A stretch of 41,767 bases of DNA from a virus, in IMG/VR virus record IMGVR_UViG_3300036985_002900, positions 1-41,767 of that record; one strand, given 5' to 3'. A model generated the notes under the pieces. It searched no databases, was not told the origin of the DNA, and worked only from the letters and a program-made list of their open reading frames with translations. This document shows, piece after piece, positions 1-41,767 of the stretch. Position 1 is the first letter of the stretch, and every line of letters starts with the position of its first letter. The position numbers were made by a program, and so were the translations under genes.

Positions 1-129
1 AGCCTTATTATTCTTTCTATTACACAATGTAAGATTACAAGGTCTATTATCTTTCTTATTAGATAGAAGATATTCTTTCCATGCTTTATCATTAACTCCT
101 TTAATGTGTATCATACCTATTGCTTTCAT
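1..129 (-). CDS. partial hypothetical protein (N-terminal 43 codons)
   Basis: A leftward reading frame starts at an ATG whose complement is CAT at 127-129 and runs off the window edge without a stop. It begins MKAIGMIHIKGVNDKAWKEY and continues with a segment holding two Cys and several Asn/Lys residues (RPCNLTLCNRKNNK). An alternative start is Met6. The CxxxxC-Asn-rich part is vaguely like a metal-binding or HNH-type module, but too little is visible to name it. It has the same strand as the 111-aa gene at 380-715, so both probably belong to the leftward module that ends here. The start is followed upstream by about 250 bp without a gene. Confidence 0.4.
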   Translation of the reverse strand, partial: MKAIGMIHIKGVNDKAWKEYLLSNKKDNRPCNLTLCNRKNNKA

Positions 130-379
130 AATGCTATATATATTTGTTTAGTTTTCGTTTGTTTGCTCTATTCAATTACCCCTGTTTAATACGTGAAGGT
201 TAACACGTTACCTCTTTTACACCCTTTCGAACAATAAAATTGTTGAAGAATTCTCAGTCTTTAATCCTTTTCATTGAAGAATAGTTATTACGCTCCTCGT
301 AGAAAGTTTTAAAAACTGAGAATAATGTAATATATGTATGATTTGGATGTTAATGATACATATATAAAGAAACAATGGG
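130..379. other. intergenic spacer between two leftward genes
   Basis: No convincing reading frame is seen. The stretch is AT-rich, with a short near-direct repeat (ttgttgaagaat and cattgaagaat, about 242-286) and a 6-bp inverted repeat CTCAGT/ACTGAG near 253 and 314. It should hold the leader and promoter of the partial gene at 1-129, but I could not find a leftward TAnnTTTG box in it. Confidence 0.4.
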
Positions 380-393
380 TTAGTACCCCATTG
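373..393 (-). terminator. hairpin over the stop codon of the 111-aa leftward gene
   Basis: CAATGGG (373-379) pairs with CCCATTG (387-393) across a 7-nt loop, and the stop codon (complement of 380-382) lies in the loop. Read leftward, the stem is followed by a T-rich stretch (TTTCTTTATAT), as in an intrinsic terminator. Confidence 0.5.
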
Positions 394-715
394 CTTCTTC
401 AAAGGTTGCAGCAGTTTTAACAACAGCATCTTCAATAGTTAAGTCTTCCACTTTAACTTCGATTTCATTACTACGATCTCTTTGGATAATCCAACGACCT
501 GCATCATTAAGCTCAAGGTTTAAGTTCATCAGCCCATCTTTAGGACGTCTTCCTGAACGTAACTCTTGGGTAACAGTTGTTGAGCAAAATGCTTCTCTAA
601 CAACTTCACCTTTGCTATCTTTAAGTTTAACCATAATTCTTTTATCACCCATAAGGTTTTGATCTAAGAATACTAACGAACCTTTTTTACCTGTAATGTC
701 AATTACTTTTGCCAT
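380..715 (-). CDS. conserved hypothetical protein, 111 aa, leftward
   Basis: Function not recognised. The protein is soluble and mixed in charge, opens with MAKVIDITGKKGSLVFLDQN, predicts mainly as beta strands in its first 80 residues (alternating hydrophobic pattern), and ends in an acidic helix-like tail (IEDAVVKTAATFEEAMGY). There is no signal peptide or membrane segment. It is the only complete leftward gene in the window and faces away from the packaging operon across a 298-bp regulatory gap, so it may be the first gene of the early or replication half of the genome. That arrangement would fit a small DNA-binding or regulatory protein, but no motif proves it. The ATG is preceded on its strand by an A-rich leader (caaattaaaATG), normal for Bacteroidetes. 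Confidence 0.75.
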   Translation of the reverse strand: MAKVIDITGKKGSLVFLDQNLMGDKRIMVKLKDSKGEVVREAFCSTTVTQELRSGRRPKDGLMNLNLELNDAGRWIIQRDRSNEIEVKVEDLTIEDAVVKTAATFEEAMGY

Positions 716-751
716 TTTAATTTGATTTTGATTAACGAGTGTTTTGTCAAA

Positions 752-792
752 TGGGGACTACCCCAACCACTCGAATTATTGGTGGGGTTTTT
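752..792 (+). terminator. competing hairpins with a T-run (attenuator-like)
   Basis: CCCCA at 761-765 can pair with TGGGG at 752-756 (4-nt loop ACTA). Alternatively CCCC/ACCA (761-769, one A bulged) can pair with TGGTGGGG at 780-787, followed directly by TTTTT at 788-792. The two structures exclude each other. No rightward gene is visible upstream, so its use is unclear. On the other strand it would lie in the leader of the leftward gene. Confidence 0.3.
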
Positions 793-930
793 GTTGGGAT
801 GGGTCAACTCCCCCATATACACGATGGGTATTAAAATTTTGGGAAAAAAATTTTTCTCAGGCACAGAAAACACCACGAAAAAAATATTTTCTTCTACAGC
901 GTTTTTATCACGAAAAAAGTTTTTACCTTT

Positions 931-945
931 GGTGGGTGGGTGGGG
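931..945 (+). other. G-quadruplex motif upstream of the packaging operon promoter
   Basis: Four G-runs (2, 3, 3 and 4 G) separated by single T residues. Such short loops favour a stable two-tetrad quadruplex, or a three-tetrad one with a vacancy. It sits 13 bp upstream of the -33 element at 958-961 in otherwise AT-rich DNA. Confidence 0.5.
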
Positions 946-957
946 TGTATATAATAT

Positions 958-990
958 TTTGTTGTGTGTAATTATTTTTGTATATCTTTG
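958..990 (+). promoter_or_regulatory. Bacteroidetes-type promoter for the packaging operon
   Basis: TTTG at 958-961, a 21-bp spacer, then TATCTTTG at 983-990, an exact match to the TAnnTTTG -7 box used by the primary sigma factor of Bacteroidetes. Transcription would begin near 995-1000, just before ATAAACCAAA (997-1006) and the ATG at 1014. Confidence 0.6.
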
Positions 991-1013
991 TTCTTAATAA
1001 ACCAAATAATATA

Positions 1014-1367
1014 ATGATAGTTCAGAAATTAAAAAGAAACGTACAGGATGATATAGCTCTTGCTGAGAAGTATTATTCTATTCTTTCAGATGTTAATTCT
1101 TTAAATCTAACTACGAGAGAAATACAATTGATTGCTTTTACAGCTGTGAGAGGTAATATTACGAATGCCAATGTAAGGGAAGAATTTTGTACAAAACATA
1201 ACACAACAAATCCTACGATTAACAACATAATTAGTAAGTTGAAAAAGGTTGGTGTATTTGTTAAGGAGAAGAACATGGTGAAAGTTAATCCTGTTATAGT
1301 GTTAGATTTTAATAAGGATGTATTCCTTGCAATAACATTGAAGCATGATGACAAACAAACCTCCTAG
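1014..1367 (+). CDS. winged-helix-like protein, probable DNA-binding, 117 aa
   Basis: I chose the ATG at 1014 because it lies about 20 nt after the predicted transcription start and has the A/T leader typical of this genome; an upstream TTG start would lie within the promoter. After a short N-terminal helix, residues about 30-105 (LTTREIQLIAFTAVRG, then NPTINNIISKLKKVGVFVK, then a hydrophobic strand pair) have the layout of a winged helix-turn-helix. Residues around 68-86 would be the recognition helix and the final MVKVNPVIVLDF the wing. As first gene of the rightward operon it could be a packaging-site or regulatory DNA-binding protein; the target is unknown. Its end overlaps the next gene by 23 nt, so translation is probably coupled. 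Confidence 0.7.
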   Translation: MIVQKLKRNVQDDIALAEKYYSILSDVNSLNLTTREIQLIAFTAVRGNITNANVREEFCTKHNTTNPTINNIISKLKKVGVFVKEKNMVKVNPVIVLDFNKDVFLAITLKHDDKQTS

Positions 1368-1737
1368 TATGTCTATTAAGGAATTCCTTGTTAAGAAGAT
1401 TGCTATTAATAAGGTGTGTGATAAGATGATTTCTGAGAAGACAATTGATACAATTATTTCACATCAATTTGATTCTGCTAATGCAGCTACAGCTACAAAC
1501 AATTCAATTGAGATTTCTGGATTTGGAAAGTTTGTGTTTAATGAGAAACGTGGTGTTAAGCTGATGCAGAAATACACAGAACAAGTAGAGTATTATTCCA
1601 AGATGTTATCTTCAGAGCTAACAGAAGCAGAAAGAAGAAACGCAGAAATGAGACTAGAGTCTATTAATAATAATGTCAAAGCTTTAAAACCAAAACTAAA
1701 TGAGCCTAGCACAAATAATCGAGGGATGGAGGAATAA
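1345..1737 (+). CDS. IHF/HU-like DNA-binding or structural protein, 130 aa
   Basis: Residues about 10-75 resemble the HU/IHF fold: a helical start (IKEFLVKKIAINKVCDKMIS), a second helix (EKTIDTIISHQFDSANAATA) and the strand pair around ISGFGKFVFN, which corresponds to the conserved GFGxF turn of HU proteins. The C-terminal half (about 78-125) is a charged predicted coiled coil. IHF-like proteins are recurrent in crAss-like genomes, where some are virion proteins rather than nucleoid proteins. The start could also be the next ATG at 1348. A second IHF-like gene lies at 23064-23540. Identification rests on the GFG motif and layout; I am fairly sure of the fold but not of the role. Confidence 0.65.
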   Translation: MMTNKPPSMSIKEFLVKKIAINKVCDKMISEKTIDTIISHQFDSANAATATNNSIEISGFGKFVFNEKRGVKLMQKYTEQVEYYSKMLSSELTEAERRNAEMRLESINNNVKALKPKLNEPSTNNRGMEE

Positions 1738-1954
1738 CCTTCTCCCTTCAGAAGAAGAAAAAGAATTGATTCAGCAAGTGAGTGATTCAAGGATGTTAGT
1801 GTGTAATGAATGCGAACACGTTTCCACAAAGCACAAGTCTGTTCGTCCAGATGTACATTGCGTAAATTGTGGATGTACGTTGGCAGCTAAAACAAAATGT
1901 TTATCTTGTGAATGTCCTTTAAAGAAATGGACAGCCATAGAAAAAAATACGTAA
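1700..1954 (+). CDS. small Cys-rich zinc-ribbon-like protein (DUF6171-like), 84 aa
   Basis: The start at 1700 overlaps the preceding gene by 38 nt. I keep it because the N-terminal IIEGWRNNLLPSEEEKEL segment fits the usual start of this family. Eight cysteines follow at residues 35, 38, 54, 57, 59, 67, 70 and 72 (CNEC, CVNCGC, CLSCECPLKKW), enough for two metal sites. The final CP-LKKW box matches small phage proteins with CGC...KT..C..CP..KW. Such proteins are common next to terminase genes, and their function is not established. A small zinc protein assisting packaging or head assembly is a guess from position. The long overlap suggests translational coupling. Confidence 0.7.
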   Translation: MSLAQIIEGWRNNLLPSEEEKELIQQVSDSRMLVCNECEHVSTKHKSVRPDVHCVNCGCTLAAKTKCLSCECPLKKWTAIEKNT

Positions 1955-1957
1955 GCG

Positions 1958-2212
1958 ATGGAAGCAAATGAAGATTTTAAAGTTACAAAGATTCCTCTAG
2001 AGATGTTCATTAATCTCCTTGTTATATTATATGAGGAAGGAGCAAACTTTATTGATCTTTCTGCACAGGTTGACAAAGATGAAGAAACAGACACAATTAA
2101 GATAGGTGTTCAAGAAGATTATTATGATAATGACAATGAGGATGAAGACGATGATATACAACCAGCAAAAATTATTAAACTGTCAGATGATGACATTAAC
2201 GATTTAATATAA
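1958..2212 (+). CDS. small acidic hypothetical protein, 84 aa
   Basis: Function not recognised. The first 45 residues contain a hydrophobic helix-like segment (IPLEMFINLLVILYEEGANFIDLSAQ). The second half is very acidic, including a run of Asp/Glu/Asn (DYYDNDNEDEDDDIQ), before a final hydrophobic strand (AKIIKLSDDDINDLI). There is no signal peptide or transmembrane segment. It starts 3 nt after the previous stop, and its stop overlaps the next start as TAATG. In a packaging operon a strongly acidic protein could mimic DNA or act as a small chaperone, but nothing in the sequence shows this. Confidence 0.7.
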   Translation: MEANEDFKVTKIPLEMFINLLVILYEEGANFIDLSAQVDKDEETDTIKIGVQEDYYDNDNEDEDDDIQPAKIIKLSDDDINDLI

Positions 2213-2469
2213 TGGCTGCTAGTTTCTATAACCAGAGTTTAAAAGCTTTATCAAAGCTTGACAAACTTTTCCCTTTACAATCATTAGGGAAACACATTGC
2301 TACAGCAATGGATGGACATTGCATAGAGAATCTTTCCAATAGGGAGTTCTACAACATATTAAATGATTACATCATAGAGCTTGAATCAGGAGTTCCATAT
2401 TGCGAAGACTTAGAACAGATTATACAAGAGGGCCTCGATTTAAACCACATTCTTGACGAGGAAGAATAA
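2212..2469 (+). CDS. hypothetical protein, 85 aa
   Basis: Function not recognised. Predicted all-helical: an N-terminal segment with several Ser/Lys/Leu residues (SFYNQSLKALSKLDKLFPLQS), a central Cys-containing stretch (DGHCIENLSNREFYNILNDYI) and an acidic C-terminus (EDLEQIIQEGLDLNHILDEEE). It is translationally coupled to the gene before it by a TAATG overlap and is followed 13 nt later by the terminase small-subunit candidate. No cofactor or catalytic motif is visible. Confidence 0.7.
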   Translation: MAASFYNQSLKALSKLDKLFPLQSLGKHIATAMDGHCIENLSNREFYNILNDYIIELESGVPYCEDLEQIIQEGLDLNHILDEEE

Positions 2470-2482
2470 CAAAAACTAAATT

Positions 2483-2818
2483 ATGGCAGCGTTAAAGAAA
2501 ACTACATACATTAATACAGAACTTGATTGGGCTGAGGAACAATTGTCTAGCTGGAAACAATACGTTGATGCAAATCCTATGCACACATTAGAGGATAGAA
2601 TCAAGTGGAAAGAAACCAAAGCTGGTGGAGCAATGCCAATGGTTATTGCATCTATTGAAGCACAAGGAAAATTTATTCAGGAGACAATGAAAAATTACTT
2701 AGCTTTGCTCGAAGTTGTAGACAAGCTACGTGAGAAAGAAGAAGCCAAGAAAGTGGAGACACGAGGTGGTCAAGAACTTAGCTCAATGGCTGAAGACTTC
2801 ATAAAAGGAAGACGATAA
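2483..2818 (+). CDS. candidate terminase small subunit, 111 aa
   Basis: Assigned mainly by position: it ends at 2818 and the large terminase begins at 2819. The protein is almost entirely helical. There is a N-terminal segment with Trp residues (LDWAEEQLSSWKQYVD), then a long predicted coiled coil (MVIASIEAQGKFIQETMKNYLALLEVVDKLREKEEAKK, about 52-90), and a basic end (AEDFIKGRR). Small terminase subunits typically have a central helical oligomerisation core and charged ends, which agrees. A clear N-terminal helix-turn-helix is not visible, so a coiled-coil head-assembly protein remains possible. Confidence 0.45.
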   Translation: MAALKKTTYINTELDWAEEQLSSWKQYVDANPMHTLEDRIKWKETKAGGAMPMVIASIEAQGKFIQETMKNYLALLEVVDKLREKEEAKKVETRGGQELSSMAEDFIKGRR

Positions 2819-4840
2819 ATGAAACTACATAATATAGAATACAAGGATTGGTTCATCAATCAAGGACGTATTCCAGATAAAGGTTCTGATGAATACAAAG
2901 CATTCTTCAACTTCCACAAGGAATTATGTATGAATGGTGCTATGATGGATGGACAATACATCAATCCCTTTCTATATTGGCATTTAAATATATGGCATAC
3001 AGAGGTAGATATCATAGATGAATATGGTAGAATAAACCAGAAGTATGCTAACCCACTACTTAGAGATAATGAGTGGTTAGTTACAAATGAAATTGACAGA
3101 GCACATAAAGAAAAGAAAGGCTTAGTTATACTAGGTATTCGTCGTTTTGCTAAGTCTGTTATTGAGGCTTCATATATAGGACATGGTGCTACATTTGATG
3201 AGAACTCACAGAACATTATTGCAGGACTGAATGCTCCTGATATCAAGCTTATTACAGATAAGATTGACAAAGGATTGAACTTCTTACCAGAAGCATGGAG
3301 ATGGCAGAGGGTAGAAGACAATTGGAAAAACCAAGTTACATTAGGGATCAAGACAAAAGCAGGAGAGCGAATCCCCTTTTCTCAGATCCTTATTCGTAAC
3401 TTAGATGGTGGTAATAATGAAGAAGCTATTGCAGGTACAAAACCACGTAGACTAATCATTGACGAGATAGGTAAAGGAAGTTTTTTACGAGGACTTCAAG
3501 CAGCAACACCTGGATTTACAACACCATTTGGTTGGGGTTGTAGTCCTATTCTTACAGGGACAGGTGGGGACATGAAGATGTTCATGGATGCAAAGAGTTT
3601 AATGTTTGACGTAGACAATTTTAATTTTCTTACGTATAATAATGCAAAAGATGAGAGTAGAGTTCATGGACTTTTCATCTCACATAAATATAGAATGGAA
3701 GCCAAGGAAGAATCTTCTCTTGGTGCATTCTTAGAAAAACCAGAAGGCTCTTCTTTACATCAAGTGAAGATGATGGTATCTAATGAAGAATTAGCCACAA
3801 AGATTACAAATGACAATCTCGAAAAGCTTAAAAAAGCAGGAGATAGAATTGCTTATTTAAAGGAGAAGATGTACTACCCACAAGAAGTGGATGACATATT
3901 CTTGAATGAAGATACAAACATCTTTGATATTGAAGCAGCTAAACGTCAGAAAGCCAGACTGTTAGCGCAAGAAAGAACAGGAACTCCTGTTGTTCTATAT
4001 GATGATGGACAAGGTGTAAAGCATGAGTTCTCAGATAGATTACCAATTACAAATTTTCCATTAAAGAATAGTGATCAAAAAGATGCTCCTGTAGTTATAT
4101 ATGAGTTTCCTGTAGACACTCCTCCATATGGACTTTATGTTGCAGGAATTGACCCCTATAGACAAGGTAAGTCTGCATATTCTACATCATTAGGATCTGT
4201 GTACATATATAAACGTATGCATGCTATAGCTGGAGAGAAATACCAGGATATGTTTGTAGCTAGTTATTGTGCACGTCCTGACAAAAAAGAAACATGGGAA
4301 GAACAGGCACGACTATTGATTAAGTATTACAATGCTAGAGCATTGTGTGAGAATGATGAGATTTCCTTTATAGATTATATGATTTCAAAAGGAGATGCTC
4401 ATTACTTAGAACGTCAACCTGATTGGTTGAAAGAGATAGTTCCCAACACTACTGTGAGACGTGACTATGGCATACATAGATCTGCTGAGAAAATTAGAGA
4501 CTTCCTACATGGATGTCTTAAGAAATATACAGAAGAAGCAATACACGTAGAGAAAGATGACGATGGAAACATCATCTCTGAAACAAAAGGTATGTCAAAG
4601 ATATTTGATCCTGTGCTTCTTGAAGAAATGATTCAGTATAATGAGGATGGTAACTTTGATAGAATCATTGCTGCAGAATTAGCTGTAGCATTAGCCATGA
4701 AGTTAGATCCTATAATGGGAAGAACTGGTGGTAAAGAAGATGAAAGAATTACATCATTGTATAGGACAAAGAAAAAGAATTCTTTGTTTGCAGAATCAAG
4801 TGGAATGTTTAATAATAAAAAACGTAAATTGTTTACATAA
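2819..4840 (+). CDS. terL: large terminase subunit (packaging ATPase-nuclease), 673 aa
   Basis: This motor protein pumps genome DNA into the procapsid and cuts it. The ATPase half shows a deviant Walker A (GIRRFAKS, 106-113, with the RRxxKS form common in terminases), Walker B LIIDE (212-216) with its catalytic Glu, and a coupling motif SPILTGTGG (242-250). The nuclease half has the RNase-H-like order of acidic residues: D445 in VAGIDPY, E511 in LCEND, and an Asp near 613 in FDRIIAAELAVALAM. The length is normal for crAss-like TerL. The stop overlaps the portal start as TAATG, and the start directly follows the TerS candidate. Residue assignments in the nuclease are by pattern. Confidence 0.92.
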   Translation: MKLHNIEYKDWFINQGRIPDKGSDEYKAFFNFHKELCMNGAMMDGQYINPFLYWHLNIWHTEVDIIDEYGRINQKYANPLLRDNEWLVTNEIDRAHKEKKGLVILGIRRFAKSVIEASYIGHGATFDENSQNIIAGLNAPDIKLITDKIDKGLNFLPEAWRWQRVEDNWKNQVTLGIKTKAGERIPFSQILIRNLDGGNNEEAIAGTKPRRLIIDEIGKGSFLRGLQAATPGFTTPFGWGCSPILTGTGGDMKMFMDAKSLMFDVDNFNFLTYNNAKDESRVHGLFISHKYRMEAKEESSLGAFLEKPEGSSLHQVKMMVSNEELATKITNDNLEKLKKAGDRIAYLKEKMYYPQEVDDIFLNEDTNIFDIEAAKRQKARLLAQERTGTPVVLYDDGQGVKHEFSDRLPITNFPLKNSDQKDAPVVIYEFPVDTPPYGLYVAGIDPYRQGKSAYSTSLGSVYIYKRMHAIAGEKYQDMFVASYCARPDKKETWEEQARLLIKYYNARALCENDEISFIDYMISKGDAHYLERQPDWLKEIVPNTTVRRDYGIHRSAEKIRDFLHGCLKKYTEEAIHVEKDDDGNIISETKGMSKIFDPVLLEEMIQYNEDGNFDRIIAAELAVALAMKLDPIMGRTGGKEDERITSLYRTKKKNSLFAESSGMFNNKKRKLFT

Positions 4841-7425
4841 TGGCAATAATTAGATATACGAAAGATGCTACAATACGCTATGCGTATTTAAATATCTTTC
4901 CAGATCAGTTCAAAACTGAAAAAGAAAAGCAAGATGAAAGTTGGATTAAAAATACAATGGACTATTTTGCCAATAAAGCATATGCTGAATATGTGAAGAA
5001 CAGAGACACCTTTGTAAAGAACTATGATCTTATGAAGGGTATTCTGAGAATGGAAGATTTCTATCAAGAACCACATGTAAAAAGTTTTACAGACATGTTA
5101 GAAGCTGATCTTCAACTTCCTGCATATGTAAAACACTATTCTATTGTTACCACTCCTGTTAATGAATTAGTTGGAGAAATAAGTAAACGTCCTGATACTT
5201 ACAGAGTTAAGGCATTTGATGATGACAGTCAATCAGAAGAATTACAATTCAAGACAGATGTTCTGCAACAATTTGTTATAAATCAAGTTAAACAAAAGAT
5301 TTATGAGAAAGCAGCAATGGAAGGTCAAGAAGTTTCTGATGAAGAAGTTCAACAAATGACAATGGATGAAGTTAAAGAAGAATTAGATTCTTATACATCT
5401 ATTGCAGAAAAATGGGCTAACCATATCCTTACATGTCAAAAAGCAGAATTTAATATAAAAGAAAAATCAGAAGACGCATTTAGAGATCTTCTAATATCAG
5501 CAAGAGAATTTTATCACATATATGAAGACAACTCGAAACTTGGATTTAACATCGAAGTCGCTAATCCAAAAAACACTTGGTTTCTCACTACCCCTGATAG
5601 AAAGTGGGTTTCAGATCCCACAGGCAGAGCTCAGGGTGCTTATGCTGCTGGTACAGTACAGGTTATGGAGTTATCAGAGATCATTGAAGCTGTCCCAGAT
5701 CTTACGAAAGAGGAAATCGACCACTTACGCTCGTCACTCCAAGACTATGGACTTATCAACGTTAGAGAATCTAATCTTGGGAATCCTAATGCTCCTGAAG
5801 GTATCGATTCTGTAGTTTACGATACATATGATCCTCTTGTGTTACAAACAAGAATGATGATTGAGTCTGAGATGAAAGAGAACAATGATGGACTTAAAGA
5901 CTTCTTAGGGCTAACGTCTAACGTTAGTTCATTTGGTTATAAGTATGTTGTTGTACGTAGCTATTGGATTTCTAAAAAGAAAATTGGTAAGCTTATTTAC
6001 GTTGATGATATGGGTAATGAACAATCTACACTTGTTGATGAAAACTATAAGTCTGGAAGTATACCTACACAACAATCATTAGAATGGGGATGGATTAATC
6101 AATGGTATCAAGGAACTAAGATTGGTCCAGATATCTATCACATCAAACCATTCAAGTTATTAAACTACTGTCCTATTATAGGTACAACATATGAGGTGAA
6201 GAATACAGAGGCCAGATCTTTGGTAGATCTTATGAAGCCTTTCCAAGTTATATATAATGTATGTATGAACCAATTGTACAAACTTCTTGAGAAAGAAGTT
6301 GGTAAGGTTCAACTTATGTCATTACGTCACATTCCCATTCCTAAAGATGGAGATGCACAAGATGCTCTTGACATATGGGAAATGGAAGCACGTAATAGAG
6401 GAGTTGTATTTATTGATGACTCTCCAGAGAATTTAAAAGCTCCAAGTTCATTCAACCAATTTACAGCTCTTGACCTTACACGTACGCAGGAGATACAATC
6501 TCGTTACACACTTGCACAAGAAATGAAGAATGAATGTTGGGAACTTGTAGGTATGACAAGACAACGTATGGGATCTGTTGCAGCTTCTGAAACTGCTACA
6601 GGTACTAACACTGCAATGCAACAAAGCTACTCTCAAACAGAACCTTTATTTATTGCACATGAATATGTAATGGGTCAGCTCTATCAAGCAATCATTGATG
6701 CAGCATTGTTTATAGAAAGTGATAAGCCCCAGTCTACGCTTTCATATATTACATCTGAGGGAGAATCTGCATTTGTACAAGTAAATGGTTCAGATTTAAA
6801 ATTCAGAGACTTAAAAGTGTTCCCAACGAATCGTCCTGAAGATACTCAAATGTTTAATGAGCTTAGACAATTGGCACAACCTTTGATGCAGAATGGTGGT
6901 TCATTATATGATGTTATTGAATTATACAGCACTAAGTCTATGAGAGAGATGAAGAAAACCTTCAAGGATCTTAGAGATAAACAAGATGCTATACAACAAC
7001 AACAGCAACAAACTCAACAACAACAAGTTGAACAACAAGGTCAAATTGCAGAAGCTCAAATGCAACAAGCAGTACAATTGCAACAAGAGAAACAAGCTCA
7101 TGATGATTATCAAAATGAACTTGATAGATTATCTAGAGAGAAGATTGCTATCATTCAAGCTACAGGATTTGGTAAAGTGGAAAGTGAAGACACTAATCAG
7201 AACACAATTCCTGATGTGTTAGAAATGAGTAAGCTTACACAAGAGCAAGATAAAGCTGGTAAAGAATATGCTAGCACCATGGCTGACATTCAATTGAAAA
7301 ATAAACAAGCTTCTGATAAAATGTCTATAGAAAGAGAGAAGTTACAAGTGGCTAGAGAGAATATGGCAAACGATCTTGCTGTTGCAAAAGAGAATGCTAA
7401 GGGCAGAAATAACAAAAAAAAGTAA
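4840..7425 (+). CDS. portal protein, 861 aa
   Basis: Portal proteins form the dodecameric ring at one capsid vertex through which DNA enters and leaves. Support comes from position (TAATG-coupled to terL, upstream of scaffold and capsid genes), size, and portal-like sequence: an N-terminal region binding the vertex, a long central stem/wing part, and a helical C-terminal crown. Residues about 715-770 are Gln-rich (encoded by CAA/CAG repeats at about 6991-7090) and continue as a charged coiled coil rich in Gln, Glu and Lys to the end (NNKKK). This tail could form the barrel or contact internal cargo. A Gln-rich extension is a variable part of such proteins. I am confident in the portal call but have no structure-level residue evidence. 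Confidence 0.85.
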   Translation: MAIIRYTKDATIRYAYLNIFPDQFKTEKEKQDESWIKNTMDYFANKAYAEYVKNRDTFVKNYDLMKGILRMEDFYQEPHVKSFTDMLEADLQLPAYVKHYSIVTTPVNELVGEISKRPDTYRVKAFDDDSQSEELQFKTDVLQQFVINQVKQKIYEKAAMEGQEVSDEEVQQMTMDEVKEELDSYTSIAEKWANHILTCQKAEFNIKEKSEDAFRDLLISAREFYHIYEDNSKLGFNIEVANPKNTWFLTTPDRKWVSDPTGRAQGAYAAGTVQVMELSEIIEAVPDLTKEEIDHLRSSLQDYGLINVRESNLGNPNAPEGIDSVVYDTYDPLVLQTRMMIESEMKENNDGLKDFLGLTSNVSSFGYKYVVVRSYWISKKKIGKLIYVDDMGNEQSTLVDENYKSGSIPTQQSLEWGWINQWYQGTKIGPDIYHIKPFKLLNYCPIIGTTYEVKNTEARSLVDLMKPFQVIYNVCMNQLYKLLEKEVGKVQLMSLRHIPIPKDGDAQDALDIWEMEARNRGVVFIDDSPENLKAPSSFNQFTALDLTRTQEIQSRYTLAQEMKNECWELVGMTRQRMGSVAASETATGTNTAMQQSYSQTEPLFIAHEYVMGQLYQAIIDAALFIESDKPQSTLSYITSEGESAFVQVNGSDLKFRDLKVFPTNRPEDTQMFNELRQLAQPLMQNGGSLYDVIELYSTKSMREMKKTFKDLRDKQDAIQQQQQQTQQQQVEQQGQIAEAQMQQAVQLQQEKQAHDDYQNELDRLSREKIAIIQATGFGKVESEDTNQNTIPDVLEMSKLTQEQDKAGKEYASTMADIQLKNKQASDKMSIEREKLQVARENMANDLAVAKENAKGRNNKKK

Positions 7426-7451
7426 TAAATCTTAAGGGAGAGTAAACATTA

Positions 7452-7480
7452 ATGCTATATTACAACAAAAATTATAGCAT
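7452..7480. terminator. 8-bp hairpin after the portal gene
   Basis: ATGCTATA (7452-7459) and TATAGCAT (7473-7480) form a perfect inverted repeat with a 13-nt loop. It is AT-rich and lacks a following T-run, so it is at best a weak terminator or a processing site between the packaging genes and the capsid genes. Confidence 0.3.
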
Positions 7481-7495
7481 ATTGGTAACTAATCC

Positions 7496-7544
7496 TTTGA
7501 AATTAAATATTGTTAAATTAGTTTTACACGTAATATAAACCAAA
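7496..7544 (+). promoter_or_regulatory. candidate promoter and leader for the scaffold/capsid genes
   Basis: TTTG at 7496-7499, a 19-bp spacer, then TAGTTTTA at 7519-7526 (TAnnTTTG with one mismatch). Eight bases later comes TATAAACCAAA (7534-7544), the same leader motif found after the promoter at 958-990, and the ATG follows at 7564. The repeated arrangement supports the call. Confidence 0.45.
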
Positions 7545-7563
7545 TATTAAACACAACTACATT

Positions 7564-8832
7564 ATGGCTGATAATACAGATAACCTGTCTATGGGTAATT
7601 TTAGTATCCAAGATACTATGGAGATGGGTATGGGAAATCAGGAATTACTAAACGATTTGTTTTCTCCTGAAACTTCTACTTCCAACCCTGAAGATGTCAC
7701 ACCAATCATTAAAGACGCTGAACCTGCTACACCTCCTGCTAAACCAGCAGTACCAAAAGGTAAAGAGATCACACCAGTTGAAGATGACGCTGATGATAAA
7801 GAAAAAGGACAATCTCTTATTTCAAACTTCTTAGGTGACAACACTGATGAAGATGAGGAAGATGATGATACACCTTCTGCACCTGTTGCAAAAACTGCAA
7901 CACCTGATGCAGCTGATGATGAAGAAGATTCACAAAGCAATCAATTCTCTGCATTAGCAAATGACTTATTTAAGTTAGGGGTTTTTAATAAAGATGAAGA
8001 TGAGGATGACGAAGAACCTATTACAACACCAGAACAATTCTTAGAAAGATTTGAAACTGAAAAGAAAAGAGGAGCTACTGAAATGGTTCAAAATTTCATT
8101 TCACAATTTGGAGAGGATTATCAAGAAGCTTTTGATGCCATATTTGTAAAAGGAGTTAATCCTAAAGAATACTTTGGTACATATAATCAAGTGGTAAATT
8201 TTGCTGAGATGGATCTCTCAGAAGAATCAAACCAAATAAGAATAATGAAACAAGCATTAGCTGATCAAGGATTTGACGCTGATGATATTGATTCAGAAGT
8301 TGAAAGACTTCAAAATTATGGTGATCTTGAGAGTGTAGCTACTAAGCATCATAAAGTGTTGGTTAAAAAAGAAGCACAGAAGTTGCAACACATGGAGACA
8401 AAATCTCAACAAGAGTTACAACAAAAAGCAGCCATTAGAAATCAATACATACAAAATGTCCAAGGTGTTCTTGGAGAAAAATTAAAAGCAAAAGAGTTTG
8501 ATGGTATTCCATTAAACCCAAAATTAGCAGCAGAACTACAAGACTTCTTATTAGTTGATAAATGGAAGACAGCATCTGGAGAAACACTTTCAGATTTTGA
8601 CAGAACCATTTTAGATCTGAAAAGACCTGAGAATCATGCCATGAAAGTTAAAGTGGGACTGCTTCTTAAAATCTTAGAAAAAGATCCTACGTTATCAACT
8701 ATACAAAAAACAGGTGTCTCTAAAAAGACAGACCAGTTATTTGGAGAAGTTGCCAGACAAGTGACTAAAGCAAAGACTTCAAGCACAGGTGGTTCAAAAG
8801 CTAATCCTAATTCGTGGTTCACTAACCTATAA
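7564..8832 (+). CDS. acidic scaffold-like protein, 422 aa
   Basis: It lies between portal and major capsid protein, where scaffolding proteins usually sit. Residues 1-160 are low in complexity and strongly acidic, with Pro/Ala/Thr-rich linkers and several Asp/Glu runs (DEDEEDDDTPSAP, NKDEDEDDEEP). The rest is helical and charged, with coiled-coil stretches (about 250-310) and ends in a basic tail (VTKAKTSSTGGSKANPNS). A disordered acidic N-terminus plus helical coiled coils and a basic capsid-binding tail is the usual design of scaffolds. No protease domain is seen. An internal head protein retained in the virion is the alternative. Confidence 0.55.
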   Translation: MADNTDNLSMGNFSIQDTMEMGMGNQELLNDLFSPETSTSNPEDVTPIIKDAEPATPPAKPAVPKGKEITPVEDDADDKEKGQSLISNFLGDNTDEDEEDDDTPSAPVAKTATPDAADDEEDSQSNQFSALANDLFKLGVFNKDEDEDDEEPITTPEQFLERFETEKKRGATEMVQNFISQFGEDYQEAFDAIFVKGVNPKEYFGTYNQVVNFAEMDLSEESNQIRIMKQALADQGFDADDIDSEVERLQNYGDLESVATKHHKVLVKKEAQKLQHMETKSQQELQQKAAIRNQYIQNVQGVLGEKLKAKEFDGIPLNPKLAAELQDFLLVDKWKTASGETLSDFDRTILDLKRPENHAMKVKVGLLLKILEKDPTLSTIQKTGVSKKTDQLFGEVARQVTKAKTSSTGGSKANPNSWFTNL

Positions 8833-8867
8833 TAAAGTAATTTAATAACAACAAAAAGTATAACAAA

Positions 8868-10433
8868 ATGAGTATTCAAACTATCCCAGGGTTAACTGGT
8901 TTTACTTACGCTAGAGTGGCTTCTATGGACAAGCGTGCTGTAGGTAAACTTACAGACTCTAACCACTTGGAGTCTTTTCACTCCACTGAACCAGCTGACT
9001 ATGATAAAAAAATCATCAGCTTGTACACACAGAGTTCATTGTATAGCAATGATTTCTTAGACATGATTAACAAAAGCACACCTTATTACATTGATAATAA
9101 TAGTGATGCTTGGAAATGGCAAATTGCTGTACCTTACAAATTTCCAAAAATCATCAACATTCCAACTAGTCTAACTGACATTCTTGAAGAATCAGGTAAG
9201 CCTGGTATCGATGGTCAAGAATTCCAATTAGTATTAGATACTAATGAGTTCTCTAAAAACGCTATCGTTTCTGTAGGTTCTCGTCAGTATGGTCCTCGTT
9301 TCTATGTAGTTAAAGATCCACTTCCTTGGAACATGGGTTACTTGTATTCATTTACATTAGTAACTGATAATCCAATGGTAGACTTCGTATCTTCTACATT
9401 CTTACAAGTTGGTATTGAATTAGAATTGGTTGATGCTGCTATTGGTGAGTTTGACCAAGACTTATTAGGATTGCCTCGTTTAGGTGAGCAAATCACTATG
9501 TTCGAATCTTTAGGTTCTGCATATGGATATGAGCACAAAATCACTGAATGGGCTGATGACAAAATGATGGTTGATGCTTCTGGTAAAGCATTAGATATTT
9601 TGGTATATGCTCCACAAAGACGTAACCAATTACCTTTAACTCGTAATGATGTTAAATGGGAGCCATTTGTTGAGTTCTGGATGCGTAAATCTATGTTGGA
9701 ATTGAAAGTTAAACGTATGATCTGGGCTAAACCAGGTACAGTTAAAACTAATGGTTCTAAACAAGAATTGAAACGTACATCTGCAGGTGTATACCACAGA
9801 ATGCGTAACAATGGAAACTTGGTACAATATAACAGAGGTGAATTCTCTGCTAACTTGATTCGTTCAGTATTTGGAGATTTATTCTACAGACGTGTGGACG
9901 TTAAAGATAGACGAGTTAAAATGTACACTAACGAAGCTGGATTCGATGTATTCCAACAAGCTTTGAAAACTGATGCATTAAACTCAGGATTAACTTTCAT
10001 GGCAGATTCTGGAAACAGATACATGCAAGGAGAAGGACAACACATCACTTACAACTTTGCATTTGATGCAATGGTAACTCGTGAGACAGGTCGTGTTGAA
10101 TTGATTCACTTGAAAGAATTAGATTTACCACAATCTAACTTAGAGTTTGGACAAAACAAAAAATCTACTCCAGTATTTATGGTGTTTGATGTTTCTCCAA
10201 TGTCTGATGGTTCAATGGTAAACAACATTCGTGAAGTACGTATGAAAGGTGCGCCTTCTATGACTTGGGGTTATATTGATGGAACTCGTCACCACTTAGG
10301 TTTTGCTAAATCTCAAGGTATGAGCTCTGCTAACAAATTCCCAGGATATGAAATTTGGATGAAAGATCGTTGCGATGTATTCATTGAAGATTTATCAAGA
10401 ACTGTGTTGATCGAAGAAATCCCACAATTCTAA
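8868..10433 (+). CDS. major capsid protein (HK97-fold, crAss-like), 521 aa
   Basis: This should be the main shell protein. It follows the scaffold candidate by 35 bp, has the expected length, is mostly beta/alpha mixed with few cysteines, and lacks membrane segments. Codon use differs from its neighbours: Arg is mostly CGT rather than AGA, and Gly, Thr and Lys codons look selected, as expected for the most abundant virion protein. The gene is followed by a structured RNA element and a GC-rich terminator, which would give it a defined transcript end. Residues such as VRMKGAPSMTWGYIDGTRH near the C-terminus would lie in the axial domain. The HK97 fold is inferred from family knowledge, not seen in motifs. 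Confidence 0.85.
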   Translation: MSIQTIPGLTGFTYARVASMDKRAVGKLTDSNHLESFHSTEPADYDKKIISLYTQSSLYSNDFLDMINKSTPYYIDNNSDAWKWQIAVPYKFPKIINIPTSLTDILEESGKPGIDGQEFQLVLDTNEFSKNAIVSVGSRQYGPRFYVVKDPLPWNMGYLYSFTLVTDNPMVDFVSSTFLQVGIELELVDAAIGEFDQDLLGLPRLGEQITMFESLGSAYGYEHKITEWADDKMMVDASGKALDILVYAPQRRNQLPLTRNDVKWEPFVEFWMRKSMLELKVKRMIWAKPGTVKTNGSKQELKRTSAGVYHRMRNNGNLVQYNRGEFSANLIRSVFGDLFYRRVDVKDRRVKMYTNEAGFDVFQQALKTDALNSGLTFMADSGNRYMQGEGQHITYNFAFDAMVTRETGRVELIHLKELDLPQSNLEFGQNKKSTPVFMVFDVSPMSDGSMVNNIREVRMKGAPSMTWGYIDGTRHHLGFAKSQGMSSANKFPGYEIWMKDRCDVFIEDLSRTVLIEEIPQF

Positions 10434-10445
10434 TAAAATAACAGT

Positions 10446-10486
10446 ACTTACTACGCTACCCATTAGAACAGCGTCCCAGAGTAAGT
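10446..10486 (+). ncRNA. structured RNA element downstream of the capsid gene
   Basis: ACTTACT-ACGCT (10446-10457) pairs with AGCGT (10470-10474) and AGTAAGT (10480-10486), giving a 12-bp stem with a 5-nt one-sided bulge (CCCAG) and a 12-nt loop. It starts 13 nt after the capsid stop codon. It could stabilise the 3' end of the capsid mRNA or be a protein-binding site; no known RNA family is recognised. Confidence 0.35.
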
Positions 10487-10509
10487 CGTAAATCGAAAAG
10501 AATTCCCCC

Positions 10510-10547
10510 CTTCCCCCACTCTCTCCCACCTTGGGGGGAAGACTTTT
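10510..10547 (+). terminator. GC-rich terminator after the major capsid gene
   Basis: CTTCCCCC (10510-10517) pairs with GGGGGAAG (10534-10541), with a 16-nt loop, followed by ACTTTTC. The long C and G runs stand out in this AT-rich genome. About 95 bp remain before the next gene; they hold the leader motif TATAAACCAAA at 10613-10623 but no clear -7 box. Confidence 0.65.
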
Positions 10548-10641
10548 CAAACAGAATGATGGACATGTTTAATATGTGTTGCATCTCTCTTCGATGGGGC
10601 ATTCTGGCAAAGTATAAACCAAAACTTAATTAAACTACATT

Positions 10642-11610
10642 ATGGGTAAGATAGGCAAAATCTCTACATTAAAAAAAGAGTATAACAATTCTCAATTGCA
10701 AACAATGCAAGGTGGTCTAGCACAAAAAGGTATGACTCGTGTTCCTGGAACAGGAGTATTTAAATATCCTTATAAAGAACTAGATGGTCAGTATAGAACA
10801 GGACTAGATGCAAGTGCTGCATACATTAGAAGAATTAGTGATTCGACAGAACGTGAGTTAGAAATCGAACGTGTTACAAAACTACGTGAAAAGTTAGAAT
10901 ATGCATTAGGTGATATTGATCTTGGTCCTCGTTCTAAATTTTGGAACTATGGATTATCATTATCAACAGATGACCAAACTCACGTACAAGCAGTAAAACT
11001 GTTAGATGGTGATAACTTTTTTGATCTTTCTATTCCTTTTCAAGAGTTAGCTTTTTCATGGTTGCGAGTACATCCAACTATTGCAGGAAGTTATCAAGCT
11101 TGGGAAAGAGGTGAATATCCTGCAGACACACAATTTTATGTTGTTGACGAGGAAATTGAAAGTGGTGTAATCTTCAAGAAAAAACAATTGATCAATAAAG
11201 CTATTGTGAAATTTGATTCTATGACTCCTGAGAAGAAACGTAAAGTTGGAAGACTTTTAGGACTTCCAGTTACAGAAGATACAAAAGAGGAAGTTGTTTA
11301 CAATCAAGTAGATAACATGCTTAAACAATCAGAATTCAAGTCTGGTGCTTTCCAAGGATTAAATCCTGTAGAAGTGTTCAACAGATTTGCAGATATGAAG
11401 GAAAACTTACTCCATATTAAAGATTTAGTTAAACAAGCTGTTGCTCATTCAGTTTATAGAATTAAACCAAATGGTAAAGTCTATGAAGGAGAATTTGAAA
11501 TTGCAAAAGATGAGGAAGATTTAATTAAATTCCTTGCTGATGATGATAATCAAGATGAGCTACTTACTCTTGAAGGAAAATTAAAAAGTAAAAAACTAGC
11601 TGCTATTTAG
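10642..11610 (+). CDS. head or connector protein, 322 aa
   Basis: Function not recognised in detail; it is the first gene after the capsid terminator and probably a virion or head-completion protein. The N-terminus is basic and flexible (GKIGKISTLKKEYNNSQ, then GMTRVPGTGVFKYPYKE), followed by a helical region (about 60-90), a mixed central domain with aromatic residues (FWNYGLSL, FSWLRVHPTIAGSYQAWERGEYP) and a helical C-terminus (about 190-322) with a small domain around MTPEKKRKVGRLLGLPVTED. There is no signal peptide. The start is supported by the leader motif TATAAACCAAA 29 nt upstream, also seen before the scaffold gene. The TAG stop lies in the loop of a terminator hairpin. Confidence 0.7.
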   Translation: MGKIGKISTLKKEYNNSQLQTMQGGLAQKGMTRVPGTGVFKYPYKELDGQYRTGLDASAAYIRRISDSTERELEIERVTKLREKLEYALGDIDLGPRSKFWNYGLSLSTDDQTHVQAVKLLDGDNFFDLSIPFQELAFSWLRVHPTIAGSYQAWERGEYPADTQFYVVDEEIESGVIFKKKQLINKAIVKFDSMTPEKKRKVGRLLGLPVTEDTKEEVVYNQVDNMLKQSEFKSGAFQGLNPVEVFNRFADMKENLLHIKDLVKQAVAHSVYRIKPNGKVYEGEFEIAKDEEDLIKFLADDDNQDELLTLEGKLKSKKLAAI

Positions 11611-11622
11611 TGGCTAGTTTTT
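11591..11622. terminator. hairpin terminator spanning the stop codon
   Basis: AAAAACTAGC (11591-11600) and GCTAGTTTTT (11613-11622) form a perfect 10-bp stem with a 12-nt loop holding the TAG stop codon. The T-run forms the 3' arm and an A-run the 5' arm, so it could act in both directions. Confidence 0.6.
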
Positions 11623-11638
11623 AAAAATATAAAAGCAT

Positions 11639-12370
11639 ATGATACCAGTAGATAGTTTATTATACAAGATTGACCAAAGATTGAATAAGCTATCAACTAA
11701 TGAGCACCAACAGATTCAACTTGAAGATAAAATCTTAGCTCTGAATGAGGCTCAGATCAAGTTGATAAAACAAAAGGTTGATAACATTAGTACTGTAAGT
11801 CAAATGGGTTTAGACTCATTTAAAAAACGTTACGAAGACCTACAAAGTTTAGTGGTAGATTATAATCATCAACCATTAGAGCTTGTAGAATCAGATAAAG
11901 AAATACATCAGTGGAAAGCTAACATACATCAATTAGAACCACAATATATGTTCTATGTAGATTCATATGTGTTAGCTGATAAAGGAAGATGTAAAGACAG
12001 AAAGATCTGGATTAACAGAGATCTTGCAAAACATGGCGATCTTCAGTTTATTATGAACAATGATCATTACAAACCAAGTTTTGAATATCAAGAAACATTT
12101 AATCTTTTATCCTCTGATGATATAAGTGTATTTACAGATGGGACGTTCACTCCTAATACTATAAATATAATGTACATGAGATATCCAGTGTACATAAACA
12201 AAACAGGATTTATCATGTTTGATGGACAACCATCATTTGATCAAGACTGTGAACTTGAAATGTACCTAGAAGATGAATTGTTAGATTTGACAGTTGAGAA
12301 CCTAGCAATGTATACAGAGAATCAAAGTGCAGTTCAAAATGCACAATATAGAATACAAACAAACGAGTAA
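11639..12370 (+). CDS. virion connector/ring protein, 243 aa
   Basis: The N-terminal 80 residues are a predicted coiled coil (KIDQRLNKL...EHQQIQLEDKILALNEAQIKLIKQKVDNI). Residues 90-243 form a beta-rich domain with the pattern QYMFYVDSYVLADKGRCKDRK, a F-x-D-G-T-F-T-P strand, and MYMRYPVYINK. This layout recurs in Bacteroidetes phage structural genes between capsid and tail genes; I recall the family but cannot assign a specific ring of the tail barrel. It lies 28 bp after the previous gene and 25 bp before the abundant head protein. Head-tail joining is the most likely role; a head-surface protein is also possible. Confidence 0.6.
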   Translation: MIPVDSLLYKIDQRLNKLSTNEHQQIQLEDKILALNEAQIKLIKQKVDNISTVSQMGLDSFKKRYEDLQSLVVDYNHQPLELVESDKEIHQWKANIHQLEPQYMFYVDSYVLADKGRCKDRKIWINRDLAKHGDLQFIMNNDHYKPSFEYQETFNLLSSDDISVFTDGTFTPNTINIMYMRYPVYINKTGFIMFDGQPSFDQDCELEMYLEDELLDLTVENLAMYTENQSAVQNAQYRIQTNE

Positions 12371-12395
12371 ATTTTTAACTTAATAAATAAATAAA

Positions 12396-13562
12396 ATGGC
12401 AGATTTTTCTTTAACTACGCTCTTTGTAGTTCCTGTTGGCGAGACTATCGCTAATAGTGGTTCTACACAAGACCTATCAGCTGGTAAAGTTGGTTTCTTT
12501 AGAAGTGACTATACAGTTGCTACTGCAGCCAACATTGCTGCTTCGCCTTATTTCTATGTAGCTCAAGGTAGAACAAACACCTACTTGCAGGGAACTAAGC
12601 GTTCTGACAAAATCAAAGGATGTGCAACAGCAAATTGTACTTCTAATGTAACTGAATGGTACAAAGTATCAGGATGTCCTACTCCTATCACTCAAATTAC
12701 TGACGTTGATGGATGGAATGTAAAATGTGGTGATGTTGTAACTTTGACGTTACGTGCTCACTCTTCTTACTTGGATACATTGTATTTCAATGGATTCACT
12801 CGTTCAGTGACTGTTCAAGCTCCATGTTGTGATTGTGGTGGTGATCCTTGTGACACTGTTGACGTTCCAGCATTGATTGACCAATTCATCTTGAAATTGG
12901 AACAACAAGCTCCTGGTATCAACCCTGATAACATTAGCTTTAACAACTTCTATCAATTCCAAAGAATTGGTAATGATGCTTCTGCAATCTTACGTATTAC
13001 AGGAAAACCATTAACTCAATATGGACAACCATGTGATGTTGCTGCTTTCCCTTACGAATATGACAGAATGTGGTTCAGAACTTTTGTATACAGTGGTCCT
13101 GCAACTACAGCTGACTTTATTGTAGCTGATAATTGTAACATTGTAGCTAACGCTGAAGTAGTACAACGTGCTAACTACGCAACTGGTACATCTGCAGAAA
13201 TTATTCAATTAGAGAAAAACTTCTACAGCTACCAAGCAGGTTACTTGAAACACTTATACAGAATGGCTGGTTACAATGGTAACTTTGAGTCTTGGGTTTC
13301 TGATGGTACAACTTATGATACTTTCTACATCAAATTTAATGAGTACAATAAATCTGAGTACCAATGGGGTGATTACATCATGGAAGATTCTACAGTAATC
13401 ATTGCAGTTGAAGAAGGTTCTACAGAAGCAACTGCTGTACAAACTATCTTAGTAGCTGCTCTTGGAGCTGTTGTTGACAACAATCCAGTATGTCTTACTA
13501 CTACATCTACTACAACTACTGTATGGCCTAGTACTAGTACTACATCTACATTGATTCCTTAA
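12396..13562 (+). CDS. abundant head-surface or auxiliary capsid protein with Thr tail, 388 aa
   Basis: A beta-rich protein with a Cys-rich centre (CATANC, CPTP, CCDCGGDPCDTVD; about 74-152) and a C-terminal Thr/Ser tail (13497-13557, LTTTSTTTTVWPSTSTTSTLIP). Its codon use resembles that of the capsid gene (many CGT Arg codons), and a strong terminator follows, so it is probably made in large amounts. This suggests an auxiliary or decoration capsid protein, or a major tube-like protein. Residues 20-60 (STQDLSAGKVGFFRSDYTVATAANIAASPYFYVAQGR) and the later FNEYNKSEYQWGDYIME segment resemble phage tube or decoration proteins of Bacteroidetes, by memory only. It is the first gene in the window with the Thr-tract that becomes frequent downstream. 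Confidence 0.6.
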   Translation: MADFSLTTLFVVPVGETIANSGSTQDLSAGKVGFFRSDYTVATAANIAASPYFYVAQGRTNTYLQGTKRSDKIKGCATANCTSNVTEWYKVSGCPTPITQITDVDGWNVKCGDVVTLTLRAHSSYLDTLYFNGFTRSVTVQAPCCDCGGDPCDTVDVPALIDQFILKLEQQAPGINPDNISFNNFYQFQRIGNDASAILRITGKPLTQYGQPCDVAAFPYEYDRMWFRTFVYSGPATTADFIVADNCNIVANAEVVQRANYATGTSAEIIQLEKNFYSYQAGYLKHLYRMAGYNGNFESWVSDGTTYDTFYIKFNEYNKSEYQWGDYIMEDSTVIIAVEEGSTEATAVQTILVAALGAVVDNNPVCLTTTSTTTTVWPSTSTTSTLIP

Positions 13563-13584
13563 GAATTAAATTAATAAATAACCT

Positions 13585-13630
13585 ATGCCAGAGGGTGAGA
13601 GGAGTTCTCAAGTCCTCTGGCATATTTATT
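13585..13630 (+). terminator. terminator after the abundant head protein
   Basis: ATGCCAGAGG (13585-13594) pairs with CCTCTGGCAT (13614-13623). The loop itself holds a GAGA/TCTC mini-stem (13597-13600 with 13606-13609). The T/A-rich ATTTATTATAT follows. This is the longest perfect stem in the head-gene region. Confidence 0.75.
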
Positions 13631-13640
13631 ATATAACAAC

Positions 13641-14204
13641 ATGCCAACATTAAATTTAGATATACTTGTAGTTCCTACGTATAACACATTAACTCTTGGG
13701 GTGATAGATGCGTCTACATATCCTACAGATCCTCCTGTTGTCACATCTCCAACAATTGAAATAAATATTCCTGGATTTGATACTGCAATTCTTGCGTTTG
13801 ATGTAAATAATTTTAATATCTTTACATCATCAGATTTAGGTATTACAGCAATAGGTGTAAACCAACCTCTTCCTGATGGGGTATATCATTTAAAATATTC
13901 TGTAGCTCCAGCATACGAAAACTTTGTAGAGAAAACAATTATTCGTGTTGACAGACTACAAGAAAGATTTGATGAAGCATTCATGAAACTTGAAATGATG
14001 GAGTGCGACAGAGCAATTAGAACACAATCAAAAGTGGAATTAAGCTCAATCTATTTCTTCATACAAGGAGCAATTGCAGCAGCAAACAACTGTGCAATTG
14101 TCGAAGCAAACAAACTATATAATCAGGCATCTACAATGTTAACTAACTTTAACAGAAACAATTGTGGTTGTTCTGGAAATAATTATGCGATAAACTTTTA
14201 TTAA
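13641..14204 (+). CDS. virion structural protein, 187 aa
   Basis: The N-terminal half (1-95) is beta-rich and resembles an immunoglobulin-like head or fibre domain: TLNLDILVVPTYNTLTLGVIDAS, then a second strand pair around IEINIPGFDTAILAFDVNNFNIF, and a GVYHLKYSV strand. The C-terminal half is helical, with LQERFDEAFMKLEMMECDRAI and a long helix around QGAIAAANNCAIVEANKLYNQA, and ends with NCGCSGNNYAINFY. It sits just after a terminator and is followed at once by two small proteins (TAATATG, 1 nt gap). I recall this arrangement from Bacteroidetes phage structural clusters but not a function. Neck or fibre attachment is likely. Confidence 0.65.
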   Translation: MPTLNLDILVVPTYNTLTLGVIDASTYPTDPPVVTSPTIEINIPGFDTAILAFDVNNFNIFTSSDLGITAIGVNQPLPDGVYHLKYSVAPAYENFVEKTIIRVDRLQERFDEAFMKLEMMECDRAIRTQSKVELSSIYFFIQGAIAAANNCAIVEANKLYNQASTMLTNFNRNNCGCSGNNYAINFY

Positions 14205-14205
14205 T

Positions 14206-14316
14206 ATGGCTGCTTGTAGAAACTGTGGGACTAGTGTGGGCTGTGGATGTCAACTAAAGAATGGATTATGTGGAAAATGCCAAAGTGCTGCCAATAATCC
14301 TCAACCTAAAAAATAA
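14206..14316 (+). CDS. 36-aa Cys-rich mini-protein, zinc-ribbon-like
   Basis: A 36-codon frame starts 1 nt after the preceding stop with the leader TTAATATG and ends 5 nt before the next gene. It begins MAACRNCGTSVGCGC and carries CxxC at 4/7, CGC at 13/15 and CGKC at 22/25, so six cysteines in 25 residues. This looks like a tiny zinc ribbon. Its position between two conserved structural genes and the intact frame argue for a real gene despite the size. It could bind metal as a small structural part of the neck or fibre. Function unknown. Confidence 0.65.
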   Translation: MAACRNCGTSVGCGCQLKNGLCGKCQSAANNPQPKK

Positions 14317-14321
14317 TAATT

Positions 14322-14588
14322 ATGTTATCACCTAGACTAACCAATTGTCCAGAGTGTGCAAACATTCCTTCTCTGATTGCAGAGATTGATTGTAAAATTG
14401 CAGATATGGCTAATAGCTTATACAACAATGTTGTATTTATGCTTAACCAATCTTTTGCAGGGAGTGTTATGTTTGATCTTTTAAATTATAAAAGAATCCT
14501 CACATACAAATACCATAATCCAGATTATGCTAGTCAATATTCTGTGAATATGATTGCTAGTAAAATTAAACTTTTAAAATTCAAATAA
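14322..14588 (+). CDS. small helical protein, 88 aa
   Basis: Function not recognised. It starts with LSPRLTNCPECANIPSLIAEID, including a CxxC pair, followed by amphipathic helices (CKIADMANSLYNNVVFMLNQ) and a region with aromatic residues (KRILTYKYHNPDYASQYSV), and ends in a basic helix (IASKIKLLKFK). It sits 5 nt after the Cys-rich mini-protein and 1 nt before the first collar-domain fibre, so it is probably co-translated and may be an adaptor or chaperone for the fibre genes. No membrane segment is predicted. Confidence 0.65.
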   Translation: MLSPRLTNCPECANIPSLIAEIDCKIADMANSLYNNVVFMLNQSFAGSVMFDLLNYKRILTYKYHNPDYASQYSVNMIASKIKLLKFK

Positions 14589-14589
14589 G

Positions 14590-15729
14590 ATGTCTTGTAC
14601 AAATTGCTTTAATGGGTGTACTGAAACTAATTCAGATCAATGTATTAGATATACAGGAGAAGATGTTCCTGCATTAGGCATTAGTCATGGCGACAGTCTT
14701 TTGGCTGTAGAGAATGCAATTACCACTTTTCTTGTTCCTGTATTAACAGGAAATGGAATTAGACCTATAATTGATGAGAGTATTATTTGTAATGTAGTTA
14801 AAAAATTTCTTCCACCATGTACACAATGTACAGGATTTACATTGAATGAAGTTTTAACAGCAATTATTAAAGCAGCATGTTCTTTGCAAGAACAAATAGA
14901 TGATCTTGTTACAGAATTTGGAATATTAAATGCTGATTATGATGTAGACTGTCTTGATGGTGTTACAGCATCATCTGGTACACACAATATTCTTCAAGCT
15001 GCAATTGATAAAATTTGTGAGTTAGAAGTTAACCTTGGGGCATTAGCTCTTGATCTTGCTACAAACTATTATACTAAAACACAGGTTGATGCAGTTGTCG
15101 CAAATTACGTCCCACCTGGTTCAAATTTAGTTAAGAATAAAATGATTCCCTATGTGGCTCTTCCATTCTTCTCTACAGACTTATCAATGTTTGATCCTAC
15201 TGGTGCAGGCATAGGTGATTGGATTGATATTTATTTATGTGTTGGATCTAGTAGTAATTCACAAGTACCAGATATACGAGGAAGAGTTCTTGTTGGAGTT
15301 ACAACAAATGTTCCAGGAGGACCAATGGATCCAGCTGTTGTTCCTAATATGGGAATAGGAGGATTTAATCCTGCGTATACAATAAATACTATATATGGGA
15401 ATAACAGTATAACACTTGGTGTTACACAAATGCCTACGCATACACATATTATAGATGTAATAAATCCTCCACATAGTCATTTTGTAGCTGCAGCACAAGG
15501 AGGGACATTATCATATCCTGCAAATGCTATCAATCCTATAACATCATATAGAGATTATAGTGATACAGGGAGTTATAGATTTTCATCATCTTCTCTTCCA
15601 GCAACAGTAGGACCAACATCAGCTACTGCTACTGCAGTCACTGCAACTGCTCGAGATACAGGAAATGGGCTTCCTCACTCAAATATACAACCTGTAATTG
15701 CTTGTAATTATATAATCTACATACCTTAA
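14590..15729 (+). CDS. fibre with collar-type receptor domain, 379 aa (copy 1)
   Basis: The N-terminal domain (1-110) is Cys-rich and contains SDQCIRYTGEDVPALGI followed by GDSL, the anchor signature shared with the next three fibres. Residues 110-175 are helical and likely trimeric. From about 180 onward the protein follows the phage tail-collar type: IPYVALPFFS, then FDPTGAGIGDW, then DIRGRVLVGV, a His-rich MPTHTHIIDVINPPHSH stretch (HxH, metal-binding in trimeric fibres such as T4 gp12), and the end LPHSNIQPVIACNYIIYIP. It probably binds a host surface glycan or protein. The next gene is a diverged tandem copy. Whether it sits on head or tail cannot be read from sequence; crAss-like phages carry head fibres encoded in this region. 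Confidence 0.75.
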   Translation: MSCTNCFNGCTETNSDQCIRYTGEDVPALGISHGDSLLAVENAITTFLVPVLTGNGIRPIIDESIICNVVKKFLPPCTQCTGFTLNEVLTAIIKAACSLQEQIDDLVTEFGILNADYDVDCLDGVTASSGTHNILQAAIDKICELEVNLGALALDLATNYYTKTQVDAVVANYVPPGSNLVKNKMIPYVALPFFSTDLSMFDPTGAGIGDWIDIYLCVGSSSNSQVPDIRGRVLVGVTTNVPGGPMDPAVVPNMGIGGFNPAYTINTIYGNNSITLGVTQMPTHTHIIDVINPPHSHFVAAAQGGTLSYPANAINPITSYRDYSDTGSYRFSSSSLPATVGPTSATATAVTATARDTGNGLPHSNIQPVIACNYIIYIP

Positions 15730-15739
15730 TTTTATTAAT

Positions 15740-16861
15740 ATGTCTTGCACAAATTGTTATAATGGTTGCGCTGAGATTGTTTCTGATCAATGCGTTAAAT
15801 ATACAGGGGTCGATGTACCTCTATTAGGTATTCAACATGGTGACACTCTTGCCACTGTTGAGAATGCAATAATTTCATTTGTTACACCTTTTCTTGATGG
15901 ATCAGGTATAAAACCTATTATTGATCCAGATATAATATGTGATGTTGTTAGGCAATATATTCCTACATGTGTAGAATGTAATGGCTTTAACTTAAATGAT
16001 ATACTAACAGCAATTATCAAAGCTGTATGTGATTTACAAATTCAAATCAATGATGTTGTTGCAGATGTTGCAACAATTGAAGCTGATTACGAAGTTGGTT
16101 GTATAGAAGAAGTTAGTGCTAGTGCTGGAACACATGATATACTGCAAGCTGTTATAAATACACTTTGCCAAGTACAAGTTGATCTTGCTACATTATCTTT
16201 AGATGTTTCTACAAATTATATTAGAATTGATCAAATCAATAACTATATTGCTGCGTATCTTAATGCTAGTGTAAGCGATTTAGTAAATGCAAAAATGATA
16301 CCATTTGTAGCATTAGAGTTCTATGGTGATTTAATTGGTAAGTTTGATGCTACTGGTGCAGGTATTGGAATATGGAAAGATGTTAATTTATGCAATGGAA
16401 ACAATAACACTCCTGATAAACGAGGTAGAGTTGCTGTTTGTGCAATAACAGATATGGGTGGTGGAACATTAGATCCACAAGTAGATCCTGCAGTAAATCC
16501 ATTATTCAATCCTAATTATGTAATAAATGATAATAGTCATGGTGTTAATTTTATAACACTTAATGAATTTCAATTACCTAGTCATGTACATGCTAATACT
16601 GTTTTTACAGACTGGAGTCAAACACCACATGGTCATGGTTTAGCAGGAGGTGTGGTTACGTTTAATGGACCTTATGGATTAAATTATGCTCGCGCTATTC
16701 CTAGTAACTTTCAATTTGATGGAAAATATAATACAGATACTGGATATGCTAATTTAACAATAACTACATACATCAACAATGCTTACACAGGTGGTAATCT
16801 ACCTCATTCAAATATCCAACCAGTTTATCCTTGTTATTATATAATGTATATACCAACTTAA
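15740..16861 (+). CDS. fibre with collar-type receptor domain, 373 aa (copy 2)
   Basis: Tandem paralogue of the preceding gene, starting 10 nt after its stop. The N-terminal anchor (MSCTNCYNGC, then SDQCVKYTGVDVPLLGIQHGD) is nearly the same, and the helical part keeps CVECNGFNLNDILTAIIKAVC. The C-terminal domain keeps the frame IPFVALEF, FDATGAGIG, DKRGRVAVCA, a His-rich section (LPSHVHANTVF...PHGHG) and the end LPHSNIQPVYPCYYIMYIPT. The outer loops between these fixed points have diverged strongly from copy 1 in length and sequence, as expected when duplicated receptor-binding proteins take different targets. The stop lies 2 nt before the next gene. Confidence 0.75.
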   Translation: MSCTNCYNGCAEIVSDQCVKYTGVDVPLLGIQHGDTLATVENAIISFVTPFLDGSGIKPIIDPDIICDVVRQYIPTCVECNGFNLNDILTAIIKAVCDLQIQINDVVADVATIEADYEVGCIEEVSASAGTHDILQAVINTLCQVQVDLATLSLDVSTNYIRIDQINNYIAAYLNASVSDLVNAKMIPFVALEFYGDLIGKFDATGAGIGIWKDVNLCNGNNNTPDKRGRVAVCAITDMGGGTLDPQVDPAVNPLFNPNYVINDNSHGVNFITLNEFQLPSHVHANTVFTDWSQTPHGHGLAGGVVTFNGPYGLNYARAIPSNFQFDGKYNTDTGYANLTITTYINNAYTGGNLPHSNIQPVYPCYYIMYIPT

Positions 16862-16863
16862 TT

Positions 16864-18477
16864 ATGTGGCCATATTTACCTCAAAACCCATGTGGGTGTG
16901 ACTCTTGTGAGAGTTCTAATGAATCAACAACAGATGTTGGATCAGATAATGTAAGATACGTAGGACCTCCTTTGGTTTGTACAGGGATTGAACCTTGTGA
17001 TACTCTTACTATTGCTCTTCAGAAAATTGATGAAGTGGTTTGTGATATACTTGATACACTAGCTATATGTTGTACACCTGTAACTACAACTACTACTTCT
17101 ACAACAATTTGTCCTTGTACTACATATGGATATGTTGGACCAAGATTTGATCCTGGTACAATTACATATGTGGAATGTAATACATTAGAACCAATTACAG
17201 ACACTGCATCTAGCACTGTACAATTTGTTTGTGTTGACAACAACTATCCAATTATAGAAATTGGTTCAATTAATGTTATAGATACACAAGATTGTTGTTC
17301 AAATATTACAACAACCACTACAACTGCTGTTCCAGTAAATCCATTTTGTTATGAAGTTACAGCTGTAAATAGATGTACTGTTTATTGGACTGATGCAAAT
17401 GGTGATCCTCAATCACAAAACCTTACAGATGGTACAATAAACATTTGTGCTGATGAAGATTCTATTGCAAGTTCTTGTGGAGCAGGTGGAGGTATTTCTA
17501 TAACTGGAGGAACTGTTGCTTGTACAAATGATACAATGTGTCAACCAACTACAACAACCACTACTACAATAGCTTGTAACTGTATTACATTTACTAATAC
17601 AGATGGTTCTATAATAGACCATACTATTGGATATAATGATTGTATTGGAGAAGTTGTTGAAACTACAATTTCTGCATCTGAGATATTACAATTTTGTGGA
17701 AGTGATGGTATAGCAGACAGTGAGTTAGTAATAGTAACAACTGGAGGAGCTTGTATTGCTGAAGTGTGTCCAACAACGACAACTACTACCACAGCAACTC
17801 CATTAGGGTGCGCATCTTACATATTACAAACTATAGGTGTTGGCGAAGGTGCTTGGGAAGGATTTGCTTGTAATACAGGAGTCACTGTAGGTGGAATTAT
17901 TCCATATCCTGGAACAGTTGATACTGGATGTATTACAGAAGGTTCATTATTACTTAGTACAAATATAATAGTTGCTTCTGATGCACCTTGTGAAGAAGTT
18001 AGTTGTGAAGCATTTGAGATACAAGGACTTTTTCCTGTAGGATCTTGGGATGCAATTGATTGTTTAGGTAATCCAGTTGGTGAGATTGCCCCTAGTGGTG
18101 TTACTGTTCCTACAGGATGTATTATTCCTAATACATTACTTTTAGATAATGCATATATAAAAGATTATCTTGGACCATGTGATTCAACAACAACTACTTC
18201 ATCTACAACATCTACTACAACAACGCGTGTTCCCACATATTTTAAATATTTTTTAACTAACGCCTATATTTCAGCAGCATTAGCATGTGCTGAAACAACT
18301 TTCCCAATAACTGTATATTCAGATGATGCTATTCTTAATTTAGGATCTACTTTGTATACAGACATGGCATTAACTATCCCTTTCCCAGGAGGTACAAGAT
18401 GGTATCAAGAATCTGGAAGTGGTATTTCTTTTGCTATTCTTAATAGTGGAGTTATTGCTGGTGACTTTACTTGTTAA
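16864..18477 (+). CDS. multi-domain Thr-linked surface protein, 537 aa
   Basis: I use the ATG at 16864, 2 nt after the preceding stop. Residues 1-70 are the shared anchor (SDNVRYVGPPLVCTGI...DTLTIALQKIDEVVCDILDTLAICC). Then at least five short Cys-containing beta domains are strung between Thr/Ser tracts at 17083-17106, 17308-17327, 17548-17568, 17770-17799 and 18184-18225. Domain 1 and domain 3 share a pattern (CPC/CNC, then T.Y..C and a valine-rich strand pair ending in Cys). Domain 2 (NPFCYEVTAVNRCTVYWTDANG...) recurs at the end of the gene at 32354. Domain 4 is itself a tandem repeat (TGCI...SLLL). The last domain has LGSTLYTDMALTIPFPGG. It looks like an adhesive decoration fibre; binding targets are unknown. 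Confidence 0.7.
   Translation: MWPYLPQNPCGCDSCESSNESTTDVGSDNVRYVGPPLVCTGIEPCDTLTIALQKIDEVVCDILDTLAICCTPVTTTTTSTTICPCTTYGYVGPRFDPGTITYVECNTLEPITDTASSTVQFVCVDNNYPIIEIGSINVIDTQDCCSNITTTTTTAVPVNPFCYEVTAVNRCTVYWTDANGDPQSQNLTDGTINICADEDSIASSCGAGGGISITGGTVACTNDTMCQPTTTTTTTIACNCITFTNTDGSIIDHTIGYNDCIGEVVETTISASEILQFCGSDGIADSELVIVTTGGACIAEVCPTTTTTTTATPLGCASYILQTIGVGEGAWEGFACNTGVTVGGIIPYPGTVDTGCITEGSLLLSTNIIVASDAPCEEVSCEAFEIQGLFPVGSWDAIDCLGNPVGEIAPSGVTVPTGCIIPNTLLLDNAYIKDYLGPCDSTTTTSSTTSTTTTRVPTYFKYFLTNAYISAALACAETTFPITVYSDDAILNLGSTLYTDMALTIPFPGGTRWYQESGSGISFAILNSGVIAGDFTC
17548..17568 (+). repeat. Thr-tract linker, (ACN)7
   Basis: Seven consecutive Thr codons between two Cys-rich domains, one of five such tracts in the gene at 16864 (others at 17083-17106, 17308-17327, 17770-17799, 18184-18225). 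The codon mix (ACT, ACA, ACC, ACG) keeps the tracts near-identical but not pure. Confidence 0.8.
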
Positions 18478-18495
18478 TATTTTAAAGCTAAACTT

Positions 18496-20118
18496 ATGAG
18501 TATTCTCAATTGTATAAATACTGATTCTTGTTCAACACAAATTACTAAATCTGATTTAGTAACATACATTGGACTAGATTTATTATGTACAAATATCCAA
18601 ACATCAGAAGATCTCACTACAGCTCTTGTGAAAATAGATGAAAGTCTTTGTAGTATAATAGATACATTAAGTATTTGTTGTACTACAACTACAACATCTA
18701 CTAGTTCTACAACTACTACAACTTCATCGTCAACTACTACTACAACTACAGCACCTCCAACGACAACCACTACTACCACAGCTGCCAACTATTTAGAACC
18801 TTGTACTGTATTAATTAATTATGGTGAAAATGTTTATGGATATAATGCAGACTTTAATACAACTATTTTCTTAGGAAGTTATGCTCCAGGAGGAAATGAT
18901 ATTGCAAACACTGCAACAAAAATGTGGTTGTATACTTCAACTCTTATATATGAGTATAATATTACACTATCTCCTTGGACAGCTGTTCTTAATAGAACAA
19001 TTAGTTTGCCACCAGGAGTTGTGTTAGGACAGGGACTATCTGCAATATCAAACACTTTATTATTTGCTTCAAATACATATCCAGGAGGAGTAACTCCAGA
19101 AAAGATAATAAGATTAGATATAACAGGTTCAACAGCTGTTGCAACAGATATTGTATCCTTGCTTCCTGCAGGAACAGCAGTGTCTGGTGACATTTTATAT
19201 AGTGCACCAAACTTAATGGTTACTACTAAAAATGGTCCAATTGATCAGTTGCGTCAATATAATTTGTTCAGTGGTAACTTAGATATTACAGTGAGTCTTC
19301 CATCCTTTAGTTTATCTGTTGGTTTATTTGAAAACGCTGGAAATCTGTACATATTTACAGGAGGAGGATTAATTCGTGAAGTTAATTTAACTTATCCATA
19401 TACAGTAACCACAGTTGATAATGCATTTCAGTTTATCTCAGGAGCTTCACAACAACCAAGTTGTGTAGATGTTTCTTTACAAACTACAACTACTACTACA
19501 TCAACAAGTACAACAAGTACCACCACAACTACAACTACTACAGAATATTTACCAACAGTATTGATTTGTGGAAATCGTTGGACAACTAGAAATTTGGATG
19601 TAACTACATATAGAAATGGTGATCCTATCCCACAAGTTACTGATCCTGTTGCTTGGGCTGCACTCACAACAGGTGCATGGTGTTATTATAATAATGATCC
19701 AGCCACTGGAGTTATTTATGGTAAATTATATAATTGGTATGCTGTGAATGACCCTAGAGGATTAGCTCCTGTTGGATACCACATACCAAGTTATACTGAG
19801 TTTTATGATTTAACAGATGAATGTCTAGGTGGATCAATAGTTGCAGGAGGTAAATTAAAAGAAATTGGAACAACTCATTGGGCAAGTCCTAATGTAGGAG
19901 CAACTAATGAAGTTGGTTTTACAGCACTTCCAGGTGGTAGTCGTTTTCCAGCTGGAGGATTTACTGAAATTACCCTATATGGACTATTCTGGACAAGCAC
20001 ATTAGCAACTCCTCCATTTTCTTATTATTTTCTATTCAGTTACGCTAATACTGGTGTTTCTTATGGGGCAGGTGGAGGATTTGCTCATGGAATGTCTGTT
20101 CGATTAGTAAAAGATTAA
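18496..20118 (+). CDS. Thr-linked fibre: anchor + propeller-like + FISUMP-like domain, 540 aa
   Basis: Residues 1-62 repeat the fibre anchor (SDLVTYIGLDLLCTNI...DLTTALVKIDESLCSIIDTLSICC). A 33-residue Thr/Ser/Ala/Pro stalk (18682-18780) leads to a predicted propeller-like domain (about 97-328; motifs NTATKMWLY, EYNITLSPWTAVLNRTI, IIRLDITG), which recurs in the genes at 24482 and 32354. A second Thr tract (19483-19542) leads to a FISUMP-type C-terminal domain (about 355-540): CGNRWTTRNLDVTTYRNGDP, then GKLYNWYAVNDPRGLAPVGYHIPS, then LFWTSTLATPPF and VRLVKD. FISUMP domains are C-type-lectin-like and are often receptor-binding or diversity-generating targets in Bacteroidetes phages. The role as a host-recognition fibre is inferred. 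Confidence 0.75.
   Translation: MSILNCINTDSCSTQITKSDLVTYIGLDLLCTNIQTSEDLTTALVKIDESLCSIIDTLSICCTTTTTSTSSTTTTTSSSTTTTTTAPPTTTTTTTAANYLEPCTVLINYGENVYGYNADFNTTIFLGSYAPGGNDIANTATKMWLYTSTLIYEYNITLSPWTAVLNRTISLPPGVVLGQGLSAISNTLLFASNTYPGGVTPEKIIRLDITGSTAVATDIVSLLPAGTAVSGDILYSAPNLMVTTKNGPIDQLRQYNLFSGNLDITVSLPSFSLSVGLFENAGNLYIFTGGGLIREVNLTYPYTVTTVDNAFQFISGASQQPSCVDVSLQTTTTTTSTSTTSTTTTTTTTEYLPTVLICGNRWTTRNLDVTTYRNGDPIPQVTDPVAWAALTTGAWCYYNNDPATGVIYGKLYNWYAVNDPRGLAPVGYHIPSYTEFYDLTDECLGGSIVAGGKLKEIGTTHWASPNVGATNEVGFTALPGGSRFPAGGFTEITLYGLFWTSTLATPPFSYYFLFSYANTGVSYGAGGGFAHGMSVRLVKD
18682..18780 (+). repeat. long Thr/Ser-tract stalk
   Basis: Ninety-nine bases coding almost only Thr, Ser, Ala and Pro, the longest tract of the window. 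It links the anchor domain to the propeller-like domain. It includes stretches near-identical to those at 29057-29131. Confidence 0.85.
19483..19542 (+). repeat. Thr/Ser-tract linker before the FISUMP-like domain
   Basis: Twenty codons of Thr/Ser, followed by GAATATTTA (Glu-Tyr-Leu). The same tract end, Thr codons then GAATATTTA, occurs at 29711-29728 in the muzzle gene, which suggests a common origin of both junctions. Confidence 0.85.
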
Positions 20119-20135
20119 TTTAAACCAATAATAAT

Positions 20136-20948
20136 ATGACAGTATTAATAACATTAACAACAGCAGGATCTGACTCAGGTCCATTCAATCTATACTCAGA
20201 TGTAGATGGATTTTTATCAGCATTTGAAACAGGGGTTGCTAAAGTAGATTTATTAGCAGGATATTCTTCATCATTAGTTCCTGATCCAACAACAATCATT
20301 AGAGTTATGTCTAGTAATTTTTTGTGTACCAATTACATTGATTTAGAATTATATCCTGTAACTACTACAACCACTACAACATTACCATTAGAATTTTTAT
20401 TAAGTTACGAATGTGATGGTGAAACAGTGCTTATTCTTACAATAGATGGAATTACTGGTGGTTTACCAGATTACTATCCAGCAAATTCATACTTCTATGA
20501 TGAAGCTTCTGCTCTTGCAAATACAAGCTGGACACTATTTCCAAGTGAATTATTTTCTTATGCTGTTGCAGAACCTAATAATACGTTTTGGGTAGCAATC
20601 ATAGATTCAGCAGGAAACATTGCTGTTAATAGTATAACTACTGATTGTACTACAACAACTACTACAACCACATTAGCCCCTCTTGATTTTGTATTAACAT
20701 CTAGTTGTGCTGGAATAGATATAACACTTAGCATGAGTTCTTACACTGGAGGAACAGGACCTTATGAATCAGGAACTAATTATTTTACAAGTGAGGCAGC
20801 TGCATTAGCTAATACGTCTTGGGTTGGACCACCATCAGGATCCTTTGCAATAGGAATAGGATCTACACCAGGAACGTATTGGATGGTTATTAGAGATTCA
20901 TTAGGAACTCTGAAAGCTAAAAGTATATATGTAGATTGTACAGCATAA
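20136..20948 (+). CDS. Thr-linked surface protein with two tandem beta domains, 270 aa
   Basis: The N-terminal domain (1-75: VLITLTTAGSDSGPFNLYSD, then LLAGYSSSLVPDPTTIIRV) is homologous to the start of the protein at 34110. After a Thr tract (20361-20381) come two tandem copies of one domain of about 90 residues, separated by another tract (20649-20672). Both copies show F.L...C, a GG in the middle, a Y-F..EA.ALANTSW core, then W...I.DS.G..... and a final DC. The repeats resemble SprB-type adhesin repeats of Bacteroidetes in spacing and GG turns. It is the last gene before a strong tandem terminator. Probably a surface decoration or fibre, no enzyme motif. Confidence 0.65.
   Translation: MTVLITLTTAGSDSGPFNLYSDVDGFLSAFETGVAKVDLLAGYSSSLVPDPTTIIRVMSSNFLCTNYIDLELYPVTTTTTTTLPLEFLLSYECDGETVLILTIDGITGGLPDYYPANSYFYDEASALANTSWTLFPSELFSYAVAEPNNTFWVAIIDSAGNIAVNSITTDCTTTTTTTTLAPLDFVLTSSCAGIDITLSMSSYTGGTGPYESGTNYFTSEAAALANTSWVGPPSGSFAIGIGSTPGTYWMVIRDSLGTLKAKSIYVDCTA
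20361..20381 (+). repeat. Thr-tract linker, seven Thr codons
   Basis: Seven Thr codons joining the shared TTAG-type N-terminal domain to the first tandem beta domain. A sister tract of eight Thr codons lies at 20649-20672. Confidence 0.8.
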
Positions 20949-20958
20949 GAAATACAAA

Positions 20959-21017
20959 AAGTCTTGTTTTGTTGGTTTTACAAGACTTCTCCTCAAGGTT
21001 TTCCTTGGGGAGTTTTT
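20959..21017 (+). terminator. tandem hairpin terminator closing the fibre cluster
   Basis: First hairpin: AAGTCTTGT (20959-20967) with ACAAGACTT (20980-20988). Directly adjacent second hairpin: CTCCTCAAGG (20989-20998) with CCTTGGGGAG (21003-21012), a TTTT loop and TTTTT at 21013-21017. This is a classic intrinsic terminator doubled, and the strongest transcription stop seen here. Confidence 0.85.
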
Positions 21018-21066
21018 GTTTAATAACTTTTTTAATTATAAAGAATTTCTTGCATAATTAAAAATA

Positions 21067-21099
21067 TTTGCATATTATAAAAACTATTTTTTATCTTTA
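21067..21099 (+). promoter_or_regulatory. Bacteroidetes-type promoter for the tail module
   Basis: TTTG at 21067-21070, a 21-bp spacer (same as at 958-990), then TATCTTTA at 21092-21099, matching TAnnTTTG except the last base. It lies 50 bp after the terminator and 28 bp before the start at 21128. Confidence 0.55.
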
Positions 21100-21127
21100 C
21101 CATATTTTTAATTAAATTAGAACGTAT

Positions 21128-22336
21128 ATGCTTGACAATCAACAATTACTGAATCAGTTGAAGGATATGCTTCGCTGGAAAAAAAGCAAGAGTTACTATG
21201 CAAAGTCTTTAGGAATTTCTGTATTTGAAGTAGATCAACTTCTTCAACAACTAAGTACTAAAGCAAAACCTCAAACAATCTCAACTAAGACAATTAAAGT
21301 TGATGCTGAGAAGGGAACATTAGAAAGCACAGTGGTTTGCGACTATGAACCAAAGAACGATAAACAGCTTGCAAGCTTACATAAGATAGATTTAAACAAT
21401 TATGTAATTACAAACTACTGGTCAAAGCTTTTACCAAATGGTAAGTTTACATCTTCAGTTTTTTCTAAACGCAAAGGACCAAAAGATTACAACCCTGAAG
21501 ACTTTTCAAAGTTTTTAGAAAACTACAAACCAAAAACAATTACAGTTTCTCCTGTTGATCATAGTAAAGAAAAAGATCATGTTGATATTGAAATATCAAT
21601 CTCTGATTATCACTTAGCTAAGAGACATATTGATGACGATAATAATCCTGTTGAAAGGGCTTATAGATACTTCAACGTGGCTCAATCTTTGATTAAAAAA
21701 GTTGTATCTGTATACAATGTAAACACTCTAGTGTTTCCTATCTCGAACGATTTTTTCCATACAGATAATTATCAAAACCAAACTACACAAGGAACTCCAC
21801 AAGACACTATATTAGATTATAGTTCTGAATATGAGTTAGGATTCTCAATACTTGTAGATACAATAAACATGTTAAGGTTTTATTCAAGTGAGGTGCACGT
21901 AATCCTTGTTCAAGGAAACCATGATAGAACTAAATCTTTCTACCTAGCACATGCACTAGAAGTACATTTCAAACGCAACCTTGATGTTAAGTTTGACAGA
22001 GAACATAGTGTTGTAAAAGGTAAGACATTAGGAAATACATTTATTGGATGGCATCATGGTAATTGTAAGTTGGAGGATCTTCCACTATTATTTGCAACAC
22101 ATCCTAAATATAGTCAAGCATTTGGTAATGCTAAATATAGAGAGGTTCACACAGGAGACAAACATCACTACATGGCTAAAGAAGTCAAAGGAGTGAGAAT
22201 ACAACAAATGCCTAGCCTATCAGGAATTGATAGATGGCACTTAGATAATAACTTTGTACATTCAGTAAGAGCTGCTCTAGCATTAGTATATGACATAGAG
22301 CTTGGTAAAGTTGCTGAATTTGAAACTAGAATATAA
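21128..22336 (+). CDS. metallophosphoesterase with N-terminal helical domain, 402 aa
   Basis: Calcineurin-like metallophosphoesterase motifs are present in order: SDYH (D160, H162), a degenerate second motif ISNDFFH (D208, H211), GNHD (263-266), a His pair in IGWHHGN (309-310) and a final HTGDKHH (341-347). The usual GD...GH of motifs II and V is altered to ND and GDKHH, but the metal ligands seem kept, so activity is plausible on phosphodiester or nucleotide substrates. Residues 1-45 are a helix-turn-helix-like segment (MLRWKKSKSYYAKSLGISVFEVDQLLQ). The gene starts the tail module, and a phosphatase at this site occurs in several Bacteroidetes phages. Whether it is packed in the virion or acts on DNA or RNA in the cell is unknown. 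Confidence 0.8.
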   Translation: MLDNQQLLNQLKDMLRWKKSKSYYAKSLGISVFEVDQLLQQLSTKAKPQTISTKTIKVDAEKGTLESTVVCDYEPKNDKQLASLHKIDLNNYVITNYWSKLLPNGKFTSSVFSKRKGPKDYNPEDFSKFLENYKPKTITVSPVDHSKEKDHVDIEISISDYHLAKRHIDDDNNPVERAYRYFNVAQSLIKKVVSVYNVNTLVFPISNDFFHTDNYQNQTTQGTPQDTILDYSSEYELGFSILVDTINMLRFYSSEVHVILVQGNHDRTKSFYLAHALEVHFKRNLDVKFDREHSVVKGKTLGNTFIGWHHGNCKLEDLPLLFATHPKYSQAFGNAKYREVHTGDKHHYMAKEVKGVRIQQMPSLSGIDRWHLDNNFVHSVRAALALVYDIELGKVAEFETRI

Positions 22337-22338
22337 TT

Positions 22339-23064
22339 ATGGCAACATTAAGAAAATTAGTCAGTGATGTTAGAAGTATGCACAAGATACTTTCTACAGA
22401 TGCACTTATTACAGATAGAGCTATTGCTTCTGAAATCAGAAACAACTCTTTATTGCTTATCAAAAGAGAAACCAATCTTAGAAAACTTTGGGCAACTGAT
22501 ACATTGTTCACTACGATTCCTTGTTTAGAGATGTGCCAAGTGCCAATCTCTGAATGCTGTGACTTTGTAGATGAATGCACAATTGCAAGAAGTAAACATA
22601 AAATTCCACGTATATCAGAAGGTAATTACCAATATGTAATACAAGGAGTTTATTCTATTAATGCATTGAGTGGTCAAGGAAAGAAGTTAAAAGAAATTTC
22701 TGTTAATAGATATATAAATCTATTAAAACTTCCTGTTATAAAGAATCAAGAATACTTCTGGATATCTAATGGATATCTGTATGTAAACAATCCAAACTTA
22801 CAAGCCATTCGATTTGTAGCATTATTTGAAGAAGATGTAGACAATGAGATCTTATATCCAGAATGTGGATGTGGAAAAGAATATTCTGAAGAAGAATATT
22901 GTATTAATCCATTAGATAAAAAGTTTGCTTGTCCAGGATATTTAGAACAACAAGTGTTACAATTAACTTCGCAGAAGTTATTATCTACATACTTCAGTAT
23001 CAAAACAGATATAACACAAGATGGTGTAGATGGACAAGCCCCAAATTCAAAGCCAACTAGTTAA
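22339..23064 (+). CDS. tail-barrel/ring protein candidate, 241 aa
   Basis: It starts 2 nt after the phosphoesterase stop and ends in a TAATG overlap with the IHF-like gene. The N-terminal part (1-55) is helical. Residues 60-125 hold a Cys cluster (IPCLEMCQVPISECCDFVDECTIA) and a YQYVIQGVYSINAL strand; the middle (about 130-170) is beta-rich (EYFWISNGYLYVNNPNLQAIRFVALFEED). A second Cys cluster follows (YPECGCGKEYSEEEYCINPLDKKFACPG, about 174-203) and a helical end. The order of this gene, the IHF-like gene, the gp4-like gene and the giant muzzle gene is that of crAss-like tail rings. I take it as one of the rings from context. Confidence 0.6.
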   Translation: MATLRKLVSDVRSMHKILSTDALITDRAIASEIRNNSLLLIKRETNLRKLWATDTLFTTIPCLEMCQVPISECCDFVDECTIARSKHKIPRISEGNYQYVIQGVYSINALSGQGKKLKEISVNRYINLLKLPVIKNQEYFWISNGYLYVNNPNLQAIRFVALFEEDVDNEILYPECGCGKEYSEEEYCINPLDKKFACPGYLEQQVLQLTSQKLLSTYFSIKTDITQDGVDGQAPNSKPTS

Positions 23065-23540
23065 TGAGAACAAAGGTTGATTGGAGAAGTTCGAGTAAAG
23101 ATAACTACAGGGAGTTTTGTAAAAAGTATCCCAATATATTGTTATCTTTTGATGAATGGAGAAGTGTCATTTATACATTCAACGAAGCATTCAAACAATA
23201 TATATTAGAAACTGGAGAGAAGATTAAACTTCCTTTTGGTTTTGGAGAGTTCTCAATAAAGAAAAAGAAGAGAAGAAAGATGAAAGGTGTTGATGGAAAG
23301 GAATATATTAATCTTCCCATTGACTGGCAGAAAACTAGAGAGAAAGGAAAAGTTATTTATAACTTTAATTATCACACAGAAGGATTCTTTTTTGGATGGC
23401 ACTGGTTCAAACAAAATGCTAGATTCAAACATTCTGATCTTTGGTACTTTAAACCTTCTAGAACAACATCAAGATTACTATCTCACTACATAAAGGCTGA
23501 TGATAAATATCAGCACATATATAGAGAGTGGATAACATAA
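23064..23540 (+). CDS. IHF-like structural ring protein, 158 aa
   Basis: The core KLPFGFGEFSIKKKKRRKMKGV (about 53-75) is the GFG turn of an IHF/HU-like domain followed by a basic arm. Before it, residues about 12-50 have the helical layout of HU (YREFCKKYPNILLSFDEWRSVI and FNEAFKQYILETG). The C-terminal half adds an aromatic-rich extension (FFFGWHWFKQNARFKHSDLWYFK). IHF-like proteins next to muzzle and gp4-like genes belong to the crAss-like tail barrel rather than to nucleoid structure. Coupled by TAATG to the gene before. It resembles the gene at 1345 only in the HU core. Confidence 0.65.
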   Translation: MRTKVDWRSSSKDNYREFCKKYPNILLSFDEWRSVIYTFNEAFKQYILETGEKIKLPFGFGEFSIKKKKRRKMKGVDGKEYINLPIDWQKTREKGKVIYNFNYHTEGFFFGWHWFKQNARFKHSDLWYFKPSRTTSRLLSHYIKADDKYQHIYREWIT

Positions 23541-23552
23541 ACATTTATAAAA

Positions 23553-24476
23553 ATGAGTTACTATTACAAATATAATTTTGTTAGCCCAGAGCCAGTCTAT
23601 GCACTTGTAAAAGAAGAATTAAAATCTTACTTTGATACAGGAGCTGTAGACGATTTGTTATTTCCAACCTACTTAGATAAATGTCTAAAGAAACTTGGAC
23701 AATCTAGTTATGTAATAGCTCAACAACTTCTACATATAGGGGACTTTGAAGCTAGACTTCCTGATAACTTTCATGCTGTTAGAGAAGCTTGGTTGTGTAC
23801 ATCTATTCCTGGATATCCATATCAGACAGCTAACTCATTTTACTCACAAGCTGCTTCAGAGACAACAATACAAATAAGTCCTGTTACATCTAATGGACAA
23901 CCTTGCACTAACTTAGAATGCACTACAGGATGTCCTACGTGTATGCCAACATTAGTTCAAGCTGTATATAAAACAAATCAGCAAGTTGCTGTTGAATATC
24001 ATAGACAATACTTATTGAAACCAGGAAACATTTCTGTTAGAGCAAACTGTTCTTTAGATTGTGCAAACTTTGGTTCATCAGCTGCTGACTCATTTGACAT
24101 CAGAGATAATAAGTTTGTCACTAACTTCAGAAATGGAGTGGTACACTTAGTATTCTACTCTACAGAATATGATAATGCAGGAAATCAAATGATGCCTGAC
24201 AACTATCGTATCAGAGAGTTTATAGAAGCATTCATTAAATATAAAGTGTTCGAAACACTTGCAAACCAAACTAACGACGAAACCTTTAACCAACTTCAAC
24301 AAAAACTTGTTTATTACAAACAACTTCATGACGAGGCTTTCATTATGGCAAACATCGAAATCAAAAAACAAGATGCTTACACTAAACAAAGACGAATCAT
24401 AAAAGATTTAAACAGGTTTAATATGTACGAGTTACCAAATCGTACTAATAGATATGGTAGAAGACGTAATAATTAA
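23553..24476 (+). CDS. tail tubular (P22 gp4-like) ring protein, 307 aa
   Basis: Probably the first ring below the portal, as gp4 of P22-type tails. The N-terminus (FVSPEPVYALVKEELKSYFDTG, then LLFPTYLDKCLKKLG) is helical; a central beta part contains Cys pairs (CTNLECTTGCPTCMP, about 127-141) and RQYLLKPGNISVRANCSLDC. The C-terminus is a long helical bundle (REFIEAFIKYKVFETLANQ, then QQKLVYYKQLHDEAFIMANIEIKKQDAYTKQ), with a basic tail RYGRRRNN. The order before the muzzle gene and the helical ends fit crAss-like tubular proteins. The assignment is by context plus helical pattern; no direct motif proves it. Confidence 0.6.
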   Translation: MSYYYKYNFVSPEPVYALVKEELKSYFDTGAVDDLLFPTYLDKCLKKLGQSSYVIAQQLLHIGDFEARLPDNFHAVREAWLCTSIPGYPYQTANSFYSQAASETTIQISPVTSNGQPCTNLECTTGCPTCMPTLVQAVYKTNQQVAVEYHRQYLLKPGNISVRANCSLDCANFGSSAADSFDIRDNKFVTNFRNGVVHLVFYSTEYDNAGNQMMPDNYRIREFIEAFIKYKVFETLANQTNDETFNQLQQKLVYYKQLHDEAFIMANIEIKKQDAYTKQRRIIKDLNRFNMYELPNRTNRYGRRRNN

Positions 24477-24481
24477 TACTC

Positions 24482-27400
24482 ATGGCAGACGATAAACTTG
24501 AAAAAATTAAGAAACTACTCAGTGGTGACCAAAGTGATGTTAACCAAGAGTATAATGTAGCATCTATAGGAATGAACTTGGATAACACTGTTAGTCAAGT
24601 TCCTAAAGGAATGCTTACTTATGCATTGAATGCTTCTCTTGAGAACTTTGATGCTAACTCTGTAAACTATCAGAATGAACCAGGAAATGAACCATGCTTT
24701 AATAACAATGCTGAGTTTTTTCCTGCTAATTACATATTGATTGGTACACATCTTATTCAAGAAAAAAATAAACATATATTCTTTCTTACTAATCCTTCAA
24801 CAGGTGAGTCAGAGATTGGATACATGGACAATAATGATTGTAACTATCATGTGTTTATTAGTGCACCTTGTCTTAATTTTGACATTGATTATCCTATACA
24901 CAAAATTGTACACAAGATAACTAACTGTAGTACAGAGATATATTGGACAGATGGATTCAATCCTAGAAGATATTTGGATCTTGACCCTCTTAAAATTCCA
25001 TATACATTAGCACAAAGTTCTACTTTTTGTGATCCTAATTATACAAGCCAAATAGATTGTAATCAATTAAAATTACAACCTAACTTTTCTATTCCTGAAT
25101 TAACTATTGTAGATGTTATAACAGGGGGGGACCTAACTGCAGGTACAGTGCAGTTTGCAATTCAATATTGTGATGCATCAAGTAATCCTTACACATCATA
25201 TTATTCAGTTACAAATCCTACACCTATTGCAAATGCTCGTGTTACAGATGTTAACTTTAACTATCCTGTTGGAAAATCAGTTGTAGTTGGAATTAATAAT
25301 CTTGATGCTACAGGACAGTTTCAATATTTCAACTTAGCTGTAATTAAAACAATAAATGCTATTTCATCAGTAGAACTAATAGGTACATACTTCATTGATA
25401 ATGTAATAATGAGCATTACATATAGTGGTCAAAATAAAACAAACATTAGACTTTCTACAGCTGATATTTTTGAAAAGTTTCCTCATTACGAAATAGCACA
25501 AGATCTTACATCTGTACAAGATATTCTTGTATGGGATAATCTTACATCTATTGATAGAATCAACTATCAATCTATTGCAAGTAAAATCACTCTTGGGTGG
25601 GAAACATATAGAATCCCTTCTGATGAAAACTATGCAGATGAATTAAATGCTACAAACTTACGTGGTTATCTACGTGATGAAGTGTATGCATTTGAAATCG
25701 TGTTCTTACTAAAGAATGGAAAGCAAACAGATGGTTTTCATATTCCTGGAAGACAAAGAAATAATAATGAGTCTTATCCAGATGTACCTGACACAAGTCC
25801 TGATTTTATAGGAACTCCTGAATACATTGATCCTCTTACAGGAGTTGGATATAGTCCTTATTGGAAAATATATAATACAGGTAGAGTAGTTGGAACTGGT
25901 GGAGGATTACCTATTGGAAATGCAACACCATATGAATATGGTGATTTTGCATATTGGGAATCAAAAGAAAAATACCCATGTAACGATGCTTTATGGGAAG
26001 ATCTTGCAGATCAACCTATTAGACATCACAAGTTTCCTGATGTTCTTGTTAGTCCTATATTTGAAAGTGCTACACCAGTAATTGTTGCTGATAAATATAC
26101 AGTGAAAATGCAAACATCAGATGCTGTATTTCCTATTGGTGTAAAAATTAATATTAGTCAAGTTACACAATTAATTCAACAATCAAATTTAACAGAAGAT
26201 CAAAAAGCTGACATTGCTGGATTTAAAATTATAAGAGGAGACAGAGGAACAAATAAATCAATTGTTGCTAAAGGTATTCTTAGAAATCTTAATTTATACG
26301 AAAGAGAAAAACAAACTTTTTATTTTCCTAATTACCCATATAATGATCTTAGTGAAGATCCTTTCTTACTTACAGCTAATAATGCATATTCACAGTTAGC
26401 TGGACCTTGGGTAGTTATGTGTACAGAAATTGATCCTCTTACAGAGCCAGGTGGTTCATTATATAATCCTGCTGATCCTGATCCTAGACCATATGGAACT
26501 TATGAATATGTAGATCCTAATACAAATAAAACTTTTACAGAGAGAATGTATTTGAACGAGATAAAAGAATTTTGTTCAAATAGTAGACCTTTTTTTGTTA
26601 CAGGTAAAGCATATATAGGTCCTGGAAATTATGATGTATATAAATTTAGAAGTAGAGGATGTAGAGGTTTTCACGTATTATGGTCAAGTCCTTATACAAT
26701 TGATAATACAGCCTTGTATCCACAATCTCCATGGTTAAAAGGATGGAGTGCTTTCGAGATAGATCTTGAAACTGTACTTACAGTTGGTATTTTAACACAA
26801 TTATTTTTTTGGAGTGGTTTACCACTTGGAGCTGTTTTCATTGCAGGATCAGTATTGCTAAATGGTAGAACATTACTTGCTGTTGTTGATGTAAATGGAA
26901 GTGTTGGAGATGATTGTAGTAATGGTTTTTGGGATGGAGCTTGTAAGTGTAGTGCAGCAAGAGAATATATACCAGCTATTGGTGAAGCTGAAGAAGGAGT
27001 TATTGATTTTACTCGTTCTAGAAGATCTAGTGTTAAGTGTGGTGAAACAACTCAACTTCCTGCTATAACAACTGATGCATCAAAATACAGACATGTGTTT
27101 AATTCTCCTGAGACATCTTTTGGACAACCTTTCTTAGGCAATGTTCTTAAGTTGGAGAATGTTATGTATGGAGCAGGTACTGGACATTTTGTTGCAGTTA
27201 ATAAGAATGCTAAGTATAAACTTCTTTCTAAAGAAGCTCAGGAAGATGCATTAGCTAGTTCTGATAATATAGCAAGAATCACTAATCCTTTTGATTTTAC
27301 TGCAATGTTTACAGCATATCAGGCATATTTGACTATTTATGTAAATGGTATTACAAGAAAGAACTATGCGTATTCTTTCAATTCAATTGCTAGTTATGAT

Positions 27401-30400
27401 TATTTTGGAGATATTGAAAATAATCCAGCATTAGCAATTAAACAACGTAACATTGATATTACACAATATCTTATTCCAGGAGTACAATCTGTAGGAGATA
27501 ATCATAACATTAATAATTTTAATAGAGAATCTTCTGTATTTATAAAAACTATAGAAGATAGAAATAATAATATTACTGTTCCACCTTTATTATTTCCTAA
27601 TGACATTCCAAGTATTAGCATAAATGGATCTCCTGGTATTAGCGACTATTCAAGATTTACAATTAGTAGTTCAGATGCTTGTATCACTCCTGCAGAAGAA
27701 CAAGATGATGTAACAGTAGTATCTTATTATGCTTCCATGAAAAATGTATTTGATAACCAATGGGGACAAATATATTCGTATGACACAATTGATACAGGTT
27801 TTCAAAAAACAGTTCCATTTACAGGAGTATCAGCTGCTACTATATTTGGAGGTGATACATTCATTTCTAGATTTGCATTTAAAACAAAACTTCCATACTT
27901 TATTGATAATAGAGTGGGAGCTCCTGATGATTCAGAGATATTCTATGATGAGATTGGTAACATAGCCTATCCAAAGTACTGGCACTCAGCACGTTCTGTA
28001 TTATCAGATTATAGTCTTCAAAATGGAACTGTAATGACAAATATAGTTTCAATTAAAGCACATAATCTTGATTGTCCTAACAATCCTGGCAACGTACCTA
28101 AAGGAAGTGAGAGTTCTTATAGAACTTATTATGATGGATATTTCTATTTATTTGCATATGGAGTTCCAAACTTCTATTGTGAAAGTTCTTATAATGTAGA
28201 TTTGCGTCAAGCTTTTAATAATAGAGAAGGTGACTTCTGGCCACATGTTAGTACTAGTATTCCTGATGATTGGGTACAAGAAAGCTATGTACCAATTTCT
28301 CAAGATAATACATATTACTATAATACAACTTTTTCTAAACAGAATAAAGAGAATTATTTCACACACTTACCTCCTGATTGGACAGAACAATTGTGTTATA
28401 CAAACTACCCATTCAGAGCTATATACTCAGATCCCCAAACCACAAATGCTGATAACAGAGTTAATAACTGGTTGACCTATAGAGCAACTGCAATGTTTGA
28501 CTTCCCTCAGAACTATGGTAATCTTACATCTTTAGATGGTATTCAGAACAAAGCTGTATTAGCAAGATTTGAAAATAAGTCATTGTTATATAACACATTG
28601 CTTACAATTAACACAAGTAATCCACAAGCAGCATACATAGGAAACGATACATTGTTTAAACAATCCCCTCCTATTGACTTTGCTGAAACAGATCTTGGAT
28701 ATGTAGGAAGTCAGAATAAGTTCTTGTTGAAGATTCCACAAGGACAAATTACTGTTGATGCTAAACGTGGACAAGTGTTTCTTGTTAATAGTAATCAAGC
28801 TACAGATCTTTCTGCATTTGGCACAGGAATGAATAGATTCTTTACAGACCATTTAGCATTTGAGATTCTTAGATATTTCCCTGAAGTAAATACAGATAAT
28901 CATTTCACAGGAACTGGTTTACATGGAGTGTATGATTCTAAATTTGATAGAGTTATTATTACAAAACTTGATTACATTCCTATTGATAAAGATGTAAAAT
29001 ACGATGCTGATAAAAGAGAGTTTTATATAGAGACAGTGCAGTATATTCCAGACGCTACATCCACTACTACAACATCTTCTACAACATCAACAACTACAGT
29101 ACCTCCAACTACCACTACTACTACAAGCACCATTGTAAATTGTTGCACATTTCCTACTAATTTAGAATTACCTGGAGGTGATATTTTATTAGATGGTGTA
29201 AACTTAACATTTTCATCTACTCAACCTGCAGGTCTATCAATTTGGACATTTCCTACTATAATGCTTCCTCAATGTTTACCTCCTCAAACATTAAATACTG
29301 TAACTACAGGTGGATTTGATGGTACAGTAGATTGGGATTACACTATTAATTTTGACCAACCTGTTAACAATGTTAATATTCAAGTAATAAATTATAGTGC
29401 TAATTCTGTTTTACAAATTCAAGAAAAAATTACTTTCACTACAAATACAGATGTTCCTGAAATAATTAATTGTGATGGTTGTAATGTTATAATAGAAAGT
29501 AATTCTATTAAATGTGTTATGAACACTGGTGGTAGTGGAACATTTACTGTTAGCACAACTCTTCCATATACATCTCTTACATTAACACCAACTGTGTTAG
29601 GAGTTAATCCAGCAGGTCGTGCAGTAACTGTATTTTTAAGAATTTGTGGACTTACAATACCAACAACAACAACTACATCTACGTCTACGTCTACATCTAC
29701 ATCTACAACAACTACTACAGAATATTTATCTAGAGAATTTTGTGTATGGTCTACAAATACTTATGACTTTCCAACACTTACGTCAGAATTTAATCCAATA
29801 GATAACACTCTTACTGCAGTACCTATAGACAATGATTTGACAGGACTTGTATCAGTGGGCATAGCTTCGACATCTACAAAGTTTTGGAAACATGATCCAG
29901 TGGGTAGAACAATGAGAGAATGGTGGATAGGTTCTAATCCTGCTGCTCTTACATTCAATAGAGATATAACATACAATGATTTGGGACCAAATTATGTAAA
30001 TGTTTCTACAATAGTAGCTGTAGATAATACAACTATTCTTACAACAATTAATCCTACAAGTCCAACATATCCATATGGTATTCCAGGAAATGTAATTTTA
30101 TGGAAGTATGATATATCTGGAAATTCTGCAGGTAATGGAACTGGCATGTTTAGTATTCAAGCTAAAAATTATGCAACGTCAATGATGTTTACTACAGATA
30201 ATAAATTAATTGTAAGTGCATTTAGAGTAGTTTCAAGTGTAAATGTATATTATCTAACACAATATTCATATCCTGATGGGTTACTAGAAGTGGATATTAG
30301 TTTAGCTTCAATACCATTTGATCCTTCTGCTAGTAGTTTAGCAATTTATCTAATTACATATAATAGTGAAATCTATCTAGTAAGAAGTAATGATAGTTCT

Positions 30401-31090
30401 TTATTCAAAATAGAAACTACTTATCCATATACAATAACAGAAGTTACAGCTGATTTAGGATATGAACAACATAGAATATTTGAATCATCTACTGGAGAAT
30501 GTAATAATGTTAGTTTTGTTCCTACGTTTCCTGAATGTGGTACAGCTCTTCCAGCATTAGGAGGAAGTTTAATATATAATGGACGTACTGTAACTAACAC
30601 TGCATGGAGTGGAGGTATTATTTCTTCTGCTGGTGGAGCATACTATGCACCATGTTCAGGATTATATATACCTGCAAATCTTATAGTTTTTAATGGTGCA
30701 CCTTTTTCATACACATTAACTTTTAGTACTCCTATTAATAATGTAGCAATTATAATAAGTGTTTTAGATCTTGGTGATAATTTTACAATTACAACAAATG
30801 AAGAGATTCCTAGTATAGTTGACACTACTGTTTGTTATGCGCATGTTACTGGTAATCAGATAATTAGTGATCCTGCACCTGTAGGATCATTTGGTAGTGG
30901 AGAATTTATAATCACTACCCTTACTGATTTTACAGAATTGACTATACAAGGTACAAATGGTGGTAATGGTGGAGTTATTAGTTTAAGTTGTGATCCAAAT
31001 CCTCCTATCACTTCTACAACAACAACTACTAGTACTACATTAGCACCAACAGGATTTAATACAATTTACACACACTTTGAAGCTATATAA
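24482..31090 (+). CDS. giant tail stabilisation (muzzle) protein with extra Thr-linked domains, 2202 aa
   Basis: Residues 1-1522 match the crAss-like muzzle type: an N-terminus with YNVASIGMNLDNTVSQVPKGMLTYALNASLENF, repeated beta-rich domains, and an end near DADKREFYIETVQYIP. Beyond this, four extra segments hang on Thr/Ser tracts: a beta module (about 1550-1725), a propeller-like domain (about 1748-2010, with IASTSTKFWKHD and ILWKYDISG), and a second beta module related to the first (about 2016-2175; both contain a Pro/Asn-Asn strand and a TTN..P motif). The protein then stops after FNTIYTHFEAI. The usual muzzle C-terminus (SWTISY and the closing domain) is missing here and is instead found in the genes at 32354 and 34110. 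I infer that the original gene was split. The protein would form the tail tip. Confidence 0.8.
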   Translation: MADDKLEKIKKLLSGDQSDVNQEYNVASIGMNLDNTVSQVPKGMLTYALNASLENFDANSVNYQNEPGNEPCFNNNAEFFPANYILIGTHLIQEKNKHIFFLTNPSTGESEIGYMDNNDCNYHVFISAPCLNFDIDYPIHKIVHKITNCSTEIYWTDGFNPRRYLDLDPLKIPYTLAQSSTFCDPNYTSQIDCNQLKLQPNFSIPELTIVDVITGGDLTAGTVQFAIQYCDASSNPYTSYYSVTNPTPIANARVTDVNFNYPVGKSVVVGINNLDATGQFQYFNLAVIKTINAISSVELIGTYFIDNVIMSITYSGQNKTNIRLSTADIFEKFPHYEIAQDLTSVQDILVWDNLTSIDRINYQSIASKITLGWETYRIPSDENYADELNATNLRGYLRDEVYAFEIVFLLKNGKQTDGFHIPGRQRNNNESYPDVPDTSPDFIGTPEYIDPLTGVGYSPYWKIYNTGRVVGTGGGLPIGNATPYEYGDFAYWESKEKYPCNDALWEDLADQPIRHHKFPDVLVSPIFESATPVIVADKYTVKMQTSDAVFPIGVKINISQVTQLIQQSNLTEDQKADIAGFKIIRGDRGTNKSIVAKGILRNLNLYEREKQTFYFPNYPYNDLSEDPFLLTANNAYSQLAGPWVVMCTEIDPLTEPGGSLYNPADPDPRPYGTYEYVDPNTNKTFTERMYLNEIKEFCSNSRPFFVTGKAYIGPGNYDVYKFRSRGCRGFHVLWSSPYTIDNTALYPQSPWLKGWSAFEIDLETVLTVGILTQLFFWSGLPLGAVFIAGSVLLNGRTLLAVVDVNGSVGDDCSNGFWDGACKCSAAREYIPAIGEAEEGVIDFTRSRRSSVKCGETTQLPAITTDASKYRHVFNSPETSFGQPFLGNVLKLENVMYGAGTGHFVAVNKNAKYKLLSKEAQEDALASSDNIARITNPFDFTAMFTAYQAYLTIYVNGITRKNYAYSFNSIASYDYFGDIENNPALAIKQRNIDITQYLIPGVQSVGDNHNINNFNRESSVFIKTIEDRNNNITVPPLLFPNDIPSISINGSPGISDYSRFTISSSDACITPAEEQDDVTVVSYYASMKNVFDNQWGQIYSYDTIDTGFQKTVPFTGVSAATIFGGDTFISRFAFKTKLPYFIDNRVGAPDDSEIFYDEIGNIAYPKYWHSARSVLSDYSLQNGTVMTNIVSIKAHNLDCPNNPGNVPKGSESSYRTYYDGYFYLFAYGVPNFYCESSYNVDLRQAFNNREGDFWPHVSTSIPDDWVQESYVPISQDNTYYYNTTFSKQNKENYFTHLPPDWTEQLCYTNYPFRAIYSDPQTTNADNRVNNWLTYRATAMFDFPQNYGNLTSLDGIQNKAVLARFENKSLLYNTLLTINTSNPQAAYIGNDTLFKQSPPIDFAETDLGYVGSQNKFLLKIPQGQITVDAKRGQVFLVNSNQATDLSAFGTGMNRFFTDHLAFEILRYFPEVNTDNHFTGTGLHGVYDSKFDRVIITKLDYIPIDKDVKYDADKREFYIETVQYIPDATSTTTTSSTTSTTTVPPTTTTTTSTIVNCCTFPTNLELPGGDILLDGVNLTFSSTQPAGLSIWTFPTIMLPQCLPPQTLNTVTTGGFDGTVDWDYTINFDQPVNNVNIQVINYSANSVLQIQEKITFTTNTDVPEIINCDGCNVIIESNSIKCVMNTGGSGTFTVSTTLPYTSLTLTPTVLGVNPAGRAVTVFLRICGLTIPTTTTTSTSTSTSTSTTTTTEYLSREFCVWSTNTYDFPTLTSEFNPIDNTLTAVPIDNDLTGLVSVGIASTSTKFWKHDPVGRTMREWWIGSNPAALTFNRDITYNDLGPNYVNVSTIVAVDNTTILTTINPTSPTYPYGIPGNVILWKYDISGNSAGNGTGMFSIQAKNYATSMMFTTDNKLIVSAFRVVSSVNVYYLTQYSYPDGLLEVDISLASIPFDPSASSLAIYLITYNSEIYLVRSNDSSLFKIETTYPYTITEVTADLGYEQHRIFESSTGECNNVSFVPTFPECGTALPALGGSLIYNGRTVTNTAWSGGIISSAGGAYYAPCSGLYIPANLIVFNGAPFSYTLTFSTPINNVAIIISVLDLGDNFTITTNEEIPSIVDTTVCYAHVTGNQIISDPAPVGSFGSGEFIITTLTDFTELTIQGTNGGNGGVISLSCDPNPPITSTTTTTSTTLAPTGFNTIYTHFEAI
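29057..29131 (+). repeat. Thr/Ser-tract at the end of the conserved muzzle part
   Basis: Twenty-five codons mainly of Thr and Ser, with a Val-Pro-Pro interruption. It marks the exact point where the conserved muzzle part ends and the added domains begin. Confidence 0.85.
29662..29719 (+). repeat. Thr/Ser-tract with a hexanucleotide microsatellite
   Basis: Within the tract TCTACR is repeated five times (29678-29707), coding for Ser-Thr pairs. Simple repeats of this kind can slip during replication in steps of two residues without changing the frame. Confidence 0.85.
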
Positions 31091-31092
31091 TA

Positions 31093-32340
31093 ATGGAGAA
31101 TAATATTGAAAATATAAAACTAAAAGTACAGGAGTTGGCCATGTCAACTCCTAATATCAATAGTGTTTCTTATGGTTATAAGTTTGTTGGAAATGAACAA
31201 ACTGATGAGCTATGTATAATGTATGGTGTTGAACAAAAGAAACCTCTTTCTGAGTTATCTCCTGAAGAAATTCTACCTAGTACAATTACAGTTGGAGAAC
31301 AAGTATTAAAAACAGATGTGTATGAGGTAAGTAAGGCAGAACTATTAGTATGTAATGCTTATTGTGGACAAGTGGCTGGACCAAATTCAGCTGATAATAG
31401 AGCATATACAAGACCATTAAAAGGTGGGCTATCTATTACATCAACTAATAATATAGGAACTGTAGGAACTTTAGGGTTTATAGGAGTGCATACAGAAACA
31501 CAAACGTTAGTGGGTGTTACTAATAATCACGTAACTATACAAGATGCATTCTATACATCAGAACAAAATTTATTTGGTATTATTCAAAATGAATATAACC
31601 CAGTAGATGAAGTTTTTCAAAATGGTGAGGGTGTTCCTCCTTCAAATTATGCAGTTGGGCAATCATTAAGATATGTTCCTATTTCAAAAACAAATCTAAA
31701 CTATGTTGATGGTGCTATATTTTCTTTAAATTCAGAGGATGTAGATATCACTTCATCTTTTCGAACTATTGGATCTGATTATACATTTCCATTACCATTT
31801 GCTACAACAGCAGAGATAGATGGATTACTTACTACTAATCCAATGTTATATAGTTCTGGAAGAACTACAGGACCAAAAGGTGGTGCAGTGTGTCCATTAC
31901 GAATTTTTTCATTATTTTCATCAACAGTATTAGCTTATCAACTACAAGGAACTTCTACATATTGTTATTTTAGTGATCAGATAGTTTTTGTAAAACCTGT
32001 AACTGATCCTAATATATCAACTATATGTTCTAATCCTATATATTCTGGTGATTCAGGATCTGCGTTAATTGCTGATTTTGATGGTGTCAGAAAAATAATT
32101 GGATTGGTATTTGCTTCAGGTAGTGTAGGAGGTATAATATATTATGGATATGCAAATAGAATAGATCGTGTTGCTACAGAATTAGGTGTAGAGGCATGGG
32201 ATGGATCAGCTAAAGGTTATGTGGATACTAATTCTATTACATATAAAACAACCATTAATGGTAGTTCAAATAAAACATTAACTTGTGGTGGCACTACTTA
32301 TTGGCAAGTTGGACTAACTACTCTTAGTAATCCATGTTAA
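31093..32340 (+). CDS. trypsin-like serine protease, 415 aa
   Basis: A chymotrypsin-fold protease signature is complete: catalytic His146 in VTNNHVT, Asp206 in YVDGAI and Ser321 in SGDSGSAL, in the right order and at family-typical spacing. The N-terminal 100 residues form a separate helical/beta domain (KLKVQELAMSTPNIN...YGVEQKKPL), probably a prodomain or virion adaptor. The C-terminal 40 residues (TINGSSNKTLTCGGTTYWQVGL) resemble a small attached beta domain. There is no signal peptide, so it should act in the virion or in the infected cell. It lies between the giant muzzle gene and the first displaced muzzle fragment. It may cleave virion proteins in maturation or degrade host surface proteins. 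Active-site residues are seen, targets are unknown. Confidence 0.8.
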   Translation: MENNIENIKLKVQELAMSTPNINSVSYGYKFVGNEQTDELCIMYGVEQKKPLSELSPEEILPSTITVGEQVLKTDVYEVSKAELLVCNAYCGQVAGPNSADNRAYTRPLKGGLSITSTNNIGTVGTLGFIGVHTETQTLVGVTNNHVTIQDAFYTSEQNLFGIIQNEYNPVDEVFQNGEGVPPSNYAVGQSLRYVPISKTNLNYVDGAIFSLNSEDVDITSSFRTIGSDYTFPLPFATTAEIDGLLTTNPMLYSSGRTTGPKGGAVCPLRIFSLFSSTVLAYQLQGTSTYCYFSDQIVFVKPVTDPNISTICSNPIYSGDSGSALIADFDGVRKIIGLVFASGSVGGIIYYGYANRIDRVATELGVEAWDGSAKGYVDTNSITYKTTINGSSNKTLTCGGTTYWQVGLTTLSNPC

Positions 32341-32353
32341 AAACTAATAATTT

Positions 32354-34105
32354 ATGACTGAAGATAATTTAATACCAATAGTAACAAGAACACAGGTCTA
32401 TCTTACAGATCCTGAATTCTTCTGTAATAAGTCTTGGACCATCTCGTATAATATGAATACCAATAGTTGGATTTCATTTCACAGCTATATTCCTAATTGG
32501 TATATGGGCGAGAATAACTTTTTCTATTCAGGGATTAATGGCTGTTGTGATGATTTTGATTCTAATTTTATTGCATTTGTAGGTGATACAAATAAACCTA
32601 CAACCTCTACAACTACCACAATTCCAACTAGACCAAATTATACAACTACTACAAGATATGTTCCATCATGTGATTTAGTGGGTGAAGCTACAGAACTGTT
32701 TTGTGAATTGGCTGGTGAAGTTGTAATTACAGTTTCAACAACAACAACAACTACAACTTGTATACCACCTGCTGGTTTATTTACATATATTTTATATGCT
32801 GGATATCAGTATGGTAGTGGTACACCAATTGATTCTACGTTAAGTTTAAGTGATATGTGTAATGCCATGGGGATTATTAGACTTGGCAATCCATCAATTA
32901 GTGCTGTAACAATTAATGGTTATGCATTTAGTCTTGATGTTTTACAATTTGTTTATGATAATCAATTTTCTACTTGTACATTTATTCCTGATGGATATTA
33001 TTATACAGAAGAAGGACTATCTGAAGGATATGGATATTATGTATCTGATGGATATATTGCTGAAATAGTAAGTTGTAATTGTGGAACTACTACTACTACA
33101 ACTACAATTGCACCAACAGTAGATGAATGTTGTGGAATATTATTTAGTGGAACAGATAAAGTTTATCTTATCAATAATGATGGTAATCCTATAACAGAAT
33201 TAATTGTACCAGGATATGTAAGTGGATATGGGATAGCTATGACAGCAAATAAATTTTGGTCTGTTGATACACAGTTTATTGAATGGGATATAACATTATC
33301 CCCATTTAGTGCAATCTTTAATAGGAACATTACTTTCCCTGGAGGATTTACAACATCATCAGGAATTGTAGCAATTGATGATGTAACATTAATTACAATA
33401 GACGATTCTGTTTCTCCTCAGGATGTAGTAGAAATGGATGTTACAGGACTTGCAGGAGTTGCAACTATAATGTTTAGTTTACAAACTGACAGAGTTGCAA
33501 TAGGAAACATGTTATATACAACAGGGGGTAAGCTTATCATAATTAATCAGGATACAATATCTTCTGATTACTTTATTACACAATATGACTATGCTACATC
33601 AGTGATCGAAATAGATTTAAATGTTGGAACATCTTATGATCTTGTAACATTATCAGAATGTAATTGTGTTATATTTGCAGGAGATACTTCTGGAAACTTA
33701 TACGCTGTAGATGAATTACTGTCAGGTGTATTAATTCCTATAGTTGGTACAGGACTTGTTCTTGAATCATCTACACAATTAGCAAGTTGTGTTCCACAAT
33801 CTCTTAATAGTAATGGTAATAATATAACTACAACTACAACAACTACAGTGTTTGTTCCAAATCCATTCTGTTATACTATTAGTGTATCTGGTAATGGAAC
33901 AGCTACATTTACTTGGATAGATTATTTAGGAGTGGGACAATTCCAAACATTGGCTAATGAAACAATTTACATATGTGCAGAACTTAATACTGTTAATGGA
34001 GAAACAACTGGAGAAGCTATAATTACTCTTACAGGGGGAATAACTTCTTGTACATCTGATGGAGATTGTACACCAACAACGACAACAACAACAACTATTC
34101 CTTAA
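32354..34105 (+). CDS. displaced muzzle segment plus Thr-linked surface domains, 583 aa
   Basis: Residues 1-75 contain FCNKSWTISYNMNTNSWISF and FHSYIPNWYMGENNFFYSG, which I recognise as a conserved C-terminal segment of crAss-like muzzle proteins, here without the rest of the protein. Then Thr tracts (32599-32621, 32734-32758, 33085-33106, 33826-33848, 34074-34096) join a small domain with CDLVGEATELFCELAG, a domain rich in Tyr/Gly (about 135-243), the third propeller-like copy (about 255-486; TANKFWSVD, FIEWDITLSPFSAIFNRNI) and a copy of the NPFCY domain (about 500-572). The protein ends on a Thr tract. I take it as a piece of a formerly continuous tail protein extended by surface modules. 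Confidence 0.7.
   Translation: MTEDNLIPIVTRTQVYLTDPEFFCNKSWTISYNMNTNSWISFHSYIPNWYMGENNFFYSGINGCCDDFDSNFIAFVGDTNKPTTSTTTTIPTRPNYTTTTRYVPSCDLVGEATELFCELAGEVVITVSTTTTTTTCIPPAGLFTYILYAGYQYGSGTPIDSTLSLSDMCNAMGIIRLGNPSISAVTINGYAFSLDVLQFVYDNQFSTCTFIPDGYYYTEEGLSEGYGYYVSDGYIAEIVSCNCGTTTTTTTIAPTVDECCGILFSGTDKVYLINNDGNPITELIVPGYVSGYGIAMTANKFWSVDTQFIEWDITLSPFSAIFNRNITFPGGFTTSSGIVAIDDVTLITIDDSVSPQDVVEMDVTGLAGVATIMFSLQTDRVAIGNMLYTTGGKLIIINQDTISSDYFITQYDYATSVIEIDLNVGTSYDLVTLSECNCVIFAGDTSGNLYAVDELLSGVLIPIVGTGLVLESSTQLASCVPQSLNSNGNNITTTTTTTVFVPNPFCYTISVSGNGTATFTWIDYLGVGQFQTLANETIYICAELNTVNGETTGEAIITLTGGITSCTSDGDCTPTTTTTTTIP
33826..33848 (+). repeat. Thr-tract linker, seven Thr codons
   Basis: Separates the third propeller-like domain from the NPFCY domain. 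Sister tracts lie at 32599-32621, 32734-32758, 33085-33106 and 34074-34096 in the same gene. Confidence 0.8.
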
Positions 34106-34109
34106 TGAT

Positions 34110-34976
34110 ATGTCAAAGGTTATAACAATACGATTAACAACAGCTGGAGCAGGTACTGGACCATTCACGATCACAGATCAGTTTGGTAATGTTATAGCTA
34201 CAAACGTTTCGAAAAAATCATTGATGGCAGGAATTAGTTATGTAGTTGATAATGTAGTTGACATAATAACAATTGAATCTACAGGAAAATGTAAATTAAA
34301 AAAATCATTCACTCTACAATCAATTACTAGAACTGACTATGCAGCTTTAACATATACACAATCTACTAGTGCGTGTCTATGGAGACATCTTACTGACATA
34401 CATACATATAACTACTACTATGGAAAAATAGAACCATACATTATTGAATACCCTTTTACATATCAATACCAAGATGAAATCTTACAGAATGTAAAAGATT
34501 ACACCAAGGCATATGAATACATTCCTATTCCTGATGGTGTATTTAGTTACAATACAAAAGTTGAAACAAACGATAAATGGTTCAATAAAGCTATTCTATA
34601 TAATGGACAACAAAGCTCAGGGTTATTAGAACTTGTTCCAAAACCAATGCATAACTTACAAGCATACAATTTATATCCTAAGTATAACAGTAATAGCAAA
34701 ACTATTACATATACTAAGAGTGACAACTTCTATCAGTATAATACATTCTGGGCATTACAGAAGAGTTCTCAGATTCCATTATTCAATACGTCTTGTGAAA
34801 GCCTTTCAATTGATAAGGTGATTAATGAATCAAATATGGACTATGGAACCAGATCATTTAAGAAAGCTACACTTAGAGCCAAAGAACTCAAAGTGAGACA
34901 CATTTTAGATGACAGTTGCACAGTACACTTAGTTAGTCAATTCATAATAACTCCTGCACAAATCTCTTACAAATAA
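34110..34976 (+). CDS. fusion of TTAG-type domain with the muzzle C-terminal domain, 288 aa
   Basis: I choose the ATG at 34110, 4 nt after the preceding stop, because the domain shared with the protein at 20136 begins there; a longer frame from 34059 would overlap the Thr tract. Residues 1-65 (VITIRLTTAGAGTGPFTITD, SLMAGISYVV) are that shared domain. Residues about 85-288 (YYYGKIEPYIIEYPF, FNKAILYNGQQSSGLLELVP, TYTKSDNFYQYNTFW, RSFKKATLRAKELKV, SQFIITPAQISYK) match, as far as I recall, the very C-terminus of crAss-like tail stabilisation proteins. So the last part of the muzzle appears here as its own gene. The stop overlaps the next start as TAATG. Confidence 0.7.
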   Translation: MSKVITIRLTTAGAGTGPFTITDQFGNVIATNVSKKSLMAGISYVVDNVVDIITIESTGKCKLKKSFTLQSITRTDYAALTYTQSTSACLWRHLTDIHTYNYYYGKIEPYIIEYPFTYQYQDEILQNVKDYTKAYEYIPIPDGVFSYNTKVETNDKWFNKAILYNGQQSSGLLELVPKPMHNLQAYNLYPKYNSNSKTITYTKSDNFYQYNTFWALQKSSQIPLFNTSCESLSIDKVINESNMDYGTRSFKKATLRAKELKVRHILDDSCTVHLVSQFIITPAQISYK

Positions 34977-37900
34977 TGAAAGGAAAGGTAACATGTTCAA
35001 GTTGTGGATGGTCATGGAACAAATCTGATTCTAGTCAGAAAGACATGTATGTATGCCACGAATGTGGTAGAGACAATAGCAACAACATGAAGAATGGTGG
35101 TTGGTTAGATGGACATTCTGATACTCCTAAAGCACAAACAGGGAATAAAACATTATCGTCAGAATATATTGACATATCAAAGAAGTATGGTATTCCTCAG
35201 TTTACTGAAGAATATATTAATAAAGCTGTCGAGTTAAACAAAAAATACCCTGGCAGTAAGTTTGTTTGTGATGCTAATGGTTGTGCTGATATAGCTAGCC
35301 AAGCTGCTAGTGGTATGGGGTATGACTTTGGTAAAGCTAATGCTTGGGATTATGGAAATAGATCTGATATTCTTTTTACTAATCCTAGTTATGCAGAAGA
35401 GTTAAAAGATCCTAATGGTCCTTTACACAATCCTACTTCTTATGATGTTCCTAAAGAATTCTTAGGAATGCAGAATGTATTAATTGGACTTAATCGTAAG
35501 AACAACTTACTTAATGCAGAAGGAAAAAAAGTAGGGAATGTTCCTAATGCGCAACAGCTAGCTGCTGCTGCAAATAAAGGAGAAGCTAATGACTCTTATG
35601 ATTATGCTAACCAAGATCTTTATGAAGGATCTAGAGGATATGAGCACGTTGGATACATGATGGGTAATAATAATTTACTGCATGGGACAGCTGCTAATAA
35701 AGATCATCCTGCATTCTTTGTAATAGATGATATTAGTGATGGTGTTAATTTAGCAGGGTATGGAAAGTATGAACCTGTTGAAGCAATTGCTGAACCTACA
35801 ATGGTTCAAACTCTTACTAATAAACTTAAGTCATTAGGTACTAAAGCAGAAAAAGCTTTATTTGGAGAATCTGATAAAACAACTCCACCAACTTTTAAAA
35901 AGAAAAAGAATGGGGGATGGTTAGAGTCATATGCTGATGGTGGATCTATGCAAGAACACCAAGAGAATTACAATGATTATAAAGTTTCTGCTCCTGAAGG
36001 ATTTAAAGGGAATGGACATTCTAACATAGGACGTAATTATTCTCCTGCATGGGGGGGACAGTTTCAAAAAGGAGGTAAACTTAAATTCTTACAACCTACA
36101 GATAAAAATTTACCTGAAGGATATAGAATACCTTATGACACTCCTAGTTCTGAAAGAGCTATGTCAATTGGTGGAGAGAATGGAGAACCAGCTTATTTGA
36201 TTCCTAGCTTTAAATATGGTAAAGAACTAGATGATCCAATGGGAGAATTTAGAAAAACAGGAGAACATCTTGGTGGACCATTTAAAACTTGGCAAGAAGC
36301 AGATGAGTGGGAAAGAACTGTAAGACACCCTGCTGTTGAGAAAGGAGAAAACATAATGTTTCCTCAAGAAAAATTTGCAATGGGAGGTTCTATTCCAGGA
36401 GCTGTAGGATTTACATATGCAAGACATGGTGCTCCTAGTAAAGGACCACGTAGAAATCAAACTGATGTAACTGATGCCTCTGCACAGAATGGTATAGACA
36501 TGCATAACAATCCTATGCTTGCAAGAAGAGTAGATAATCCTAATGTAAATAGAAGTTATTACGATCCTAGGTTAAACACAATGAACATAGGAACTGATTA
36601 CAATACATGGAAGGATGAATACACTGGTGAACTATTAACAGGAGATGATTTAAAATACCATCAAGATAAAATGTTAGCACATGAAAACTATCATGCTATA
36701 CAACACTCACAAGATAGAGATAATTATGATATAGCTCATGGTACAGAAAATGAGCAATGGGCACGAATGCAAAAGCGTCCACAGATGATGACCACTGATG
36801 CTGTTTATAATAATTTCTATAACAGAAGTGATTTTGAAGATGAACAAGATTATCAAGAGATGATAAACAGTTATCCAGAATCAAGAATCCTTAATCCAAA
36901 ATTATTATTTGATAAAATTCTTGATAGACAGAGATATGATAACCCTGCAAATTTAGAAGGAGAAGCAAAGTTTTACGAAGATACAGGAGTTGATATTAGT
37001 AAACAACAATCTGAACTTTCTTTAAATCCTACAAGGTTTCAAAATGGTGGAGAGATGCGTTATTACCAACATGGACTTGATTGGAAACCTAAAGGAATGG
37101 AGAATGGTGGTTGGTTGAGTAAATATGATAAAGCACAGAATGGTTATCAAACTGGAGATAAACCTATATTAGGTGGAGGTAAATATTATACTACTGATAA
37201 TAAAGTAGTAGACTGGGGAACTCCTGAATATGAAGCTGCTTATAATAGAGGAGAAGTGTTATCTGACGATGGTGTACGTTCTGAAGTAACTTTAGAAGGA
37301 GGAGTGCTTCCTGAAATTGTTTTACAAAATAATTACAAAAGAGGATTTTGGGAAAAGTATAGAGATAAAATTATAGATGAGAATAGGGATGCTGGACCAT
37401 TAGGTGCTGCAGTGGGAGCACCTATATCTGCTGCATTTAGTTTACCTCAAATGGCAGTAACAAGTCTTTTTAATAATGGAAATCCTGCACGTCCTTCTGA
37501 GATAGTTGGTTTTGATAATAATGAAGGAGTATTTGATAATCCTGTTTCATTTGGCAGACATGCTTCTAATTTTTTATTAGATGCTGTAACTGATCCTGTA
37601 AACTTAATTGGAGCAGGAATACTGACTAAAGAAAACGCACTTGCTAAATTAGCAGCAAGTAAAGAATCAGGTTTATTATCTAATGCATATAAATATAATC
37701 CTTGGGCATTTAAACCTGATCCTGAAGCTTATTATCATAGGAGCCCTAATTTAGAAAACATTGTTAATAAAAAAACAGGAACTCTTCAAGGATTTGGAAA
37801 TTCTGAAGCAGGTATAGAATTTAGTAAAGATGCAGGACCAGGAGGAACAGGAAATTTATTTATAACACCTAATGGTGAGGTTACAAAACTTAATTTAAAA

Positions 37901-38506
37901 AAACCTGCTAATTCTCAATTGTATTTTGCTAAAGGTACTCCTTTAGATTGGGGTAGAACAAATATGATATTTGATAAAAAAACTGGTAAAATGATACCAG
38001 GTCAAGGATACACTGGTCCATACATGGCTGAAGTAAAAAATGTTCCTATGGGAGCTTCAACTAAAGGTAGTGCTCCTGGTGCAGATGTAACAAATATAGG
38101 AGGTTATGCTGTTTCAAGAAGACCTGTATTATTAAATGAAGCTAAATTTTATAAAGAAGATTGGTTAAAAAGATATAAAGAAGTTCCTAAACAAGAAGAA
38201 GGAGGAGTTATTAAAGATGACATGGGACAATGGGCTCATCCAGGAGAGATAACAGAAATAGGTTCCAACAATATAACCATGCAAGGAGTTCCTTATGATG
38301 TATTAGGAATATCAGATGAAGGAGATACAAAACTAATGAAACCAGGAAAGAATTATAAGTTCAAAGGAAAGAAGGTAACTGAATATCCTATGGCTAACAA
38401 TGGAATGAGGCAAGAACAAAAAGGTTTGGTTAACCTAGATCAATTAACTAACTTTACAAACTATAACAAACCACAACCAGGTGGATGGTTGAATAAATAC
38501 AATTAA
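34976..38506 (+). CDS. giant virion cargo protein with zinc ribbon and two peptidase-like domains, 1176 aa
   Basis: An N-terminal zinc ribbon has Cys7, 10, 27 and 30. A cysteine-peptidase-like domain follows (about 60-290; candidate Cys103 in NGCADIASQAA and His224 in YEHVGYMM), perhaps an NlpC/P60- or CHAP-type cell-wall hydrolase. Next is a TGEHLG segment (about 427) seen in phage ejected proteins. A zincin motif HENYH lies at 569-573. The region from about 770 is a long linker and beta part, ending with a conserved domain (MGQWAHPGEITEIGSNNITM, then LKPG-type strands). The motif NGGWL/GG with flanking Lys, Asp or Asn recurs throughout. Such proteins are packed in the head and enter the host with the DNA. 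Activities are predicted from motifs only. Confidence 0.7.
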   Translation: MKGKVTCSSCGWSWNKSDSSQKDMYVCHECGRDNSNNMKNGGWLDGHSDTPKAQTGNKTLSSEYIDISKKYGIPQFTEEYINKAVELNKKYPGSKFVCDANGCADIASQAASGMGYDFGKANAWDYGNRSDILFTNPSYAEELKDPNGPLHNPTSYDVPKEFLGMQNVLIGLNRKNNLLNAEGKKVGNVPNAQQLAAAANKGEANDSYDYANQDLYEGSRGYEHVGYMMGNNNLLHGTAANKDHPAFFVIDDISDGVNLAGYGKYEPVEAIAEPTMVQTLTNKLKSLGTKAEKALFGESDKTTPPTFKKKKNGGWLESYADGGSMQEHQENYNDYKVSAPEGFKGNGHSNIGRNYSPAWGGQFQKGGKLKFLQPTDKNLPEGYRIPYDTPSSERAMSIGGENGEPAYLIPSFKYGKELDDPMGEFRKTGEHLGGPFKTWQEADEWERTVRHPAVEKGENIMFPQEKFAMGGSIPGAVGFTYARHGAPSKGPRRNQTDVTDASAQNGIDMHNNPMLARRVDNPNVNRSYYDPRLNTMNIGTDYNTWKDEYTGELLTGDDLKYHQDKMLAHENYHAIQHSQDRDNYDIAHGTENEQWARMQKRPQMMTTDAVYNNFYNRSDFEDEQDYQEMINSYPESRILNPKLLFDKILDRQRYDNPANLEGEAKFYEDTGVDISKQQSELSLNPTRFQNGGEMRYYQHGLDWKPKGMENGGWLSKYDKAQNGYQTGDKPILGGGKYYTTDNKVVDWGTPEYEAAYNRGEVLSDDGVRSEVTLEGGVLPEIVLQNNYKRGFWEKYRDKIIDENRDAGPLGAAVGAPISAAFSLPQMAVTSLFNNGNPARPSEIVGFDNNEGVFDNPVSFGRHASNFLLDAVTDPVNLIGAGILTKENALAKLAASKESGLLSNAYKYNPWAFKPDPEAYYHRSPNLENIVNKKTGTLQGFGNSEAGIEFSKDAGPGGTGNLFITPNGEVTKLNLKKPANSQLYFAKGTPLDWGRTNMIFDKKTGKMIPGQGYTGPYMAEVKNVPMGASTKGSAPGADVTNIGGYAVSRRPVLLNEAKFYKEDWLKRYKEVPKQEEGGVIKDDMGQWAHPGEITEIGSNNITMQGVPYDVLGISDEGDTKLMKPGKNYKFKGKKVTEYPMANNGMRQEQKGLVNLDQLTNFTNYNKPQPGGWLNKYN

Positions 38507-38507
38507 T

Positions 38508-41500
38508 ATGAAGGCTCAAATATTAAAAATCGCTGGTGTTAAATCTGAAAAAGAATTCTATAAAAAGTTTCCTTCAGAAGAAGCATTTATGAAAGTGCAT
38601 GGTAAAGAGTTTAAGAAAGCTCAAACTTCTAATGCTGTTGAGAAAGCTCAATTTGGTAATCAATTTTCTGCCCCTAATTGGTATCAGAATAATCAACCAT
38701 ATGGTATATCATCAACTCCTGGTGCAGGATTCAATCCTGGGAATACAAACATTCCAGCAGGAGGAATAACTGCACCTAATGCGCAAGCCTTTGCTAATCA
38801 GTCTTTTCAAACAACAGATCCATTTGCATTAAATAATAAAGTTGGAAAACGATGGGCTACAAACAATCAACTTCCAGCAGGTGTTACAGATAGAAGTGTT
38901 CCTGAAGATATAGGATTCACTCCTCAATCTTCTGCAAAAGAAACAAATGGGATTAGTAGTGCTCTAGGAGCACTTCCAATAATAGGTGGAATAGTACAAG
39001 GAATTGATGCATTTGAAGAAGAGAAAAAAGCAGTTAAAAAAGCAAAACAAGATAAAGCCATAAGTGATGTACAAGTTAAAGCTTCTGCAACAAGAGCTGA
39101 ACCTATTGAGCGTAAGTATGTAAGACCAGAAGATGCATTGACAAGTGGTAATCAAGTGTTTCCTACAATGGGTGTAGGTACAAATGTTCTTAAACGTAAT
39201 GGTGGTTTTGTAGACAAGGCACAGGATGGTTTTATGGGAGAAGAGAAACCAGATTTAATTAATAAATATCCAAATGCTGCAAGACAAAAAGCAGCTATTG
39301 AAAATAGAAAATCTAATCAAGTTGCATTTGGTCCACAAGAAGCACCAGCAGGATATGTTGCTCCTAAAGAAACTGAAAGTGTAAAAGCTATATCAAAACC
39401 TAAAAGTAAAGAAGTTTGGAAGATATGGGAAGATGCAACAGGTACACCTTGGAGTGAAGCAAAGAGAAAAGGATATACAGATGGATCAGCTAAAAATAAT
39501 TTAGCATTAGCTGACAGATTACTAAGAGGTGAAAAATTAACTCCTCCTGGTGGAAGTAAACCTTCTGCTAAAAAACAAGTTGGTAAGCAACAAACATTTG
39601 CTCAAGCAATGGCTAGTAAACCAAAGATGGGCAAAAAAGATTTTGGAAATATACAAGATCCAGAAGAAGGTAACTTTATAACTAGAACAGGAGAAGTGTT
39701 AGCTAATCCTTTACAGAGTTATGCTCACTATAGTAAGTATGGTGAACTTCCTGCAGAAGGGTTTTCTAAAAATAATAAGAATGCATATGATGAAGCTTTA
39801 GGATTAATCAATCCTGCATACTGGACAAACTCTGCAGCTAATGCAATTGATTATGCAACTGAAGGAGAATATGAAAGAGCAGCAATAGAGGCATTAGGAG
39901 CACTTCCAGCAGCAGGAATGTTAAAGAGTACTAAATACTTACCATACCTTAAAGGACTTCCAGAAGCAAGAAATTATCAAAGAGCAGCAAAACAAATAGG
40001 TGAAGGTGCAAAAAGATTAGGTCAAGGTGCACCTAAACAATTAGGTGCAAGAACTGTAAAACAACTTGGACCAGGAAAAATGAAACAAATAGGAAGAGGA
40101 CCTCATCCTAACTTTGTTATGTATGAAGATGGAGGAGAGATTCAAAACACATATGATCCTGGAATGTTATATGATGATCTTGGGTATGAGCCACTTAATG
40201 ATTCATCTATGGTAAAAGGATATAGACATGGTGGAGATGTTCCACAAGCACAGAGTGGGTGGAGCAATTGGCTAAATACAGTGAATGGTGGAGGAAGTGG
40301 ATTCTCTGGTGTTGATGGTGCTTCTGGTGCTGGTAGTTCTTTGGGACAATATGGTCAAATTGGTGGCAATTTAGCAAATGCTGTAACAGGTAACAATGCA
40401 GGTGGGGCTATTGGTGGATCTGTAGGTGGAGCTGTTGGTAGTATATTTGGACCAGCTGGTTCAGCTATTGGACAAACAGCAGGAGCATTAATTGGTGGAT
40501 TCGCTGACCAAAATCCAAAAGAGATAAAAAGATTACAAAAAGAAACAGAAAGAAATCAACAACGCATAATGCTTAATCAAAAACTTCCTGCTATACAAGC
40601 AGGTTATGCCTCTCACATGAAAGATGGTGGATGGGTGAGTCATGATTGGCAGCCACAAGTTATTACACAGTTTGGAGATCATAGTATGAAAAAACTATTA
40701 GCTCCAGATAAAACAATGGATACGTTAAGAAGTGGTGGACACATTAGTGGTCGTTATGTACAGCCTAGCCCTAGTGCATTAGAAACTATGGCATTAGGTG
40801 GACAAGTTAAAACTACTTGGGGTGGACATGCTGAAACTATTTCTCAAAATCCATACATGCCAGGTACAGGAGAAACTATTATGTTCAGAGGAAAATCACA
40901 TGATGAATCTGATGGTAATGGTCACACAGGTATTGGTGTGAAGTATGGAGAAGGTGGACATGATTCATATACAGACTATGCAGAATATGGTTCACAGAAC
41001 GCTGATGCTGATGTAGAAGTGGAAAGAAATGAACCAGCATTTGAAATGGAAGATCCTGAAACAGGTGAGAAAAACTTAACTGTATTAGGTAATCTTAAAT
41101 TTGATAAAAAGATTGCAGCACAAACAGGTGATCAAGATATTATTGCTTTATCAAATAAATACAATGGTAAGAAATTTAAGAATATTGGAGATATTATTTC
41201 TAAACAAGAAGCTAAAGAGAATAAAGTTATTGCTAACTCGACAGCTAAATTAAATTCATTAGGTGTGAATAACTCATTTGATAAACTCACATTAGCTGCA
41301 CTCACTGCTAATATACAAGGAGCTAATGCAAAACTAAAAGGTTACGCAGCAGACAAAACAAACCTTGCAACATTTCAAAATGCAATCAATGATGCATCTG
41401 AAGAACATTATTTAGATGCAGACAATCTTGCACAAGGAAGAGGTAAAGTTAATAAAGAAGCTATCAATGAAGCTAGATATGGCACTAAGTTAGAGAAAGC

Positions 41501-41767
41501 TCAAAATGGTAAATATAAAGTTCAAGGGAAAGGTAAGAAATGGGCATATACTCCTGCAGGAGAAACAGGAGTTCCTGAATGGGATGATCCAGGATTATAT
41601 TTAACTCAATGGGGAAAATCTATTGATGATGCTCTTGCTGATACAGGTAGGGCTGATCAAATGATTAAATATTTAGAAAATGCTCCTGGACCTGAAGGAG
41701 CAAAAGTTAGAGAAGCTCTTGCTTCTAAAAAGACTCGTGATGAAAAAATAAAATTCATAAAAGAGCA
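38508..41767 (+). CDS. giant virion cargo protein, partial (at least 1086 aa)
   Basis: The frame opens 1 nt after the previous stop and is still open at the window end, so the true length is unknown. It starts MKAQILKIAGVKSEKEFYKK, has a hydrophobic segment near 148-168 (SALGALPIIGGIVQGI) and a second, glycine-zipper-like one near 632-665 (GGAIGGSVGGAVGSIFGPAG and following), both able to insert in a membrane. A segment at about 788-815 (GETIMFRGKSHDESDGNGHT) and following PAFEMED resemble a recurring module of crAss-like cargo proteins. The GG motif (RNGGFVDKAQDG, EDGGEIQ, KDGGWVSH, RSGGHIS) is repeated at least five times. It probably enters the host envelope during DNA ejection; a virion RNA polymerase often lies further downstream in such phages. 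Confidence 0.7.
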   Translation, partial: MKAQILKIAGVKSEKEFYKKFPSEEAFMKVHGKEFKKAQTSNAVEKAQFGNQFSAPNWYQNNQPYGISSTPGAGFNPGNTNIPAGGITAPNAQAFANQSFQTTDPFALNNKVGKRWATNNQLPAGVTDRSVPEDIGFTPQSSAKETNGISSALGALPIIGGIVQGIDAFEEEKKAVKKAKQDKAISDVQVKASATRAEPIERKYVRPEDALTSGNQVFPTMGVGTNVLKRNGGFVDKAQDGFMGEEKPDLINKYPNAARQKAAIENRKSNQVAFGPQEAPAGYVAPKETESVKAISKPKSKEVWKIWEDATGTPWSEAKRKGYTDGSAKNNLALADRLLRGEKLTPPGGSKPSAKKQVGKQQTFAQAMASKPKMGKKDFGNIQDPEEGNFITRTGEVLANPLQSYAHYSKYGELPAEGFSKNNKNAYDEALGLINPAYWTNSAANAIDYATEGEYERAAIEALGALPAAGMLKSTKYLPYLKGLPEARNYQRAAKQIGEGAKRLGQGAPKQLGARTVKQLGPGKMKQIGRGPHPNFVMYEDGGEIQNTYDPGMLYDDLGYEPLNDSSMVKGYRHGGDVPQAQSGWSNWLNTVNGGGSGFSGVDGASGAGSSLGQYGQIGGNLANAVTGNNAGGAIGGSVGGAVGSIFGPAGSAIGQTAGALIGGFADQNPKEIKRLQKETERNQQRIMLNQKLPAIQAGYASHMKDGGWVSHDWQPQVITQFGDHSMKKLLAPDKTMDTLRSGGHISGRYVQPSPSALETMALGGQVKTTWGGHAETISQNPYMPGTGETIMFRGKSHDESDGNGHTGIGVKYGEGGHDSYTDYAEYGSQNADADVEVERNEPAFEMEDPETGEKNLTVLGNLKFDKKIAAQTGDQDIIALSNKYNGKKFKNIGDIISKQEAKENKVIANSTAKLNSLGVNNSFDKLTLAALTANIQGANAKLKGYAADKTNLATFQNAINDASEEHYLDADNLAQGRGKVNKEAINEARYGTKLEKAQNGKYKVQGKGKKWAYTPAGETGVPEWDDPGLYLTQWGKSIDDALADTGRADQMIKYLENAPGPEGAKVREALASKKTRDEKIKFIKE

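Follow-up and report, generated by a model that had tools for sequence, protein, structure and literature searches.

Introduction

Phage tail-spike depolymerases cut polysaccharides, usually as part of the spike. The experimental work that we know of on NAL1-type proteases comes entirely from plants. The maize protein ZmNAL1a degrades its target in vitro, and in plant extract this breakdown is sensitive to PMSF (PMC12915138). The phage protease family described here is already known, and is named 'protease' in PHROGs (phrog_20754), an annotation that mentions neither an adhesin partner nor a tag. In the crAss001 structure, the muzzle has been described as a hexameric gatekeeper (PMC10172136).

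Here we analyze a protease gene in the tail-tip cluster of a virus of bacteria (IMG/VR record IMGVR_UViG_3300036985_002900). The window, i.e., the whole stretch of 41,767 nt that was analyzed, is a Crassvirales fragment, as the CrAss_Ring_1, CrAss_Ring_2 and muzzle profiles all match. We consider the chances to be evenly balanced that this NAL1-type protease is a partner in a mobile adhesin unit, the tag of which is recognized by its own protease.

Results

The protease gene is conserved and under selection

The features of the locus are collected in Table 1. The coordinates and the 415-aa length given by the initial annotation were exact, and the ORF starts with an ATG codon, 2 nt past the stop of an upstream 2202-aa ORF. 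Invariant columns were few in an alignment of 44 relatives. They include H146, D206 and G319-D320-S321-G322-S323, so that the catalytic triad that had been proposed, His146 (TNNHV), Asp206 (YVDGA) and Ser321 (GDSGS), is fully retained, and also W404, Q405 and G407 near the C-terminus. Among 60 distinct relatives, the triad was kept by every full-length copy except one decayed tandem copy (at L064). The dN/dS between relatives was 0.17-0.28, which indicates that selection acts on the protease protein; a chance ORF or a decayed gene was excluded by the conservation of the triad and these values. In line with the annotation, no signal peptide is evident, and the N-terminus reads as a helix of the NAL1-type domain (by eye and in the model). 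From its sequence the protease looks catalytically active, and we infer an activity.

Two gene copies depart from the common form: in L060 (1160-2463) the protease gene is in two ORFs, and in L166 the protease stops just before the hairpin. Both might reflect decay or sequence errors. Around the protease region of the window, promoters were not above chance, and three terminators were detected versus 1.3 expected.

Table 1. Coordinates of the muzzle, adhesin and protease features in the window.
Feature	Position	Strand	Basis
Crassvirales muzzle protein, main part	24482..29054	+	phrog_37948, E=1.3e-96
Thr-rich linker ending the muzzle part; insertion boundary inside the repeat	29055..29127	+	comparison with L074
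3.3-kb piece missing in L074 (muzzle-fused adhesin module and protease gene)	29074..32362	+	alignment with L074
Adhesin module, predicted beta-propeller	29741..30490	+	AlphaFold model; Kelch match weak
Adhesin module, predicted beta-sandwich	30548..30991	+	AlphaFold model
Tag T-I-Y-T-H-F ending the muzzle-adhesin fusion, behind a Thr-rich linker	31061..31078	+	motif counts
NAL1-type chymotrypsin-fold serine protease, 415 aa	31093..32340	+	sequence, alignment, predicted structure
Catalytic His146 codon	31528..31530	+	invariant in 44 relatives; aligns with NAL1 N-H-V motif
Catalytic Asp206 codon	31708..31710	+	invariant in 44 relatives
Catalytic Ser321 codon (GDSGS)	32053..32055	+	invariant in 44 relatives; aligns with NAL1 GDSGS
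C-terminal beta-hairpin, invariant Trp404-Gln405-x-Gly407	32275..32313	+	alignment, model; outside the NAL1-matching part
Displaced muzzle segment, then Thr-rich-linked domains	32354..34105	+	phrog_37948 match, relatives
Muzzle region C-terminal piece, own ORF in this clade and relatives	34059..34976	+	comparison of relatives

The protease is of the NAL1 type

The chymotrypsin fold, for which a check by structure prediction had been suggested, was borne out by AlphaFold2 and structure comparison. The model of the protease, based on 44 sequences, had a pLDDT of 87.9 and a pTM of 0.92. When it was used as a Foldseek query, chains of rice NARROW LEAF 1 (NAL1) occupied the top 34 rows, and the best structural alignment to NAL1 extended over 328 residues (model residues 3-375; Z 30.8, rmsd 3.2 Å). 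Alpha-lytic protease and S. griseus protease B aligned with Z ~18, over residues 107-371 only. A sequence profile of the 44 relatives also matched NAL1 chains (E=8.5e-6). Single relatives gave weak Pfam matches, the best being to NAL1_N (E=0.0025) and Nal1_C (E=0.014), and the window protease alone matched no Pfam family. phrog_20754 matched the window protein (E=2.9e-18) and 41 of the 44 relatives; its 324-position profile covers residues 2-366 only, and the C-terminal hairpin falls outside. The match to NAL1 ends near residue 381, and the last ~40 residues, which include the WQxG hairpin, lie beyond it. By its fold and triad, the protease is placed among the NAL1-type chymotrypsin-fold serine proteases. 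Trypsin, with its specificity for Lys/Arg, has a specificity-pocket Asp six residues before the catalytic Ser. By ungapped count, the residue at this distance from Ser321 is Pro315; the term 'trypsin-like' used in the initial annotation is right for the fold and may not hold beyond it.

The upstream partner is an adhesin with a C-terminal tag

A protease-based search of viral contigs gave 68 loci. The gene directly upstream of the protease nearly always encoded a large protein, which in most cases had Thr-rich linkers, and was spaced by -4 to +34 nt in nearly all loci; an adhesin-protease fusion by readthrough is unlikely, since the spacing varies over all frames. The last 16 residues of the upstream protein contained the motif T-[IVM]-[YFW]-x-x-F, here called the tag, in 53 of 57 distinct genes, a count that is descriptive because these same upstream genes served to define the motif. 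The background, which is unaffected by this definition, was zero: the tag was observed in 0/1,235 other proteins of these loci (0/1,210 other genes and 0/25 contig-last genes) and in 0/61 ends of the proteases themselves. Among the 1,235 are 357 proteins with Thr-rich linkers and no adjoining protease, and the tag was observed in 0/357 of these, which rules it out as a common ending for Thr-rich proteins of phages.

In the window, the tag is followed by three residues and the stop codon, and the protease starts 2 nt further on. The adhesin module, which a Thr-rich linker here joins to the muzzle, was modeled by AlphaFold with a pLDDT of 77, and its fold matched propellers in general only. Both linker and tag were disordered in the model, which fits a peptide with its binding partner elsewhere, and a tag forming part of the adhesin's own fold was not supported.

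In a second search, the adhesin module alone served as query. The protease was next in every locus in which the gene end was present. Twenty further loci were found on new contigs, all with the protease next, and the tag was exact in 14 of them, had Leu for the final Phe in five, and was missing in one (L181). The strict tag is missing at a few loci (L059, L063, L064 and L181). When the upstream proteins were compared by BLAST without their last 30 residues, they fell into one group of 49/57 and six small groups, and in at least five of these seven groups there are members with the tag, or a variant of it, at their end. The tag therefore occurs on bodies without detectable similarity, which may still be remote homologs; as 49 of the 57 bodies are of common ancestry, the tag counts are not independent events. 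The simplest reading of this distribution is that the tag concerns the protease. The constant partner of the protease turned out to be the C-terminally tagged adhesin module directly upstream, and not the split muzzle; the initial annotation does not mention the tag. In L003, the Thr-rich protein encoded just upstream of the tagged adhesin (4203-7181) weakly matches von Willebrand factor A.

The pair comes and goes as one piece, independently of the split muzzle

The initial annotation had placed the protease between the muzzle and its displaced segment and had suspected a special link. The position is real: residues 14-62 of ORF 32354 match positions 2051-2099 of the muzzle profile phrog_37948, and in most relatives the muzzle is unbroken through the segment that starts this ORF. 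The split, however, is older and independent of the protease. The closest relatives (L074-L077, 95-96% identity) are equally split and lack both the adhesin module and the protease, and elsewhere the protease is found away from the muzzle, so that the link was rejected. In the window and in L074-L077 the muzzle is spread over three ORFs (24482, 32354 and 34059); in most relatives those corresponding to 24482 and 32354 are a single ORF.

Window positions 23001-29073 correspond to 5676-11751 of L074 with 96.4% identity, and positions 32363-35110 to 11788-14538 with 94.9% identity. Between these two stretches, L074 has 36 nt in place of the 3.3 kb of the window, and at this empty site the muzzle ends in a Thr-rich linker without the tag. 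The difference is either an insertion in the window lineage or a loss in the L074 lineage, and in both cases the adhesin-protease unit was gained or lost as a whole, its edge lying in a Thr-rich linker. A different insert is found at the same muzzle loop in L098 and its relatives, and the adhesin module is also fused to the muzzle in a second contig (L107/L162), which is truncated at its end. The ORF that follows the muzzle region (34976-38506 in the window) ranges in length from about 230 to 1900 aa in the relatives; it has repeated K-x-G-G-W-L-like motifs and an N-terminus of zinc-ribbon-like appearance, with an insignificant Pfam match.

Architecture and spread of the family

One group of proteases has Thr-rich linkers and additional domains after the protease domain, with a total of 766-1282 aa. 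This is an adhesin-type architecture, which fits an exposed virion part. L001/L002 carry two tandem paralogues. At L064 (1433-14592), six tandem NAL1-type copies surround one adhesin; one lacks the triad and one has a second, degenerate domain (by reading). Several of these L064 copies carry tag-like C-termini of their own. A tail sheath suspected by eye beside L064 was not confirmed. The hairpin, WQxG or at some loci the variant YQxG, accompanies the tag.

The crAss ring 2 protein was present in 14 of the 24 contigs tested and was not detected in ten. One of the ring-less contigs, of 174 kb, encodes a family B DNA polymerase. Since the ring-less loci form distinct groups, the pair probably extends beyond Crassvirales, the absence of the ring being judged on fragments. 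Other Crassvirales, such as L003, have the pair placed upstream of the ring genes and not at the muzzle. No cultured carrier of the protease was found in 50,697 phage records, and the L003 and L051 relatives match one uncultured huge phage. Two short-pattern scans of genome contigs gave no bacterial relatives, which speaks to the reach of the patterns only; phrog_20754 matches Methanosarcina acetivorans. A NAL1-type protease gene with 26-28% identity is present in the huge phage LR756508 (L157:10001-11008), outside a visible structural cluster. It has neither the tag nor the C-terminal hairpin.

Discussion

We propose that the protease is dedicated to the adhesin of the preceding gene and that the two genes form a mobile unit, which becomes attached to tail-tip genes at Thr-rich linkers. 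The tag, exposed behind a flexible Thr-rich linker, would be recognized by its own protease, perhaps through the phage-specific C-terminal hairpin. This hairpin is a candidate docking site, as it accompanies the tag and both are missing in LR756508, a contrast that rests on one case. In the version that we favor, the tag would dock the protease on the adhesin tip and the virion would bring it to the host, where the docked enzyme might, once in contact, cut surface proteins or the adhesin of the phage itself. Docking is favored by inference on two grounds: part of the family consists of proteases with the build of a tail adhesin, and enzymes are commonly held by a short peptide that follows a flexible linker. 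That phages of different kinds have an exchangeable protein-cutting tip, in which the C-terminal adhesin peptide docks its own NAL1-type protease, is a tentative reading, to which we give somewhat less than an even chance.

Display on the virion and maturation of the adhesin C-terminus are both possible, as are the processing of tail proteins, the detachment of surface modules and the digestion of host surface layers put forward in the initial annotation. If the protease were a maturation enzyme, it would recognize the tag during assembly, cut the C-terminal Thr-rich linker of the adhesin and thereby remove the tag, and it would not be displayed. A tag at the extreme C-terminus behind an unstructured linker is indeed a good protease substrate, and both the specificity of the tag for protease-bearing loci and the close spacing of the two genes agree with such a role. 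However, the fusion of some proteases to Thr-rich linkers and additional domains suits an exposed structural part better, and the same is true of the extra tandem copies (L001/L002 and L064), which are less expected for a soluble maturase; we regard maturation as possible, on the unlikely side. A more specialized role, in which a tail-tip protease severs the linker between muzzle and adhesin upon binding and so assists in opening the muzzle gate or in freeing the adhesin, is suggested by the attachment of the window module to the muzzle, the hexameric gatekeeper of crAss001 (PMC10172136), and by the second module-muzzle fusion in L107/L162. In most phages, however, muzzle and adhesin are separate, so that a contact trigger cannot be the general function, and we judge it highly improbable. 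Finally, the protease might be an intracellular effector that acts against the host and lies among tail genes by chance. The lack of an evident signal peptide and the LR756508 gene outside a structural context would be in line with this; the strict pairing with a tagged adhesin, the common Thr-rich architecture and the movement as a unit argue in the other direction, and we give this explanation hardly any credence. The fold, the conserved triad, the pairing, the tag and the mobility are what the analysis shows, whereas activity, recognition of the tag, a place in the virion and the substrate are proposals.

In a limited literature search, no Crassvirales work with the term 'trypsin-like' was found, and neither was a described adhesin-protease pair, tag or joint mobility. 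The pairing and the tag suggest a previously undescribed two-part device for attack or maturation. An odd gene position has in this way led to a testable rule, i.e., that the C-terminal tag of an adhesin predicts an adjoining protease gene, and a NAL1-type protease is placed in a clear viral genetic context. Should the protease be displayed, phage tails would bear exchangeable proteases in the way that they bear sugar-cutting enzymes, and studies of how tail parts are joined would gain a defined element in the tag.

Compared with known systems, the likeness to NAL1 is the closest one: the common fold extends over residues 3-381 (Z 23-31, 15-18% identity), and the N-terminal domain and the His and Ser motifs align, whereas the C-terminal hairpin, the adhesin partner and the tag are features of the phage protease. 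DegS and AlgW share the chymotrypsin fold (Z ~13, far below NAL1), and the recognition of an aromatic C-terminal peptide may, by analogy, be common to them and the phage protease; they bind C-terminal Y-x-F peptides via a PDZ domain, however, and none is seen here. The main part of the window muzzle gene corresponds to the gp44 muzzle of crAss001, from which it differs in being divided into three ORFs and in carrying the added adhesin module. With the virion-borne depolymerases, the proposed device would share the idea of a tail-carried enzyme for the host surface; those enzymes cut polysaccharides and are usually part of the spike, whereas here the enzyme is a protease encoded by a separate gene.
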